NCBI RefSeq assembly: GCF_031624495.1 | Contig: NZ_JAMQOP010000005.1 | Span: 1 to 64,000, forward strand | From: Halogeometricum sp. S1BR25-6 | GTDB taxonomy: Archaea > Halobacteriota > Halobacteria > Halobacteriales > Haloferacaceae | Direction: 5' to 3' | DNA: 64,000 nucleotides | In this document: in pieces, positions 1 through 64,000 of the stretch | How the letters are laid out: the number at the start of each line of letters is the position of its first letter | How positions within the stretch are numbered: the stretch's first letter is position 1 | Translations under genes and position numbers: made by a program | The notes under the pieces: model-generated | What the model was told of the DNA's origin: nothing | Database searches by the model: none | The model's input: only the letters and a program-made list of their open reading frames with translations

Positions 1-528
1 ATTTTCGACGAACTGCTCGCCCGCAGCCGTCAGTTCGTACGCACCACTCTGTTTCTCAACCAGACCCATACTACGGAGCCAGTTCGCCCGTTGCTTGGCC
101 ATATCAGTCTGTCCACGACTCCATCCCAGTTCTGGATGCGTATCCAGTTGCTGCTCACTGATCTCCTCGATAGTGAGTGGCCCAACTGATAGCTCATATA
201 GCAGACTCCGAAGCCCCACGTTTCGATCGCACATGATGCGAAACAGGGTTTCAGTCTCGTGATCTGAGGCGTATTCCTCACCAGCCGAACCAAGCGTCCA
301 CTGGTCATCAACTTGATTCAGAAATCCGACCTGCCTGAGGTAGCTGATCCGCCGCATGATCGAGTTACGGCTCGAGACGTTGCTGAACGCCCCACGATGC
401 CACCCAACAAATTCGTCCGTCGTCGGTTGGTGAGCGTCGACGAACGTGAGGATCTTGTCTAACGTCTCGACATAGCGGTCCCCACCACCAAACATTGGGA
501 CAATGCTTCGGAGTCGGTTCGGTGGCAT
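1..528 (-). CDS. Partial protein with two winged-helix-like segments (C-terminus beyond window)
   Basis: The minus-strand frame is open from an ATG at 528 to the window edge, giving about 176 residues without a stop. The product starts MPPNRLRSIVPMFGGG. It contains two helix-rich units, each ending in a short strand pair such as LRQVGFLN followed by WTLGSAGEEYA, and MGLVEKQSGAYELTAAGEQF. That is the usual look of winged-helix DNA-binding domains. In haloarchaea such tandem modules often precede a nuclease or methylase domain, so the missing C-terminal part may carry the activity (inference). The gene diverges from the ArdC-like gene across a 224-bp gap. I do not recognise a specific family. 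Confidence 0.7.
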   Translation of the reverse strand, partial: MPPNRLRSIVPMFGGGDRYVETLDKILTFVDAHQPTTDEFVGWHRGAFSNVSSRNSIMRRISYLRQVGFLNQVDDQWTLGSAGEEYASDHETETLFRIMCDRNVGLRSLLYELSVGPLTIEEISEQQLDTHPELGWSRGQTDMAKQRANWLRSMGLVEKQSGAYELTAAGEQFVEN

Positions 529-752
529 CTCTACTTTGTTGACTAATTGATGCCGTATGATCTTTTCTCTCAACGATCTCGAGACGCGATTGACTACAAG
601 ATCAGAGAGGACCAAAGATCGGACAGACAGGAACTCTTCTCTGAAATTTGAGTTTTAGTTTCAAATCAACGGACAGATTCGTGTGCGATAGATTTTATTT
701 GCCCCTGGTAAGGGCGCGGGGCGTTCCGAATTAGGACGTCTCGGAGGAAATC

Positions 753-1682
753 ATGGTAACGAGTGACTACTCAGCGGTGTCGTTCAGTGAGACCGACACC
801 CGACACGAAGAGATGCACAGTACGATTGAACAGTGGGTTGAGGAGCTCGTTGACGATGTTGATGCGGCGCAGGCCAGCGATGAGTTCCAAGAGTGGCTCG
901 ACGTCCAGAGTCGGTTCCACGACTACTCGCATCGCAACACGCTGCTCATCAAACTCCAGTGTCCCGAGGCGACAAAGGTCGCGGGATTCAACACCTGGCG
1001 GAATGAGTTCGACCGGTACGTCCAAGAGGGCGAAAGCGCGGTCTGGATCTGGGCACCGATCATCACCAAACGCTGTCCCGAGTGTGAGAACGCCCCTAGC
1101 TACCACGAGAGCAGCGACTGTGAATACGATGAGACACCACCGGATGAGTGGTCGAAAGGCCTCGTCGGGTTCAAACCGGCGGCTGTCTTCGATGTTTCTC
1201 AAACGGAAGGGGAGCCACTTCCCGAGTTAGGGACAGCAGCAACCGGCAACGCTGATGACTTAGTACCGAGACTTACAGAGATCCGCGAGGAGCTCGGCGT
1301 GACAGTACGCATCATCGACGGTGACGAGTGGAAGTACGGTGACGCGAAAGGCGTCTGCAAGCAACGGAGTCTCCACGATCTTACGCCGATCGTCGAGGTG
1401 AAAGCCAGGACGAATCAAGCAGATCTCGCAGTCACCCTGATTCACGAGTACGCCCATGCACTGCTTCATTTTGATCTCGACAACAAAGACGAACGGTCGA
1501 AACGCGAGGTCGAAGCGGAGGCCGTTGCGTACATCGTCGGTCGATATTTCGGACTGGATACGAGTGGATCGGCGTTCTATCTCGCGACATGGCAAGGCGA
1601 TGAGCCAGAGGTGATCCAAGAGCGGCTCGGCCGTATCACTTCCACTGCTCAGCAGATTATCGGCATAGTCGTAGAAAGCTGA
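753..1682 (+). CDS. ArdC-like protein with zincin metallopeptidase domain
   Basis: This 309-aa protein has an N-terminal part (about 15-150) resembling the ArdC single-stranded-DNA-binding domain, with SHRNTLLIKLQ, VAGFNTWRNEF and VWIWAPI. Its C-terminal zincin domain has HEYAH at 231-235 and a third-ligand region EVEAEAVAY near 255, as in the ImmA/IrrE-type part of ArdC antirestriction proteins. A CPEC...C cysteine set lies near 110-125. Known ArdC proteins protect incoming plasmid DNA from restriction and bind ssDNA, so this gene fits a mobile replicon. The start is supported by GGAGG a few bases upstream of the ATG. Whether it cleaves a protein substrate is not shown by sequence. Confidence 0.85.
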   Translation: MVTSDYSAVSFSETDTRHEEMHSTIEQWVEELVDDVDAAQASDEFQEWLDVQSRFHDYSHRNTLLIKLQCPEATKVAGFNTWRNEFDRYVQEGESAVWIWAPIITKRCPECENAPSYHESSDCEYDETPPDEWSKGLVGFKPAAVFDVSQTEGEPLPELGTAATGNADDLVPRLTEIREELGVTVRIIDGDEWKYGDAKGVCKQRSLHDLTPIVEVKARTNQADLAVTLIHEYAHALLHFDLDNKDERSKREVEAEAVAYIVGRYFGLDTSGSAFYLATWQGDEPEVIQERLGRITSTAQQIIGIVVES

Positions 1683-1736
1683 AAACAGGGTCATTAGTTA
1701 ACCAACAGCCGAAGGGCAATCCAGAAACGGATCTAA

Positions 1737-2180
1737 TCAGTAGTCGACGTAATATTTGTCGTACTCCTGCCCTAACTCGTCAGGTTTCATCTGCAGGTAG
1801 ATCATCGTCAAGCGGATATCGTCGTAGCCGAGGAGTTCCTTGATCCGATAAATGTCCGCTCCGTTCTCCTTGAGTCGCTGAGCGAACGTTGCGCGGAAGG
1901 TGTGTACATTCACGTTGCGTTCGATGTCGGGTCTGGCGACCGTCCGTTTGACCAGTTGATACACACCATTCGAGTCAACCAGTTTCCATATCGCGACAGG
2001 AATAGCGCGTCGGTCTCGACGTCCTCACGACGGGGGAGATACGCGTTAATCGCGTCGGCGCACTCAGAGGAGATGATCGCTGTCCATTCCTTGGTCCCTC
2101 GCGAATTGTCAGCTGTCGCCGTGCGAGATCCACGTCCCTGGATAGATATAGAATTGGGAAATGAAACCGAGCAAGCGTCT
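1737..2180 (-). pseudogene. Tyrosine recombinase (integrase) C-terminal relic, two frameshifts
   Basis: Reading three successive minus-strand frames reconstructs the C-terminal half of a tyrosine recombinase: DVDLARRQLTIRE, then GTKEWTAIISSE through FLSRYGNWLTR, then YQLVKRTVARPD and HTFRATFAQRLKENG. The HxxR box (HTFR) and the tyrosine region (RLTMIYLQM) are present. The N-terminal core-binding domain and the first catalytic arginine are absent. The frame changes are near 2110 and 1965. The final 165 bp are closely similar to a second relic at 9436-9602 in the same orientation. It is a dead integrase, probably the scar of an earlier integration or rearrangement. Confidence 0.85.
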
Positions 2181-2445
2181 GATCTGTAAATAGAACACAG
2201 ATAGAGATCAAACGATCTAACTGTTAGTTCAGTCGCTATGGATTTCCCCACTTTTTTGATTACTTTAGCCTATGAGTTAGGTTTCGGTACGATAGTTCCG
2301 ATATTTCTGAAATAATCTGAAGAGTGACGAACAACCATAGTATAGTTTGATATCGTCTGTAGTCAACTAATGTAACCGAATGTAGTTCGAAGTCAGAGTA
2401 AGGCTTAATTACTTCCAGTAGTATTGCTTATCCGGTTGATTCAAT

Positions 2446-3078
2446 ATGTCCGGAAACGATTATGACGATCTACGAGACCGACTGAAGGAGCTCTCATCAG
2501 AAGAGCGCGCGGCACTACTGAAAGATGTTGAGGCAGAAAACGAGTTACCCATCATAGGATGGTCGTCCAATCCAGAGGCGGTTAAAGCGGCGTTCAAGTA
2601 CGTCGAAGAGCAAGGAACAGTTACCTTCGAGGACCTCCGTCAGCACTTGCATGATGAGGAACATATCGAAGCAGAACAAGGTTCCTACAACTTTGGTATA
2701 ATCGACACGGAACGAGAGGTCTTCTTCAAGACTGACGGTGACCGTGAGGCAGGTACTGAGATAACTCTTAATCCATGTGGAAAGGAATACGCAGAGATCT
2801 TTGACGAGAGTGACTACCTCCGCCCGATCGAAAAAACCCTTCTCATCGGTATGCAACCCTATGGTAGTGGTCTCCGATTCCTAGGGATTCTCGAGGAGAA
2901 CCGTGAGGACGGGATCCTGCGAGAAAACCTGCAAGAACAGATGGTGGAAGAATATGAAGGGTCTGGCAAATACTTCACTGGCTACTACGGGAGTTGGTAC
3001 AGCAAACTAGGTCTTGTCGACAAGGAACGAGTGGGCCGAAAGGTGAAGTACAAACCTGCTTTCCCTTCAGCCTGGTAG
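2446..3078 (+). CDS. Hypothetical protein with winged-helix-like features
   Basis: This 210-aa acidic protein is not recognised. Its N-terminal helices (LRDRLKELSSEERAALLKDV) are followed by a segment VKAAFKYVEEQGTVTFEDLR that reads like a helix-turn-helix. The C-terminal part has a second helical unit, FLGILEENREDGILRENLQ, ending in LGLVDKERVGRKVKYKP, a pattern common in winged-helix wings. No catalytic motif is visible. It lies upstream of a PD-(D/E)XK nuclease gene on the same strand, separated by 129 bp. A regulatory or specificity role for that nuclease is possible but unproven. Confidence 0.75.
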   Translation: MSGNDYDDLRDRLKELSSEERAALLKDVEAENELPIIGWSSNPEAVKAAFKYVEEQGTVTFEDLRQHLHDEEHIEAEQGSYNFGIIDTEREVFFKTDGDREAGTEITLNPCGKEYAEIFDESDYLRPIEKTLLIGMQPYGSGLRFLGILEENREDGILRENLQEQMVEEYEGSGKYFTGYYGSWYSKLGLVDKERVGRKVKYKPAFPSAW

Positions 3079-3207
3079 CTTCAGTTTAGACTGCATCAAC
3101 TGGAAGGTGGAGTACTCTGATCTCATGCCCTTAGGCACACCTCTAACAGAGAAATGGAAGATGGTTCTGGTCGAACGCTTATTGTGATTGGTTATCATCA
3201 TTAGACG

Positions 3208-4488
3208 ATGGCGACAAATGAACAGCTGAGTGACCGCTTGCGAGACCTTCGAATCTCGCTTGAGGCTATTCCAGAGATCCCTGAACCACCGAAATCAACG
3301 TTCAGAATTCTCGGTTCAACACACTCAGAGCAGAACTGGAATACGTTCTTAGCGTACTTCCTTGACCCATCCCAGCCACATGGGTTCGACGCAGATCTGT
3401 TAAAGAACTTTCTCGATACGATACAGCGAGAGACAGCAACCAGCCTTGAGTATTACCACCGAGACATTGAGGAAATAAGGGTTGAAACCGAGCGCACATC
3501 GCCACAGAACAATCGACTCGATATACTGATTCGAGCCCCTGGCAAGTGGTTCCTGTGGATCGAATCGAAGGTTGATTCGTCGGAGGGGAGGCGCCAGACA
3601 GAACGCTATGTCGAAGATACACACGTCGGGAACGAAGAGAAGTGCGAGTACCCTGAGGATGGGCAGCACTATCTCTTCCTCTCGAAGCAGTATACTGCTG
3701 ACGCCAGCTCTGATGAATTTCACGATCTCTCTTGGCAACACGTAGTTGATGCGTTCCAAGAGCGGCTTAGACAGTCTCACGGAAGGTATCCAGAGCGGAG
3801 CGTTTCCCAACTACAGGATTTCCTCTCGACGATTGGTATGGTGACAAGTACGGATGAAGACGACTACACGATGACACAGAAAGAGAAAATACGGTTACTC
3901 AGTGAGTACAGAGACGATATCGACGAGTTACTCGATGCCGCTGATGCCCTCCGCCAGCGGGCCCTCGAGGAGTGGCCCACACTATTCCGAAGTCAGTTGG
4001 ACGATCGGCTCTGGACCGAGGAGTGGCAGATGCGCGACGACCCTGGAAAGTACGGGTGTATCTTCCGATACGGGTGGTACCGAGATGACGAGAATCTCGC
4101 TCCTACGACCGACAACGAAGCAACGTGGGGAAATACGGGGTTCAGACTTCACTTTGGTCACACAATCCGAAAGAAGCAATCGTTCTCACGAGGTGAACTC
4201 ACCTACTACTTAGTTTGTGCGACTAGTGTTCCTCTCCGTGATGAGTTCCACCGGGTATACAATAGCAACCGATGGCAGAGCAAGCTTCAACCTCTACTGG
4301 AGGAACGCAATATCACTAATAAAGGTAACAAGAAGAGCATCATGACCAAAACCTACGACGTCGACCAGTCGGAACTGCCGGAGAGTTATTTTTCTACGCT
4401 CGCAACTGCGTTCGAGGAACACCGTCCTATTGCTGAAATCGTTGACGGTGTATTGAATGAATCTCTGAAGAATCTTAAGAGAGAGTAA
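3208..4488 (+). CDS. PD-(D/E)XK-family nuclease
   Basis: This 426-aa protein opens with a conserved segment including STHSEQNWNTFLAYFLDP (about 38-55), typical of the PDDEXK_4-like group found in defence islands. The catalytic core follows: RLDILI with D105, then WFLWIESKVDS with E119 and K121, then a Q/R-rich helix EGRRQTERYVE. The long C-terminal region is helical with no motif I recognise. Such proteins are presumed DNA endonucleases acting in restriction or as abortive effectors (family knowledge; target unknown). It follows the 210-aa protein on the same strand and precedes a lipoprotein gene. Confidence 0.85.
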   Translation: MATNEQLSDRLRDLRISLEAIPEIPEPPKSTFRILGSTHSEQNWNTFLAYFLDPSQPHGFDADLLKNFLDTIQRETATSLEYYHRDIEEIRVETERTSPQNNRLDILIRAPGKWFLWIESKVDSSEGRRQTERYVEDTHVGNEEKCEYPEDGQHYLFLSKQYTADASSDEFHDLSWQHVVDAFQERLRQSHGRYPERSVSQLQDFLSTIGMVTSTDEDDYTMTQKEKIRLLSEYRDDIDELLDAADALRQRALEEWPTLFRSQLDDRLWTEEWQMRDDPGKYGCIFRYGWYRDDENLAPTTDNEATWGNTGFRLHFGHTIRKKQSFSRGELTYYLVCATSVPLRDEFHRVYNSNRWQSKLQPLLEERNITNKGNKKSIMTKTYDVDQSELPESYFSTLATAFEEHRPIAEIVDGVLNESLKNLKRE

Positions 4489-4585
4489 ACACTCTCACTA
4501 CTTCGATTGTGTTGCAGTCACTTACGAGATTCACGTGATGGTTTGAATCCTTGAGGCCTACAGAGCATAGGGGACATACATGGTC

Positions 4586-4600
4586 TTTATTATATATAAA
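4586..4600 (+). promoter_or_regulatory. TATA box of the lipoprotein gene
   Basis: An A/T-only run TTTATTATATATAAA lies 15-29 bases upstream of the chosen start at 4615. That spacing suits a leaderless haloarchaeal transcript, and it is the reason for preferring the second ATG (4615) over the first (4603). Confidence 0.6.
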
Positions 4601-4614
4601 CTATGTTTATATTC

Positions 4615-5388
4615 ATGGATAGGACTATTACTCGAAGAGATGTGTTGGCAGCTGTCGGAGCAGTGGGGATAGCAGGGTTAGCAGGCTGCAGCTCTTCAAC
4701 TGGAGAAAGTTATCCGAACACCCCACTGGAACAGCGGATTAGCATCTCGGATGAGCATCTGGAACTATATGGTGAGCCATTGACAAACTCAATGGAACAG
4801 GCAGGAGGGCTACTTACGGTTGAATATTCAAGTCTCCTCTTTGCAGATCTGGCAGCTCAACAGCGATTTGACGAGTTGACATTAGGATCAGCTGACATGG
4901 ACCCAGTATCTGTCTACGGGACGCTCGGGATCGATGCGACTTCATGGGGCGGGGACTCGATTTTACAGTCCGTTGGGGAGGGAGAGATACTGAATCAGAT
5001 TGAATCGGTCTTTCGAGACGAGTTAGAGCGGTTCGGCGTCGAACAAATTACTCGTATCTCGTCTAATTCGGGGACTCGGACGTTTGGTGGTATCGTCAAA
5101 ACACCGGATATAGACTTTGAGGTCATTGAAGGCAAGTACGTCACGGTTAGCGGGTTTGAAGTTCCAATCTCAGCAGGATTCGAGCTATTCACGCCCTCGT
5201 ATACTGATTTGCCGTATGCAGGGGTCCTGTGGGTCCGTCCAGATGAACTCTCTACAGAGATGGATACAGTATCAATCTCTGGGTCGCTTGGGACGGGGTT
5301 AGATGTGACGCCCGAGTTTCGACTCCCTGAACTACACACGTACAGTGTCTCTGAATTCAAGGATATCTTCATAAACCAGCTAGATTAA
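4615..5388 (+). CDS. Tat-exported lipoprotein (DUF6517-like)
   Basis: This 257-aa protein begins MDRTITRRDVLAAVGAVG and continues to a lipobox LAGC with Cys25. The twin arginines and hydrophobic stretch indicate Tat export and lipid anchoring outside the cell membrane. The rest is a beta-rich acidic domain without an active-site motif. It resembles the haloarchaeal DUF6517 group by general pattern (moderate certainty). An ATG at 4603 is also in frame but would place the twin arginine further in. It is transcribed alone, and nothing links its function to the neighbouring nuclease. Confidence 0.8.
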   Translation: MDRTITRRDVLAAVGAVGIAGLAGCSSSTGESYPNTPLEQRISISDEHLELYGEPLTNSMEQAGGLLTVEYSSLLFADLAAQQRFDELTLGSADMDPVSVYGTLGIDATSWGGDSILQSVGEGEILNQIESVFRDELERFGVEQITRISSNSGTRTFGGIVKTPDIDFEVIEGKYVTVSGFEVPISAGFELFTPSYTDLPYAGVLWVRPDELSTEMDTVSISGSLGTGLDVTPEFRLPELHTYSVSEFKDIFINQLD

Positions 5389-5587
5389 ACACGCCTCAAA
5401 TTCCCTATTAGGGGGATGGAGGTCGGTCGGACGGTGGTTTCGGACAGTTAGTCAAGGTTGTGACGTGCAGTACAGGTTCAGGCTCTCGACGTGCCTTCGA
5501 GATGATTGTCGAGCGTGTAGAGTGGTTAGAGAACTACCGTCGACATCGCGATCAACAATAGGCACTCAGATTGCTTGTCTGCGTATC

Positions 5588-6061
5588 TCATTGGGACAGC
5601 GTTTGTAATGCTCTGTCGACGGTGGTGTATCGATTGTCGGTGACCCGATGACTACTTTGTGGGTAAGACCCATACCCAAGCACGCGTTCTACGTCTTCAA
5701 TCGGTTTTCTGATTTGATGGAACTCAGTCACAGTGTAGGCGAGCGTTGCTACTGTTGTTCTGAAAAGTATCCTCGCCTGCTCCTCGTTCAACCGAACCTT
5801 CTCTCCGACTCTACCGGTTCCAACGTACATTCCTTCGTCGCTGGCGATCCCACGTTTGACTTTGTAGAAGAGAAGACCGTCACCGGGTTCCATCGCATCG
5901 TAAACTTGCTGGCCTTTGCCGGTACTCTTCTGGGCCCAAAGCTGGGATCCTCGCAGTTCTGAGAGATTAGCATCTGCCAGCAGCGACTCTTCAGGTGAAG
6001 TTCCAAGTAGGCGGCTGTAATTCGTTTCATCAACCGTGATTCGGAATAGGTCTTCACTCAT
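5588..6061 (-). CDS. EVE (PUA-like) domain protein
   Basis: This 157-aa protein consists of a single EVE-like domain. An early N-terminal part (DLFRITVDETNYSRLL) is followed by GSQLWAQKSTGKGQ, then MEPGDGLLFYKVKRG and GMYVGTGRVGEKV, the typical EVE core strands. EVE domains bind modified bases in DNA or RNA and are frequent in modification-dependent restriction systems. Standing alone, it could read modified DNA for a partner nuclease, but no partner is adjacent. The start is taken at the ATG at 6061. An upstream ATG at 6070 adds three residues. Confidence 0.8.
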   Translation of the reverse strand: MSEDLFRITVDETNYSRLLGTSPEESLLADANLSELRGSQLWAQKSTGKGQQVYDAMEPGDGLLFYKVKRGIASDEGMYVGTGRVGEKVRLNEEQARILFRTTVATLAYTVTEFHQIRKPIEDVERVLGYGSYPQSSHRVTDNRYTTVDRALQTLSQ

Positions 6062-6091
6062 GGCCTTCATTAGGTGGTGATACTACATCAA

Positions 6092-6187
6092 ACCGTGTTC
6101 GGAGAAGAGGCTGGAAGCATCCTCGAAGCGCTCTTGGAGACGCATGGCAATCGGTTGTTCTTCGCTCACGAGGACGACATCACGAGC
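6092..6187 (+). pseudogene. Fragment of a DUF7509-like gene
   Basis: About 96 bp here are closely similar to 9137-9232 inside the intact 206-aa gene at 8755-9375. The shared text includes GAAGCATCCTCGAAGCGCTC and CTTCGCTCACGAGGACGAC. The fragment has no start or stop and ends abruptly at 6187, where the truncated IS5-type transposase begins. It is a broken paralogue left by recombination or insertion. Confidence 0.75.
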
Positions 6188-6900
6188 TTGAGCGCAAAGA
6201 AAACGGCTTCAACCACTGACTTCTGGTGATAGAGGTCATCATGGCGAGCGTTGTGCGACATATCGAGCGGATAAAACTCTCGATGTTTGATCATTGGCCG
6301 AACGTCGCCCTCTCGAAGTTCCCCACGCAGATCATCCCAGTCATATCCCTTGTCAGCGGTAACGGTTTGTAAGTGGTTGAGATTCCGTGAGTACCTGCCG
6401 CCCGACTTGGGTGTCGTGTGGCTGCTTCATCGAGCAGTGAATATCCAACACGGTACTGGTTTCGCAGTCTACCAACGCTGTCGTTTTGCCCAATTTGAAC
6501 GTGTTGTCTGTCCGGTTTGTTTAGTGATGGCTGGCCGAATGCGGTCGAAACCAGTTCCGTCGATGGGATGAGATATCCAACATCGTGAATATCAGTGAAT
6601 AGTCGAAGGAGAGTACGCCAGACAACCATCTTGAGTTGCTGCTTCCGTGCGCACACAGTCGTGAAATCAGGCAGTTCGCTGAAGTTGAGACCAAGTTTCT
6701 CGACGATGCCGTGCATCTCGTGAAGGAGATCGAGGAGCCGCCGATATGGGAGGTCGAGATACTCGCAGAGACCGTGGATTGCGACGATTAGCCAGTCAGC
6801 GTAGCCGCCGTTGCCCTTCTTGCTGCTGGATCGTGACCGCCAGATACAGCACGTTTCGCCACCGCTACGAGGTGGTCTGTAAAACCGATTCCAGAGGCGA
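6188..6900 (-). mobile_element. Truncated, frameshifted IS5-type transposase
   Basis: Minus-strand frames together spell a haloarchaeal IS5-family transposase. The pieces are YADWLIVAIHGLCEYLDLPY, then LNFSELPDFTTVCARKQQLK, MVVWRTLLRLFTDIHDVGYL, later GDVRPMIKHREFYPLDMSHN and finally YHQKSVVEAVFFALK. The open frames are interrupted several times. The 3' end of the gene is missing: after FFALK the sequence runs into the DUF7509 fragment at 6187. No terminal inverted repeats were found. The element cannot transpose by itself. Confidence 0.8.
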
Positions 6901-6938
6901 GGAATTCCAACAATGGCTTCTGATTCCGAACCGTCTAT

Positions 6939-7364
6939 TTACTCGGTTATCTGTATGTCTCCTACGAAGTATCCGCTCTTAGCATTGAGTTTGACCTCGT
7001 ACTGCTCTCCTGGTTTTCCGTTGCGAACGTGGACATGGATTCCCTGATATTTAGCAATAGGATTCCCAGAACCACTAACCCGCTTTACGGTCACTTCTAC
7101 GACTTCTCCGTCAAGTTTCGAGAACTGGTCAGCAGAGCTTGACATTGGATGTTCTTTTTTCTTCGATGAATCCTCGGATTTGCTTCGTTGATAGTTTTCA
7201 TAGCTTTGTGCTTTGCCGTTGATGATTACGTTGTTATCATTTCCCGCTCGATCGTGGAAAGTTCCTTGACTGTCCCCAACATCACCAGGCATCGATTCCC
7301 CCATACCGTACGCTGAGTCCTTTCTGTGCCGGTATCCATATCGATCTACGTTATCTCTACTCAT
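6939..7364 (-). CDS. TRAM-domain protein
   Basis: This 141-aa protein starts at the ATG at 7364 (MSRDNVDRYG). The N-terminal 80 residues are polar and probably disordered, and contain GDVGDSQGTFHDR. The C-terminal 60 residues form a TRAM-like OB fold: LDGEVVEVTVKRVSGSG, then YQGIHVHVRNGKPGEQYEV and GYFVGDIQITE. Haloarchaeal TRAM proteins bind RNA and are thought to act as RNA chaperones. The promoter region contains an (AT)8 run at 7385-7400. The GDSQ-TFHDR motif recurs in the helicase tail at the right end of the window. Confidence 0.75.
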   Translation of the reverse strand: MSRDNVDRYGYRHRKDSAYGMGESMPGDVGDSQGTFHDRAGNDNNVIINGKAQSYENYQRSKSEDSSKKKEHPMSSSADQFSKLDGEVVEVTVKRVSGSGNPIAKYQGIHVHVRNGKPGEQYEVKLNAKSGYFVGDIQITE

Positions 7365-7427
7365 GACTGCCAACAACAAGACACATATATATATATATAT
7401 AATATCTTCCCAAGAGGAAATTGCCAA

Positions 7428-7746
7428 AATTTTTTATGTGCTCTAAATAGCAACCAATTACGACTGCAACGCTTCTTTTCTTTCGGCAAATAAGTGCGAA
7501 CCACTTACCAAGATTTCTTCGCAAGTTAGTCGTCACAACTAACGAACAAGCACCGAGACAAGCTCGTTGAGGGAGTCACGATTCGAGATGACCAGTCGCT
7601 CCCGTCAATCGATCGGGCTACCCTCAAAAACCCAATCATTGGACGGAGAGTTGTGTCCGTCAATCAATTACCCGGTCTATCGGGTGTAGCATAAATGTAG
7701 AAGTCATGTCTGACGATTTTATTGTTTTAGAGATGGAATCACAGAC
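7428..7746. other. Gap with a short coding-like remnant
   Basis: No complete gene is supported here. A plus-strand frame ending in TAA near 7693 reads HRDKLVEGVTIRDDQSLPSI followed by further plausible residues, but it lacks a start, so it may be the tail of a lost gene. A TATA-like stretch GATTTTATTG at about 7718 probably serves the zinc-binding protein gene downstream. Confidence 0.4.
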
Positions 7747-8061
7747 ATGAGCTGTTCGATCTGCGGATCCGGACGTGCTGGTGATGACAAAACCCACCTG
7801 AATCTCATCTGCGATGAGTGTGATCAGCGGGCTGTAAATGAACATAGGGAACGCCCATGGCATGGCTGGCCCCCAGGTGAGGAACCAGAGTCAAAGGAGG
7901 GTGTTATCAATACGCCCCCTGACCGCGGCGAGAACCCCGTGTTCATCGATGGGTGGAAGTGCTGGCGTCGCTATCGGTTCGGCGGCTGGATGACGATGAT
8001 AGACGAACACGACTGTGACACACTTGAGGAATTTTACGAGACCCACGACATGTTCGACTAG
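7747..8061 (+). CDS. Small zinc-binding protein
   Basis: This 104-aa protein has two CxxC pairs (C3/C6 and C22/C25), suggesting one zinc site, then a Trp/Arg-rich segment (WHGWPPGEEP, GWKCWRRYRFGGWMT) and an acidic tail. No family is recognised. Small CxxC proteins of this type are common in haloarchaea and often work as adaptors or in nucleic-acid binding, but no function can be assigned. It stands alone between the TRAM gene and a divergent HTH gene. Confidence 0.7.
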   Translation: MSCSICGSGRAGDDKTHLNLICDECDQRAVNEHRERPWHGWPPGEEPESKEGVINTPPDRGENPVFIDGWKCWRRYRFGGWMTMIDEHDCDTLEEFYETHDMFD

Positions 8062-8242
8062 GTCGGTTTGTAGGGGGAGAAAAGCCAGCGTCGGATATCG
8101 CCGATGAATTTTCCGTGGGTGCTCACGAGATTTTTTCGTTGGTGAGTTCCCGACCGGAGGCCTTCACGGCTGTATTCAGCACCATCTCGACAAAATGTCA
8201 GCGGCAAGCAGTTTCATCAGAGCCGTTTTAGAAAATCGCCGG

Positions 8243-8656
8243 TTACTCTCCGCCGGAACTATCGTACATCGCTTCAAACTCCTGTTCGCCGCGAATCAAC
8301 TCGTCGACGCCCTCGGTGAGCGTCACCTCGCCGAAGACTGTCGCCCGGTAGTACGTGTACAGTCCGTCTTGCCCTCGTTCGGTCCGCTGGCGCTTCTCGA
8401 CGAGTCCGACGTCGACGAGCTTGTTGAGGTGGTAATGGAGGGTGCTGTCATCGATGCCCATCGCCTCTTCCAGTTCTGTGGGGCTCATGTCCCCACTGTG
8501 GACGAGTCGGTACAGGATCTCGTATCTCGTCCGGTGTCCGACGGCAGCGTGCATCGCGAGGTACTCGTCGAGACTGAGGACGCTCTCTTCCGGGAGCAAA
8601 TCCTCCGGATCCTCTGGGATGCGACCGCCGGCCCTCCGAGTGTCGTTCGTCGCCAT
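8243..8656 (-). CDS. ArsR-type winged-helix regulator
   Basis: This 137-aa protein (start MATNDTRRAGG at 8656) contains a clear ArsR/HTH_20 winged helix: RTRYEILYRLVHSGDMSPTE, then EAMGIDDSTLHYHLNKLVDV, then GLVEKRQRTERG. There is no visible metal-binding cysteine set. It diverges from the DUF7509-like gene about 100 bp away, a pairing seen elsewhere in haloarchaea, so it may control that gene. An in-frame upstream ATG at 8719 would add 21 basic, hydrophobic residues unlike the family. Confidence 0.85.
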   Translation of the reverse strand: MATNDTRRAGGRIPEDPEDLLPEESVLSLDEYLAMHAAVGHRTRYEILYRLVHSGDMSPTELEEAMGIDDSTLHYHLNKLVDVGLVEKRQRTERGQDGLYTYYRATVFGEVTLTEGVDELIRGEQEFEAMYDSSGGE

Positions 8657-8754
8657 CTTACACGACAGTATGGACGAGAGACTCTTAGGTTTTCTCAAGC
8701 CGAATATTCTCAAAAACACCCTGTTTTAAATATCCCTCGTGAGCATGGCTACTC

Positions 8755-9375
8755 ATGGCCGTGGAAATCACGCGCGATCTGATCGTCGAGCGGCTAGGGC
8801 GCGTGAACTACGACCGGTTCCTCTTCTATCTAATGGGACCGTACAAGTCGTTCAACCTCGAATACGTTCTCAGCGAAGAGGAACGACGCGAGATCGACGT
8901 CGAAGACCTCCCGGGGCCGTTACGCCGACTCTTTCGGAGTAAGGACGATATCGACGCGGCACAAGCACTCCTGAGACGGGTACAAGGAGAACTCCGAGTC
9001 GACCCCGGAGTAAACGCGTTTCTGGCGCTCGACGTCGACGTGGACACCGACGACGTGGACGCGGCGACGCAGAGCGTCGAGTACACGAGATGCAGCAACG
9101 CGACTGCGTTCGTACTGCCGTTCCTTGGGCACAACTTCGGCGTCGGAGAAGAGGCCGGAAGCATCCTCGAAGCGCTCTCGGAGACACACGGCGACCGGTT
9201 GCTCTTCGCTCACGAGGACGACGTCACGAGCGCAATGATCCGGTCGGCGAAGGTACGCTGGGACCTCCGAGTCGAAACGTACGAGACTGAGTCGGAACTC
9301 GTCGACAAGCTCCGACTGTTCGCCGGCGGTATCATGCAGCGGGAACGGCGAGGTGAGCTGAACCGCTTAGACTGA
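8755..9375 (+). CDS. DUF7509-like haloarchaeal protein
   Basis: This 206-aa protein begins MAVEITRDLIVERLGRVNYD and has LFYLMGPYKSFNLEYVLSEE, then a region with FVLPFLGHNFGVGEEAGSIL and HGDRLLFAHEDDVTSAMI. The ordered, nucleotide-hydrolase-like pattern (YLMGPYK, then GEEAGSILE) suggests a small alpha/beta domain similar to the haloarchaeal DUF7509 group. The enzymatic role is unknown. It is GC-rich compared with its neighbours. A fragment of a paralogue sits at 6092-6187, so the window once held two copies. Confidence 0.75.
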   Translation: MAVEITRDLIVERLGRVNYDRFLFYLMGPYKSFNLEYVLSEEERREIDVEDLPGPLRRLFRSKDDIDAAQALLRRVQGELRVDPGVNAFLALDVDVDTDDVDAATQSVEYTRCSNATAFVLPFLGHNFGVGEEAGSILEALSETHGDRLLFAHEDDVTSAMIRSAKVRWDLRVETYETESELVDKLRLFAGGIMQRERRGELNRLD

Positions 9376-9435
9376 CTCCAAATTCCCAATCAGGGAATCC
9401 AAACCTCTGAGAAAACCTGACCGAAATGACGAGAT

Positions 9436-9602
9436 TCAGTAGTCTACGTAGTACTTCTCGTGCTCCCGCCCTAACTCAGCAGGCACCATCCGTAGGTAGA
9501 TCATCGTCAAGCGGATATCGTCGTGACCGAGGAGTTCCTTGATTCGGTAGATGTCCGCTCCGTTCTCCTTGAGTCGCTAGGTAACGTCGCGCGGAGGGTA
9601 TC
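9436..9602 (-). pseudogene. Second integrase C-terminal relic
   Basis: The minus strand ends in EKYYVDY and, going upstream, reads LGREH, MIYLRMVPAE and IYRIKELLGHDDIRL. This matches the tail of the relic at 1737-2180 with roughly 85 percent base identity by eye over about 165 bp. Beyond 9602 the similarity stops, and the frame is broken near 9585. It is an integrase remnant in the same orientation as the first, so the two form a direct repeat flanking about 7.5 kb. Confidence 0.8.
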
Positions 9603-10044
9603 TTTATGCTCCCATACGTCGGTAGGCTCGGGGTCGAGCGACCCGACTTCTGTCAGGAAGACTCGAGCCATACACCGGTGTTGGTCGACCTTTTTTCGAG
9701 AGAGATTGGCGAAGTCGGAGGTAGGGGGAGAACTCGTCCAATCACCCGGTGACCTTGTGTTCGTCGATCGAGTTGGGGCCCTCCACGGGAGAGAACTCGT
9801 CAGTATGCTCATCAGAACAGTCCCACCACAAACGTCTCGAAAGAGTTCGGTGGCCAGAGGACGTTCTCACGGGCTCTGATAGGAAGCCGCAAAATGGACG
9901 AGGAAAATTCTCAAAAAACCTCTGTCGTTTCTATGGGACCAGGTGGGTTCCAAACAAGTCATTCTAATCTCCCCTCACCGTCGTCAAAGGCAAGTTTGCT
10001 ACCGTAGCATACTCAAAATAACCTCCGACGAACAAGCGCTTGTA
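9603..10044. other. Gene-less stretch
   Basis: Open frames exist on both strands (for example 9523-9879 plus), but none has recognisable protein character. I see no promoter, repeat or RNA signal beyond the integrase scar at the left edge. Confidence 0.5.
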
Positions 10045-11580
10045 TCATAGTCGATCGTACACTGGATGACGATCGCCCTGCACTGCTGCTGCAAATTCAC
10101 CGAGGCCTTCACTTTCTGCTATTGCATGGAACTCACGACGGAACCTGCGCCGTGACTGTCGAATCGCGAGCCATATCAACAGCGTAGAGAGCGCCATCTG
10201 TGCTGCGGGTCCCAATCCGATAGCTGTGAATATGTACTCTGCCGAACTGTTCGTCCCTACTGCTGCTTGGGTCTCCTCAACGGTGCTAAGGATGGTTACA
10301 TTCGATAGCCCCTTTTGTGTAATGAGCTGTTCAGCAAGGGAACGTCCTTCCGGTGAGACAACAACGAAAACGCGTTCATAGTTCTCTACTCCGGCAGCAA
10401 CCTGATTAACAAAATGTTGCTCATCAGCCATAATCCCGGCTAACGTCTCAACTTCGCCACTGAAATGACCAGCCGAAAAATCAAGACGGAATTGGGATTC
10501 AGTACCGGTAAGCGGGACATTTGAGGGAGCGTTCCCCCAGCCGATATGATCGACTTTTACAGCCCATTCCTCAGCAAGTCGTCGCAGAACACCAGATGAG
10601 TCAATAGAGGAATGGATGCTTTCGATTGCGTCTGCAGTCTGCGAGAGTGTTCGTGTGACGTCATGAAGCGGACCTAAGACATCTGCAATCTGTTGTAGAG
10701 CAGTTGCGTGATCATCAGCTATTGGTGTATGTGTCGTACGGAACGACGTAGCGTTTGCAAAGAATCCTGCTCCGAAGGCTGACTCAGCAGGTACTGGACT
10801 ATTGGATTGTCTCAGCTTACTGCTTTGCTCATCTCTTGTTCCCTTCTGATTTCGATCACGTTCAAGCATCAAATTGTCTCCTTGGGGAAGTGTCCCTAAA
10901 TCAAAGGGTGGATCAATTGAACTATCTCCTGAGTCCCACTGTGTCTCACGATCACTCTTGGTCGTATCAGTGAAGTCAAGTTCCGTGTCAATACGGTCAA
11001 ATCCAGTATCAATGGAGACGGTATCAGTATCGACGCGGTCGATACCGAGATAAGTAAGGTCGAGTCTAGTGTCGATTCGATCGATACCCAAATTGATGCG
11101 TGGCTTGGTAGGTTCGTCGGATTTATTAACGTCTATAGCCTCCGAAGAACTACTATCGCACTCGTTCCTGAATCCCGGGATATCATCACGTAGATGCGGA
11201 TAATCCTCCGCTGAGCTATGCAGTCGCTGTACCTCCTCCTCAAGGGCCTCTATTGTTTTCGCATCGACTCCTTGGACATCTTCTAACATCTCGGAGAGCA
11301 CGAACGTACGAGCTGCGAGTTTAGCCTCTTCGGAGGACATATTTGTAAGACTCCGCGAAAATTCCACGATAGCGACGAATTGGTCTGGATACTCCTCCAT
11401 TAGCATGGTGATCGATGCGAGAGTCTTATCGTCGTAGCCGAGATCGTTAGCTCTCTCGACTATCTCACGCATCTGCTTTTCTGAGTGCCGGTCGTTTACA
11501 AATCGACCCGCAGTGTTGACAGCACCGAGCGCAGCGCCGCCAGCAACTGCTTTCGCTAAAAGGACTACCACTGGGAGCAT
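10045..11580 (-). CDS. Large membrane-associated protein with IDRIDT repeats
   Basis: This 511-aa protein is not recognised. Its N-terminus MLPVVVLLAKAVAGGAALGA is hydrophobic and could be a membrane or signal-like segment. Residues 30-130 are helical and resemble a tellurite-resistance- or SipW-like four-helix domain only superficially. Residues 166-207 are three 14-residue repeats. A Ser/Thr-rich region follows, then an ordered domain (about 330-450) with FRLDFSAGHFSGEVETLAGI and ERVFVVVSPEGRSLAEQL. One strong transmembrane helix (GLGPAAQMALSTLLIWLAI) is followed by RQSRRRFRREF, a positive-inside signal. It could be a membrane-tethered sensor. Confidence 0.75.
   Translation of the reverse strand: MLPVVVLLAKAVAGGAALGAVNTAGRFVNDRHSEKQMREIVERANDLGYDDKTLASITMLMEEYPDQFVAIVEFSRSLTNMSSEEAKLAARTFVLSEMLEDVQGVDAKTIEALEEEVQRLHSSAEDYPHLRDDIPGFRNECDSSSSEAIDVNKSDEPTKPRINLGIDRIDTRLDLTYLGIDRVDTDTVSIDTGFDRIDTELDFTDTTKSDRETQWDSGDSSIDPPFDLGTLPQGDNLMLERDRNQKGTRDEQSSKLRQSNSPVPAESAFGAGFFANATSFRTTHTPIADDHATALQQIADVLGPLHDVTRTLSQTADAIESIHSSIDSSGVLRRLAEEWAVKVDHIGWGNAPSNVPLTGTESQFRLDFSAGHFSGEVETLAGIMADEQHFVNQVAAGVENYERVFVVVSPEGRSLAEQLITQKGLSNVTILSTVEETQAAVGTNSSAEYIFTAIGLGPAAQMALSTLLIWLAIRQSRRRFRREFHAIAESEGLGEFAAAVQGDRHPVYDRL
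10960..11085 (-). repeat. Three in-frame 42-bp repeats (IDRIDT motif)
   Basis: Within the 511-aa protein, residues 166-179, 180-193 and 194-207 are three consecutive 14-residue units: IDRIDTRLDLTYLG, IDRVDTDTVSIDTG and FDRIDTELDFTDTT. The period is exactly 14 residues (42 bp). The alternation of Ile/Leu and Asp suggests a short beta-solenoid or a multivalent binding strip. Confidence 0.8.
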
Positions 11581-11735
11581 TCAGTAACTCCTCCAGATGT
11601 CCCCGGATCTCTCTTGAAAAAGAACTCTCAGGGCCAAATTACTGATATTCATAGAATATAATAGATGAGACACCATATCAATGTAACTGAATGTGAGGTA
11701 TAGCTCCTAGTCTCCCTTCACAGATCACCGCCTAT

Positions 11736-11895
11736 CTATACTTTCATCAAATGGTCATAAACCCGCTCAGTCGTTTGAATCGAACGGTGCCGCAACTGAT
11801 TCCGAACGTCGTAAAGAATGTCTCCGTTCTCGACGTTCATCATCCAATAGGCAACACTATGGCAGAGCGTGTGCGGTAATACTGGTTACCTCCTC
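11736..11895 (-). pseudogene. Third integrase C-terminal relic (different subfamily)
   Basis: The minus strand reads PHTLCHSVAYWMMNVENGD, then ILYDVRNQLRHRSIQTTERV and YDHLMKV before a stop. This is the HxxR to Tyr end of a tyrosine recombinase. The HxxR arginine is Cys (HTLC) and an in-frame stop lies just upstream, so it is inactive. It is not closely similar to the other two relics. The surrounding 11581-12138 has no other supported gene; a TATA-like ATTATATATC at about 12101 precedes the next small gene. Confidence 0.8.
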
Positions 11896-12138
11896 GGAAC
11901 AAATCCAATCTCGCGCCTGAGCGTCAGACTCTCATTGTGGAGCCTCTCGGCCTCGTCGTTGGCTTCGGCCTATCTGTGCTCTAAGCAGTGGTGTGACTGC
12001 AGCCAACCGGTTTTGACTCGGAGATAGCCGTCTACGTTACTCGTGAGAGTCATCCGTGTGTTCATATAGTATAATAAATAATTGTCGAGTAGGCGAACAT
12101 ATTATATATCAAGAACTGCCAATTGTTGTTGAGTGGAT

Positions 12139-12306
12139 ATGTTACCACTGGTATCGGTAGCCGCCGTCGCAGCCACTGTCCTCAGCGTAGGGGCTGTCGG
12201 CCACCAAGCTTCAAAATGCCGTAATGCCTTCAGTCACGACATAGAGTCCCTATACGAGCGTAACACCTGTTCGAGGAACGATCGGGAAGACAAATTAGGA
12301 GTCTGA
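12139..12306 (+). CDS. Small membrane peptide (55 aa)
   Basis: A 55-residue frame starts with ATG at 12139 and ends with TGA at 12306. It begins MLPLVSVAAVAATVLSVGAV, one hydrophobic helix, followed by a polar tail with two cysteines (KCRNAF, NTCSRN). The next gene starts only 4 bases after its stop, so the two are probably cotranscribed and translationally coupled. Its opening resembles that of the 511-aa protein at 10045-11580. A short membrane protein next to a nuclease-like gene recalls toxin or effector pairs, but this is inference. Confidence 0.5.
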   Translation: MLPLVSVAAVAATVLSVGAVGHQASKCRNAFSHDIESLYERNTCSRNDREDKLGV

Positions 12307-12310
12307 ATCC

Positions 12311-12907
12311 ATGTCATCGTCCAATATTGAATCCAAGGCTAACCAGAATACCGCCTATCTCCACAATGACGTTCTGTACGTTCCGAATGACGTGCTCGAA
12401 GACATCGCCGAGGAACTCGGTATCGATCCCACGCTCGTCAAGAAGGGAAAGCGAGCTGCTGCCAGTGCGTCTCTCGTGAAACAACTTGCATCGATGATTG
12501 CTGATGTCGGCACAGACAATCACGCTCAGGCAGGCGTCGCCGAGCGAATTCACGCGAAAGAACTCGCTCGGAAGCTCAGAGGCGAAGCGGTCTTCGATAG
12601 CACCAGCGTTTATGCACCGGACGGTGGCGTTGACGCCGTGATCAAGACCGCAGACGCTGAGTTTAAGCTACAGGTCAAACATCTCGCCGAACAAGTGGGT
12701 GACGCGACGACCAAGGAGTACGCTGATATTGTCGATTATCTCGCATCAACCAGCGGGTTCAGGGAGAGTGCTGATCCCACGGCTCATGGGATTCAGGGTT
12801 TCTCAAAGGCTGACTGGTCGTGGCAAGGACGAACCGAACTTCGCAGACACCAGTTCATCAATGGGATACGAGAACTCTACATCATGGCCCGCAGCGGGTT
12901 GGACTAA
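12311..12907 (+). CDS. Putative nuclease-like protein (D...QxK)
   Basis: This 198-aa protein has helices at 25-95, including ERIHAKELARKLRGEAVFDS, and then GGVDAVIKTADAEFKLQVKH. Here D108 and Q121-V-K123 resemble the D...QxK active site of Mrr-like PD-(D/E)XK nucleases. The C-terminal 60 residues carry SWQGRTELRRHQFINGI. The fold assignment is tentative because the spacing is short and no glutamate precedes the core clearly. It lies 4 bp after the 55-aa membrane peptide. Confidence 0.6.
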   Translation: MSSSNIESKANQNTAYLHNDVLYVPNDVLEDIAEELGIDPTLVKKGKRAAASASLVKQLASMIADVGTDNHAQAGVAERIHAKELARKLRGEAVFDSTSVYAPDGGVDAVIKTADAEFKLQVKHLAEQVGDATTKEYADIVDYLASTSGFRESADPTAHGIQGFSKADWSWQGRTELRRHQFINGIRELYIMARSGLD

Positions 12908-13341
12908 CTTGATCGCCATGTGAGAACCTTCACAGGGATCACTCGCGAATTCCTGAGTTCCCTGATGAGACGCCGTAAGTAAACCACCGCAGCTAGCTCA
13001 TGGTCCTCGCACTCACTCTCTCGGCTAGCAAATCGTTCTCATTACCGTTTGCTACTTCGTCTACAAGTGGTACCAGAACCGAGATTCTGATCGGATCACC
13101 AACGCTCCGGGTGGAGGGACTTCGAGGGTCTAACTCTCCAACTTGTCAGTATGCACGATCCAGTCTTTTCGGTTGTCACCGGACGAGCCATTCTCTGTGC
13201 CGCAAAGAGGCGAGTACGGCTGATGGATGAGTGGGTTTAGAATGTGAACTAGAACGTGGTTTCTCGTAGCCGTTAAGAATTCAGCAGACAAGCGAGTGGC
13301 GGGGTTCACGAGCGTAGTGAGTCACAACCGTTGAGATCCCT
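12908..13341. other. Gene-less stretch
   Basis: No convincing gene is seen. A plus frame at 13000-13230 lacks acidic haloarchaeal protein character. The right part contains CACGAGCGTAGTGAGTCAC, a short imperfect palindrome of the kind common in haloarchaeal spacers. Confidence 0.4.
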
Positions 13342-13374
13342 AAGAGGGTGGGTGTGTTCATCCCAGACCCTCTT
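13342..13374 (-). terminator. Stem-loop downstream of the DUF6788-like operon
   Basis: AAGAGGGT (13342-13349) pairs perfectly with ACCCTCTT (13367-13374), and an inner GGG/CCC extends the stem. It lies 54 bp beyond the stop of the leftward operon 13428-14045, so a terminator or 3' end role is plausible. It could also be the end hairpin of a lost insertion sequence. Confidence 0.4.
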
Positions 13375-13427
13375 GTCATCCAAGGGGGGTCTCTGCTGGA
13401 GAAGAATCTACTGAATTGAGCGAGGCT

Positions 13428-13727
13428 CTAGACGCATTCCCCCACTGCGGATTTCATCGTGAACGACCACGTATAGGTATCCCATACGCCGTCGTTCGTG
13501 ATCCCGTGTGTAGGATTGACTGAGGGACGAATATCTCGTGGACCCATATGCTGAATCGCATTGAGGACGTCTTTGATACCGCTGGTCATCTCGACATCCG
13601 CGAGTTCATCTTTCGACTTCGCCGGTTCACGCAACATCTCGTCGGACGTGCCCTCGGCAACCGTCGGACCATGCAAAGATGGCTGCAGCAGTTCGATACC
13701 ATCTAAGCATCGTTGTATATCTTCCAA
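13428..13727 (-). CDS. Hypothetical protein, second gene of the origin-proximal operon
   Basis: This 99-aa acidic protein is not recognised. It begins MEDIQRCLDGIELLQPSLHG and ends with the aromatic strand-like segment VWDTYTWSFTMKSA. It follows the DUF6788-like gene by 12 bp on the same strand, so the two are probably cotranscribed. The position next to the replication origin suggests a plasmid maintenance or toxin-antitoxin role, but no motif proves it. Confidence 0.55.
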   Translation of the reverse strand: MEDIQRCLDGIELLQPSLHGPTVAEGTSDEMLREPAKSKDELADVEMTSGIKDVLNAIQHMGPRDIRPSVNPTHGITNDGVWDTYTWSFTMKSAVGECV

Positions 13728-13739
13728 TTTAGTGATTTG

Positions 13740-14045
13740 TTAGCTGTTGTCAACAGGTTCCTTATATTGTGAGCGGATCTTGTCTCCATCCCGCCACTGC
13801 CAATACCAGTACTCATTGCCGTTGATCTTCTTCTTCGTTAAAGTCGCTTTACCTGGAACACCTTCCGGGAGATCGTCGCCACGGATATCCTTCCGTACCT
13901 CATCGTCTTGCTCTGCTTTCTTCTCGATGCGTTTCTCACGTCGCTGATCCTCGGCCAGCTGATCGGCTAGCCTTACAATGTCGTCCAGTTGTCGTGGAGT
14001 GAGCTTCTCAAGTTCCTCTTCCAAGTGATCCGGCACACGACTCAT
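13740..14045 (-). CDS. DUF6788-like protein
   Basis: This 101-aa protein has a helical, coiled-coil-like N-terminus (LEKLTPRQLDDIVRLADQLA) and a C-terminal beta unit with KATLTKKKINGNEYWYWQWR then GDKIRSQYK. The latter matches the DUF6788 pattern of a basic hairpin ending in YWYWQW and a KSxYx strand. Proteins of this group are small plasmid or provirus proteins, possibly DNA-binding. It is the first gene of a leftward operon. Two GTTGGTTAA repeats lie 12 and 33 bp upstream of its start. Confidence 0.7.
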   Translation of the reverse strand: MSRVPDHLEEELEKLTPRQLDDIVRLADQLAEDQRREKRIEKKAEQDDEVRKDIRGDDLPEGVPGKATLTKKKINGNEYWYWQWRDGDKIRSQYKEPVDNS

Positions 14046-14056
14046 GTTTCTCGTTC

Positions 14057-14086
14057 GTTGGTTAATTACGAGCTATTGTTGGTTAA
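14057..14086 (-). promoter_or_regulatory. Paired GTTGGTTAA operator candidate
   Basis: GTTGGTTAA occurs at 14057-14065 and 14078-14086, 21 bp apart (two helical turns), immediately upstream of the leftward operon starting at 14045. Further copies are at 14658-14666 and, inverted, at 14625-14633 and 1698-1706. Spacing and position suggest a regulator binding site. Confidence 0.4.
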
Positions 14087-14246
14087 CTCTATCGACGAGA
14101 GGAGGAAATCCGTGGATAGCGGTACATCTGGCACACCATATTTCACGGGTCTATGCTCTCGAGATGAAGACAGTTGGCGGTCGTTCCCTACCGTTTCACT
14201 CCGACTAGCGACCAATGAATACCGTCATATAGAGGACACCCCACCG

Positions 14247-15241
14247 TGTCCGCATAATTTGGTAATATGAGCGCCAGATGCTTGCTTATCCCATTTTTTA
14301 TTAGCGCCAGTCATTCAGAATCGCAGGACCGATGAGGACACCCCTATCGATTTGTTCTACATCGTCTCCATCTCCCAAAAATCCGAGAATAATATCGTAA
14401 AGTCGTAATATATGAGAGATAATTCAGATCACTGTCTCTCTCATTACTTCCATCGTGTCAAGCTTCGTTCGAGAGGGTTCTTTCCCGTGAGAACAAATCG
14501 ATAAGGGTGGGCCTCCGCATCCCGGTGATTTGAATATAATTCACTGGCATCCACGTCACTGGAGCGTCGACGCGCACAATCCCCGTGCCCCCAATGACAA
14601 GACGATTTGAGTATATAGCTCTAGTTAACCAACGAGAAGACGTGTTTTGGTAGTTTTGTTGGTTAAGAACACTGGTCACCGCTCACGGTCGATTTCGAGC
14701 TTCTGGATAGCTTGTTCGAACACACCCGGATGACGATGGGAATTCTCAGGATGACCCCGAATGGACTGCGCTGGTAGACGTCTACATCATCCGTATCCTA
14801 GAGTCAGAATTGTTGGGATACCCCCCTGTGTCCGCATAACCTTCTGAGGAAGGGCTATAGATATCGGAGGAAAAGAACCCCCACCCCCCACCATGTCCGC
14901 ATAAACACTCGAAACATGTTTGGACGTTTCCCCCTGTCCCCCCACCATGTCCGCATAAACACTCGAAACATGTTTGGACGTTTCCCCCTGTCCCCCCACC
15001 GTGTCCGCATAATTTGAACGCAAGAACGTCAGACGTCTCGACTTACGTCGATTCCTCGCTAGGAGCAGTTGATTTTAATTTGAGGGATTAACTACTACGG
15101 ACCAACTAGTTTCTTCATCACTTAGTTCTTTGCCTATCCTAGTTCTATCACCGGGAATTTGCGAGAGGATAGGTTCTCGGTCCGAAATTATGCGGACACA
15201 GTGGGGGGAGGGGGTATTAAACCAATCCAGCTATGCGGACA
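14247..15241. other. Replication origin with inverted initiator-binding repeats
   Basis: Seven copies of TGTCCGCATAA flank the initiator gene. Five are direct (14247-14257, 14829-14839, 14894-14904, 14948-14958, 15002-15012). Two are inverted, TTATGCGGACA at 15188-15198 and a one-mismatch copy at 15231-15241. Most have a run of C (or G in the inverted copy) beside them, as haloarchaeal origin recognition boxes do. Between the two clusters, 15060-15110 is A/T-rich (TTGATTTTAATTTGAGGG), a likely unwinding element. The orc1/cdc6 gene lies directly downstream. This matches the usual haloarchaeal origin layout, with a repeat core specific to this initiator. Confidence 0.85.
14879..15012 (+). repeat. 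54-bp tandem repeats carrying initiator boxes
   Basis: A 54-bp unit runs from one CCCCACCATGTCCGCATAAA core to the next (cores at 14894, 14948 and 15002) and includes CACTCGAAACATGTTTGGAC. The first two units are practically identical and the third keeps only its core. The spacing of 54 bp, about five helical turns, places the initiator sites on the same DNA face. Confidence 0.9.
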
Positions 15242-15300
15242 CACTGGACACTCCGGACGAGGGGGCTTTATATGCATTCGTGTTATTGGTGCTGCACAAG

Positions 15301-16578
15301 ATGGCGGATGATGAAACGGGTTCGGGGAATCCCTACGGTTCACTCGACAGCAATCCCTACGGTACGTCTGTTGAGATTTTTGCCGATGAAAGCGTTCTCA
15401 AGGAAGATTGGCAACCCGAGCAACTTCCCGAGCGGGAACCTGAGCTCGAAGAGATCAGGAACGCTCTCGCCCCTGCAACACGAGGAGTTAACGCACATAA
15501 CCTCTTTCTCTACGGGAAAACTGGCCAAGGAAAAACGGTAGCAATCGACCACGAAATCGAGTTACTGCAAGAGTATGCCAACAGTAGTGACGATCTCAAT
15601 CTAAGCGTCGTCAAGACCAGTGCGAACAATCAAACAACGAGCTATCAGCTCTGCGCTCATCTCATCAAGGAGATTCGTGGTGGGACGAAGAAGCCGAGTG
15701 GGATCGACCAGCAGTCAATGTTCGATCTCCTATACCAAGAGATTAGCAGTCTCAAAGACACAGTTATCATCGTCATTGACGAAATTGATGCTATCGGGAG
15801 TAACGACGAACTCCTATATGAGCTCCCGAGAGCACGGAAAAATAGCCACATTGACGATCAATGGGTGAGTGTTATTGGGATTAGTAACAACCTTCAATTC
15901 CGAGATAACCTCTCGCCAAAAGTCAAAGATTCTCTCTACGATTCAGAGATTGAATTTGCTCCGTACAACGCCAATCAGTTGACTACCATTCTAGAGCGGC
16001 GGGCAAAACGCGCGTTTGTCGATGGTGTTCTCGATGGCGAGGTCATTCCGTTGTGTTCTGCGTTCGCTGCTCAAGACGAAGGCAGTGCTCGGCAAGCTAT
16101 CCGTCTCTTGTATAAGGCGGGTGAGTTGGCCCTTAATCGCGATGACGAAGCCGTGTATGAACCGCATGTGCGTGAAGCTCGCGATATCCTTGAACGGAAA
16201 CGAATCGAAGAAGGAATGCGGAGTCTGACGACACAGGATCTGTTCGCACTTCTCTCTATCGTAGCACTTGAGATCGACGAAGAGACACCGGCCCGGACGC
16301 GCCAAGTATTTCAGAAGTACAAATCAATTGTCGAGAGACTTGATGGGAACCAACTCGTTGAGCGCCGCGTCCGCGACCATCTCCAAAGTCTCGGAATGCA
16401 GGGATTCCTCCTTGCTGAAACCCGGAACACAGGTATTCAAGGTGGATCTCACTACCGATTCGAGCTGAAAACAGATCTTGAAGCTACTCTTGATATCCTT
16501 GGTGAAGACGGCCGCATTGATGATGTCGTTGAGGATCTATTTAATATTGCGTCTGCGAAGAGACTAATCTCTAATTGA
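15301..16578 (+). CDS. orc1: Orc1/Cdc6 replication initiator
   Basis: This 425-aa AAA+ ATPase has Walker A GKTGQGKT at 72-79, Walker B VIIVIDEIDAIG at about 150-161, sensor 1 VIGISNN and the arginine-containing lid region (DEGSARQAIRLLYKAGELA). The C-terminal part is the winged-helix origin-binding domain. It should bind the TGTCCGCATAA repeats upstream and load MCM. The start is taken at ATG 15301 (MADDETGSGN). An in-frame upstream start at 15130 would read through the inverted initiator boxes and is unlikely. Binding of the box at 15231-15241, 60 bp before the start, could also autoregulate the gene. It is probably the plasmid's own initiator. Confidence 0.95.
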   Translation: MADDETGSGNPYGSLDSNPYGTSVEIFADESVLKEDWQPEQLPEREPELEEIRNALAPATRGVNAHNLFLYGKTGQGKTVAIDHEIELLQEYANSSDDLNLSVVKTSANNQTTSYQLCAHLIKEIRGGTKKPSGIDQQSMFDLLYQEISSLKDTVIIVIDEIDAIGSNDELLYELPRARKNSHIDDQWVSVIGISNNLQFRDNLSPKVKDSLYDSEIEFAPYNANQLTTILERRAKRAFVDGVLDGEVIPLCSAFAAQDEGSARQAIRLLYKAGELALNRDDEAVYEPHVREARDILERKRIEEGMRSLTTQDLFALLSIVALEIDEETPARTRQVFQKYKSIVERLDGNQLVERRVRDHLQSLGMQGFLLAETRNTGIQGGSHYRFELKTDLEATLDILGEDGRIDDVVEDLFNIASAKRLISN

Positions 16579-16812
16579 AGTCACGTATATCAATGCTGTG
16601 TCTGTTAATTTCCAATTCTCACCCGGGAAATATTATCCCACGAGTTGAATCCTAACGCTGATTTCAGCATAATTCAAGGTGGAGCCTCCGGCCTCAAGGA
16701 GCGAACAACGTGAGCGAGTTGGCCGGAGAGGAAACAGACATGGTACGACGTAACCGGCGTACTGCGACTGACCGACCCCGACGTATAAGTACTGTTGGGG
16801 CTTCTCTGAAGT

Positions 16813-17430
16813 ATGGACGTGCGTCGAACTGCCGTCGTGAAACTCGCCGTTTCCGACGAGCAACGCGACGCACTCCACCAAACCGCCGAGCAATACCTGT
16901 ACTGCGTGAACCGAACCGCCGACTACTGTTGATCCGATACCTCGTACACCGAGTGCAAGACCAACAAACGGCAAGTTCGGGACGCGCTCTACTCCGAACT
17001 CCGAGAGGAGACGAACTTACAGGCACAATTCGTCCAAGCCGCCATCAAACGCACCGCCGAAGCCATCAAAGGCGTTATCGAACGATAGAAAAAGGGATCG
17101 CGCGTCTCCCGTCCGACGTTCACCGATGAGACGATGGACTACGACACCCGGAGCGCGACCTTCTACTGAACCACGTGTCGCTGGCAACCGTTGAGGGCCG
17201 GGTCGAACCATCGTTCATCCTCCCGGCAGACAGCCCGACGCCTTACGAGCGGTACGTTCTCTCCGAGAACTACGAGTTCCGTGAGAGTACGTTTCGGTAC
17301 GACGCGGCGACTGACGAGTTCTACCTTAACATCTCGACTCGGCGGACAGACGGCGTTGACGAGACGCATTGCGTCTCATTCGCACACCAGACCGCTCCGT
17401 GTTCTGGGGACGTTGAACGACAAGAATCAC
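16813..17430 (+). pseudogene. IS1341-type TnpB relic
   Basis: The frame from ATG 16813 reads MDVRRTAVVKLAVSDEQRDA and continues as the N-terminal third of a haloarchaeal TnpB. It has TGA and TAG at expected Trp codons (near 16936 and 17087) and a frameshift near 17165 into LATVEGRVEPSFILPADSPT and ATDEFYLNISTRR. The RuvC catalytic core and the zinc finger are deleted. The right end of the element follows at 17450. TnpB is an RNA-guided nuclease, but this copy cannot be active. Confidence 0.85.
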
Positions 17431-17449
17431 CAGCCTATTGTCGGAGACT

Positions 17450-17525
17450 GATTGCCGGGAGTCCACATCAAAGCCCCTCCCTCAAGGACCGAGGCGCTTT
17501 GCGCCGAGGGAGTAGGGTGGGGTAG
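17450..17525 (+). ncRNA. 3' end of the TnpB-associated (omega-type) RNA and element right end
   Basis: A compact nested stem-loop sits here. CTCCCTC (17477-17483) pairs with GAGGGAG (17506-17512) around an inner hairpin GGCGC (17493-17497) / GCGCC (17501-17505), followed by AGTAGGGTGGGG. Haloarchaeal IS1341 elements end in this kind of structure, and a sense RNA overlapping the tnpB 3' end is known there. Whether it is still transcribed without a full tnpB is unknown. Confidence 0.55.
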
Positions 17526-17703
17526 CTTACTGAATCTGCACGGTTTGAGCGGTAGCATAGAATCCTTGTTGCGGAGAGTGAAACTGATATAATACTTAGA
17601 TTGAATATGTTAGATGTTTCCAAGCAGGAATCCCGTTTCTAAGCGTGGGCACCGTTTGTAGTGATAGAAAGACTCTATATACTATGAGAAGCAGATGATA
17701 CAC

Positions 17704-18540
17704 ATGACTGAGTCGGTGTTTCCCTTTCCGGGAGGGAAGGCATATCTCGCTCCTTGGATTATAGAACATTTTCCCCCTCACAGCTGCTACGTGGAAGTAT
17801 TTGGGGGCAGTGGAGCTGTTCTCGTTACGAAAGAATCCAGTCACACGGAGGTTTACAATGACCAAGATGGTGATCTGGTTCAGTTCTTTAAGATTCTCCG
17901 TGAACGCGAAGAAGAACTAGTGGAATGGCTCGATAAGGTGCCTTACGCTCGAGAGCAGCATCAAGAATGGAAAGAAGATTTCTACTCTGGTGAACGTCCG
18001 GACGATCCTATTGAACGAGCAGGCCGATTCTTCTACCTTCGATATTCACAGTATGCATCGAAGTACCGGACAGCCTCTGGTTTTGCAGGTGCTCATCAAC
18101 GTAACAAGGCCCGAAAGCTTCGTAACGCAACCGAGGACCTACACAAGTTCGCCAAACGCTTCCGGAACGTCCAGATCGAGAACTTAGACTTTGAGGAAGT
18201 GATCACTCGCTACGACAGTGATGATACACTATTCTACTGCGATCCGCCGTACATGGATGAGGGTGATGCTCTCTACCGTCACGGTGAATTCGAACATGAA
18301 CGTCTTGTGGACGTGTTGGAGGAGACTGATGGGAATTGGTTGGTTTCCTATCAGCGTCTGCCTGAACGTCTTCAAGAGTATACTGTGGTCGAGAAAGGCC
18401 GCTCACAGTTCATGAACAAACAGCACGATAACAACACTCGGTCCACCAAGGTCACCGAGCGACTTGCGATGAACTACGATCTCAATAAAACCGGAAAATT
18501 CCAGACTGGCGAACAGCAAACCCTAGACGACTCCTATTAG
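17704..18540 (+). CDS. DNA adenine N6-methyltransferase (Dam/D12 class)
   Basis: This 278-aa enzyme has the SAM-binding motif region FPFPGGKAYLAPWI, motif I-like YVEVFGGSGAVLV at about 30-42, and the catalytic motif IV DPPY within FYCDPPYMDEGDALYRHG. It should methylate adenine N6 in a short palindrome. The order and size match D12-class methylases. The ATG at 17695 is also possible; TATA-like CTATATACTA at 17672-17681 suits a leaderless transcript. A Mrr-type nuclease gene follows 185 bp downstream, so it may protect host DNA, or it may be an orphan. A relic of a second copy lies at 31505-31690. Confidence 0.9.
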   Translation: MTESVFPFPGGKAYLAPWIIEHFPPHSCYVEVFGGSGAVLVTKESSHTEVYNDQDGDLVQFFKILREREEELVEWLDKVPYAREQHQEWKEDFYSGERPDDPIERAGRFFYLRYSQYASKYRTASGFAGAHQRNKARKLRNATEDLHKFAKRFRNVQIENLDFEEVITRYDSDDTLFYCDPPYMDEGDALYRHGEFEHERLVDVLEETDGNWLVSYQRLPERLQEYTVVEKGRSQFMNKQHDNNTRSTKVTERLAMNYDLNKTGKFQTGEQQTLDDSY

Positions 18541-18725
18541 CGACTAGAGGCTGCTGAATGTTTGCTTGAGTACTGTTGGAAGGTATTCTTCTAATTCTGA
18601 TGCCTGCAGTACTTTCATCTCTGAGGATTGATCCTCAAAGGATTTTGATTAAGACGTATGGATCAATGCCGCTGTCACAGTCATAGTAAGACTTTCTACT
18701 GTTGGCTTTCTGTAGGGAGCAACGT

Positions 18726-19694
18726 ATGCAGTTTAGCAAGCAAGAAATTATCTCTTCTTTGTCAAATATGGACGTATATGAATTTGAACACTTCGTCGCC
18801 GATCTTTGGGAACGACAGGGATGGGATACTCAAGTGACTCAGGGATCAAATGACCGCGGAATTGACGTAGTCGCTGAGAAGAGTTCTCCTTTCCCCCAGA
18901 AACATCTTATACAGGCCAAACGGTACGCTAAGGACAATCGGATCGGAAGTCCTGCGATTCAGCAATACAATAGTTTGCGTCAGCAAGAATCCGGTGTTGA
19001 TGCCGTTGTTATCGTTACTACGAGCTCGTTTTCACGGCAGGCTCGACAGACGGCCCATGACTTGAACGTTAAGACGATTAATGGCGATGATCTTTACAGC
19101 ATCATTGCGAATACGGAGGCTGCTAATATTCTCCAGAAATATGTGGATCTGGGGACGGATGAAGATTCTTCTCAAAATATAAATGCAGATGCTAAGCGTG
19201 GTGCTACGGAAAAGACGCATAAGGAAAGGGCTGATGTCTTAGCTGATCAGGCATTAGACGATTCTGTAACTAAAAAACGACTGAACCAAGTTGGCGAGAC
19301 CATCTTTGGGAGGGGATATTTGAGTGAAAAGCCGGCGATAAACTACTTTGATTCTGATGAGCAGCCTCACTACTTCTTCCATAATGAAAGCAAGGGCCTT
19401 ATGGAAGGCAGAAAACGGATTAACAACGGATGGGGCGGTAATTTTCGGAACACGATGTGGGTAACGGATAAGGGAATTCATTATTTTGTTGTGCTGGATT
19501 CCGAGGATTATCACCGATTTGTGCCGTATGCGTCTATGAAAAACTGTAGGTCAAGTACAGGGATAACGAAAAACCGAGTTGTGATCCGAGAGGGCAATAT
19601 AGAGTATGACTTCGTAACTGATCCTACCGAAGATGTAGATGATGCTGAAGCATACATCTGTAAAAAAATAAATGAATCTCCGGGTTCAGAATAG
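18726..19694 (+). CDS. Mrr-type restriction nuclease fused to a PH-like domain
   Basis: This 322-aa protein starts at ATG 18726 behind GGGAG. Residues 15-150 are a Mrr catalytic domain: FEHFVADLWERQGWDTQVTQ, GSNDRGIDVVA with D47, and HLIQAKRY with Q63 and K65. After a polar linker (150-205), the C-terminal part reads like a bacterial PH-type domain: PHYFFHNESKGL, FRNTMWVTDKGIHYFVV, RFVPYASMKN. Mrr enzymes cut methylated or foreign DNA. The PH-like module may give membrane or partner binding (inference). The same kind of domain occurs in the membrane protein at 45959-47110. Its codon and base use is AT-rich. Confidence 0.85.
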   Translation: MQFSKQEIISSLSNMDVYEFEHFVADLWERQGWDTQVTQGSNDRGIDVVAEKSSPFPQKHLIQAKRYAKDNRIGSPAIQQYNSLRQQESGVDAVVIVTTSSFSRQARQTAHDLNVKTINGDDLYSIIANTEAANILQKYVDLGTDEDSSQNINADAKRGATEKTHKERADVLADQALDDSVTKKRLNQVGETIFGRGYLSEKPAINYFDSDEQPHYFFHNESKGLMEGRKRINNGWGGNFRNTMWVTDKGIHYFVVLDSEDYHRFVPYASMKNCRSSTGITKNRVVIREGNIEYDFVTDPTEDVDDAEAYICKKINESPGSE

Positions 19695-20320
19695 GTTACA
19701 GATATCCCTCACGACTGGCGATCAGTATTATCCCAATTGGATATTGATATCTCGATATAGAGTCCTATCTCTTGTCTTCAGGAAATCAGTCGGCTAGTGT
19801 GGTCTAGTACCTTTGTCACTTTGCCAGACGTAGCCGCCGAGGATTGCCTCGCAATTGCGGTAGACAAGTTGTCTGGAACTCAGGTTTAGCTGATCCTCTG
19901 ATTTATACTCTGGTTCAACTTTCGATTTGATTAGATAGACGATGTTGAAGGCGGATCGTCTCGACTACACTACTACGATCGCCGTTCAGGAACACGAGCT
20001 ACGGTATGCTATCCGGCAGGTGATGAAAGACCGAGGACTTGCTGAAGCAGAAAGCAACCGACAACGAAGATTTCACGCATGAACTTACTGCTCTGGATAA
20101 AGTTCAGGCGAGATTGACGAGTTCGTTGATTGAGCAGCCAACTCGAAATTAAAGAATACAGAATGAATTCGGTGAAGGAAATGTTCTGTGAATAGGAATT
20201 CCAAAGACTGATCGGAATACATTTGGACTCTACTTGCTAGTGTTGGTTCATAAATAATACCTATATTAGTTAGAAAACAACAATTAGTTATTTTATTTTT
20301 GATTTCCATTTGCCAAATGC
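19695..20320. other. Gene-poor AT-rich stretch
   Basis: No secure gene is seen. A 46-codon frame at 19942-20082 (MLKADRLDYTTTIAVQEHEL onward) is a possible small protein or gene fragment, but it has no recognised relative. The right end (20255-20300) is very A/T-rich and probably holds the promoter of the exported PKD protein. Confidence 0.35.
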
Positions 20321-22306
20321 ATGTCAAACTCTAACACACTACCGGGACGTTCCAATGATAGAGAGGAGAGCTATTCTTCGCACAAGGACTATTCTACCGT
20401 GATTCTGAACAGAAGATCTGTTATTAAAGGAGCTGGGATAACAGGGCTTGCGTGTCTCTCTGGAGAAAGCGTATCCGCTCAGTCTTCGTCTCCAGATAAT
20501 CCCTCAGTGACAACCTCATTTGAAACAGAAAATGTCGGAGACCCGTCTCCTGCAGACCCATTCTACCTATTCAATGATGGCGGAGCACATAGAATAGAAG
20601 ATGATACCGCAAGCGACGGTGACCAGTCTTTTTACACCGCTAATGCTCACCTTGGAGACCCGAGTGCTATTGCCATCGATCTTGATCTCTCCAAGTATAC
20701 AAAAATCAAACTTGACGTGTTCACTGCTAGAAACAACCCTAATTGGGGGAATATGAAAATTTGGCTAGATGGTGCCGGTTACAATAACCCTCGACACGCA
20801 AACATCTGGACGATAAACCACGAGCTAAATAAACGCAACTATAGTCCATATAAAGACACTAAACGGTGGTATAACGATTGTGAGGTTGATCTGTCTGAAT
20901 ACGAAGGAAAGCATGCGGTTACGTTCTGGGTCGATGGAGATAATGGAGCTTACTGGGACAATATTCGATTCATACCCGGTGAATCGGAGACAGGCCAGGC
21001 TCCATCACCAGCATTTAGCGTTTTGCCGACGTCCCCAGAAACCAGTCAATCAGTAACGTTTGACGCCTCTGAATCAACTGATCCAGATGGTTCTATCAGC
21101 AGCTATGAATGGGATATAACTGGTGGTATAGAAATCGAAAGTCAAGGAGTGAAGTTCGATCATACGTTTGATACTCCCGATGAATATGAAATCTCTCTAA
21201 GAGTAACCGACGATGATGGTCAGACCGCAGAATCGTCTCAAGTGATTGATGTTCAGTTGCTTAGAGGACCTGAAAAGCAAGAGATAGCCAGTGATATCGA
21301 TGAGAGGTCTCTGACGTCGCTCAATGATGAACAACGAGTTGAAGCAGCGATTGATGAATTATCTGCAGCGGTCCGGGAAGAGGAGCTAGATACTCAAACG
21401 GCAGAAAATACAGTTGAAAGACTAGTGGCGGGTGAACAGGTCACGAAACGAGTTCTAAGCCATATCGGTCCACACGATACTGAACTCGGTTCAGGTGCTA
21501 ACCTTACAAGAGCTGTGAGTAAGCCGGTTCTCACCACGGCTCTAAATCTCTATATTGGTGCAAAAGCAAAATCAGCCACTGCTGGTTCAAGTGCTGATTT
21601 CCTAAGTTTGGGAGGGGCTGGAGGTCTGCTTCAATCACTTGGTAACAGTTTTGTCACAAGTAACATATTCGACCTGCTGGATTGGTTCTTTGGTTCCTTC
21701 GATAAAGGAAAGAATGAGGCAAAAAAAGGAATTAAAAATCATGGCGAAGAGATTGTCACACGGTTGGCTAACGCCGGTGACGTTACTCAGGAAAATATTG
21801 AAGAGGAAGTCGAGAATGCTGTTGAAATAATCACTGAGGGGATCGCTGCAAACCTCCGAGCCTACTTCGAACAGTCGATCCCGACATGGTTGCCAACAAT
21901 TGATGTGCCCGATATCTCTGTTAGTACTACACTTGATTATCTTCACTCAAGTTTAAATTTTGCAAAGGCAAAGACAGGGCTCAACGGAACAACAGAGAGC
22001 GCTCAAGCAGCAAAGCGTAGGAAACTAGGTGAAATTGATTCGAAAGCCAATCAGGTATCGGATGATATCCAGCATGTGAAGGATTTCCAAGAAAAAGCAA
22101 ATCTCGTTAGTTCTATTGCTGACTTATTTGATGGATCTGCCAGTCTAATGGATGCCTTTGAAGCCTTTGTAAGTATAGCGAATACGGTTGTTGGCTCATT
22201 CACGGCGGCGTTTAATGTTGGGATGGGATTACAGGGCTTAGCAGAATTGCAGATCCAGAACGCGATTGCTACATTCCTTATCGTCAACGGGAGGGAAACA
22301 CTATGA
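20321..22306 (+). CDS. Tat-exported PKD-domain protein
   Basis: This 661-aa protein has a Tat signal after a polar lead: NRRSVIKGAGITGLA with RR at 31-32, and a probable cleavage after VSA near 53. Residues 60-225 form a beta-rich domain (LGDPSAIAIDLDLSKYTKIK, FWVDGDNGAYWDNIRF) like a carbohydrate-binding jelly roll. Residues 228-312 are a PKD domain (FDASESTDPDGSISSYEWDI). The rest is alpha-helical with a hydrophobic stretch around LLDWFFG and ends LVNGRETL. The stop overlaps the next start by 4 bp, so the two proteins are made together. Its role may lie in surface attachment or in delivery of a helical effector. The sequence is AT-rich for a haloarchaeon. Confidence 0.8.
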   Translation: MSNSNTLPGRSNDREESYSSHKDYSTVILNRRSVIKGAGITGLACLSGESVSAQSSSPDNPSVTTSFETENVGDPSPADPFYLFNDGGAHRIEDDTASDGDQSFYTANAHLGDPSAIAIDLDLSKYTKIKLDVFTARNNPNWGNMKIWLDGAGYNNPRHANIWTINHELNKRNYSPYKDTKRWYNDCEVDLSEYEGKHAVTFWVDGDNGAYWDNIRFIPGESETGQAPSPAFSVLPTSPETSQSVTFDASESTDPDGSISSYEWDITGGIEIESQGVKFDHTFDTPDEYEISLRVTDDDGQTAESSQVIDVQLLRGPEKQEIASDIDERSLTSLNDEQRVEAAIDELSAAVREEELDTQTAENTVERLVAGEQVTKRVLSHIGPHDTELGSGANLTRAVSKPVLTTALNLYIGAKAKSATAGSSADFLSLGGAGGLLQSLGNSFVTSNIFDLLDWFFGSFDKGKNEAKKGIKNHGEEIVTRLANAGDVTQENIEEEVENAVEIITEGIAANLRAYFEQSIPTWLPTIDVPDISVSTTLDYLHSSLNFAKAKTGLNGTTESAQAAKRRKLGEIDSKANQVSDDIQHVKDFQEKANLVSSIADLFDGSASLMDAFEAFVSIANTVVGSFTAAFNVGMGLQGLAELQIQNAIATFLIVNGRETL

Positions 22307-23334
22307 CAAACCAAACAATAGTGGATAAGCTTGGTGAAATTCGAGACGCTGTAGCACAGGACTCAATCAGGGACGCAACCACGCTTTTCCTTGAACTGAA
22401 GGAGGAGTACATTGATACCAGAATTGGTGAAGCAGCTCGTCATAAGCAGTATTTGCTTGTCCACAATGTAGGAGGCGTATCAGGAGAAGAGCGGACCGCT
22501 CTCACAAAGTACGTGAGTGGTTTAACTAGAGTTCAGATGCAGAGATCGGAATTGTTGACAACCGGCGCTCAATACGTCTCTGGGCTTGAGGTCAACACTG
22601 ACTCATTAATCGAGATAGTTGACAAGACACAGAACGTTGAACGGAGTCTACTCGAAAGTCGGCAAACAGCGGAATCTATCTCCGTACCAGAGCCGCTTCC
22701 TGCATCTGTATCACTTCTCAATTTAGATACCTCCGATGATCAGCTACCGAAAGGGGCACCGGGTGATCTCACTATTGTCGTCGCAAATCCAGGTGACAAG
22801 TCAGCGAAAGGCGTTCAAGTAGAGCTATCAAGTGATGGGAAATTGAACTTCGAGTCCAATACTTTAATGATTGGTTCGATAAGCGGTCAGAAGACGGTAT
22901 CAACCACTATTACCGGAACTGCAAGTGGGTTGGCTACTCTTGAGGCAGAGATTACTTCTGAAGATGCCGGAAGTGATTTCGGATCAACATCGTTGCAGGT
23001 GATAAACAAGCGTAGTGCTGCCGAAAACGCAAAAACCAAAATTGACAACATACTTGATAATATTGAATCAGCTGGTCCAGGGAAAGGTGGTGGACGGACA
23101 GTTGAGTCAAAACTGTCGAATGCGGACGCAAAAATAAGTGATGCTCTTCGTTTTATAGATCAGAATCGATCGAAGCAAGCTAACAATGTGTTGAACGCTG
23201 CTAGCCGTATGCTTGGTGCTCTCCTCAATCAGCTTAGTGGACAGGGGAAATCGGGAGTGAACGAGTTCTTTGTCGAACAGCAGGTGGAAGCCACTATTGA
23301 AACAATTAGTATTGCTAAGAGAGCGGAGATGTGA
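22303..23334 (+). CDS. Helical protein with a CARDB-like insert, coupled to the PKD protein
   Basis: This 343-aa protein overlaps the preceding stop by ATGA, indicating translational coupling. Residues 1-130 and 230-343 are alpha-helical. Residues about 145-230 are a beta domain with LPKGAPGDLTIVVANPGDKS and VQVELSSDGKL that resembles a CARDB or Ig-like module. It has no signal peptide, so it is probably cytoplasmic, unless it is exported bound to its Tat-bearing partner. Its pairing with an exported protein suggests a two-component complex of unknown purpose. I recognise no family. Confidence 0.75.
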   Translation: MTNQTIVDKLGEIRDAVAQDSIRDATTLFLELKEEYIDTRIGEAARHKQYLLVHNVGGVSGEERTALTKYVSGLTRVQMQRSELLTTGAQYVSGLEVNTDSLIEIVDKTQNVERSLLESRQTAESISVPEPLPASVSLLNLDTSDDQLPKGAPGDLTIVVANPGDKSAKGVQVELSSDGKLNFESNTLMIGSISGQKTVSTTITGTASGLATLEAEITSEDAGSDFGSTSLQVINKRSAAENAKTKIDNILDNIESAGPGKGGGRTVESKLSNADAKISDALRFIDQNRSKQANNVLNAASRMLGALLNQLSGQGKSGVNEFFVEQQVEATIETISIAKRAEM

Positions 23335-23409
23335 GGATGAGGTGATCAGTCAATACATCAGAAAGGCGATTAAAGATATCCCTCATAACCCTGCCAAGGC
23401 GGGTGAACA

Positions 23410-23664
23410 GTGAGTATGCTCAACCTAGTCAGTGAACCAACTGTACGTAGGCAGCCACGAGGACTACAACATGAGAAGGGTTTCAGTCGTAGTGTGTCGG
23501 TGGCGTCGATGACTGTTGCTTTAGCAGGGGATCGGTCGTTCGATGATGCTTTGTCTCTGGTTCGATCTCGACGTGGTATTGAGGTTGATCCTGTTATTGA
23601 GGTAGCGGATTACGGCCGTCAGTACGTGGAGCAGAGCACGCTATCAGACGCAGATGAGAGCTAG
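23410..23664 (+). pseudogene. Dual-specificity phosphatase-like C-terminal relic
   Basis: The 84-residue frame contains HEKGFSRSVSVASMTVALAG and then RSFDDALSLVRSRR. This is the P-loop and following helix of a dual-specificity phosphatase, whose motif is HCxxGxSRS. Here the catalytic Cys is Glu, and the whole N-terminal half is absent. The reading frame is otherwise open, so it might make a small inactive protein, but it is more likely a decayed fragment. Confidence 0.5.
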
Positions 23665-24102
23665 TAGTGGGACAGCGGAATCGGTACGCTTCCGTATCCG
23701 GCAAATCATTGAATCCGTGCTCGGTGACTCGCAGTCGTTAGCTGGAGCTGAGCAGAACGTGGTAAAGACGTACCAAGAGTTTGAGTGATGTACCGGATAG
23801 TTGGCCGCCTGAGCACGACTTAGTGAGCCTTCTAAGGGAGAAGTCGAAGTTGAGCAGCCTGACGATGTTGATGGACAGAGTAGCTGGGATTGGACGGGGA
23901 TAACTAGTGAAGCGTTTGTTGTGTATCTACAGCCTGAGTACTGGAGCTAAGAGCAACCGAACCTATGCTGACTTCTCTGGGTTCCCAAACTTGTTTTGAT
24001 AGTCAGTGTCGGTAAGGTTGAACTCCAAGTCGGTGCTTAGAGATAGTTTCCTGATGACAATATTCTTAATATTGGTCTGTGTACGGGACAGAGCAGAGAA
24101 CT
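23665..24102. other. Remnant-rich gap
   Basis: Short coding-like pieces occur: a 44-codon frame 23654-23788 (MRASSGTAESVRFRIRQIIE onward), and a frame ending at 23951 that reads SSWDWTGITSEAFVVYLQPE. Neither forms a complete gene. They look like leftovers of decayed genes. A promoter for the GIY-YIG gene probably lies at 24055-24075 (TGACAATATTCTTAATATTG). Confidence 0.35.
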
Positions 24103-24984
24103 ATGGTGTCTACCGATTCAGAGCCGCATTACCCGACAGATCCCTTTGATGAATTCTTCCATTTTGAGGATATCAAAGAGAGATCAGATATCAAAAGCAT
24201 ACAGGATCTCTATCCAAAGAATAGAAGAGGTGCTATCTATCGCGAGAGTCATAAAAAAGGTGATGAACTGAAAAAGTACTTGCAGAAGATTGTGTTAGAA
24301 TATAAGTCCCTTAGGAAAGAGCCCAGTTATCTAACTTATATTATTCAGTGCGAACCAGCAGAGGAATCTAAAAGAGAGATATATGAAAACTTCTTCAAGG
24401 AAGAAAACGTCGGAATTCCAAATTGGTTTGATCGCGTGTTTGATGTGGACAGGCTTGTCTATGTAGGAATGACGGAACTCAAATACCGTAAGTACAACGG
24501 GGATAAGACGAAAATACAGCGGTTCTTGCGTCATTTAGATGGTTGTGGAGCGAATTTCACTGGTGCTTTCAAGCCACAACATCTCTTGGGGATTATTCCA
24601 TGTGATGATGAGGCTGATGCAAAAAAGATCGAGAACCGGGTTCGAGTCATGGTCAACAAGCTTCCTGGTGATCGAGTCTTCGCCTTCTGTGAACTCAATT
24701 ATGAGGAGAAGAAGGCGACCTGCCCAGATGGAATGGCTGTTAATGAGGGACCTGACTCTGACGGGAAGTGGAATGGGAGCTGGGATATCCCCGAGTTTTT
24801 AGGTGAAAAATATTGTTTTGGTGACGAATATCTATATGATCCTGATGCCAGTCCTTTTGCTGAGAACGACTCTGAAGGACTTGGAATACCGCTTTCAGAG
24901 CCTCCCAATCCGGATTATCATCCTGACTATGATTCATTTTCGGTCATGGACTTAGGGAATGAGTATACAGAACGCAATCGGTGA
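24103..24984 (+). CDS. GIY-YIG-like nuclease-family protein
   Basis: This 293-aa protein (start ATG 24103) has a central GIY-YIG-like module: LTYIIQCEPAE as the first strand, then RLVYVGMTELKYRKYNGDKT, RHLDGCGANFTGAFKPQHLL, and a helix with DDEADAKKIENRV supplying the family's glutamate. The region KKATCPDGMAV follows, and the tail is acidic and Pro-rich. GIY-YIG enzymes cut DNA. The YVGMT/R/E pattern is consistent with activity, but the first GIY strand is diverged. It converges with the NucS-like gene downstream. Confidence 0.65.
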   Translation: MVSTDSEPHYPTDPFDEFFHFEDIKERSDIKSIQDLYPKNRRGAIYRESHKKGDELKKYLQKIVLEYKSLRKEPSYLTYIIQCEPAEESKREIYENFFKEENVGIPNWFDRVFDVDRLVYVGMTELKYRKYNGDKTKIQRFLRHLDGCGANFTGAFKPQHLLGIIPCDDEADAKKIENRVRVMVNKLPGDRVFAFCELNYEEKKATCPDGMAVNEGPDSDGKWNGSWDIPEFLGEKYCFGDEYLYDPDASPFAENDSEGLGIPLSEPPNPDYHPDYDSFSVMDLGNEYTERNR

Positions 24985-25119
24985 CGAGGGAAGGGTGCTC
25001 ATGAGCCCCCTGAAATGCTCTTTGTGTCATCAGAACCGGAGAGCAGTGATTATCCGCAGACCACTGAGAACAGCGTTATTTCTCTGTCGGTCACTGCAAC
25101 ACGGCAGCTCTAACGGTAA

Positions 25120-26280
25120 TCAGTCGGCCAGTTGTTCGCTGTTGTACTCTGCCAGGGCTTCTGGATATGCCTCGACGATACGGGGATGCCAAAGCTTGAT
25201 CATTTCAACGTATTCTTCGATGTACTGGTTCACTGTTTCATCAGCTAACACTGCATCTGCGATTTTCTCAGGTGTTGTGGTGTCCCAGTTGATTCCGGCC
25301 ACCGCAGAATCGATATCTGCTTCTTTGAGTATAGTGCGGTAGATTCCGCTCTTGTACTCAAAGTCCGATCTAACCTCATCTTGGTAGCTTTTCAGTATCT
25401 CTTCAGTGACTTCGTCGTATCTGCGTTGTACGGAGATTCTTAGAATCCCTCTTGTAGGCAATACGTTGAAGCTGAATGCGAATTGTTCGTCGTCATCTAA
25501 GTGATCGGATGAACCATTGGGGTGGTGAGACACCAGAGCTAAACTATTCAGATCCTCCATCAGTTTATTCAGAAGCTCCGTAGGGTCATCTATTGTACCT
25601 CCTCCTAATTCGTCGACAACCTCAGCCTGGATTTGATCGAAGACACGTTGGAAGGTTGGTGTCCGATACTTCGGATCGGGGCTGGGCTTTCCATCTGTTT
25701 CTGAATGACCGGTTTCTGAGTCTTCGGTCAGTACGTTCCGTGTAGTTAGAATCCGAGATTCTTCCTCTGAGTACACGCTATATTCTATGCAGAATATACT
25801 GTGATCTTTGTCCTGCAGGTATCGGGCTACGCTTAGAACACGGTCGGAGAACCGCCCTGCGAGCAGAATGATTTTTTGATCGTTGTTGAACGCAGTTTCA
25901 GGCCGTGGGTTGTCAAGGTCGAAATAGTCTGCGTGAGCTTTCCGCAGTGAGTCTGTGCGTCCAATATAGCTCTGGAATTTGTGTTCAAGTGTTGCGTAGG
26001 GTTGTTCCCACTGGTGGTGGTCGCTGGCGTACTCGACGGCTTGTGCGACCATTTTCCGCGGGCTTCGGTTGTGTTTGAGTTCGAGAGTAACTGTGTTTCC
26101 TTTCTTGTCTACTCCAATGAGATCATATCTCTGCCCTTGGTCGGTATGTCCTTGTTGGTGGACGAGGAAGATGTCGATACCGCCGATTGTAATGCCCGGT
26201 CCTTTGCTTAGCCAGTTTTCGATGGTGGCTTCGCTGCTCAGTTCGTCGCTTCTGAGTTGTGTTAGTCCGTCTTCTGCCAT
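25120..26280 (-). CDS. NucS-like PD-(D/E)XK nuclease, last gene of the ATPase operon
   Basis: This 386-aa protein (start MAEDGLTQLR at 26280) has a NucS/DUF91-type N-terminal nuclease core: RYDLIGVDKKGNTVTLELKH with D53, E67 and K69, then the helix KMVAQAVEYASDH. The remaining 250 residues lack a known motif. They include FAFSFNVLPTRGILRISVQR and a helical end. It lies 162 bp downstream of the RpoH-domain ATPase gene on the same strand, so it may be the effector nuclease of that group. The GTG at 26295 is an alternative start. Confidence 0.8.
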   Translation of the reverse strand: MAEDGLTQLRSDELSSEATIENWLSKGPGITIGGIDIFLVHQQGHTDQGQRYDLIGVDKKGNTVTLELKHNRSPRKMVAQAVEYASDHHQWEQPYATLEHKFQSYIGRTDSLRKAHADYFDLDNPRPETAFNNDQKIILLAGRFSDRVLSVARYLQDKDHSIFCIEYSVYSEEESRILTTRNVLTEDSETGHSETDGKPSPDPKYRTPTFQRVFDQIQAEVVDELGGGTIDDPTELLNKLMEDLNSLALVSHHPNGSSDHLDDDEQFAFSFNVLPTRGILRISVQRRYDEVTEEILKSYQDEVRSDFEYKSGIYRTILKEADIDSAVAGINWDTTTPEKIADAVLADETVNQYIEEYVEMIKLWHPRIVEAYPEALAEYNSEQLAD

Positions 26281-26442
26281 CCGATGAAGTTCCACCGATT
26301 ATTACATTCATTTAGTCTTTAGAAAACGGTTTCTGCTATCTCCATTTTCTGATTCACGATAACTGTGATTGAGGCTGCAGAGGAGGACTACTCTGAAACT
26401 CGTTGGAGGATCACACATCAGCGCACTCTATTTTTGGAGGAA

Positions 26443-27957
26443 CTATTGCTGCTCCAAGTAGTCGAGATATGCTCGGAATGCGGGAGATTTCTGCTCAAGG
26501 AATAGGTCTGCTGCCTTTTCGAAGCCGCCTAATTCCTCGATCGCAGTAGCGTACTCACGATCGATTGGTGAATCAAGAGCTTGTTCCTCGAGATCAACAA
26601 TCCGCTTTGAGAACTCGATCAAGTCTTCCCTACTAGGACTATCAAGTAAAATTCGGTTCTCCACACTTCGCTCATAAAGCGGCCGGTAAGTCTCTCGTAG
26701 TGCATTTCCTTCCTCTCCACCTTCTAGGAGCTCCGGAGTTCCTGTAACGAACAAACAGACGTTCCCCGGAAGGTCGTCGAGGAAGTCGTCAATTGCTTTG
26801 AAGTGATCCTCCGTACGAACGGATTTCTCTAGTTCGTCGACACCGAGCATTACTCGATATCCATTGATGCGCGCAAGTGAACTCATGATTCCAATCACGT
26901 CCATTGCTTCAGAAGAACCGATCTCATCAAGGAGGGTTTGGCTCAGACTTTGATGGCTAGTGTTGAAATACTTCCTTGCAGTTCCTGCCACCTCGTCGAT
27001 GACTGCTTGGGGTACGTCCGCTTCTGAAAGGATATCTTGTGCAGCTAGTTCGAGAGAAGTCTTCATTCGATCCTCTCGAACCTCGAATCCTTGGCCTTCA
27101 TAACTAGCAGCACAGAGATCTGCTACTTTCCGGAGAGTCGTATCCCATAGTTCATCCAGTCCATTCGCGTAATTTGAGTGATCATAAGAGCGAGGAGTCT
27201 GCAAATTCGTCCGGAAAGCCTCTACAAGTGATTCCCGGTTCAAGAAATTGGTTTCATCATCAATATCAATCAGGCTGACAGCGCTCCATGGGAGTACCTC
27301 GTCACGAACCCAATGCACGAAGAATGATTTTCCATACCCGAGTTCTCCCTCAACAAATGTATACGGATCTGCTGACTGGATCTTCTCGATTGCAGTTTCG
27401 ATATCTGTTTCGCGATCAACAGCAATTTGCCGGCACGTTCCTGGTTGGGATGGTGGAATGTGTGCCCGGAGATTCTCAACGATATGAAGAGCTTGTTCGT
27501 CGCTAAGCGCTGACTCCTGTGAATATGTCTGTTCGGTTGGTCCAGCAGGATTTCGCCACTCTGCATTGGCTGCACTACCGTTGAGATTGCCGGATCTAGA
27601 GATTACTAAACGGTAATTCCGGGCAGTGTCTGTGGTTCTGCTATCACGAATTATCTCAATGACATCGCCTACTCCGCAGGTCAGATGCTGGATTGCAGGA
27701 TCACTTTCTTTAATTAGTGGAAGATCTGTCCGCTCGATCGAGTATTCTCTGCAGAGTTGCGTGACTCGTTCCTCTGGTACGACTCGATGTTCTGGGACTA
27801 ACGAGTGACTGAGGATGGGATTCTCTGCACCCTTTCCAGACGTTGAGAGCCACTCCTCTCGGACTTCGACTCGATCGATTAGACAATGTGGACAGTATAT
27901 TGCACCGCTAACAACTCTGCTGCTGCATTCCGAGCACGTCTCCAGATAGACACTCAT
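26443..27957 (-). CDS. Zinc ribbon - RNA polymerase subunit H-like domain - P-loop ATPase fusion
   Basis: This 504-aa protein has three parts. Residues 8-25 form a CxxC-x10-CxxC zinc ribbon (C8, C11, C22, C25). Residues about 50-120 read as archaeal RNA polymerase subunit H (the C-terminal domain of Rpb5): SHSLVPEHRVVPEERV, YSIERTDLPLIKESDPAI and GDVIEIIRDSRTTDTA. Residues 195-504 are a P-loop ATPase with GELGYGKS at 204-211 and Walker B-like VMLGVDELEK. Its P-loop GYGKSFF is shared with the neighbouring ATPase. Subunit H normally sits at the RNAP jaw, so this protein may dock on RNA polymerase or mimic that subunit (inference). It is the third gene of a leftward operon. I know of no described protein with this architecture. 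Confidence 0.85.
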   Translation of the reverse strand: MSVYLETCSECSSRVVSGAIYCPHCLIDRVEVREEWLSTSGKGAENPILSHSLVPEHRVVPEERVTQLCREYSIERTDLPLIKESDPAIQHLTCGVGDVIEIIRDSRTTDTARNYRLVISRSGNLNGSAANAEWRNPAGPTEQTYSQESALSDEQALHIVENLRAHIPPSQPGTCRQIAVDRETDIETAIEKIQSADPYTFVEGELGYGKSFFVHWVRDEVLPWSAVSLIDIDDETNFLNRESLVEAFRTNLQTPRSYDHSNYANGLDELWDTTLRKVADLCAASYEGQGFEVREDRMKTSLELAAQDILSEADVPQAVIDEVAGTARKYFNTSHQSLSQTLLDEIGSSEAMDVIGIMSSLARINGYRVMLGVDELEKSVRTEDHFKAIDDFLDDLPGNVCLFVTGTPELLEGGEEGNALRETYRPLYERSVENRILLDSPSREDLIEFSKRIVDLEEQALDSPIDREYATAIEELGGFEKAADLFLEQKSPAFRAYLDYLEQQ

Positions 27958-28088
27958 CTATCTAGAATAGGATAATTCATACCTAATATTCTTATTGGAA
28001 TTTGTATGATGAATGACACCAACTTCTGCAGAGGTTTCCATGACGAAATCCTCTCTTTTCCGTTCGCAATACGGGAATAGGAGTGGTT

Positions 28089-29276
28089 CTACATTAATCG
28101 AGATTCGATTACGTCAACAAGCGTCCGTGATTCCTCTCTTCCCTCTGGAGTTAAGAGCAGTCGACGTGGACTTAGTTCGTTTATTCCATTATGGTTGTCT
28201 GCTGCGTCTTCAACGATTTCACTGATCTCCTTCTTACTGAGTGACGACGATTGGCCATATGCCACATTGATTAGGTCCGTCACCTTTGAAACCAATTCCT
28301 CATAGTCCTCCTCCGTCAGTTTACTCAAGACGAGCTTCTTGGCTCGATACCGATCCTGGAGAGCCTGATGCCCCGCCTCATCAATAAGAGAGTTCCACTT
28401 CTCTTCGTTTCCTACGAAAACGAACATCATATGTTCGAATTGGCCCTTCTGATAGCACTTATTATAGAGATCAATTAGCCGCTGAGTAGTCTCCGAATCT
28501 GGATTCCATTCGAGCTGTTCAGCTGCCTCATCAATGAGAATAACGAACCCGCTGTATCCTAACTCAAGTGCGAGAGAACGAAGATGACGGAGATACTCAT
28601 ACTCATTTTCTTTCGTTACGTTGTCGAATCCTTTCTTACCGATTGCGTGAAGCTCCTCAAGTGAGATATCCTCTCCCTGTAGGTAACCGCTCACAGCACT
28701 CAACACTTCAACCCGATCTAGGGTGACATCTTCTTGTTTAACATGGAGATGCCCTGTTGCCCAGGCGTCGAGTAAATTCCGTAGGATACGGTGAATCGAA
28801 TGTCCGAAAAAACCGCGCTCAGACGCAACGCGATCGAAGTCATTCCGAGAAACATTCTCACAGAATTTTCGGAGAAGTGGAGTAACTCCCTTCCCTTTCT
28901 CATCAGGATATCTGATGTTTTGTACGATTCCTTTGTAGAGTTCACCTTTATCAGAGATAGTCTCCAGATCTTGGATGTCAAACTCGGACCGAATAAATCC
29001 TACCTCGCTCGCTCGATCGGCTATTAGATTGATGAAAAAGGATTTGCCGTATCCGAAGTCACCAAGGACAAAGAAGATCTGTCCACTTCCGCGCTTGACA
29101 CTCTGAAGGCTCTCAGTTGGCTTTTCACAAATTCGCCGTTCTTCTTCCTCTCTTCCGACACGGATGTATTTGATGTGCTCCGGGTTCGGGGGCACCCCTT
29201 GCTGAATCCTCGTCAGGATATCGATGGCAGTGTCTTGATCGACTTGATGAGAGTCATCAGCATCTTCAAGCGACAT
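28089..29276 (-). CDS. BrxD-like (DUF2791-type) P-loop ATPase
   Basis: This 395-aa protein (start MSLEDADDSHQ at 29276, behind AAGGAC) has Walker A GDFGYGKS at 72-79, Walker B VILIDE at 245-250 and a sensor-like strand MMFVFVGNEEKW. The overall plan matches the ATP-binding BrxD/DUF2791 proteins of BREX-type loci, whose role in defence is established but whose mechanism is not. The upstream 711-aa gene ends 13 bp before its start, so they form an operon. It and the RpoH-domain ATPase share the GYGKSFF loop and are probably paralogous partners. Confidence 0.85.
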   Translation of the reverse strand: MSLEDADDSHQVDQDTAIDILTRIQQGVPPNPEHIKYIRVGREEEERRICEKPTESLQSVKRGSGQIFFVLGDFGYGKSFFINLIADRASEVGFIRSEFDIQDLETISDKGELYKGIVQNIRYPDEKGKGVTPLLRKFCENVSRNDFDRVASERGFFGHSIHRILRNLLDAWATGHLHVKQEDVTLDRVEVLSAVSGYLQGEDISLEELHAIGKKGFDNVTKENEYEYLRHLRSLALELGYSGFVILIDEAAEQLEWNPDSETTQRLIDLYNKCYQKGQFEHMMFVFVGNEEKWNSLIDEAGHQALQDRYRAKKLVLSKLTEEDYEELVSKVTDLINVAYGQSSSLSKKEISEIVEDAADNHNGINELSPRRLLLTPEGREESRTLVDVIESRLM

Positions 29277-29289
29277 TGTCCTTATGTTA

Positions 29290-31425
29290 CTATAACGGCT
29301 CTTGTAACTCCATCGCAATATATCTGTCACCCTGAACTTTCACACTTCCATGCTGGTCGCTTCCCTTTCGATGGAACGAGACGTCCCATTCACGCAAACG
29401 GGACATGTACTGCTCAGTTCCCAGCAGTTCTCTAATCTCAGCTTCGACATCTTGCTCAGGGGTATTGAATACGCGCTCGATATTCGGTAACGCGAGGCTA
29501 AATTCAATTATATCATCGAAGTAAACGAGATCTCCCTGCCCGAATTCGGCGACATCAAGATATGCTTCCGTGGTCGCGAAGAGGAGATCCACTTTGTTTT
29601 CTCGGGAGACTTCGGTTTGTTGCACCTGGGTGTTTGTCCCAAGGTGGTCGATTACTGCGCTTACAGTATTTGTTATGGTGGCTGCACGGACACGGGAATC
29701 ATTGACGTAGACCTCACTGTAAGGGAGGAGAGTCTCAATTACTACCGTTCGCGTCTGTCGGCTATCCGGTTCGATGGTGATTGTGATCTCTTGACCGGAT
29801 CGAGTCTCTTGACGTTTAATTGACAGATTTTGATCATTAGTGACGCTTTGACGGAGCTCCTCAATTACTCCGTTACAGTAGTGCTCCCACGCGTTCTCAA
29901 TGTCGCGTTCAAGTTTATAGTACAGCGCTTCGTCAGCAGGATCTTCTGGATCAAGCGAGTGCTGTAGATCTTGTTTACGTTCAATCGCACCAACGCCTCC
30001 TTGCTTCGTTATCTTGTAATCAGAAAGGATGGCTGACCAGTGTTCATCGTACCACTCCTCCTCGTACTTCGCGCCGGTTATCTTCTGTTTCCCCGTCTCG
30101 CTGCGTATCTCAGACGGAGGAATGAGAGGAGAAAGATTCTGCCGACGTCGGTGTCGGTGGAGGAGTGCATTCTCGACAAGCGAGTCTGAGGTAGTCCCCA
30201 GAGACCCACTAAGCTTACTGAATACTTTTGTAAGCTCTTGCCACCGTTGCTCCGAAACAGGTTCTGCATCAAGGAACCGTTCTATCCAATCAATTAACTC
30301 CTCTTCCGGAGTAGAGGTTCGTGCAGGGAGATTACAAACGTACGGCTTGGCCGATGGCCCTTCGTGGTGAAGACGGAACTCATGGTTGCTCTCATCGTCT
30401 TTTCGCGTCACTTTGACTTCAGGGAATGAGCTACGCCGAGATCGGTACTTATCGTAGTTTGGGTGTGAGCTAATTCGCTGCTCCCATAATTCATCAAAGC
30501 GCTTCTGGTTGAATGACTTCTTTGAGTAAGCCCTCTGCAACCCCCCAATGACAGAGTTCTTGAAATGACGTGCCCAGAGCTCATCGGGGAGATCATATGC
30601 TGTCACACTTGCTGGACGGACTACCTTCTCAACAACACGGTTGTCAGCAACATCATATCGGAGCCGATCATACCATTCGTCGACAGCAGCTACAATTTCT
30701 TCATCGACGTCGAACTGGCCACCTGCGACAGATTCAATGGAGAATGAGCCAACACTCCGAAACACGTTTTCCACGATTGTCTCTTCGTCAGGGCCCCCGA
30801 CGGGGGCGACAAGTGCGACATCAAGACCCATGAGGAGGAGTTGCTGGAGATTTCGGCTCGCTCGGAGGAATGATTGACTCTGTTTGATGTCTGAAAGGGG
30901 CTCTGTGGCTGTGAAGATGATCCCGCCGTACGTGTCTCGGTCACTAATTTCTTGATTTCGGGCGGCAATACCGACTGCAGCAGCGAGATCGTCACGCGTG
31001 AATTGGTGTTCATCCCACTGATCGATCGCTTTTTGGATTTGCTCAGTCAGGTCGATCCCGATAGTCATTGGATCGCCGAGAACTGCAGATTCGTATGGAT
31101 CAGCATTATACCGCCTAAACTGTGACTCAAACTCGTTTTCGAGGACACTCTCGTTGACCTGCTCGATTCGATCTTGGAGGTAGTCACGGTACGTGTCTGA
31201 GAGGTCCTTTCCCCATCGTGAGCCGACTTTTCCTTGCTTCAGCAGAGAATCAAATAGAGTCGGTTCGGCTAATTGTTCGAGACTAAGTGTCGTTTGTACA
31301 CCCGGTTGTTCATCTAAAACGGCTGATTTCTCCCGCAAGAGGTCGTCAACTGCCTCGTTGTCCGACACCAAATAGAACACTGCTTCTGGAGTCGAAGCAA
31401 AGAGCCCAAACTCTCCTTCAGTCAT
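29290..31425 (-). CDS. Large unrecognised protein, first gene of the ATPase operon
   Basis: This 711-aa protein starts MTEGEFGLFASTPEAVFYLV. Predicted helices alternate with strands, and there is no P-loop, zinc site, membrane segment or nuclease motif I can defend. Features include LMGLDVALVAPVGGPDEET (about 200), a basic region YRSRRSSFPEVKVTRKDD, and a C-terminal beta-rich part with TRTVVIETLLPYSEVYV and DLVYFDDIIEFSLALP. The size and its position ahead of two ATPases suggest a scaffold or recognition subunit (inference). An in-frame start at 31470 adds 15 hydrophobic residues, but no SD supports it. Confidence 0.8.
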   Translation of the reverse strand: MTEGEFGLFASTPEAVFYLVSDNEAVDDLLREKSAVLDEQPGVQTTLSLEQLAEPTLFDSLLKQGKVGSRWGKDLSDTYRDYLQDRIEQVNESVLENEFESQFRRYNADPYESAVLGDPMTIGIDLTEQIQKAIDQWDEHQFTRDDLAAAVGIAARNQEISDRDTYGGIIFTATEPLSDIKQSQSFLRASRNLQQLLLMGLDVALVAPVGGPDEETIVENVFRSVGSFSIESVAGGQFDVDEEIVAAVDEWYDRLRYDVADNRVVEKVVRPASVTAYDLPDELWARHFKNSVIGGLQRAYSKKSFNQKRFDELWEQRISSHPNYDKYRSRRSSFPEVKVTRKDDESNHEFRLHHEGPSAKPYVCNLPARTSTPEEELIDWIERFLDAEPVSEQRWQELTKVFSKLSGSLGTTSDSLVENALLHRHRRRQNLSPLIPPSEIRSETGKQKITGAKYEEEWYDEHWSAILSDYKITKQGGVGAIERKQDLQHSLDPEDPADEALYYKLERDIENAWEHYCNGVIEELRQSVTNDQNLSIKRQETRSGQEITITIEPDSRQTRTVVIETLLPYSEVYVNDSRVRAATITNTVSAVIDHLGTNTQVQQTEVSRENKVDLLFATTEAYLDVAEFGQGDLVYFDDIIEFSLALPNIERVFNTPEQDVEAEIRELLGTEQYMSRLREWDVSFHRKGSDQHGSVKVQGDRYIAMELQEPL

Positions 31426-31504
31426 TATCAGAGACTGGACGAGATAGAGGTAAAAACTATTGATAGACATCGCTGCTTATGGATCGTGATCATAGACGAG
31501 TCTT

Positions 31505-31690
31505 CACCGCCATGGTGAGTTCGACCACAGCCGATTAGCAGACATTAGCGGACACCGATGGCAGATGGGACATGATAACAAGAGTCGACAGACAGCAGTT
31601 ACCGAACAGCTTGTCCTGAACTACGATCTTGCAGAGGTGAAGGATTCCCAAAATGGCAATCAAACACCCTCTGACCTCCTCGACAGATGA
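31505..31690 (+). pseudogene. Relic of a second DNA adenine methylase
   Basis: The plus strand reads HRHGEFDHSRLADISGHRWQ, then HDNKSRQTAVTEQLVLNYDL and QNGNQTPSDLLDR before TGA. This parallels the C-terminal part of the intact methylase at 17704-18540 (YRHGEFEHERLVD, KQHDNNTRSTKVTER, AMNYDLNKTG), with an internal deletion of about 30 residues. The N-terminal part, including the DPPY motif, is gone. It lies between the divergent ATPase and helicase-nuclease operons, so that locus may once have contained its own methylase. Confidence 0.75.
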
Positions 31691-31800
31691 GTACGGCGAC
31701 GTTCATGACGGTAATTGCAGAACTAAGAGCTCAATAGCCTAACTTTCCCTGAACCGTACTAACCGAAATCATCATGTAGATTGAAACTACATTCATCTCT

Positions 31801-34800
31801 GTGAGCAACAGTATCGTTTTTGCTGGACCCGACCCGGCTGCTGCTGAACGTGCTGCTATGGAAGCAGCAGCAGCTGATTCGTCAGGCCTTCCACAGAGTA
31901 TCCTTCATATATCGCCGCGACTTGACCGGCGTGACACTGTCCGTGAACGGTGGGAACAGTTCGGTCCATCGATGGCTCTCTATCAGACGTCGTTCGACCA
32001 GCTCGTAGAGACCACGCTCCAACGTGTGGAATATCGTACTGCCAGTCAACATATCGACCGGGCAACTCTAAACCGCCTTGTAGAGGTTGCAGTCACCAAC
32101 TTAGACATCTCTAACAATCGGTTTGCTGGGAGAACGAGTACTCCAAGTAGTGGATTCTGTGACGAGGTTTCGAATTTCTTCACCCTACTCGAGTATGCTG
32201 AATTGTTCTCGGCAACTGATGTCCGAGCCCGGTTCGCTGATCTCGGTCTCGAGGAAGAAGCCGAAGAAGTTGCCGGATTTGTCGATGCAGTGATTGACGT
32301 TCGCAATACTGTTGTTCCTGAGAGAGACTTTGCGTCTGAGCGTCTCCGTGATGTCGCTGCAAATCCTCGTACGCTCCATGAAGCGTTCCCAGCGGTCGAC
32401 GCAATTGTTCTTGACGGGAGTACTATCTATACACGAGTTGAGCGCGTTCTACTTGAAACGCTTGCTGACCAATGGTCAGTCTACGTTATCCTCCCGACGA
32501 TTAGTTCGAGAGAAACAGAGTGTGGTGAGCACTTTACAATCGACGACTACCAGACTGGGCTTGATGCTGGGATGCAGCGAGCGGCACGTGTTTACGATGA
32601 ATTAGAGTTCTCCGTCGAGTATATCCCGCAGACGACTCACTCGAGAACACATACCATCGACGTCCTTCGGTCACTCTTTAACCGACAGACTCCGGATACT
32701 GAAGCTCTCCCATCACATATCTCTGTTTTAGAGCCAGAAACACGACGCATCGAACTGCGGCGGCTTACGAAACGTGTTCGTAGTCAACTCGCTGACGGCA
32801 GTAACCCCGAGGATATTGGTATTGTTCTTCCTAGCGCTGAACAATACTCTCAGGAACTAATCGAACTCCTGGATCTACACGAGATTCCATACGGACTCAA
32901 TATTCAAGTTCCCCTTTCAGAGACTGCAGCTGGGAATCTCCTTTTCGATGTTCTCTCACTCATCGAGAATCCGTCAGCGCTGGATACACTACGCAACTTA
33001 TTCTCTAATCCGCTTTTTACTGGCTTAGCGGAAACTGAGATCGACCACATAGCAGTACAGCAAATTGCAGATCGGCTCCCGTTGCCATCGTTGGAGCTTG
33101 CACTCGAGCGGTTCCCAAATGAGACCGCAGCCCACATCGAAGAGCTCTGCACTCGACTCGCAGACATTCCAAGACAGACGCTCGATGAGACTCTTACGTC
33201 ACTCAATGATGTTCTCGATGAGATCGCCATCACTGACCCAGAACATCTCAGCGATACCTCGCTCTCGAGTTCTCGTCGGTCACGTGAACAACAGGCACTT
33301 CAGTGCTTTGAGCAGGTTCGGCAATCTCTCAGGTGTGTTGCCAACACAGTCGAAGTCGGAGACACTGAACCAGTAACGTGGATTGAGCGTGCACTCTCTG
33401 ATCAGTCGGTCACCGTTCAAGAATCGACAACCGGGGCTGTCGGAATTGTAGACCTCTCCGAGATACGACTCCGCGACTTTGATTACGTCTTTGTCCCAGG
33501 TCTTACAACCGACAATTTCCCTTCAACGACGGATCAACTCTCCTATCGAGCATCGCTTGCGGAAGCGGATGCAGACTTCAGGGACCCAGATCGAAGTGCT
33601 ATTGCTCGACATCGACTTGCGACGCTTCTCGTCGGATGTAAGGAGGCTGTTCTCTCCACGCCTGCACGTGATGATGAGGGACGACCACATGTCATGGCGA
33701 GGTTTCTCGATGAGTTGTTGACGGTGACTGATACTGGCCCGACGCCGATTACTTCCAGCGAGATTGCTCATCGGGAAGATGTTCAGCGATCCATCGCATC
33801 CAGCGTCAGTCATCGCCCGGATCTAACCGCTGATGAGCTTCTTCAGAGAGTCGCTGAGACGTCAACATTCACTGATGACCATCAAGTGCGGATTGAGCGC
33901 GGATTTAGCTGTGCGCATGCACGGCAACGAGACGAGCTAACTGAATATGACGGTCAGCTTGATATGGCGGCAGTCGACACGCTTCATCCAGCGTCGACTC
34001 GGGAGCCGTATAGTCCAAGTCGGCTTGAGACGTACGCTACTTGCGGATTTCGGTACTATCTAAGCCACGTCTTGGAGTATAAGCCCGCGGACCCAATCTC
34101 ACTAGATCCAGACTATAAAGACCGCGGCAAACTCATCCATAATACGTTCGATCGGTTCTATCGGGCACTCCGGTCTAATGCGGATGAACCAGTGACGGTT
34201 TCCGAGTCGGACTTCGAAGATGGTCATCTTGAGTCACTCCTTTTAGAGTCGTTCACTGCTGCACTGGATGACATTCCAACGTATGAGACCACCTTCACTA
34301 ACGGGTTGCTTCAACGGATTGCGGCTGGACTTGGTGATCCCGAGACGAACGATTACTATGGTCTCCTGGAAGAAGACGGTCAAATGACGGGAGTTCTGAA
34401 ACGATTCCTCAAAAAAGAGTTAGAGCTCCACACAGGGACAACAGTCAAAGCGAGATGGCTCGAAGCCGACGTTGGTACTGACAGAGACCATCAAGGTGAC
34501 CTTCTCAGTAGGACTTCGGCGACGGTCACTTCACCAGACGGGACAGAGATTACACTTGCCGGGCAAATCGACCGAATCGATGTTGATGAACACGGTCATG
34601 CAGTTGTTCGCGATTATAAGACAGGATCCGATAATAACGTCCCCAACCAAGACAGTACTCTCAAGGGACGTCGATTCCAGCTTCCGATTTATGCGCTTCT
34701 CGCCGAGCATGGTGATCAGGAGACAGAGGTAGTTGGTGGGGCATACTATCAGGCTCGCCCACCAAATGCTGCAAAACATACGAAAGGCGTTATTGGCTCT

Positions 34801-35166
34801 GAGGAGCACGCAAAACACCCTAGAGCAAAGGGTTCACCAACCCCTCTCTTCCGGTATTCGTCTGCAGGGTTCGAAACGCACGCAGAGTTCAGAGAGTTCC
34901 TTAACCACGTCACAACTTCACGACTAGCGACGTTGACGAACGCACTCGAACACGGACATTTCCAACCCACGTTCCTCTCTGAGGATGCTGCAGGTTGTGA
35001 ACACTGCCCCTATAATGATGTCTGCGATGTTCGTCACTACAATCGCTCTGATCGAATTGAAAAGTCCCTGAAGCTCGGAGTAGGGGTCTATCTCCCGGAA
35101 GCAGCAACAGACGACGAATTCTCACTTGAGAATTACTCCGCGACGGATCCCGATGAGGTGCAATAA
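31801..35166 (+). CDS. AddB-like helicase-nuclease subunit
   Basis: This 1121-aa protein starts at GTG 31801. The N-terminal half is the degenerate helicase fold of AddB/RexB proteins; where the P-loop is expected it reads AGPDPAAAERAAM, so ATP binding is improbable. The C-terminal quarter is a RecB-type nuclease: SPSRLETYATCGFRYYL, RGKLIHNTFDRFY, AGQIDRIDVDEHG, VVRDYKTGS and RRFQLPIYALL. One Cys before the nuclease and three at the end (GCEHCPYNDVC) can hold an iron-sulphur cluster, as in AddB. The next gene starts on the base after its stop, so the pair is coexpressed. It should resect DNA ends together with the AddA-like subunit. Confidence 0.85.
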   Translation: MSNSIVFAGPDPAAAERAAMEAAAADSSGLPQSILHISPRLDRRDTVRERWEQFGPSMALYQTSFDQLVETTLQRVEYRTASQHIDRATLNRLVEVAVTNLDISNNRFAGRTSTPSSGFCDEVSNFFTLLEYAELFSATDVRARFADLGLEEEAEEVAGFVDAVIDVRNTVVPERDFASERLRDVAANPRTLHEAFPAVDAIVLDGSTIYTRVERVLLETLADQWSVYVILPTISSRETECGEHFTIDDYQTGLDAGMQRAARVYDELEFSVEYIPQTTHSRTHTIDVLRSLFNRQTPDTEALPSHISVLEPETRRIELRRLTKRVRSQLADGSNPEDIGIVLPSAEQYSQELIELLDLHEIPYGLNIQVPLSETAAGNLLFDVLSLIENPSALDTLRNLFSNPLFTGLAETEIDHIAVQQIADRLPLPSLELALERFPNETAAHIEELCTRLADIPRQTLDETLTSLNDVLDEIAITDPEHLSDTSLSSSRRSREQQALQCFEQVRQSLRCVANTVEVGDTEPVTWIERALSDQSVTVQESTTGAVGIVDLSEIRLRDFDYVFVPGLTTDNFPSTTDQLSYRASLAEADADFRDPDRSAIARHRLATLLVGCKEAVLSTPARDDEGRPHVMARFLDELLTVTDTGPTPITSSEIAHREDVQRSIASSVSHRPDLTADELLQRVAETSTFTDDHQVRIERGFSCAHARQRDELTEYDGQLDMAAVDTLHPASTREPYSPSRLETYATCGFRYYLSHVLEYKPADPISLDPDYKDRGKLIHNTFDRFYRALRSNADEPVTVSESDFEDGHLESLLLESFTAALDDIPTYETTFTNGLLQRIAAGLGDPETNDYYGLLEEDGQMTGVLKRFLKKELELHTGTTVKARWLEADVGTDRDHQGDLLSRTSATVTSPDGTEITLAGQIDRIDVDEHGHAVVRDYKTGSDNNVPNQDSTLKGRRFQLPIYALLAEHGDQETEVVGGAYYQARPPNAAKHTKGVIGSEEHAKHPRAKGSPTPLFRYSSAGFETHAEFREFLNHVTTSRLATLTNALEHGHFQPTFLSEDAAGCEHCPYNDVCDVRHYNRSDRIEKSLKLGVGVYLPEAATDDEFSLENYSATDPDEVQ

Positions 35167-38100
35167 ATGGTTGACTTTAACGATCTTACGACCCAGCAAC
35201 AGCAAGCTGCAACGGCACTTGAACGAAACCTCTCACTTACAGCCGGTGCTGGAACTGGCAAAACAACCACCCTGACGCAACGGTATATAAAAATGCTCGA
35301 GCGGGGGATCGAAGAGGATCCTGACGAGCCAATTACACCGACGGAAATTCTCGTTACCACGTTCACTCGGCGTGCTGCAAACGAATTACAAAAGAGTGTG
35401 CGCGAAGAGATTACAGCGAAGTTGGAGACGGATTCAGAGTTCTACGACCAATGGCTGGACATTGCTAACTCGCTCGAAGAGGGATACATCAACACGCTTC
35501 ATGGGATCTGCTCACGTTTCCTCCGCGAACATGCCCTATCTGTCGACAGTATTGACCCTGGATTCGAGACCCTAGATGAGGGTGAGACCGCACGCCTCAT
35601 TGAGGAGGTAACCGCTAGAACACTGGCAGATCTCGATCGCGAACGTCACGACGGTATCCAGGAGCTCACGCCCTACTACAGCCGACGAGAGCTTCAGTCT
35701 ATATTTGCGGATTTGCTCAGTAAGCGACCTGAGAGCACTGAATGGGCAACGTGGATGAGCGAGGTCGATAAAGAGACGTATCTTGAAGCTATTCGGCAGG
35801 AACTCCATCCGCTTGGTGCAGAGGAGGTGGCTGAAATTCTGTTCGACGATGGGTTTGCCCATGCCGTCGACCAGTTACAGAGTCTGCATGCAGCGCAGCC
35901 GTCTGTTGCAGAGACCAGTGATAAAGGTTGGTCGACATTGACAGACCTCCTTCGTCGCCTCGAGGCAGCTGGCTATCCGAACAAGAGTGCTCCACTGGCA
36001 GAGAAACAGGAACTCATCCAGTTGATCTGTGATGACTTTACAGGGTATAAAGGTGATCTACTCGCAGATTCCAATTTCGAAGGATCAGACAGTAATTGGA
36101 CCGGACTAGACGCAGAACGAGAACGTTTCCAAGAGGCGATGAATACGATCGTTGAGCAGATCGATCCTGAAGAGAATCTCCTTCGGTCTTCAATTGAAAT
36201 CGACGAACTGGCCTATCCCCTTGTTTCAGCACTTGCAACGACTTATCTTGAAGTGGCCGATACCTATCGTGCTGAGAAGCGTGCACGCAACGTCGTTGAT
36301 TATACGGACCAGGTTCAGTTCACGATTGACTTTCTTGAGTCACCGGACCACCAGGAGGCACGAAAGCGACTCTGTGATCAGTTTGAGTTCGTAATGGTCG
36401 ACGAGTTCCAGGATACAGACCCCCGACAGTGGGATCTGATTCGGTTGCTCACAAGCACGGATTCAACCGACTTCGACGCGCAGAACGTATTCGTGGTCGG
36501 TGACGAAAAGCAGTCTATCTATCGTTTCCGTAACGCTGACGTCACTCAGTTCGGTGAGATCACAACGCTCCTCGAAACCATAAACTCAAAAAATCTCGCC
36601 ACGACAAGCGAATCGAATGCGGACGATCAGCTCTCACAGAATTTCCGGACGCTCCAGAACTCTCTCTCGTTTATCAATGATCTTTTCGATGAAGTCTTTG
36701 AGGAGGCTGGACCGGAGTACGAAGCCTCACCACAGCCATTAGACGCTAAGCGGGAGGATCCAGAGCAACTTGATTCACTTGTTGAGTATCTCGTTGTCCC
36801 CACCGATGAATCACTCCGTGCTGATCTCTTCGAGCCTGGTCATCCCCTTCGTGATGCACAGCCGGAACATGATGCAGATCTTGAAGCTGAAGCACTCGCT
36901 AGCCGTCTGACCACGCTCTTCGAGTCTGGGCAGCAAGTATACGAGCCTGAAGGAACTGCAGAGTACGACAAAGGCGATGTCCGCCTTGTCGAACCATCGG
37001 ATGTCGCAATCCTGCTTCGGACACGGACGCATCTCAAGCGATTCGAACGAGCTCTTGATCGATACGACATCCCCTATACTGTCTCGTCGGGGATCGGCTT
37101 CTATGACACTCCTGAGATCACTGCTCTCTATAATCTGCTTCAGATCCTCGCCAATCCGTCCGACAGTATCGCCTTGTATGGTGTCCTTCGATCTCCTCTC
37201 TTTGGATTCACTGATTCGGAACTCGCTGCACTCGCTGAACCGAAAACAACACTCTGGTCTCAATTACAGTCATCAACCGAACCAGAGTTCGTAACGGCAA
37301 GGTCTCTCATTCAGTCGTGGCGCTCGGCGGCCGGTGTCGACGGAGACGGACCGACTGTCGACTCGTGGAGTCAGCTCCTCACCCAGATTATCGATGACAC
37401 AGGCTATCTAATCTCCATTAGCGCTGGCGATCGTCCACAACAGGCAGTTGCGAACGTGGAGAAGTTTCGAGATCAACTCCGCTCATGGAGCACGGACGGT
37501 TCCGCCAGTCTCACCACGCTTGTTTCCGAGATCCAGGAACGTCGCGAGCAGGACGATAAGGAAGGAGAGGGAGAGATTACGGGCGAAGCTGAGGGGGTGC
37601 AGATACTCACCGTCCACGATGCGAAAGGGGATGAGTTCCCCGTCGTCGCAGTTCCAGGGCTTGACCGTGAGTTTATGGATAAGGCGACTATCGCTAATGG
37701 AAAGATCGAGTTCGAGACAATCAACGGCACACCCGGAATCGGGATCAAGGGTCCAGATCCAGACGAACGGTACGACACTCAATGGACTATCGCTCGTGAG
37801 GGGCTTGCACGGCAGCGTCGTGCAGAGGAACGCGCTGAAGAGAAACGGACGCTCTACGTAGCGATGACCCGCGCACGCGATCATTTACTTCTGTCGAGTG
37901 TTCACAGCCTCGATAGTAATGTTGAGCCCAATGCGGGGCTCGCTGGTCTCGAAACCGTCGGCGATAGAGACCCGAAATCCTGGCGGGAGTTCGTCCAACC
38001 AGTCCTCTTTGATGGACTCGATCTCTCTGAACTCACAGTCGGAAATCCCATCATAGAGTCCCTCAAGAAGAGTACGTACCGTCTTTCGCTTCCCGATCAG

Positions 38101-38913
38101 CCGGCACGCGACTGGAAGACCGATCGGCCACAGCTAGAGCTAACCTACGAAATCGAAGTTACAGATCCTGTCGAGCGACCGCTCTCGTTCAAACTCACAC
38201 CGTCGGGACTTGCTGATGTGTTCGATCCAGCTATCGACGGCACGTTCGAGGTTGATGAGTCACGCCGAGTTGTTACCTTCGATCGCCCAGAGGACCCACG
38301 TGATCGTGGAGATATTAGCTCTTCTTCCAGGGCAGAAGTCAGTGAAGATGACTTAGATGGAGCGACCTTCGGTGAGATCGTCCATCGACTGTGTGAACTA
38401 CGACCTCCTGTCTCTCAACGCGACACCGTCGCACAGAATATTGCCGAAGAAGAGCGACCTGGGCTCACGCTTGACGAACAGCAACGTGAGCAAGTTCGCC
38501 GTCATGCAGACCGCGGGATTGCCTATGTTGATGAACTCACTACTGAGTACGACGTTATTCATCAATACAGCGAATTACCGTTCACGCTAACTTTGGCGGA
38601 TGATCTGGGGACAATCGTAGGGATCATTGATCGTGTACTCGTCACTCCAGATTCCTACATCGTAGTTGACTACAAGACAGACTCCGTTAATGGCGACCAG
38701 CTGAGGAAGAAGGCGGAACACTATGAAACGCAAATTCGGGCGTATGCCCTTGCTCTCCATCAACAAGATCCATCTCGGTATGTCGACGGTCGGCTCTACT
38801 TTACTGGAGCAGAAACTGAATGGATGATAGAGTGGTCTCCGTCTGAGTTAGCCACAGGTCTTGATGATCTCCAGACTGATCTTGAAGGGATCCTAAGCGA
38901 GATACAACCTTAG
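35167..38913 (+). CDS. AddA-like UvrD-family helicase-nuclease
   Basis: This 1248-aa protein is an SF1A helicase with a C-terminal nuclease. Motif I is AGAGTGKTT (26-34), motif Ia is TTFTRRAANEL, motif II is VMVDEFQDTD, motif III is VVGDEKQSIYRFR, motif V is ILTVHDAKGDEF and motif VI is LYVAMTRARDHLL. The nuclease has FGEIVHRLCEL, GIIDRVLV and VVDYKTDS. This is the AddA/RecB organisation; AddAB enzymes unwind and degrade linear double-stranded ends. Here the pair is divergent from a two-ATPase operon on a plasmid-like replicon, so it may work in defence against invading DNA rather than housekeeping repair (inference). Confidence 0.9.
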   Translation: MVDFNDLTTQQQQAATALERNLSLTAGAGTGKTTTLTQRYIKMLERGIEEDPDEPITPTEILVTTFTRRAANELQKSVREEITAKLETDSEFYDQWLDIANSLEEGYINTLHGICSRFLREHALSVDSIDPGFETLDEGETARLIEEVTARTLADLDRERHDGIQELTPYYSRRELQSIFADLLSKRPESTEWATWMSEVDKETYLEAIRQELHPLGAEEVAEILFDDGFAHAVDQLQSLHAAQPSVAETSDKGWSTLTDLLRRLEAAGYPNKSAPLAEKQELIQLICDDFTGYKGDLLADSNFEGSDSNWTGLDAERERFQEAMNTIVEQIDPEENLLRSSIEIDELAYPLVSALATTYLEVADTYRAEKRARNVVDYTDQVQFTIDFLESPDHQEARKRLCDQFEFVMVDEFQDTDPRQWDLIRLLTSTDSTDFDAQNVFVVGDEKQSIYRFRNADVTQFGEITTLLETINSKNLATTSESNADDQLSQNFRTLQNSLSFINDLFDEVFEEAGPEYEASPQPLDAKREDPEQLDSLVEYLVVPTDESLRADLFEPGHPLRDAQPEHDADLEAEALASRLTTLFESGQQVYEPEGTAEYDKGDVRLVEPSDVAILLRTRTHLKRFERALDRYDIPYTVSSGIGFYDTPEITALYNLLQILANPSDSIALYGVLRSPLFGFTDSELAALAEPKTTLWSQLQSSTEPEFVTARSLIQSWRSAAGVDGDGPTVDSWSQLLTQIIDDTGYLISISAGDRPQQAVANVEKFRDQLRSWSTDGSASLTTLVSEIQERREQDDKEGEGEITGEAEGVQILTVHDAKGDEFPVVAVPGLDREFMDKATIANGKIEFETINGTPGIGIKGPDPDERYDTQWTIAREGLARQRRAEERAEEKRTLYVAMTRARDHLLLSSVHSLDSNVEPNAGLAGLETVGDRDPKSWREFVQPVLFDGLDLSELTVGNPIIESLKKSTYRLSLPDQPARDWKTDRPQLELTYEIEVTDPVERPLSFKLTPSGLADVFDPAIDGTFEVDESRRVVTFDRPEDPRDRGDISSSSRAEVSEDDLDGATFGEIVHRLCELRPPVSQRDTVAQNIAEEERPGLTLDEQQREQVRRHADRGIAYVDELTTEYDVIHQYSELPFTLTLADDLGTIVGIIDRVLVTPDSYIVVDYKTDSVNGDQLRKKAEHYETQIRAYALALHQQDPSRYVDGRLYFTGAETEWMIEWSPSELATGLDDLQTDLEGILSEIQP

Positions 38914-39032
38914 CGTCTGGTACCTTCTCAGCAGGTGTTTTATCCACCATCGAAGTTTGTATGCTTCACCCACATAGGACCATATAGCGGATTCTCACTT
39001 TGTTCGTCGTTTAGGCTTGACTCCGAGGCGAT

Positions 39033-39428
39033 TCACTCGAACGTCATTCCGTATCCCCACTCTTCTAATGTAGTCTCTACCTCGTCTAAGCGTTCGAGAC
39101 CAACCATCACAAGAGCTTCACGGAGATCTGTCAAGGAGACGTTGTCGTCAAATCGATCTTCGAGTTCCCGAAGTGCATCCCGTTCCGACGCTTTTGTTTC
39201 TGATTGAAGGAAGAGTGGAACACGGGTTCGTCCATCCTGTACGCCATCACGACGGAATTTGTACGGAATCTGCATCGACCTATTTTGTTGTTTTGGTTGT
39301 GAATCGCTAGATAGATCGTCCGACTCACTAGATGACTCAGCTGCCGAAGAGTCAGTATCCTTCTGCTCAGACTGCTTTCCATCGTCCGCAAAGGGATCGT
39401 CCCCAGCCCCCTTTTTCATTCCAGTCAT
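39033..39428 (-). CDS. ParA-partner plasmid partition protein
   Basis: This 131-aa protein starts in an ATGA overlap with the end of parA. The N-terminal half is very acidic and Ser-rich (DDPFADDGKQ, SSESDDLSSDS), followed by IPYKFRRDGVQDGRTRVPLF and a helical C-terminus with LEDRFDDNVSLTDLREALVM. It has the general form of the small second protein of haloarchaeal ParA operons, which binds the centromere-like site or ParA. The coupling to parA supports that role. It has no ParB nuclease or HTH motif. Confidence 0.75.
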   Translation of the reverse strand: MTGMKKGAGDDPFADDGKQSEQKDTDSSAAESSSESDDLSSDSQPKQQNRSMQIPYKFRRDGVQDGRTRVPLFLQSETKASERDALRELEDRFDDNVSLTDLREALVMVGLERLDEVETTLEEWGYGMTFE

Positions 39429-40312
39429 GTAATCATCACCTCATGATCAACGTCGCCAGGTTCTGGAGGATTCGGGGCTTCAATACCAACCTCGGTTTCA
39501 AGGTGGCGCGCAAGACGGTCAAACTGTGCGAGCGTCTCGATTTCGTAGTCACGGCGGCGATCGCGATGTGTTCGGACATACTCGAACGCAGAACACTGTT
39601 TCATCCAACACCCCTCCATCAACGACGAACGTTCTCCGATGATCTCTGGAATCGGATAATCGATTTCGCCGAGAATCGCGTTTTGGTCTCGCGTATTCTT
39701 GAACCCAATTGGAATTCCTGCGAGGACACCGACTTTGATATCAAGCTGGTCTTCGAACCCCGCAACCAAGGCTTCGAGACCTTCAACGGCGGCACGACCC
39801 TTCGCACTTGGTTCAACAGGGATGACAAGCGACCGAGTTGCGTTGATAGCGTTGTAGAGATGTGGTCCTTCGGTCGCAGGTGGGTCACAGATAAGGACGT
39901 CATACTCGTCGGGGACGCCGGCTTCACGGAGGACCCGAAGGAGCTGGGCGTGTATACCAAACGCCTCACCCATCGCCTCCGATTGTTCCTTCTCACGCTG
40001 GAGATACTCTGTGAGGTCCGAGAGCATGTTGTGTTCGGGGACGATGTCTACACCTTCGACGGTGCGGATGAGATCCTTGAAGTCGCCTATTGGTCGTCGG
40101 ACCATGTGCCGTACGATATTGTCGACGGATTCTGTCCGCTGGTCGTCAACGCCGAATAGTCGAGAAAGGTCGCCGTCCTGTGGATCAAGTGGCACGACAA
40201 GTGGTTTGAGACCCGCACGTGCGTGTGCGACAGCGAGATTGGCTGCTGTCGTCGTCTTGCCAACACCCCCCGCTTCGCTGTACGTCGAATACGCTAGCAT
40301 TAAGGCATTCAT
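39425..40312 (-). CDS. parA: ParA-family partition ATPase
   Basis: This 295-aa protein starts at ATG 40312 behind GGAGGGTGATC. The P-loop EAGGVGKTTTAANLAVAH is the deviant Walker A of ParA/Soj proteins, though the usual signature lysine before GG is Ala, as I recall from other haloarchaeal members. VVPLDPQDGDLSRLFG and YDVLICDPPATEGPH give the A' and Walker B strands. It drives plasmid segregation with the downstream acidic partner. A longer in-frame start exists up to 40471 but encodes a hydrophobic stretch from promoter DNA. A perfect palindrome 32 bp upstream is a probable operator. Confidence 0.92.
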   Translation of the reverse strand: MNALMLAYSTYSEAGGVGKTTTAANLAVAHARAGLKPLVVPLDPQDGDLSRLFGVDDQRTESVDNIVRHMVRRPIGDFKDLIRTVEGVDIVPEHNMLSDLTEYLQREKEQSEAMGEAFGIHAQLLRVLREAGVPDEYDVLICDPPATEGPHLYNAINATRSLVIPVEPSAKGRAAVEGLEALVAGFEDQLDIKVGVLAGIPIGFKNTRDQNAILGEIDYPIPEIIGERSSLMEGCWMKQCSAFEYVRTHRDRRRDYEIETLAQFDRLARHLETEVGIEAPNPPEPGDVDHEVMIT

Positions 40313-40343
40313 GATCACCCTCCACCTTGAATGTTCGTCAGAC

Positions 40344-40357
40344 ATGTTCATGAACAT
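40344..40357. promoter_or_regulatory. Palindromic operator candidate upstream of parA
   Basis: ATGTTCATGAACAT is a perfect 14-bp palindrome 32 bp upstream of the parA start. Partition operons are usually autoregulated at such sites. Related half-sites (TGAACA, TGAAT) continue on its upstream side. Confidence 0.55.
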
Positions 40358-40361
40358 AACT

Positions 40362-41060
40362 ACTGAATAAATGTACTGAACACAACTAATGAATATACTA
40401 TCTAGCATATAAAATACCGCTTTCAAGAGCCTAAGAATGAATCCAAGATAGAGGACAAGTAAGCGACTCAATGCAGATGGTGCCTGCTACACGAATACGA
40501 ACGCCGTGCCCGCCACATGCGCTAATTAACTGCCGCAAGCACGGTGCTCACAAATACCAACATTCTAACCAACTTGACGTAAGTATGACTTGTTGTCGAC
40601 GATTGTACGCAGAACTACGCTCCCATTGAGTTCATGGAGTATACTGAGGTGAACGGAGAGAGTGAATGTCAGTGAGATTATCTAGTTTGTTGCAACTGAC
40701 CGGCTGACGTCTTGGAGTGTCATTGCGTCACAATGATCCTCACGCTTGGCCTCTACAAGTCGACTGCTATCACGGCCTAGTCCCGCTTCTCGTGCATTTC
40801 CTTGCCGTACCGGATGCTCTCCTAGATGTGTCTGCGGTGACGTCCAGAAATCACATCACACCCTGAACCGCCTCGAAGCAGCCAAACGTGGACTCACAGA
40901 GATTGTTGAGTCACTTCCCAACGGTTGAACAACTTCGAAACAAGAGATGAACGAGATGGCTGCAACCAATTGCTGAACGGAATGAATGAATGTACTGAAC
41001 ACAAGTAATGAACATGACCTATGAACACTATCCTTGAAGGTGAGTACTGAATATCTGACT
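40362..41060. repeat. Repeated TGTACTGAACACAA sites flanking the parA upstream region (candidate centromere)
   Basis: A 26-bp sequence at 40371-40396 recurs at 40990-41015 with 24 of 26 bases identical, starting ATGTACTGAACACAA. Both copies are followed or preceded by further TACTGAA, AATGAA and GAACA half-sites (40362, 40982, 41013, 41041). The 600 bp between them hold no supported gene; a 60-codon frame at 40746 is not convincing. Clustered short sites beside parA are typical of partition centromeres. Confidence 0.5.
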
Positions 41061-41209
41061 AAAGCACGAGTAGGAAGCTCAACTGACGACTAACCCGCTT
41101 TTGCTCTTCACTTCTATTCCCTCCGACCCCACTACTATCTTAAAGACTCATACCCTGAGCCCCGGCTCTATGCTTCTTCTACTTCGTCGGAAACGAGGGG
41201 TGTCTTCCG

Positions 41210-42576
41210 GTGACGGACTCCGACGAGGAGTCCAAGTGGTCCGAGGAAAGCGGTCGACGTGCCGATCCCGACCGCGTCACCGACGTCATACAGCGGAACC
41301 TCGCACATCGTGATGTCGATACCATCAGCGACGATCCCGAGCAGCGTGAGTTCTGGTCGTGGAACAATCCCCGTTCCCAAAGGCCGTTCGCGACGCCTTC
41401 GGCGACTTCCGCCAGCAGGAGTCGCTCCTCCCGGCTTCGGGAACAACGCTCGCGATGACTGCGGCGAAACCTACCCGTTCCTCTGTAGCTCCTGCGGCCA
41501 GTCGGTTGAGTTGGGACGGACCTGCTCGCAGTCGGTCTGTATGAGGTGTGGTGTCACCTGGATTCGCGACAGCGCTATCAACAAGACCGCGAAGCCGCCC
41601 TCTTCGGATCGAGAAGAACCAGCACACGCCCGACGCTGAGCACCAGAAGCTCCATCACAGCGTTATCTCCCCGCCGCTTGCGTGATACCGCGACCTCGCG
41701 AAGGCCGGCTACTCACTCGAAGAGGCGAACGACACCACGAAAGAGATCGTCAAGGAGATCCTCGACGATCGCGCTCAGGGCGTCATCGTTCGCCACAGTT
41801 ACCGCGGCGCGGACGCGGACGGATCGATAGCATCCGACCACGATGACATGGGCCTGCGGAAGGAACTCCTCAACTCCGGGCGGATGTTCTACGGCGACGT
41901 TCGCGACCAACTCGCGTGGAAACCGCACTACCACTGTATCGTCGTCACCGACTAGTTCAAGACCGCCGACTTCACGAAGTGGATCGAAGCGGCGACGGGT
42001 GGGTCGTCCACCGCATCGAGGACGAAGACGGAAACTCCCTGTACAGCGACGGCGACATGACGCGGGCGCTCACCTACTCACTGAGCCACGGTGATATCGA
42101 CGTCTACGCCAACTCGAACAACAGCAGCGCGGCCAACTACGTCGGTGCCGCGCTCGGAAGCGTCTTCAAGAGCAGTTCGCGGTTCGTCGCGACGGACTCC
42201 GGTCTGAATTAGGCCGACGGGAAGGTCCGCGAACACTGCTGGCGACTCCTCGGTCTGAACAGTGCTTCGACCGAGTGCGGCGCATCGATCCTGCCCGTCG
42301 ACGACCCGGGTGAACTCGCGCACCTCATCATGCTCGAACTGTATCCCGACGATGACCCGCCCGCGCACGTGAACACAGACGGTGTGCTGCACCATGTTGC
42401 GAAGGGGAACATCCGCGTCGTCGACGACCCGTGCGGTGACGGGTACGGCCACGATCACGGCACAGATGAGGACGACGAGTACGTCTGCGACGGTACTCTG
42501 ATCCCCCTCCGAGGCACGCTCTCTCGGTCTCCTCGAGGACGAAGAGTGGTGTGCCGACGCACCGTTTATCGACTAG
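41210..42576 (+). pseudogene. Rolling-circle replication initiator (Rep) pseudogene
   Basis: Joining frames gives a haloarchaeal HUH-type Rep of about 450 codons. The pieces are SDEESKWSEESGRRADPDRV, CSSCGQSVELGRTCSQSV, a cysteine-rich zinc region, VIVRHSYRGADADG, then LAWKPHYHCIVV with the HxH metal motif, VVHRIEDEDGNSL, RALTYSLSHGDIDVY and the end EEWCADAPFID. At least three in-frame stops (for example after IVVTD and SGLN) and two or more frameshifts destroy it. It is GC-rich, unlike the flanking DNA. A small rolling-circle plasmid seems to have been captured by this replicon and then decayed. Confidence 0.85.
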
Positions 42577-42641
42577 GCGTGAAAGGCCGACCGGGAGTGG
42601 ACTGACGACTTGAATCGGTGGAAGTCGAAACCAGTTGTCAA

Positions 42642-42671
42642 CGCGGCCGGCGTCAGGTGACGCCGACCGCG
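42642..42671 (+). terminator. Strong stem-loop after the Rep pseudogene
   Basis: CGCGG/CCGCG and GGCGTC/GACGCC form a two-part stem around the loop AGGT (inner stem 42649-42664). It sits 66 bp beyond the Rep stop, so it may be a terminator or part of the old plasmid's origin. The adjacent IS6 element's left target duplication overlaps its distal arm. Confidence 0.4.
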
Positions 42672-42674
42672 GAC

Positions 42675-43371
42675 GGTCGTGTTTAGTTAAGCGTGAAAAG
42701 TGAGGCGACGTGATTTCTTGGTGCTCTATGCCAGAAATCAGTCGCCTCGCCGGTCCTAGTGGCTGGATCGACATGGAATTTGTGGAACGAGAGCGGACAC
42801 CCGAGCCAGCGATGAAGCTCGGTATTCAATCGCATCTAGCGGGCCTCTCGCTATCGAATACCGTTTCGTTGCTCGAAAATCTGGGTGTCGAACGCTCTCG
42901 AAAAGCCGTCCATGACTGGGTGCAGAAAGCCGATCTACAGCCGACCGACGGAGAAAGCCCGAATCACGTCGCGCTCGACGAGACGGTGATTCGGATCAAC
43001 TCCCTGCAATACTGGCTGTACGCCGCCTGCGATCCCGAGACAAACCAATTACTCCATGTGCGACTCTTTCCAACCACGACGACCTCAGCAACGCAGATTT
43101 TCCTCACTGAGCTCCGCGAGAAACACTCCGTCGAATCTGCCGTGTTTCTGGTCGATGGCGCTCAGCACCTCCAAACTGCGCTTTCCCGAACTGGGCTCCG
43201 ATTTCATTCTAAACGACATGGAAATCGGAACGCCATCGAGCGTATCTTCCGCGAGCTGAAACGCCGAACTTCGTCGTTCTCGAACTGCTTTAGCCACGTT
43301 TTCCCTGAAACCGCTGAAAACTGGCTCCAAGCATTTGCCGCCTGGTTCAATGCTCCAAACTAAACACGACC
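42675..43371 (+). mobile_element. Complete IS6-type insertion sequence with 8-bp target duplication
   Basis: The 697-bp element is bounded by perfect 14-bp inverted repeats, GGTCGTGTTTAGTT (42675-42688) and AACTAAACACGACC (43358-43371). The 8-bp target CCGCGGAC is repeated exactly at 42667-42674 and 43372-43379. It contains one transposase gene. Perfect ends and target repeats indicate a recent insertion, placed just after the Rep pseudogene. Confidence 0.95.
42728..43363 (+). CDS. IS6-family transposase
   Basis: This 211-aa DDE transposase starts MPEISRLAGPSGW. An N-terminal HTH (NTVSLLENLGVERSRKAVHD) is followed by the catalytic Asp in HVALDETVIRI, a second Asp in AVFLVDGAQHL and the Glu in RNAIERIFRELKRRT. 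Size and order are those of archaeal IS6 (ISH-type) elements. It is intact and lies between perfect inverted repeats, so it is probably active by replicative cointegration. A start at 42710 in the same frame is less likely. Confidence 0.95.
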   Translation: MPEISRLAGPSGWIDMEFVERERTPEPAMKLGIQSHLAGLSLSNTVSLLENLGVERSRKAVHDWVQKADLQPTDGESPNHVALDETVIRINSLQYWLYAACDPETNQLLHVRLFPTTTTSATQIFLTELREKHSVESAVFLVDGAQHLQTALSRTGLRFHSKRHGNRNAIERIFRELKRRTSSFSNCFSHVFPETAENWLQAFAAWFNAPN

Positions 43372-43407
43372 CCGCGGACTCCCCGAGAGTTTTTCAGTGC
43401 CACTGGT

Positions 43408-44538
43408 CTATTTCTTGAGGAAGTACACTTGGTTTCCATCCTCCTTCTTTTCGGCAACGCCTGGTCTTGTCTCTGCTTCAGGTGACTTCGCAAATGCGGC
43501 GGCCCTCGCTGCTTTTCTCATATCACGAGTCGCAGTGAACGCTTCCTTCAGGAGTTCATTCTCTGTTAGACCCTGTGGATAATTAGCTAAGATCATTTCG
43601 AGGATCTGCGGATTGGAGGCGGTTGTCGCCGCGGGGAAATGCTTTGACTCGTATTTCCCGCGGAATACCGGGCTCAATTTTCGTTGCAAGACAAATCGGC
43701 AGTATGACTCAAGCTTGTTAGCTAACTCCTCCTCATTTTTGTCAGTCGATCCATTATGCACTAGATCGCTCCGCGCTGTCTGGCAAGCCTTCATCTCTTC
43801 CTCTAGGTCATCAGCTATTCTAGGATGGTCATTACCAAGAGTTTCTTTGACCTCCCGTGCCACCGCTTCAGGTATTGATTCCCATCGGAGATCTCTTTTA
43901 AGGAATTCTATTAGTCTAGACCTGACATCATTTTCTTTGATCTCATCCTTGACGACATCCTCAGCGTGTTCAACCGCTTCTACAAACTCATGTCCTTGTT
44001 TTTGCTTTGAGATCTCTTTGGGTTTTGATTGGTTTTCAAGCGTGAACCAGAACATGATGAGCCGGTCTTTCGGCCTCTCAGACGCTAACCCTAATGCATA
44101 CCATCTAAGAGCCCGCATGGTTCCTTCATCAATCTCGTTGCTTTCTTCAACCGAGGTGAAAATATTGAATAAAAGTCCGTTCATTTCCCTCGGCATAGGA
44201 AATATCGCCGACTCTCGAATGTGTTGAACGGATTGATCTGATCGGTATGTTTTCCACGGTGTTTCGGCCACGATCCCGTGACAGGTTAAGAAGCTGAGAA
44301 TCTGAGCGAGCCTCTGTGCTCGTTGATATATCTCGGATCTTCTCTCCTCAACCTCGTTAGCTTCCGCATCAAAACCGGCGACAAGCTCGAACGTTTTGTA
44401 CGTAAGCGACTCATCCATCCGGCTTCTCGTCGTCTCTTGGATCTTGAACTCCTCAAGATCGATCTCGGGGAGAGTAATTCCTTCCGTTCGGAGTGGTATA
44501 CGTACCTCATATGGTTTTGACATACGACGACTCGTCAT
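43408..44538 (-). CDS. HEPN-domain protein (ApeA-like)
   Basis: This 376-aa protein has a helical C-terminal half with the HEPN signature ARSDLVHNG (R256-x4-H261), which in HEPN RNases forms the active site. The central part, LGLASERPKDRLIMFWFTLE, is typical of ApeA-type proteins, where a region of this kind precedes the HEPN domain. The N-terminal 110 residues are mixed. The C-terminus (EMILANYPQGLTENELLKEA) looks like a winged helix. ApeA-like proteins act in abortive antiviral defence by RNA cleavage, which is a plausible role here. MSKPYEV at 44523 is an alternative start. Confidence 0.75.
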   Translation of the reverse strand: MTSRRMSKPYEVRIPLRTEGITLPEIDLEEFKIQETTRSRMDESLTYKTFELVAGFDAEANEVEERRSEIYQRAQRLAQILSFLTCHGIVAETPWKTYRSDQSVQHIRESAIFPMPREMNGLLFNIFTSVEESNEIDEGTMRALRWYALGLASERPKDRLIMFWFTLENQSKPKEISKQKQGHEFVEAVEHAEDVVKDEIKENDVRSRLIEFLKRDLRWESIPEAVAREVKETLGNDHPRIADDLEEEMKACQTARSDLVHNGSTDKNEEELANKLESYCRFVLQRKLSPVFRGKYESKHFPAATTASNPQILEMILANYPQGLTENELLKEAFTATRDMRKAARAAAFAKSPEAETRPGVAEKKEDGNQVYFLKK

Positions 44539-44714
44539 TCAATGGGAATAAGTCTGCGGACCAGAGAACCCCCAGTACTGGTTGCGAAACCGAGTAGCTG
44601 TGTTTGGAAACCGAGTTGTAATCTATCATCCATCACCCACGTGGCCGAGCCTCGAAGAGTGTCTCTGCTCGTACGGATGGATGCCCGCAACAACGGCTTG
44701 GGGGTGGCGCGAAG

Positions 44715-44924
44715 GTGACCGGTCGACGCTTCGGAGACGAACTTGGTCCGACGTACTTGGAGGCTGTTGAAGCGCGAGACGACGACCGATGCGCCACGCT
44801 CGTCGAGGTTATCGAACACTATCTCGTCACGGACCTCGAAGCGAACCTCGCGCTTTACTACGGCGACATCGGGGAAGAGTTCGAATCGGTCCATCTGGGG
44901 TCAACCGTCGAATTCAGCGTGTAG
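44715..44924 (+). CDS. Small hypothetical protein or gene fragment
   Basis: A 69-codon frame from GTG 44715 encodes an acidic peptide with DDDRCATLVEVIEHYLVTDL and YYGDIGEEFESVHLG. The acidic composition supports real coding, but there is no known relative and the 5' region shows broken frames. It sits in a GC-rich patch of about 370 bp unlike both neighbours, so it may be a fragment of a transferred gene. Confidence 0.35.
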   Translation: MTGRRFGDELGPTYLEAVEARDDDRCATLVEVIEHYLVTDLEANLALYYGDIGEEFESVHLGSTVEFSV

Positions 44925-44982
44925 ACTTTCTCATAGCGAAAGTATTTGGTAGTTTCACTCCCAGTATTGGTCCACAATTCAC

Positions 44983-45597
44983 GTGAGTCTGCTACAATTA
45001 TCGTCCTCGGAAATTTCTCTCCTTTCTCTCGCCATCAGCGTCATTGGTGTTGGTATAAGTTTAGCAGTTCTTGCCGTAGGGATCTGGAACCTTTACCTGA
45101 GTCATTATCAGACGACGCGATCTGAAGTGTCACTTCTGCCCGAGGAAGGAGGCGAATTTGGATTCAGAGGGGGAAACCATGCTATCGACGAGCGTGCGAT
45201 GTGGAAGGGGCCACTCACCCTCATGATGACGAATGCAGGGGAAAAAGGAGGATATGTTAGTTCAGAGGAGTTCGTGATTGTTGGACTGAAGAATGGGGAT
45301 GAGATAGTCGAACCGGGACCAATCTCAGTTGAGCAACCCAAGTCTTCAAATAAAATGGTTGGGACAGAAATAGGTCCAGGACAGACGACACGGTTTCTGA
45401 TCCCCCTCCACTTGAAGACTGAAACTGATATAGGCCCACTCGTAGAACACGAGTTTGCCATTATTGAGTACGCGATTACGGTCGAAGATGGACAGGGTTC
45501 GTACGAGGTACGCGAAAAAGTAGATGCCCTAATTCCTGGACCAACTCCAACCATCGAAGCATGGGAGCAGCACGTAGACGAACATCAGAACGAATAG
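44983..45597 (+). CDS. Membrane-anchored hypothetical protein
   Basis: This 204-aa protein starts at GTG 44983. One transmembrane helix (LLSLAISVIGVGISLAVLAV, about 13-36) is followed by a soluble beta-rich domain with LTLMMTNAGEKGGYVSSEEF and IGPGQTTRFLIPLHL, resembling an Ig-like or CARDB fold. The topology suggests the domain is held at the membrane, though its side is uncertain. No catalytic residues are seen. It could be an accessory of the adjacent HEPN or PH-domain proteins. Confidence 0.7.
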   Translation: MSLLQLSSSEISLLSLAISVIGVGISLAVLAVGIWNLYLSHYQTTRSEVSLLPEEGGEFGFRGGNHAIDERAMWKGPLTLMMTNAGEKGGYVSSEEFVIVGLKNGDEIVEPGPISVEQPKSSNKMVGTEIGPGQTTRFLIPLHLKTETDIGPLVEHEFAIIEYAITVEDGQGSYEVREKVDALIPGPTPTIEAWEQHVDEHQNE

Positions 45598-45958
45598 TCG
45601 AGAGAATGCAGGCTAATGTGCGAACACTATGAGAGATTTCTATGAGCAACGGAGATGAACAGCATGACGACCGCGGTCTAGAAGACCTTCGCGGTCGTAA
45701 CCGACGCCCTTGCCCGTAGCTTCCTTCAGGTCTCTCACATCCAAGCGCGTCGGTCGGTCTCTTTCATCTGCATACTCTGCATGATGTACAATGAGAGGGA
45801 CGGCATCTTTGAGATGAAACCAATGGTGGTATTATTATATATTGATACCCTGGAGGTCGGTCATCTGACGTTGTCTTGGATCTACAGCTATGTGCATTTC
45901 ATATCATCTATATCTAATTATTGGAAAAGAGTAAATACTATCCAGTATATGATTTGGT
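45598..45958. other. Gene-less stretch
   Basis: No gene is supported. A GC-rich inverted repeat (GACCGCG at about 45668 with CGCGGTC at about 45691) is followed by an A/T-rich zone (45890-45930) that likely carries the promoter of the PH-domain membrane protein. Confidence 0.4.
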
Positions 45959-47110
45959 ATGGCACAGAGGACATCTCGAGGGTTGCGGTGGGTGGGGGAC
46001 AACAAAGCGTTAGTGTACAATGCAGAGACGAATGTTTCATCGGGTCCCTTCTCAGCGAGTGCTAACAAGACTGCGCAGTCGGAATATATCCGAATGGATA
46101 AGGAGCGGTATCTATATGAACACAAGAGAATCAAAAAGAACCGCGATTTCAGTGCGGATTTCTCGTCGGATATGTATTATCGTCGGATAGACGGATCTAA
46201 CTACTCCCATCCAGTTGAGGAGCGAAAAGAATTTGACAGAATGTACGATAAGTCGGTACAGATCGCTTCTCAATGTCCATCAGCAACGATCAGCATAAAG
46301 AAATTAGCTGACTACAAGCTTCACAACCCGCTTGTAAGCTACCTTGAAGACAAGACTCCACTAATGATCCTTCATAGTGCCAAGAAAGGCATCTCGATGG
46401 GTTCTGAATTGATCTCACCTGATGAAGAGATCAAACCCTCCAGAGGTCTGCGCTGCTACACGGTGTTATATGATGATCATTTTGAATTTATACTTGGGAA
46501 GAGAGAAGACGATAGAGTTGAGACGTTTTCCTACGAGGAGATAACCGATGTCGAAGTCAGTACTGGTCTCCTCAAGAGTCGTATCTCCGTAGTCCTAGAC
46601 ACAAACACATACCACATCTGGATATCGCGAAAATACTCTAGTGACCAAGTCAAGACTGCAGCCAAACTATTCGCGTCCAAATCCCCTCTAGAGGCCTCTC
46701 AAACTAACCTTCATAACAAAACGATTAGCAGGTCGACAAACTCTGATTTCGATCCTTCAGAGTATGATACAGACAATAAGTGGTGGTTACTCGCACGGGT
46801 TGCATTGTTCATCCCGATAGGGCTTTTTATGGCCTTTGCCGCAGTATCCACGATCTTCCCACCACCTGAGAATGCAGCGCTCTGGGGTGGTCCAGTTCAT
46901 ACAGGGTTAGCACTCCTGTTCTCGCTATCGCTCCCTGCTACTCCTGTATTATTTGCTGCTGGAATAAGTGGAGATAAAGAATATTTAGTAGAGGAAACCG
47001 GGCATGGGACCGAATGGGGACCTACTGCTGTGCTTATCTTTCTTTGCCTTACTTTTGGGCTCTACGGTGCCTATTACCTTCTCTGGAGATGGAAGACCTA
47101 CAGCAACTGA
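45959..47110 (+). CDS. Membrane protein with a bacterial PH-like domain
   Basis: This 383-aa protein has a soluble N-terminal part and a PH-like domain at about 155-235: LRCYTVLYDDHFEFILGKRE, TFSYEEITDVEVSTGLLKSR and ISVVLDTNTYHIWIS. Three transmembrane helices then follow: WLLARVALFIPIGLFMAFAA, HTGLALLFSLSLPATPVLF and GPTAVLIFLCLTFGLYGAYY. The PH-like module is the type found with SHOCT and restriction-type proteins in haloarchaea. A membrane effector or sensor role is possible. The N-terminal segment SASANKTAQSEYIRMDKERY has no known relative. Confidence 0.75.
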   Translation: MAQRTSRGLRWVGDNKALVYNAETNVSSGPFSASANKTAQSEYIRMDKERYLYEHKRIKKNRDFSADFSSDMYYRRIDGSNYSHPVEERKEFDRMYDKSVQIASQCPSATISIKKLADYKLHNPLVSYLEDKTPLMILHSAKKGISMGSELISPDEEIKPSRGLRCYTVLYDDHFEFILGKREDDRVETFSYEEITDVEVSTGLLKSRISVVLDTNTYHIWISRKYSSDQVKTAAKLFASKSPLEASQTNLHNKTISRSTNSDFDPSEYDTDNKWWLLARVALFIPIGLFMAFAAVSTIFPPPENAALWGGPVHTGLALLFSLSLPATPVLFAAGISGDKEYLVEETGHGTEWGPTAVLIFLCLTFGLYGAYYLLWRWKTYSN

Positions 47111-47421
47111 CCCTGTGCCAAAAACCAATCTCGTCTTCGCGATCTCCAGATCGTCAAAGGCAGTTACTATACTACTGGTCTGGAAAGCAGTCAATGCACC
47201 ACCTGTGAGGGCCGCTACCGCGACTAATCCAAACATCAAAGGGCTAGCAAGTCTCACATAGAGATACGCTGATTTGGTATCACGACCAATGAATCGATTG
47301 TCTCAAGGTAGAACTGGTTGTTAGTGATATTTGAGGGCATTCTGGATTTTTACCATCATCCGTGTTATAGCTTGTAGCGACTATTCCAAAGAGAGGTTAT
47401 TGAATCCCAATTCTTCTGTAA
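47111..47421. other. Intergenic region between convergent genes
   Basis: The PH-domain membrane gene and the DUF4143-type ATPase gene converge here. An antisense hydrophobic frame at 46985-47257 overlaps the end of the membrane gene and is not accepted. No clear terminator is visible. Confidence 0.4.
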
Positions 47422-49128
47422 TCAGCAAATGAGGAGGAATAGCCAGTATGGTACGTAACAGAGATCGACACCGTCTTGTTCAATGACGAGCGAACTGGAT
47501 TTCTCTACCTCCTTCGGTAAACTATCTGTAATGATGAACCGATAGGGTGCCTTGTAATTCAGTTCCCGGAGCTCCTCACCCCCCGGAATTGGGTGTTTTC
47601 CACTAGTTGGATCGAACTGTGTTGCTATCTTGTCTGCATTACCGGCATGTGGGTGGTAGGAGAGAACGAATGGGAGGATCAATCCTTTGTCGTTGTGAAG
47701 AATATAATCTACTGTCCCCGCCTCAGTTTCAGCATATTCGACGGAGGTATTCTCATCGTGTGAATTAGACACTTTCCATGCTAGCCGTTTTGCATGATCG
47801 AACGCGACGGTTCGGGCGAGTTTATACTCAAACTCGTAGTTGAGCGACCGTGTCCTTTCGTATGCCTCGAATCCGTGATGTTCCTGACGTTGCGAGAGGA
47901 GTACCACATGCCGTGGGTTCCGTAGATAGAGTCTCGTCCGACGGTGTCGTTGTAGTGAGAAATCGTGAGATTCTGAAACTGCTATCCCCTCGTCTAGCAC
48001 TGACAGATAGGTATCGACAGTCCGGCGATCAACTTCTAACTGTTTACTGATATCTGTGTACTGGAGTTCCTTACCTGTCTGACTCGCAGCTAGCGATGCG
48101 ATTCGGTGGAGGTTCTCTGGCCGTTGGATTGATTCGTATTTCGCGAGTTCCTTATAGAGGTACAGCAGAAAGTGAGAGCGGACAAGTTCGTTCTTTACCG
48201 TAGCCTTCTCCGCATCGAGTAAGATTCCTCCTTTCTGTAAATATTCACGAGCAGCTTCGTACAGCCCATCTCGTTCGACATCAGAGAAGGCCTCGAAGTA
48301 CAGTTGATTTAGCGCTGCGACTGCAGTGTCCAGATCCTCAGAAGTAGATAGATTGTTTCGGACCTTTTTGATCAATGCATCGCCATCTATGCTCGTTGTG
48401 CGGAGAGATTCGATTTGAACGTTGAAATCTATATCAACATCTGTAAGTGCAGTATCGTCGTATGTATTTTGCTGGACGGTCTCGACAAACTTCATCGGTA
48501 ACATCGCACGCGGCCATTCAATCTTCAGCCTCTCTTCCTCCGAGATTCCCCTTAAGTCAACTTGTGATTTGACGATTCCCGTCAGAAGTAGATAGGTATC
48601 TTCCTGTACAAATTCCAATAATAACCGCTTTTGTTCATTATCAAGTTGGAGTGCGCCGACATCGTCGAGGATGATGTATTTACGTCCTCTGCGGGGAGCA
48701 ATATGTGAATAGAAGTAATCAATAACTGTTCTCAGTCGTTCAAGAGCCTTACTTGACGGTTCGAGATGATAGAGAGAATCCTCAAGAGGAACATAGAGAA
48801 TCTGGCGTGGATCAACTGAACCGATGATATCAGGGTCGCGATTCCCTGGTGAGAAGTCAGCAACATCTGATTCAAGAATTGCAGCGATAAACTGTCGAAG
48901 AAGTGTCGTCTTCCCAATTCCTGTGGGTCCATAAATTGGGTATGCTAGGCTCTCGATCCCTCTTTCACGCTCTTCATCAATCGATCGAAGTAGGTTAAGG
49001 AGGTCCGAGCGAGGAGTAAGTGAGGTAACATTCGATAGATCTGATTGTCGACCACTATTGGTATTCCACCATTCATTGTGCCATTCGGCGTCTGCGATGA
49101 AATTAGAACTACGAGACGTATCCGCCAT
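47422..49128 (-). CDS. AAA ATPase with DUF4143-like C-terminus
   Basis: This 568-aa protein starts MADTSRSSNFIADAEW. It has Walker A GPTGIGKT at 67-74, Walker B KYIILDDVGAL and sensor-like YLLLTGIVKSQ. A winged-helix segment (LQYTDISKQLEVDRRTVDTY) links to a C-terminal PD-(D/E)XK-like region with TVDYILHNDKGLILPFVLSY, as in AAA_14/DUF4143 proteins. Such ATPases are common in archaeal mobile DNA, and their cellular role is largely unknown. An in-frame ATG at 49167 adds 13 residues. It diverges from the Argonaute locus. Confidence 0.85.
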   Translation of the reverse strand: MADTSRSSNFIADAEWHNEWWNTNSGRQSDLSNVTSLTPRSDLLNLLRSIDEERERGIESLAYPIYGPTGIGKTTLLRQFIAAILESDVADFSPGNRDPDIIGSVDPRQILYVPLEDSLYHLEPSSKALERLRTVIDYFYSHIAPRRGRKYIILDDVGALQLDNEQKRLLLEFVQEDTYLLLTGIVKSQVDLRGISEEERLKIEWPRAMLPMKFVETVQQNTYDDTALTDVDIDFNVQIESLRTTSIDGDALIKKVRNNLSTSEDLDTAVAALNQLYFEAFSDVERDGLYEAAREYLQKGGILLDAEKATVKNELVRSHFLLYLYKELAKYESIQRPENLHRIASLAASQTGKELQYTDISKQLEVDRRTVDTYLSVLDEGIAVSESHDFSLQRHRRTRLYLRNPRHVVLLSQRQEHHGFEAYERTRSLNYEFEYKLARTVAFDHAKRLAWKVSNSHDENTSVEYAETEAGTVDYILHNDKGLILPFVLSYHPHAGNADKIATQFDPTSGKHPIPGGEELRELNYKAPYRFIITDSLPKEVEKSSSLVIEQDGVDLCYVPYWLFLLIC

Positions 49129-49461
49129 ATCGGTGCTTAGCAATCTCATGCTATAAATATGCATCACCCTGATGACGCAATTCCCGATTTAGCGTGGTAC
49201 AAATGTTATCGCATGATGAATGTCTTCTCTCTATTTCCTCTCTTTGAGCGGCATTCGTTCCATGGGTACAGAGGAAACGTCTACGCAACGGCGATTCCAC
49301 TCTTCGCCTCTCGAGGATTAAAATAGAATTTTGTAACAACAGGTTGTTCCTATCTGCGATAGACTTATTAGGGAGCAGTCAAAATATGACACCGTGGATG
49401 AATACTAATACCACTTTAACGTCGAAACGGCTGATCGAATTGAGAGAGGACAAAGTATAGG

Positions 49462-51723
49462 ATGAGCACCGACATCGCCGGTGACGATACACAGACCGAG
49501 CACGTCGTCTCTCGCGTCTCATTTGACCACGTTACCCTGAACGCGGGAAACGAGTCCATGCTCCTCCGGTTCGAGTACGATACTCGCGATGAGGTCGCGT
49601 GTGTGCTAATTGACGCAGGAAACCATCTTGACCTAGATTCCTGCCTTCGGTCAACCGACACGCTTGAAGCCGTCTGTCTCACACACGCGCACGCCGACCA
49701 CTATCAGTCACTCGATAGTGCACTAGGAGGCGACACACGACTATTCACCTCGCCCGCAACAGCAGCCATCCTCGGGACGGTCCTTGCGTCCGCCGAGGAC
49801 AGCGGATTCGTCTCCGACCCTGATCGAATTCTCGAAGCAACAACGCCCATCAACGGCTGGACCGACGTCGCACCGAATGTCCGCGTACACCCGGTCCCTG
49901 CGGGTCACACTCCTGGTGCTGTCGGCTTCGTGGTTCGGTTTCGTGACGAACACGGCAACCAGGACATGTTGTTCACTGGTGACTTCACGCTCACATCTGC
50001 AGGCGGCTACGCCGGGTTCGACTCCGATGCCGTGTCCGACGTCGAATCACTGTTCCTGACAGTCGCGACAACGGATGACGCCGAAGATCAGTTGACCGAG
50101 GGTATTACAGAGGCCATCGAACGCGCACACGGTGGAGCAACAGTTCTCGTTACCGCGGCCGGCCTCCAAGGCGTCCACCTCGCTACTCTCCTCGCGACTG
50201 TCTCTGCAGAACTGGACCTCGATATCCCGGTTCAACTCGTCGGACAGGCCGCAAAGATATACGACGACCTGGAATACAACCTCGACGGCGTTCACTCCAT
50301 CCACGAGTTCGCGAACCCTGCGTCTTGTCTTGATCACGGTGTAGTCACGATTGCAGGACCGGATGTCCCGACCAAGGGAAGCGCTAAGCGCCTATACGGA
50401 GTCATATGCGACGATCCGAATGCATGTCTCGTCCAATTTGTCTCCTCAAACACCACCCCCCTCTCAGGCACTGGTCCATGCGCCACGTTCGATTACTGTG
50501 GCTCGATGCATCCCTCTCGTGAGACACTCAACACCATCGTCGATGCGGTCAACCCTGTCGAAGTCATCACCGTCCACGAGCACGGTGGGGCGGGTAGGCG
50601 ATACAACGATTTGAACTCGTGTGTCTGGTCTGCGACCGAACGCAGTGAGTTCACGCTCTATGAGAACGGGCGGTGGCTCGCTCCCCCGTGGACGAACACG
50701 AAGTACGCATGGGTGCCCGACCAGCCGGTCGACATTGGCCACCTCGTAGGATATCAGCTCGACGATTTCCCGCTCACCTCGATCGACCGGAGCGAGGTTG
50801 ATCTGGCGCAAGAAGGCGTAGATGTCGACTGCATCCGCGAACGACTACATAGAGCACAGCCCACCGATCACCCGACTGAACACTGTACGACGCCGATGGT
50901 AGATTCATCCGACGCCAACGAAAAGACCGACAGTTCGGACGCACAGTTGTACCGCACCACGAATGCAGAGGTGGACGCAACGGGGTCGCTCTCCGATAAC
51001 TCACTCGCACCTGACGGAATTGTGTCCGGGCGGGCGTGGCAGAACCTCGGAGCAGACGCAACTGCCGCCGACCAAGCCGATACTCGCGATGCCAATGAAA
51101 ATGAACAGCGCGCAGACGCTGTCCCGCAGACCGACGAAGTAGAACGGGGAGAGATTGATGCGGACGCCGACCAGGCACACGCAGATGCCGAGTCCGACGT
51201 ACTTGCCGAGCAGACGGTTGAGGACGAAGCTGAATCGCAGGTGCTCGAAACGGAGACAGACCAAGACGAAGCTGACGACGAATCTCCGGCGACCCCCGGT
51301 GATTCTACTGTCGCTTTCGAGATCGACCCGCTATTGCTTGCAATTGTTAGACGTAGGGTTGAAGAACAGTCTGTCGAGACGTTTGTCATCGATGCACTTC
51401 ACTCGTACCTTGAAACCATCCTTCGGACTGGAGAGGTGCCCGAAGGGACGACGGATAACCTTGATATAGACATCTCGGTCGGTGAGCGCCTCGGACCTGT
51501 GCTGACTGGTGCTGTCCACGACGAGGGATACGGCTCGGTCTCTGACGCTGCCCGTATCGCTCTCGCAGAATTACTCGGAAGCGATACTACCACCATCTCC
51601 ATCTCCGAACAAAAGCTGGATCTACGATTCGTCACTGCGGCGATCGCGAACCCTGATTACGGATTTGAGAGCCGTCACGACTTCGCTGACGCTGCAGTAC
51701 TGTGGAGCCTCGACGATCAGTAA
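49462..51723 (+). CDS. MBL-fold metallohydrolase with C-terminal RHH-like region, first gene of the Argonaute locus
   Basis: This 753-aa protein has a metallo-beta-lactamase fold at about 15-400, with THAHADH at 74-80 (H75, H77, D79, H80), GHTPGAVG near 156 and LFTGDF supplying later metal ligands. Its form resembles the exonuclease/RNase J-type branch more than small-molecule hydrolases. Residues about 440-610 are acidic and disordered. The end (IVRRRVEEQSVETFVIDALH, VSDAARIALAELLG) contains ribbon-helix-helix-like helices. It probably processes nucleic acid together with Argonaute, whose gene is two genes downstream on the same strand. The nuclease role is inferred. Confidence 0.8.
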   Translation: MSTDIAGDDTQTEHVVSRVSFDHVTLNAGNESMLLRFEYDTRDEVACVLIDAGNHLDLDSCLRSTDTLEAVCLTHAHADHYQSLDSALGGDTRLFTSPATAAILGTVLASAEDSGFVSDPDRILEATTPINGWTDVAPNVRVHPVPAGHTPGAVGFVVRFRDEHGNQDMLFTGDFTLTSAGGYAGFDSDAVSDVESLFLTVATTDDAEDQLTEGITEAIERAHGGATVLVTAAGLQGVHLATLLATVSAELDLDIPVQLVGQAAKIYDDLEYNLDGVHSIHEFANPASCLDHGVVTIAGPDVPTKGSAKRLYGVICDDPNACLVQFVSSNTTPLSGTGPCATFDYCGSMHPSRETLNTIVDAVNPVEVITVHEHGGAGRRYNDLNSCVWSATERSEFTLYENGRWLAPPWTNTKYAWVPDQPVDIGHLVGYQLDDFPLTSIDRSEVDLAQEGVDVDCIRERLHRAQPTDHPTEHCTTPMVDSSDANEKTDSSDAQLYRTTNAEVDATGSLSDNSLAPDGIVSGRAWQNLGADATAADQADTRDANENEQRADAVPQTDEVERGEIDADADQAHADAESDVLAEQTVEDEAESQVLETETDQDEADDESPATPGDSTVAFEIDPLLLAIVRRRVEEQSVETFVIDALHSYLETILRTGEVPEGTTDNLDIDISVGERLGPVLTGAVHDEGYGSVSDAARIALAELLGSDTTTISISEQKLDLRFVTAAIANPDYGFESRHDFADAAVLWSLDDQ

Positions 51724-51750
51724 GTAATCAATTAGCAATTCACGACTCCC

Positions 51751-52968
51751 ATGACCGACACGATCAACATCGACACTGAGACTGGAACCGTCCGCTTCGA
51801 GGATTTCACCGTCGCCGATAACGAACTGGCGACGTTCCTCGCAGAGCAAGAGGAGGATGCGCTGGAAGACGCCGCTCGACACGTAGTGCGAATCGGGGCA
51901 GCGACGCTTTCACTCGCCGAAACCTCGAAAGAGGTGGAGCACGTCAAACGCGAGTTCGATCAAATGCGGGCTGACTTCGACGAAGAACTCGACACCGTCA
52001 AAGACGAACTCGACCGACGATTCGGCGACGACGGTGAAGTCTCCGCTATCCTTGACCGGCACCTCGGGAGCGAGGGTCGCCTCGCTCGAGAATTAGACGA
52101 CGTATTCGGCGACAACGGTCGGCTCGCACGACGACTCGACGAAGAACTCGGAGAGGATGGCGAGCGTATCCAGACGGCATTAGACCCCGACCGTGACGGT
52201 ACACCCACGAACCGTCTCCGCGAGACGATTCGCTCGGAGATCCGTGAGCTCGCCACTCAACTCGAACGAGAAGATGCGAAAGAGGAGGGACGGGATGAGG
52301 TCCGAGAGCGGACGACAGAGAAGGGATATATATTCGAAGACCAAGTAGACGAGTTCCTGACTGACCTCGTTTACGGGTCGAGCCATTCCGTCGAACGAAC
52401 CAGCGAAACTGTCGGCGAACTCACGGACAGCAAAGTCGGCGACTTCGTCTTGACGCTTGGCACGACTGAGCAACGAATCGTCGTCGAAGCCAAGAGCGAG
52501 CAGAACTACACACAGCCTAAAATTAAATCGGAGATGCGAGAGGCGATTGAGAACCGAGATGCCGACTACGGTATCTTCGTCTCCGAGTGTGAGAGTTACG
52601 TCCCGAACAAAGTTGGCTATCTTCGTGAGTTCGACGGAGAATTCCTTTCTGTTGCACTTTGCGCCGACGAGGATGACGAGGTCGACCCGCGTCTGTTACA
52701 TGTTGGGTTTAATTGGGCAGAAATGCGTGCTATCCAGACCCATGTCGAAGCGGGCGATGATATTGACGCCGAGTTCGTTCGGACGCAAGTCGAAGAGGTC
52801 GAGGACTCCGTCAGGAAGTTCTCAAACATCAAGCGTGAGTGCAGTAACCTCAAGCAGAGCGCCAATTCGATCGAAGAGAGTTTAGATAGTATTCAGGGTG
52901 AAGTAACGACGCGGCTAAACAACATCGTCGGAGAGATGAGTAAGTCTGACTCAGCTCCCGATAAGTAG
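51751..52968 (+). CDS. Coiled-coil PD-(D/E)XK nuclease (DUF2130-like) of the Argonaute locus
   Basis: This 405-aa protein has a long coiled coil at about 55-190 with repeated LDRRFGDDGE, LDDVFGDNGR and LDEELGEDGE units. A nuclease core follows: SKVGDFVLTLGTTEQRIVVE then AKSEQNY, giving D...ExK, and a helix KSEMREAIENRDADYGIFVS. This resembles the DUF2130 group of PD-(D/E)XK proteins. The last 60 residues are helical. It begins 27 bp after the MBL-fold gene and precedes ago by 221 bp. It likely acts on DNA targeted or generated by the Argonaute system (inference). Confidence 0.8.
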   Translation: MTDTINIDTETGTVRFEDFTVADNELATFLAEQEEDALEDAARHVVRIGAATLSLAETSKEVEHVKREFDQMRADFDEELDTVKDELDRRFGDDGEVSAILDRHLGSEGRLARELDDVFGDNGRLARRLDEELGEDGERIQTALDPDRDGTPTNRLRETIRSEIRELATQLEREDAKEEGRDEVRERTTEKGYIFEDQVDEFLTDLVYGSSHSVERTSETVGELTDSKVGDFVLTLGTTEQRIVVEAKSEQNYTQPKIKSEMREAIENRDADYGIFVSECESYVPNKVGYLREFDGEFLSVALCADEDDEVDPRLLHVGFNWAEMRAIQTHVEAGDDIDAEFVRTQVEEVEDSVRKFSNIKRECSNLKQSANSIEESLDSIQGEVTTRLNNIVGEMSKSDSAPDK

Positions 52969-53189
52969 CAAAAAACTCCGAAATCACCCCAAGATCACGT
53001 TATCGGCCGCGAAGTCTACCGCTCTGCTTCTGATTATCTTCTCCTTGACAAGTATCTCTCGTGCAGGTTTCACAACTCGCACTTTATTATCTATATTGGA
53101 ACTATGCGGGAGTACTATCTCTAAGATAGCGCATCTTCATACCAGAAATACCCTAGGTTTTTGCCCTAGCAATGTATCTATAGCAGTAG

Positions 53190-55721
53190 ATGACGACACA
53201 GGCAGACATAGAAGACAAGAAACCGATTGATATCCGCGTTCACATCATTAGTGAGTTGGACTGTCCTTCACCGCAGATGGCGATGCGATTCAGAGTCCAG
53301 GACACAGATGAGAATGAATTCCCGTTCACCGTCTGGAAAAATAACGCACTAAGCGACTACGCGTGGCAAGAGGGGCAGTGGTATAAACTGGAGAATGCTC
53401 GTGGAAACGAATTCCGAGGTCAACTGAGCTTAAACGGTTCGTCTAGCCTCATGGCCACTCCCATTGAGGAACCAACCGATGTAGGGGACGCAGACTCGAC
53501 ACCACAACTCTTCGATTCACTTACCGAGGGATACCCATACCTCACGTTATTCCCACTTGGCCGAAATCTGGCGACACTGACGGTCTATGAGTACCAGATC
53601 GAGGCGATAGACACGTTCGACCAAAGTCCGATGCAGGAGACGTATCGTCTCGCTGCGTACCTCCGAAAGAACAACGCCGCCGCAGTCACCCATGCGCGGA
53701 CGATGACGGTGATCGCAACAAGTCCACTCAACACCGACCTCCCCGGTCCGTTTTCGCTTACTAGCGAGCAGAAAACCGAACTCAAGGCGACCGACGAAAG
53801 TGACCGAAGAAAACTTGAACGGCTCCTTCAGCAACTCCTCAAAGACGCAGTCGACCAAAAACAGTACCGTCCGGATCGCATCAACCGCATTGTCGCTCGA
53901 GAACCTGTCATCAAAGGTTCCAATGGACTGTACGAGGCATGCCGAGCGTACGGTCTCCGCCTCGAGATTCTCCCGACAGGAAACGTATTCGTCGGTGTAG
54001 AGGTGCGTCATCACGCACGTAGTCAGGTGACGCTCGATGAGTACATAGACCGAACAGGCACCGCCCCCGCCGATCTCGCCGGAACCCACGTCGAACACGA
54101 CCCCGACCATTACGACGTCCCTGGAAGCGGAACCCTCGAAGGATTTGTAGAAACACGATTCACTGACTTACTTCCTGACCTCGGGAACCAATCGCTCGCA
54201 GACTGGTATGAACAGAAGCGACGTATCCCGGAGAGCACCTTGGACGACCTTCGTGCAGAGAACCCTCAATTAGTCGAAATCAAATACAACCCAACAGACG
54301 ACGAGACACGAATCCATGTCCCTCATCTACTCCGGGTTGCACCCAGAAAGGAAGCCGTGAAAGCAGTCGCGCCCGTGTTCCACCGGCAGTGGGACGCCGC
54401 CGCAAAACTCCTCCCAGACGACCGCTTCTCTCTCTCCGCCGAGTTCATCGCCCACCTTGACACGCTCAGCGAAATCGACGCTACCATCGACCCAACCCCT
54501 GTTGGACCGAGTCGATCATTTTTCTCGGCCACGATCGACCGATCAGATAACCTCTTGTTCGGTAATGGACAGACAGCAGATGTCCCCTCGCGAGGCCTCG
54601 GTGACTACGGTATCCATGAGCGTCCTGAGTCGTTCCACGTCCACTACCTCGTCCCCGAACGGTTCACTCCTGAGTTCAAATCGTTCCGCACCCAGTTTGA
54701 GAATCAACTCGATCGAGCCAAATGCACGCCAGACAGCGTAACATACCACGAGTACCAACTCGGCAGCGCACTCGACTACAACGAGGTTACGGCATCCCTC
54801 GCGGATGCTTCCTGTGATGCCGTACTCGCAGTCGTCCCAGCACCTGATAACGAATTCATCTGCAACGGGACTATCGACGACCCTTACGGAGAGTTCAAGA
54901 AGGCGTTCGGAAAGCAGTCGACTCCCACCCAAATGGTCACTGCAGAGAACCTCGACAGCCAATGGGTCCACCGGAACACCGCCCTCGGCCTCATCGCTGG
55001 CGCTGGTGGTATCCCTTGGTGCGTGAAGGATATGCCGGGGGACGCCGACTGTTTCATCGGGCTCGACGCAACCTACGATAGAGAGAAAGGACAGTTCCTC
55101 GGTGCAAGTGCGAACGTCGTGCTCGCCAACGGAACCGTCTTCGTCTCAAAGAGTCAGTCGCTCCAGTCGGGCGAAACATTCGACGAAGACGCCATTGTCG
55201 ACATCCTCAAAGATATCCACCGGGAGTTCGTCCGCCGAAAAGGGCGCTCTCCGGCCCACATCGTCATCCACCGCGACGGTCGCCTCTTCGAAGACGCTGA
55301 GACAATACTCGAACCGTTCGACGAGACTGATATCGAAATCGACATCGTCGACGTCCGAAAGAGTGGTGCCCCGCGAGCAGCTCTGCGGATGAACGAGTCG
55401 TTCCAGATCGACGAGAAAGGACGACTCTTCATAGAACAGGGCGGTGACTACGGATTTCTCACAACAACTGGCCGCCCGGAGTTCGACGAGAGCGCCGGAC
55501 TCGGAACACCGCGCACGCTCCGCGTCGTCCGACGGGCCGGAGACACAGACTTGCAAACGCTCCTTGAACAAATCTACTGGCTAAGCGAGAGCCATGTCGG
55601 GAGCGCACAACGCAGCACGAGACTCCCGATTTCGACTTATTACGCCGATCGGTGTGCCGAACACGCTCGTAAGGGCTACCTCGTAAACGGAGAACTGATT
55701 CATGGACTTCCGTACCTCTAA
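53190..55721 (+). CDS. ago: Long prokaryotic Argonaute, catalytically intact
   Basis: This 843-aa protein resembles Natronobacterium gregoryi Argonaute. It has an N-terminal OB-like domain (about 10-95, with FRVQDTDENEFPFTVWKNNA), then N, PAZ, MID and PIWI regions. The PIWI tetrad is complete: D626 in FIGLDATYD, E662 in QSGETFDED, D696 in VIHRDGR and D820 in YYADRC. The spacing between residues is nearly that of NgAgo. The C-terminus KGYLVNGELIHGLPYL ends in a hydrophobic residue. It should use short guides to cleave nucleic acid and protect against plasmids or viruses. It sits in a four-gene locus on one strand, and a TATA-like TTTATTATCTATATT lies near 53082. Confidence 0.93.
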   Translation: MTTQADIEDKKPIDIRVHIISELDCPSPQMAMRFRVQDTDENEFPFTVWKNNALSDYAWQEGQWYKLENARGNEFRGQLSLNGSSSLMATPIEEPTDVGDADSTPQLFDSLTEGYPYLTLFPLGRNLATLTVYEYQIEAIDTFDQSPMQETYRLAAYLRKNNAAAVTHARTMTVIATSPLNTDLPGPFSLTSEQKTELKATDESDRRKLERLLQQLLKDAVDQKQYRPDRINRIVAREPVIKGSNGLYEACRAYGLRLEILPTGNVFVGVEVRHHARSQVTLDEYIDRTGTAPADLAGTHVEHDPDHYDVPGSGTLEGFVETRFTDLLPDLGNQSLADWYEQKRRIPESTLDDLRAENPQLVEIKYNPTDDETRIHVPHLLRVAPRKEAVKAVAPVFHRQWDAAAKLLPDDRFSLSAEFIAHLDTLSEIDATIDPTPVGPSRSFFSATIDRSDNLLFGNGQTADVPSRGLGDYGIHERPESFHVHYLVPERFTPEFKSFRTQFENQLDRAKCTPDSVTYHEYQLGSALDYNEVTASLADASCDAVLAVVPAPDNEFICNGTIDDPYGEFKKAFGKQSTPTQMVTAENLDSQWVHRNTALGLIAGAGGIPWCVKDMPGDADCFIGLDATYDREKGQFLGASANVVLANGTVFVSKSQSLQSGETFDEDAIVDILKDIHREFVRRKGRSPAHIVIHRDGRLFEDAETILEPFDETDIEIDIVDVRKSGAPRAALRMNESFQIDEKGRLFIEQGGDYGFLTTTGRPEFDESAGLGTPRTLRVVRRAGDTDLQTLLEQIYWLSESHVGSAQRSTRLPISTYYADRCAEHARKGYLVNGELIHGLPYL

Positions 55722-55826
55722 GTCGGACACCACAGCCACGACGATGACATACCCTGACCACTGCCAAAATTCAGTACTGGCTCACATAAATCAAGATACT
55801 CACCCCATATCCCTGGAACCAATACA

Positions 55827-57929
55827 ATGACTGACACTTGGAAGTTACCAGCGACTGTTGACGGCGACGATGTCGAGATGGAGTTTCGCGTTCTCCGATC
55901 GTGGAACTCATTCACTGGTCTCTTCGAGGAGGCGAAGGAGATGCAGACGATCACGTATTGCGACTCACCTCAACTCATCCTCCAGATACTCAAGGAAGAC
56001 GAGAACATCGACATCGAATCACTCGAAGTCGTCGTCGGTGACCGCAACACCGAAAAATACCGGGAGAAGCTCACGAACCACGTCGATGAGGCGTATCAGA
56101 TGAAAGAGCTCATCGACGATGGTCGACTCCGGATCTACAACCTTAACTCGTCCCGATCGATCCTCCATACCAAGCTCTATCGGACTATCAACCACGATGG
56201 CAGCCACACTCTCATCGTCGGATCCGCGAACCTCTCGAAGCAAGCGTGGGAAAACACGAAACAAACGAACACCGTCGTCCTCTACCACACTGATGGCACC
56301 TCCTGTGTCGACAAAACGTTTGAGGCCATGTACCAGACACAGAAAGATGACTACACGACCGAGTTCATGTCTGGTCTCATCAACGAATTAGAAGACCTCG
56401 ATACCGAGGAAGACGAACGAGAACGTATCTCTGCGTGGGTCGATGGCCGAGTCGGCGACTATGACGAAGTCACCGAACTCAACAAGAAGGCCACAGAGCA
56501 ATTGGATGGCGTCGACATCGAACTACACGCACTCACCGACGATGTCGCCAACGCCGACTCGACCGTCGCGTTCGTCGACAACCCTGACGACGCCGACGAG
56601 ATACTTGAAGAACGCATCTCGCTTTCGACACAGGGATTCGATAACGGCCCGAGTGCATTCGAAGGACTTCGGAGCTACGACAATACCACGATCAAAGATA
56701 ACGTCATCAGGACGACGAGACAAGCATACACTGAGTACCTCCAAGAAGAATACGGGATTCCGAAGATGTGGTTCTCTGAGGACGACGGCCAACTTGTCAT
56801 GGACGGTCCGTCCCGTCGACACGGCCTAATGGCAGAGGGTCTCCCAGACGATACGTCTCGCATCGATCACGCCCTCGCTGACCTCGAAGCCTACTTCGAG
56901 ACTGTCGAAGAACACGGTGATTCGAACGATTACCGAGCGGTCAAAGCCCATATGTTCGAAGCACTGCTCTGGTTTTTCTGGGCCCCCTTTGTCAACAAAT
57001 ACGCGTCCCGGTTCCGGGAAGCGGGCCTCACCCTCGACGATGCGCTCCCATTCCTCTATATCTACGGTGAATCGAACGCCGGAAAAGGGACGTTCGCACA
57101 GTTCGTACTCTCACTCATCTCCCACGGCGTCGTCGACGAACCCGCGGACGCAGACGAGGTCGGAACACCGCAAGTACGCGGACTAAAGAAAGTTGACTCA
57201 GCCTTCCCCCTCGTGGTAGATGACGTTACGAAGAGCAAAATTGACAACCAAATCGACGGTCCACTCCGGAACTACTGGAAGAACTGGCCAGGAGACATTC
57301 AGTATCCCGGTATCGCGTTCATCTCGAACAACAAACGACCGAAGAAGTGGTTCCGGAACCGTGCCAAGATACTCCACTTTGACGTGTTCTTCGAGGGCAC
57401 GTTCAAGTCACGCCATGAGGTCGGCGAAGTAATCGACCAAGATAACCCAGTGTATGAGTGGTTCACCCATCTACTCGGAGAACGAGATATCAAGCTTCGT
57501 GAATCGAGCGACACGCTCTTTGACGCACGTGAAGCATTCCTTGACCTGTACAAGGCCGCTGACCGCGAGGTTCCAGAGTACTTTCCCCGTAAGCCAGCAG
57601 ACGATCACTACGACACCGCCAAAGGCACGTGGCATCGTGCCCACGACCGTGGCCAGATCAAGTTCAGTGAGTACAACGGAAACATTGTTGCGGCGTTCAC
57701 CGAGGAGATGCAATACGACGTTAAGTCGTATAGTCGGTCACTCCCCACTCGAATGCGCGCTGATCCACATGGACGCGAAATAGAGATCAAACACATCGAA
57801 AATTTCATTGAGTGGTTCGGTAAGAATCCTATCGGCACCAACTTCAACGAAATAGACGAAAGCAGTCAAAACGAAGACCAACAGTCTACGGGTTTCACAT
57901 CACGGCTCAAAACTGCCCTCTTCAGGTGA
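55827..57929 (+). CDS. PLD-like nuclease fused to a P-loop ATPase, Argonaute locus
   Basis: This 700-aa protein has one HKD-type motif at about 114-133: H114-x-K116 in ILHTKLYRTINH and IVGSANLSKQAW. It is therefore a phospholipase D-superfamily nuclease that would need to dimerise. Residues about 400-540 form a P-loop domain with YIYGESNAGKGTFAQFVLSL and a Walker B-like region LVVDDVTKSK, reminiscent of SF3 or phage-type helicases (tentative). The ending TGFTSRLKTALFR is basic. It follows ago by 105 bp on the same strand. It probably acts with or downstream of Ago as an effector or DNA-processing motor. Confidence 0.8.
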   Translation: MTDTWKLPATVDGDDVEMEFRVLRSWNSFTGLFEEAKEMQTITYCDSPQLILQILKEDENIDIESLEVVVGDRNTEKYREKLTNHVDEAYQMKELIDDGRLRIYNLNSSRSILHTKLYRTINHDGSHTLIVGSANLSKQAWENTKQTNTVVLYHTDGTSCVDKTFEAMYQTQKDDYTTEFMSGLINELEDLDTEEDERERISAWVDGRVGDYDEVTELNKKATEQLDGVDIELHALTDDVANADSTVAFVDNPDDADEILEERISLSTQGFDNGPSAFEGLRSYDNTTIKDNVIRTTRQAYTEYLQEEYGIPKMWFSEDDGQLVMDGPSRRHGLMAEGLPDDTSRIDHALADLEAYFETVEEHGDSNDYRAVKAHMFEALLWFFWAPFVNKYASRFREAGLTLDDALPFLYIYGESNAGKGTFAQFVLSLISHGVVDEPADADEVGTPQVRGLKKVDSAFPLVVDDVTKSKIDNQIDGPLRNYWKNWPGDIQYPGIAFISNNKRPKKWFRNRAKILHFDVFFEGTFKSRHEVGEVIDQDNPVYEWFTHLLGERDIKLRESSDTLFDAREAFLDLYKAADREVPEYFPRKPADDHYDTAKGTWHRAHDRGQIKFSEYNGNIVAAFTEEMQYDVKSYSRSLPTRMRADPHGREIEIKHIENFIEWFGKNPIGTNFNEIDESSQNEDQQSTGFTSRLKTALFR

Positions 57930-58079
57930 TGAAACCTGGATACTATGTTTACGGGTCGAAATATTTCTGTCCCAAAACGAGCTGAGACCCTTGAACCACC
58001 ATCAGAGCCGTAATTAGCGATCCCACGGTCCGCAGAAGGAGTAGTATTGAACCTGCTCTGCGCTCGTCGGTTAACTCGG

Positions 58080-58439
58080 TTAAGGACGTTCCTTGACTAC
58101 ACCATGCTGGTGTATCTCTGTATCAAAGTACTCCCAGGGGAACAGATACACTCCCTCGTCCACGAGTTCTGGATATCCCAACTCATCCATTAGACTGTTC
58201 CAACGCTCTTCGATTGTGTCTCCTGGCTGCTCACGCAATACCCGCGGTAGGTCATCGCGGAGTAGTGCCCACTCGTCTGGCCGCCTGCCCTCAGGAATGT
58301 CTTCTGAGAGTGGCTTATATCTTGGATCGCTTGCAAACCAGCGAACCATGCCTGTAATTCGAAGGTTCCGCTCATGGGGTGTACCGAATTCACGTTCTAA
58401 TCGCCCTGCTATTCGACCTGCCCAATCAGATCCTCCCAT
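58080..58439 (-). CDS. Hypothetical acidic protein
   Basis: This 119-aa protein begins MGGSDWAGRIAGRLEREFGT and contains MVRWFASDPRYKPLSEDIPE, LRDDLPRVLREQPGDTIEER and a Trp/Tyr-rich end VYLFPWEYFDTEI. No family is recognised. It converges with the PLD-ATPase gene and stands alone. It might be an antitoxin- or nuclease-associated protein, but there is no evidence. Confidence 0.6.
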   Translation of the reverse strand: MGGSDWAGRIAGRLEREFGTPHERNLRITGMVRWFASDPRYKPLSEDIPEGRRPDEWALLRDDLPRVLREQPGDTIEERWNSLMDELGYPELVDEGVYLFPWEYFDTEIHQHGVVKERP

Positions 58440-58449
58440 ATCAATATAA

Positions 58450-59071
58450 ACAACTGTCTACGCAATAAAAAAACTCTTCTCTTCAGAACAGTATGAACAT
58501 AGGAGGAATGGAGGCCAGTTCTCTAAGACGAAAGCTGAGAATCCTTGTGGACAGGAAACGCGAGTAGATCACTTATACAGGAGCTTTACGACCCATTTGA
58601 TGCACAGGAAAATGTTTACTGAGTGTCGACCAATTCTTACAAAGCACTGAATTCGATTGAGAACTGTGAGAAATATCCCCTCTCTGGCGGTTTGTGGAAA
58701 CCCAAACGCAGAATCTGGGTGTCCTACGGTTAGCGGCTGTTATATTCGATATAGCACGATAAGGTTTATGAATTTACTAGGTACCGGAATTCAGCACTAT
58801 GGGGGTCTGAAGCCCTGAATTCCAGTGGTATTCCTTATTTCTATAGTGGTCATGATTACACTCGTAATCACGACCACTTTCAAGCGCCCCGACGCTGTCG
58901 GGTGAGCACGAATGCTGCAACCGGCTCAGAACGGTGCTCCCCCGGTAGAGTCGCCGAAACCGGACTCCGTGTTACTCTGGTTCCTCTAAGCTAGTCGATG
59001 AAATAGTAGAAGACAATAATTCGAGATAGGTGAATAGCTTCCATCTATGAGATATAGTGTGAACTTAGCGT
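58450..59071. other. Long non-coding region with structured elements
   Basis: More than 600 bp without a supported gene. The left part (58450-58740) shows nothing recognisable. The right part contains a TATA-like TTTATGAATTT near 58765 followed by several inverted repeats, annotated separately as a candidate RNA. Confidence 0.5.
58783..58990 (+). ncRNA. Candidate structured RNA
   Basis: Four or more stems follow one another. ACCGGAATTCAG (58783-58794) pairs with CTGAATTCCAGT (58815-58826), with one mismatch. AGTGGTCATGATTAC (58845-58859) pairs with GTAATCACGACCACT (58864-58878) across a 4-base loop, with one mismatch. CCCGAC/GTCGGG lies near 58887-58901, and GAGCAC/GTGCTC with GAGTC/GACTC lie in 58900-58975. 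A TATA-like element lies about 20-25 bp upstream of the first stem. Strand and ends are guesses; compensatory changes in relatives would be needed to confirm it. Confidence 0.35.
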
Positions 59072-59609
59072 ATGACCGAAGATGAATCGAACTCCAAGGG
59101 CTTGATGGAACGCCGGACCAGGTGAAGACCGCGTTCGGATGGTCACTCGACAGCTATCGGAGCCGCGGACAGCAAATTGGATCGCCTCCAAAGCAGACTG
59201 GTCACACAGGCCGACCAAGCACGTCCTCGAACGGCTCGTCGAGGACGGTATCCTCCACCATGACGACACCAGGGCCTACACCACCTATTACCCCAATTAT
59301 CGTCGTCAAACGATACAGGAAGCCATACGCCTTCGGGACAGCGGGCACATGGTCGAAGACCTCACCGAACTACTCACCGAGATGAACGCTCAGATCAGAG
59401 AGTAGGAGGACGGATTCGATGTCGAATCACCGGGCTGACTTTGCGAAACGATCGCTGACCAGGCATTTGATGTCACCGAAGAGGCCCGTCGCCGAGAGAT
59501 CGCACGTGAGTGGGAACAGCTCCAGCGGCGAATCGAAATTGTGGGTTTTACCATCCGAGAGTGGGACTTTCTAGCCCCAACGACCGAACGTAGTGAGGCT
59601 AGCAGCTAA
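59072..59609 (+). pseudogene. DUF7342-type HTH regulator pseudogene
   Basis: The pieces MTEDESNSKGL, then QLSEPRTANWIASKADWSHR, PTKHVLERLVEDGILHHDDT, EAIRLRDSGHMVEDLTELLT, EDGFDVESPG and ARREREIAREW-like text join into a haloarchaeal DUF7342 protein with an N-terminal winged helix. A frameshift near 59100, a TAG at 59403 where Trp is expected and a TGA near 59436 interrupt it. Members of this group often lie beside MNT/HEPN modules and integrases on mobile DNA, as here. Confidence 0.75.
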
Positions 59610-59710
59610 CCGATCTCTTTTCTCCCACGAACGTTGATGTTGGAGTTAATATTTAGGTTGAATACGATTCACGTATAATGTTTTTATAGTAGTGGTCCGT
59701 AATACGGCAT

Positions 59711-60406
59711 ATGAACCGTGAGACGGAGAGTCCAAATTCGCCTGGGGCATCTATCTCTCTTTCAATACCCCCTTCAGATCCGGATTTATTCAAACACAAA
59801 GCGACGAGCGACGTCCTTCTATTTTTAACTAACCACCGATTCAGTGGCTTCTCACTACGAAAACTCGCAACGCAGATCGGTCATTCCCACCAGTCCGTCC
59901 GACGGGCAGTGAATGTTCTTAGTGCGAATGATTTGGTCGCCGAATCTCCTGAAAGCAACCAGCGACTCGTCCAGATCAACAGACAGCGTCTGTCTATCCC
60001 AGACGATCCGATCCTCCGGATTCCCCAACTCGAGTATCACCAACCGGTCAAAGCTGCGGTCACGGGGCTCCGTGAGAACATCAACGACGTCGTCGGTATC
60101 ATCCTGTATGGAAGTGTCGCTCGGGGCGACGCTGACCGACGGAGCGATATCGATCTCTGGGTATTGACTCGCTCTGGGCGGGCCGAAAGCCAACGAGAAG
60201 CGAATGCCATTGCCCGTGACCTCGAAGACACGGAGTTCGATGGTGATCGGTACGCGTATGATATTGATGTCGAGGCCGTCCAAGCGATTCCGGCGTACAC
60301 GGAGGATATCCGGGAGATCATCGTTTCAGGGATTCCGGTCTACAAAACGAGTGACTTCGAAACCGTCGAAAATCTCCTCTTGGAGGAAGGGGTCGCAGAT
60401 GAGTAA
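59711..60406 (+). CDS. Winged-helix / MNT nucleotidyltransferase (antitoxin-like)
   Basis: This 231-aa protein has an N-terminal winged helix (LRKLATQIGHSHQSVRRAVN). A minimal nucleotidyltransferase domain follows, with GIILYGSVARGDADRRSDID and then LWVLT; the GS...DxD motif spans about 134-148. Its gene overlaps the following HEPN gene by 8 bp. In MNT/HEPN toxin-antitoxin modules the nucleotidyltransferase modifies and neutralises the HEPN RNase. The extra DNA-binding domain suggests that it also represses its own operon. Confidence 0.9.
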   Translation: MNRETESPNSPGASISLSIPPSDPDLFKHKATSDVLLFLTNHRFSGFSLRKLATQIGHSHQSVRRAVNVLSANDLVAESPESNQRLVQINRQRLSIPDDPILRIPQLEYHQPVKAAVTGLRENINDVVGIILYGSVARGDADRRSDIDLWVLTRSGRAESQREANAIARDLEDTEFDGDRYAYDIDVEAVQAIPAYTEDIREIIVSGIPVYKTSDFETVENLLLEEGVADE

Positions 60407-60908
60407 CGGCTCGGACCCGACTACTGTACTCGCAGCACTCGAACGTGCACAGGATGCCTTCGAGATGGTCGGACGCGGTCGAACAGCGTTCGAGAACGGG
60501 ATTAGTGCCGATGAAGACTGGAAGACACAGTTGACGAAAGCGTGTCGCCTCCTCGAGGTTGTTGAAACTCTCCAGTCACAGGATGGATATTACACAGCTG
60601 TCATCGAGGTCTGTTTCGGCACTATCGAACGGTCGATCGAGGCGTACGCGCTCTCGATGACGAACGATACGCTTCAGGACTTTCAGGACCACCAGTTCAG
60701 TTACGAGCGTGCCCACCAGATCGGGCTATTTGAGAGGGAGACTACAGGGGAGATGAAGGACCTCTACAGTGAGAACCGGACAGAGAGTTATTACGGTGGC
60801 GGGCGTCCAACTGAAGAACAGGCGGAAGCAATGACCGACCTCGCCAACGCTGTCCATCAGTTCGTAGTGAGTCAGATCCGGGAGGGCGGCGTCTGTCTGT
60901 GTGACTGA
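60399..60908 (+). CDS. HEPN-type toxin partner of the MNT protein
   Basis: This 169-aa all-helical protein (start MSNGSDPTTVLAAL, overlapping the MNT stop) has the HEPN pattern: VLAALERAQDAFEMVGRG, YTAVIEVCFGTIERSIEAYA and HQFSYERAHQIGLFER. It ends with the variant motif NRTESYYGG in place of the common Rx4-6H. Such proteins act as RNases held inactive by the cognate nucleotidyltransferase. The diverged active-site motif leaves the activity open. The 8-bp overlap strongly supports pairing. Confidence 0.88.
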   Translation: MSNGSDPTTVLAALERAQDAFEMVGRGRTAFENGISADEDWKTQLTKACRLLEVVETLQSQDGYYTAVIEVCFGTIERSIEAYALSMTNDTLQDFQDHQFSYERAHQIGLFERETTGEMKDLYSENRTESYYGGGRPTEEQAEAMTDLANAVHQFVVSQIREGGVCLCD

Positions 60909-60935
60909 CTACGTTGGACACTTCAAGAGAGCACT

Positions 60936-62198
60936 ATGGACCGGAATATATCTACGGAACGGACGCCATTGACCTCACTCTCCGAGTCGTTTGAGCGCTA
61001 CCTTCAGGACAAGGGGAAGGGGCGCGGTGGTGACGGCGGGAACTACCGACGCAACGCGGCGCGCGAGCTCGAGCGGTTCGCCGAGTGGGCTGCCGGTGAC
61101 CGCGGCGACGACGACTGGACCGGGATCGTCCCTGACGACGTCGACCACGACCCCACCTTCGAAGATCTCGACGAGCGCGTGTTCCGCGAGTATGCTCGGT
61201 ACCTCGCCGGTGATCGAGGGCTCAAACAGAACACTGTACAAACCTATTATCGCTATATCTCTGCGTGGTGTGGCTGGTGCGTCAACGAAGGCTACCTCAA
61301 AGCGCATTATGCCCAGCGGGCGAGTGCGATGGCGCCGCTGCCCGGGGATGACGGCCGGAAGCCTGGAGACCAGCAGGCTTGGACGTCCGAGCAGCGTCAC
61401 GCCCTTACTCGGTACGTCGATGAGCGAGCCTGCGATGCCATTGAAGCGTACACGACACTCCCGGAGGATGCTGATCCCTCCGACAGGCAGCGAGCCCACT
61501 ACACGGCGCTGAAAGCTGCTCGTGATCGTGCCCTCGTGTTTGTCCTTGCGTACACTGCCGTCCGTATCGGGGAACTGCTCCGGGATCCGAATGACCCGCG
61601 CCGGCGTGGAGTCCGATGGGAGGAGATCTCGCTCGACGACGGAAGCATGGACGTCTATCGGAAGAAACAGCAGTGGGATGCAGCGAGTCTCCCTGATCCC
61701 GTGATCTCTCCGCTACGGAGCTATCGAAAGCTGATGGATCCTCCAACTGAGCGCTGGCCAGTGTTTCCGACATTCGATCAGCGGACGCTTGCGACGCTTG
61801 TACAGGACGAGCTAGCTGACCGGGGGGAACGCCCGGATGCAATCGACAAGCGACGTGGCAAGTATGCTCGTGACTTCTTACTGGCTCTCGACGAGGATGT
61901 TCGGCCACCCTCGGTCACGACGGATGGAGCACGATCGATTCTCCAGCGACTCTCAGACGCAGCGGCGATCGATATCGACCATCCGAAACACGATTATCTT
62001 GCGCCTCATGGTGGTCGTCGGGGAATGGGTGAGGTCCTTGTCCGGGCGTTCGGGTACACAGTTGCGGCCCGGTATCTCGACAACTCAGAGGAGATGGTTC
62101 GTGAGCGGTACTCACATATCGAAGCTGGTGAGTTGGGGGATATGGCTACGGAAGCTCTCGAAGAAATCGGAGGTGAGAACAATAATTTGGAGGTATGA
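60936..62198 (+). CDS. Tyrosine recombinase / integrase, intact
   Basis: This 420-aa XerC/D-type protein has an N-terminal SAM-like core-binding domain (SLSESFERYLQDKGKGRGGD, FREYARYLAGDRGLKQNTVQ). Its catalytic domain has R210 in TAVRIGELL, H358-x-x-R361 in PHGGRRGMGEVLV and Y392 in RERYSHIEAG. It is GC-rich and follows the MNT/HEPN pair by 27 bp, which marks a mobile module. No tRNA or attachment-site duplication is visible beside it. Unlike the three relics further left, it keeps the whole reading frame and could still act on element integration or dimer resolution. Confidence 0.93.
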   Translation: MDRNISTERTPLTSLSESFERYLQDKGKGRGGDGGNYRRNAARELERFAEWAAGDRGDDDWTGIVPDDVDHDPTFEDLDERVFREYARYLAGDRGLKQNTVQTYYRYISAWCGWCVNEGYLKAHYAQRASAMAPLPGDDGRKPGDQQAWTSEQRHALTRYVDERACDAIEAYTTLPEDADPSDRQRAHYTALKAARDRALVFVLAYTAVRIGELLRDPNDPRRRGVRWEEISLDDGSMDVYRKKQQWDAASLPDPVISPLRSYRKLMDPPTERWPVFPTFDQRTLATLVQDELADRGERPDAIDKRRGKYARDFLLALDEDVRPPSVTTDGARSILQRLSDAAAIDIDHPKHDYLAPHGGRRGMGEVLVRAFGYTVAARYLDNSEEMVRERYSHIEAGELGDMATEALEEIGGENNNLEV

Positions 62199-62252
62199 GT
62201 TTGATATCCACTTCCCGTACTAGCTGTTCAACACCGTTCTTGAAAGAAACCA

Positions 62253-63198
62253 CTACCCAGGCGGATTCAAAAACCTATTAGGGACTTTCAGGCGGGTCGA
62301 ATCGTCGTCTACCGGTGCAAGCGGGTCTGTAGGACCAGGGTTTTCGCGTGCTGCGAGCACGTCAAGATATTGTCTGAACTGCTCGGCAAATTGCTCAGAG
62401 TCGACAAATATCTCTCTTGCCGCCAGGACTAATTCCTGTACAGACGCTGTCGCGTTCGATATGTCGTCTTCAGCTGTCTCTCGGAATGCAACCGGAGCCA
62501 TACCCATGAACTGTCGGTCGGGACCGAATTTACAGAGGCCACAGCTGAACTTCTCGGGAGTGAACTGTTGACCGTACCACTGGTGATCGGGGCAGACGAA
62601 CCCTTTCCATGGTTCATCAAGTCCATGAACAGCGACCTCCAACCCGTCATCATCGAGAATACCGGTGAAGTAGGCGCCATTGAACCCCTTGTCGTTATGT
62701 AGATATCCCGTATTGAGTGCGGTTTTGAACTGACGTGCTCGATGCGTATCGCCACAGATGTAGGCACTAGCGGACGATTGGAAGAATGCCTCCTGAGAGA
62801 TGCCGTGAGTGAGAAGGATATCTTCTGGGCCAGCATCGGCCGGATTAGTTGTAAATCGCTGTCCATCGACCTAGTTCACCGCCCGCCTGGAGACGGTGAC
62901 CGATACCCAGTTCGTATTCTTCCGAGACATGCGTCACTGAGCCACCGAATGTCCGTTCCTTATCCCGATTGCCGTAAATGTAGATGAGAGTGCCGCGTTC
63001 CGCTAATGTCCGGAAATACGATTCCACGGCCCGGAGCTGGTTAACGCCCGTCTCAAGATCAGTCTTGTAGGTATTCGTGATATCTCCGGTATGGATTATG
63101 AAGTCGAATTCCTCACCCTCCGTGGCTTCAACCAGTTTCTCGAGTGATTCAGTATCTCCATGATTGTCTCCACAGGCGAGGATCCGCTGATGGACCAT
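62253..63198 (-). pseudogene. Calcineurin-like phosphoesterase, frameshifted
   Basis: From ATG 63198 the product reads MVHQRILACGDNHGDTESL and has the metal-binding motifs GDNHGD, HTGDITN and GNRDKE. The frame runs to a stop at about 62845, but a second frame continues as TTNPADAGPEDILLTHGISQ, ICGDTHRARQFK and GLDEPWKGFVCPDHQWYGQQ to 62253. One base gained or lost near 62865 explains this; a sequencing error or a real mutation is possible. The C-terminal part adds a CPDH...CGLC cysteine set. If restored, it would be a metal-dependent nuclease or phosphatase of about 314 residues. Confidence 0.75.
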
Positions 63199-63458
63199 AT
63201 CTGGAAGTGATACGCAGTTGCGATAAGACCACCGTTGGATTGCCGACTTGTCGTCTGTAATCCAGATAAGGAGAACGTTCAAGCAGTCCACGTATCTATG
63301 CTCAGGTGATTGTGTTTTCCAGAGTCTTAACTAACACCTTAAGTGGAACGACCACATCAATACGTCCACCCTCTGTCGCCGTCTACTCGGCGGGGGCTGA
63401 CGGTTCGCGATATTGATTCAGAGACTCCTGTATTATCTGAAAACGGGGTTAGTTACTC

Positions 63459-64000
63459 CTATACCTTCCAACCCATTCTCGCTGCTGAAACATTGTGTTC
63501 ACGCAGGAACTGCTTCTTCTGTTCAAGCGGCCATGAATCACCATACCGCTTTGCATAGTACATGCGCGTACTATCCTCCTTAGTCTCTTGGTTGGATTTG
63601 TTCTTTTTCTGCTTCCTGTCGTTGCCGTTCTTTGATTCCTTCTTGTTCTCAGATTGGTTCTTCGATGAGTTCTCTCCGAGGTCTTGATTAGCTTTATCTT
63701 CTGACATCGTATTCTCAGCATCCGGGTCACAGGTTGGCCCACTGTCCATCCGGTCATGAAACGTCTCTTGGCTGTCTCCGGTTGTGCCAGAGGACGGTTC
63801 TATCAGAGAAAGCATTCTATCCGCGCTGTAGATGTGCTCCGCTAAGTTAGCATAGTAGTGGGCACAACTATCCTCCGAAGAGCGGTGTGGGGCCCGAGTC
63901 CCTAACGTCCTCCAGTTCCCGACAAGCACTAATCGTTTGCGAGCACGGGTGAGCGCGACGTTAAGACGTCGCGGACCAACATCTGGGAATTCCAGGAAGC
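63459..64000 (-). CDS. SF1 helicase (DNA2/NAM7-like), C-terminal part only
   Basis: At the window edge the minus strand reads FPDVGPRRLNVALTRARKRL and then VLVGNW, the motif V/VI region of Upf1/DNA2-type SF1B helicases. The start lies beyond the window. After the helicase core comes a conserved tail with TTGDSQETFHDRMDS, a long Lys/Asn/Ser-rich low-complexity linker (63590-63700) and a final ordered piece (YYAKRYGDSWPLEQKKQF). Helicases of this type join defence or repair complexes. The tail motif GDSQETFHDR matches GDSQGTFHDR in the TRAM protein at 6939-7364. Confidence 0.85.
   Translation of the reverse strand, partial: FLEFPDVGPRRLNVALTRARKRLVLVGNWRTLGTRAPHRSSEDSCAHYYANLAEHIYSADRMLSLIEPSSGTTGDSQETFHDRMDSGPTCDPDAENTMSEDKANQDLGENSSKNQSENKKESKNGNDRKQKKNKSNQETKEDSTRMYYAKRYGDSWPLEQKKQFLREHNVSAARMGWKV

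What the first reader, a model, noticed from the sequence alone, without database searches (positions are those of the whole stretch)
26443..27957. RNA polymerase subunit H domain fused to a zinc ribbon and a P-loop ATPase
Residues about 50-120 read as archaeal RpoH/Rpb5 C-terminal domain (LVPEH, SIERTDLPLIKESDP, GDVIEIIRDSRTTDTA), while the rest is a CxxC-CxxC ribbon and a BrxD-like ATPase. A core RNAP subunit domain attached to a defence-type ATPase suggests docking on, or mimicry of, RNA polymerase. I know of no described system with this architecture.
Basis: partly seen in the sequence, partly recalled or inferred. Interest (0 to 1): 0.92.

Follow-up and report, generated by a model that had tools for sequence, protein, structure and literature searches.

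The report
RNA-polymerase subunit fused to defence-type ATPase
A salt-loving archaeon carries, on a secondary replicon rich in anti-virus genes, a rare three-gene module in which a copy of a core RNA-polymerase subunit is built into a defence-type motor protein, which suggests (but does not show) that the motor rides on, or imitates, the cell's transcription machine.

Summary
The minus-strand ORF 26443-27957 encodes 504 aa: zinc ribbon (C8-C25), a complete RpoH/Rpb5 C-terminal domain (aa 48-118; PF01191 E=4.8e-21; it even passes NCBI's cut-off for RNA polymerase subunit H), then a BrxC/BrxD-type AAA+ ATPase with intact Walker motifs. It is no artefact: the same fusion, 71-72% identical over full length, sits in Halorubrum laminariae and H. 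alkaliphilum. All three carriers keep a separate normal RpoH. In all three it is the third gene of a fixed trio: a 711-aa orphan (29290-31425), a second BrxD/SngB-like ATPase (28089-29276), and the fusion. The trio is rare (2 of 391 Halobacteria, 2 of 52 Halorubrum), lies in different defence-gene neighbourhoods, and is neither Shango nor BREX by gene content. The RpoH part branches with haloarchaeal RpoH, is one old clade on a long stem, and keeps 18-19 of 22 universally conserved RpoH positions. Best reading: a defence-type AAA+ module that uses a captured Rpo5 domain to dock on RNA polymerase (inferred; about 0.45); rivals are an integrated decoy and a repurposed domain. Neither RNAP binding nor antiviral function was shown here. 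AlphaFold models failed for lack of homologues.

The parts
26443..27957 (-). gene C: zinc ribbon + RpoH/Rpb5 C-terminal domain + BrxD-like AAA+ ATPase, 504 aa
   Evidence: homologues in two Halorubrum species
27883..27936 (-). zinc ribbon, CSEC-x10-CPHC (aa 8-25)
   Evidence: cysteines invariant in three genomes; weak Zn_ribbon_3 / Zn_Ribbon_1 match on the H. laminariae copy, E=6e-5
27604..27816 (-). RpoH/Rpb5 C-terminal (assembly) domain, aa 48-118
   Evidence: PF01191 E=4.8e-21; PRK09570 above cut-off; PDB archaeal subunit H
26584..27495 (-). BrxC/BrxD-type AAA+ ATPase domain, aa 155-458; Walker A GELGYGKS aa 204-211 (27325-27348), Walker B VMLGVDELE aa 369-377 (26827-26853), sensor-1-like FVTGTPE aa 403-409
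   Evidence: PF10923; HHalign to B/SngB profile probability 97.4; motif positions, conserved
28089..29276 (-). gene B: BrxD/SngB-like AAA+ ATPase, 395 aa (Walker A GDFGYGKS, Walker B VILIDEAAE)
   Evidence: PF10923 E=1e-30; PADLOC SngB E=4.5e-22; conserved next to A and C in all three genomes
29290..31425 (-). gene A: 711-aa orphan protein, 13 bp upstream of B
   Evidence: no family; 64-65% identical homologues in the two Halorubrum loci
31451..31456 (-). TATA-like TTTTTA at -31 to -26 from the A start; conserved with its surroundings in the Halorubrum loci, so ATG 31425 (not 31470) is the probable, leaderless start
   Evidence: upstream sequences compared

Best explanation
A-B-C is a mobile, rare haloarchaeal defence-type module with two different BrxC/BrxD-class AAA+ ATPases. 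In gene C an ancestral haloarchaeal rpoH was captured between a zinc ribbon and the ATPase. The captured domain most likely binds the Rpo5 site on subunit Rpo1C of the host RNA polymerase (replacing or competing with the normal Rpo5 on some polymerases) and so tethers the AAA+ pair and protein A at the downstream-DNA side of RNA polymerase, where ATP hydrolysis would act on the polymerase or the DNA entering it during virus or plasmid transcription. Shown: architecture, trio, conservation, intact ATPase motifs, retention of a normal RpoH. Inferred: RNAP binding, oligomer with B, defence role, action on transcription.
For: Significant full-length Rpb5_C match. The fusion domain keeps 18-19 of 22 positions conserved in at least 90% of both haloarchaeal and other archaeal RpoHs, and 12 of 14 haloarchaea-specific ones, against 11 of 34 variable ones (Fisher P=2e-5): constrained much like an RNAP subunit. 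It is the slowest-evolving part of C (82% identity window vs H. laminariae, against 74% ATPase, 55% zinc ribbon; P=0.05 against the rest). The C-terminal domain of Rpb5, equivalent to RpoH, is the assembly domain that binds the largest subunit (PMC6690254; A'' in archaea, PMC3906176). N-terminal additions to it exist (eukaryotic jaw) or are tolerated (His6/Strep tag on Pyrococcus RpoH, PMC3906176). Normal RpoH is present elsewhere in all three genomes, so C is an addition. Trio A-B-C conserved with neighbouring genes exchanged. B and C are of the BrxD/SngB class found in anti-phage systems.
Against: No binding, expression or phenotype data. Three positions invariant in canonical RpoH have changed (L69C, K81R/L, A94C), fewer universal positions are kept than in any canonical copy (20-22), and the stem branch is long (0.78 changes per site), so affinity for RNAP may be altered or lost. 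In the archaeal RpoHs compared, the protein mostly ends within a few residues of the YRLVV strand, so a C-terminal extension of about 380 residues may clash. In Pyrococcus, strains with the yeast N-terminal Rpb5 domain fused to RpoH were unstable (PMC3906176). Only three genomes; the defence role is by association.
Confidence: 0.45

Rival explanations
1. Integrated decoy: the RpoH domain does not work on RNA polymerase but imitates it, as bait for a viral factor that seizes the host polymerase near the Rpo5/clamp/jaw region; bait capture switches the AAA+ pair on.
For: Archaeal viruses attack RNAP directly (ORF145/RIP inside the DNA channel, PMC5123050 and PMC8448823); haloarchaea-specific as well as universal RpoH positions are kept; normal RpoH is retained; ATPase plus host-like domain fits the decoy logic.
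Against: A bait needs only the exposed face, yet positions conserved across all archaea are kept too; no haloarchaeal viral factor that binds Rpo5 is known to me; no sign of rapid, arms-race evolution in the domain (dN 0.118 against 0.178 for the ATPase part).
Confidence: 0.2
2. Repurposed domain: the small RpoH fold, long separated from RNAP, now serves as a protein- or DNA-binding adaptor inside the A-B-C complex, without contact to RNAP.
For: Long stem branch and three changed invariant positions, two of them new cysteines fixed in all carriers.
Against: Retention of 18-19 of 22 universal and 12 of 14 haloarchaea-specific positions is more than the fold alone should need, though this was not tested against a buried-core expectation.
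Confidence: 0.25
3. Alternative Rpo5: C makes a specialised RNAP isoform for regulation of the replicon's own genes, not defence.
For: RpoH domain complete and above NCBI's subunit-H cut-off; plants and trypanosomes use extra Rpb5 isoforms (PMC6690254).
Against: Always coupled to A and a second BrxD-like ATPase; patchy, rare distribution with exchanged flanks is typical of defence modules, not of housekeeping regulators.
Confidence: 0.1

Closest known systems
Shango (SngA-SngB-SngC)
   Same: Gene B matches the SngB model (E=4.5e-22); its nearest plasmid relatives lie in TerB protein / SngB / DEAD helicase loci; three-gene size and order resemble it.
   Different: Gene A has no detectable similarity to SngA (HHalign probability 0.1%), there is no SngC helicase, and the third gene is the RpoH-ATPase fusion instead.
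BREX type 2 (BrxD ATPase with BrxHI helicase)
   Same: B and C contain the ORC/Cdc6-like BrxC/BrxD AAA+ domain (PF10923), proposed in BREX to load or activate a helicase (PMC12839542).
   Different: No PglX, PglZ, BrxC or BrxHI gene was found beside the trio in the window; BrxD is described as a stand-alone ATPase without added domains (PMC12839542).
Archaeal RNA polymerase subunit Rpo5/RpoH (eukaryotic Rpb5 assembly domain)
   Same: Complete homologous domain, haloarchaeal type.
   Different: Canonical Rpo5 is a small stand-alone protein encoded elsewhere in the same genome; here the domain is internal to a 504-aa ATPase.
TFS4 and ORF145/RIP
   Same: Transcription-machinery paralogue (TFS4) or viral protein (RIP) acting on archaeal RNAP in connection with virus infection (PMC8448823, PMC5123050, PMC9501531).
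   Different: Stand-alone inhibitors, no AAA+ ATPase, no Rpo5 domain; analogy of principle only.

Membership tests
Rpb5_C / RpoH domain family | Full-length match to PF01191 above cut-off | tested here: met
   74.7 bits vs 23.5, profile 3-73/73
Rpb5_C / RpoH domain family | Positions conserved in canonical archaeal RpoH | tested here: met
   18-19 of 22 kept, canonical copies 20-22; exceptions L69C, K81R/L, A94C, V118I in part
Functional RNAP subunit Rpo5 | Assembles into RNA polymerase through Rpo1C | not testable with these tools
   no biochemical data; structure predictions failed (pLDDT 34)
BrxC/BrxD AAA+ ATPases (PF10923) | Profile match and intact Walker A and B in C | tested here: met
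   HHalign to B/SngB profile 97.4
Shango | SngA with TerB domain next to SngB | tested here: not met
   A has no TerB or other family match and no profile similarity to three SngA proteins
Shango | SngC DEAD/DEAH helicase | tested here: not met
   no helicase in the conserved block; the AddA-type helicase nearby is in its own AddBA pair
BREX | PglX methyltransferase, PglZ and BrxC beside BrxD | tested here: not met
   no such match among the window proteins scanned, and only MBL-A-B-C in the L003/L004 conserved block
Anti-virus defence system | Protects against viruses or plasmids | not testable with these tools
   only association: neighbouring pAgo, Mrr, DUF4143 ATPase, type IIG RM, BrxD-class ATPases

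The most novel reading that the evidence does not exclude
A transcription-coupled immune module: an AAA+ pair recruited to transcribing RNA polymerase by a captured core subunit, so that foreign genes are attacked or silenced from the polymerase itself; the first immune system physically built on an RNAP subunit.
Probability: 0.3. Interest if true: 0.93.

Novelty: new variant of a known kind. Interest (0 to 1): 0.77.

Why it matters
If C docks on RNA polymerase, it would show a defence-type motor using transcription itself as the place of surveillance or attack, and would give a genetic handle on the open question of what BrxD/SngB-class ATPases act on. If it is a decoy, it would point to unknown haloarchaeal virus factors that seize Rpo5. 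Either way the aa 45-125 domain turns this into a direct pull-down question. It is also an annotation trap: the protein exceeds NCBI's cut-off for subunit H and can be named a core RNAP subunit by pipeline.

Tried and rejected
Structure prediction of C and A from three-sequence alignments gave pLDDT 34 and 38, so no fold searches were run. Homologues were sought without success in PLSDB plasmids, phages and IMG/VR. Shango membership was tested on A and rejected. AddB/AddA (31801-38913), divergent to the trio, was considered as a fourth part: present in all three carriers but unlinked in the two Halorubrum genomes, and in 5 of 17 other genomes, one of them only by a weak partial match: not counted as part. 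The MBL protein immediately upstream of A in both Halorubrum loci was considered: its relatives belong to a separate ATPase-VWA-MBL-Mrr module found in other haloarchaea and it is not adjacent in the window: not counted. Second Rpb5_C copies in two other genomes of the phylum (G501, G566) are stand-alone duplicates, not fusions. The start at 31470 for gene A was rejected because a conserved TATA-like element lies between it and the ATG at 31425. Sigma-70 and terminator scans were at chance level.

Full report
Observation. The minus-strand ORF 26443-27957 (ATG at 27957) encodes 504 aa. Pfam gives RNA_pol_Rpb5_C at aa 48-118, E=4.8e-21, over the whole 73-position profile, and BrxC_BrxD at aa 155-305, E=4e-9. 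NCBIfam's model of archaeal RNA polymerase subunit H scores 84.8 bits, above its cut-off of 83. The nearest solved chains are archaeal subunits H/Rpo5. The N-terminus is a CxxC-x10-CxxC zinc ribbon.

Reality of the fusion. Full-length homologues with the same three parts occur in Halorubrum laminariae (72%) and H. alkaliphilum (71%). Between the two Halorubrum copies dN/dS is about 0.1 in every part of the protein, RpoH part included. An assembly or frame artefact is excluded.

The genetic unit. In all three genomes the gene is third in the trio A (711 aa) - B (395 aa) - C (504-505 aa). A and B are 13 bp apart. A TATA-like TTTTTA about 31 bp upstream of ATG 31425 is conserved, which indicates a leaderless start of A there. 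B and C are separated by about 130 bp, and in H. laminariae a transposase gene lies between them with C intact, so C may have its own promoter (inference). The two Halorubrum loci share a block (an MBL gene plus A-B-C) whose flanks differ: genes resembling 7-deazaguanine DNA modification and tRNA-guanine transglycosylase genes on one side (H. alkaliphilum; my reading of the translations) against a type IIG restriction enzyme (H. laminariae). In the window only A-B-C is shared. The window lies on a 353-kb contig with Orc1/Cdc6 and ParA genes, probably a secondary replicon.

Rarity. Searches with C's ATPase part and with A found them only in the own genome and H. alkaliphilum among 391 Halobacteria genomes; 2 of 52 Halorubrum species and 1 of 5 genomes of the host's genus carry C. 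No copy was found in plasmid, phage or viral-contig collections. In 247 genomes of the phylum only three had two Rpb5_C copies; the other two are stand-alone duplicates. All carriers also have a normal stand-alone RpoH.

Origin and constraint of the RpoH part. In a 72-column tree the three fusion domains form one clade (support 100/97) on the haloarchaeal side of a 99/93 split from other archaeal RpoHs, on a stem of 0.78 changes per site, far longer than canonical branches; with so few columns the exact attachment point is unresolved. So a haloarchaeal-type rpoH was captured once, not recently. Of 22 positions conserved in at least 90% of both haloarchaeal and other archaeal RpoHs the fusions keep 18-19 (canonical copies 20-22); of 14 haloarchaea-specific conserved positions 12; of 34 variable ones 11 (Fisher P=2e-5). 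The exceptions are L69C, A94C (both cysteines fixed in all three), K81R/L and, conservatively, V118I. The RpoH part is the slowest-evolving part of C between window and H. laminariae (82% identity; ATPase 74%; zinc ribbon 55%), P=0.05 against the rest but not significant against the ATPase alone.

The ATPases. C has Walker A GELGYGKS (aa 204-211), Walker B VMLGVDELE (369-377) and a sensor-1-like FVTGTPE (403-409); B has GDFGYGKS and VILIDEAAE; the catalytic residues are conserved in all copies. C's ATPase region aligns with B and SngB proteins (HHalign 97.4%). B's nearest relatives outside are Shango SngB in TerB - SngB - DEAD-helicase loci. A has no relative in any library and is not SngA or SngC by profile comparison.

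How it most likely works. Established: the C-terminal domain of Rpb5, equivalent to RpoH, is the assembly domain that binds the largest subunit (PMC6690254; [quoted passage not shown] in archaea Rpo5 lies beside the clamp head, where Rpo13 docks in some species (PMC2675907); His6/Strep tags at the RpoH N-terminus are accepted, while a yeast jaw fused to Pyrococcus RpoH was unstable in vivo (PMC3906176). Inferred: C occupies the Rpo5 site on a fraction of polymerases, its zinc ribbon at the position of the Rpb5 jaw near downstream DNA, and its ATPase, with B and A, on the flexible C-terminal linker. BrxD-class ATPases are proposed to load or activate partner enzymes on DNA (PMC12839542), so the module would act on RNAP or its template during foreign transcription. 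The weakest step is RNAP binding itself. A decoy for viral RNAP-binding factors (compare RIP, PMC5123050, PMC8448823) and a domain repurposed without RNAP contact remain open. Both structure predictions failed (pLDDT 34 and 38), so no fold or interface evidence could be added.

Known or new. Not Shango (no SngA, no SngC) and not BREX (no PglX, PglZ, BrxC, BrxHI found beside it). Papers found on BREX-related systems, archaeal immunity and archaeal RNAP evolution do not mention such a fusion; the library holds open-licence papers only, so absence is not proof. I file it as a new variant of the BrxD/SngB-class modules, with an RNAP-subunit fusion for which I found no precedent.

Noticed in passing
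window 31801-38913 (+): AddB-AddA-type helicase-nuclease pair divergent from the trio; sporadic in haloarchaea (8 of 20 genomes searched, one a weak partial match) and unlinked to the trio in the Halorubrum carriers.
   Followed up: partly
window 47422-57929: Cluster of DUF4143 ATPase, MBL-fold protein, Mrr-like nuclease, long prokaryotic Argonaute (PADLOC pAgo E=2e-286) and PLD-type nuclease; an ATPase-VWA-MBL-Mrr module sits directly next to AddAB in another haloarchaeon (L107).
   Followed up: partly
window 25120-26295 (-): NucS/PDC-S11-like nuclease candidate just downstream of the trio; not conserved there in the Halorubrum loci.
   Followed up: no
window 17695-19694 (+): Protein that reads as a Dam-type adenine methyltransferase (translation only, not scanned) followed by an Mrr-type restriction endonuclease.
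   Followed up: no
window 753-1682 (+): Weak ArdC anti-restriction / IrrE-like peptidase match at the edge of the same island.
   Followed up: no
L003 8778-9968 (-): Transposase-like gene inserted between B and C in H. laminariae, leaving C intact; suggests that C can be transcribed on its own.
   Followed up: partly
window 27604-27816, codons for aa 69 and 94: Two cysteines fixed in all fusion RpoH domains where canonical RpoHs have Leu and Ala; could bind metal with each other or with the zinc ribbon, unexplained.
   Followed up: no
L004 12697-19763: Proteins that read as QueC-, QueE- and QueD-like enzymes and tRNA-guanine transglycosylase relatives follow the trio in H. alkaliphilum, resembling a 7-deazaguanine DNA modification island (read from translations, not scanned).
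   Followed up: no
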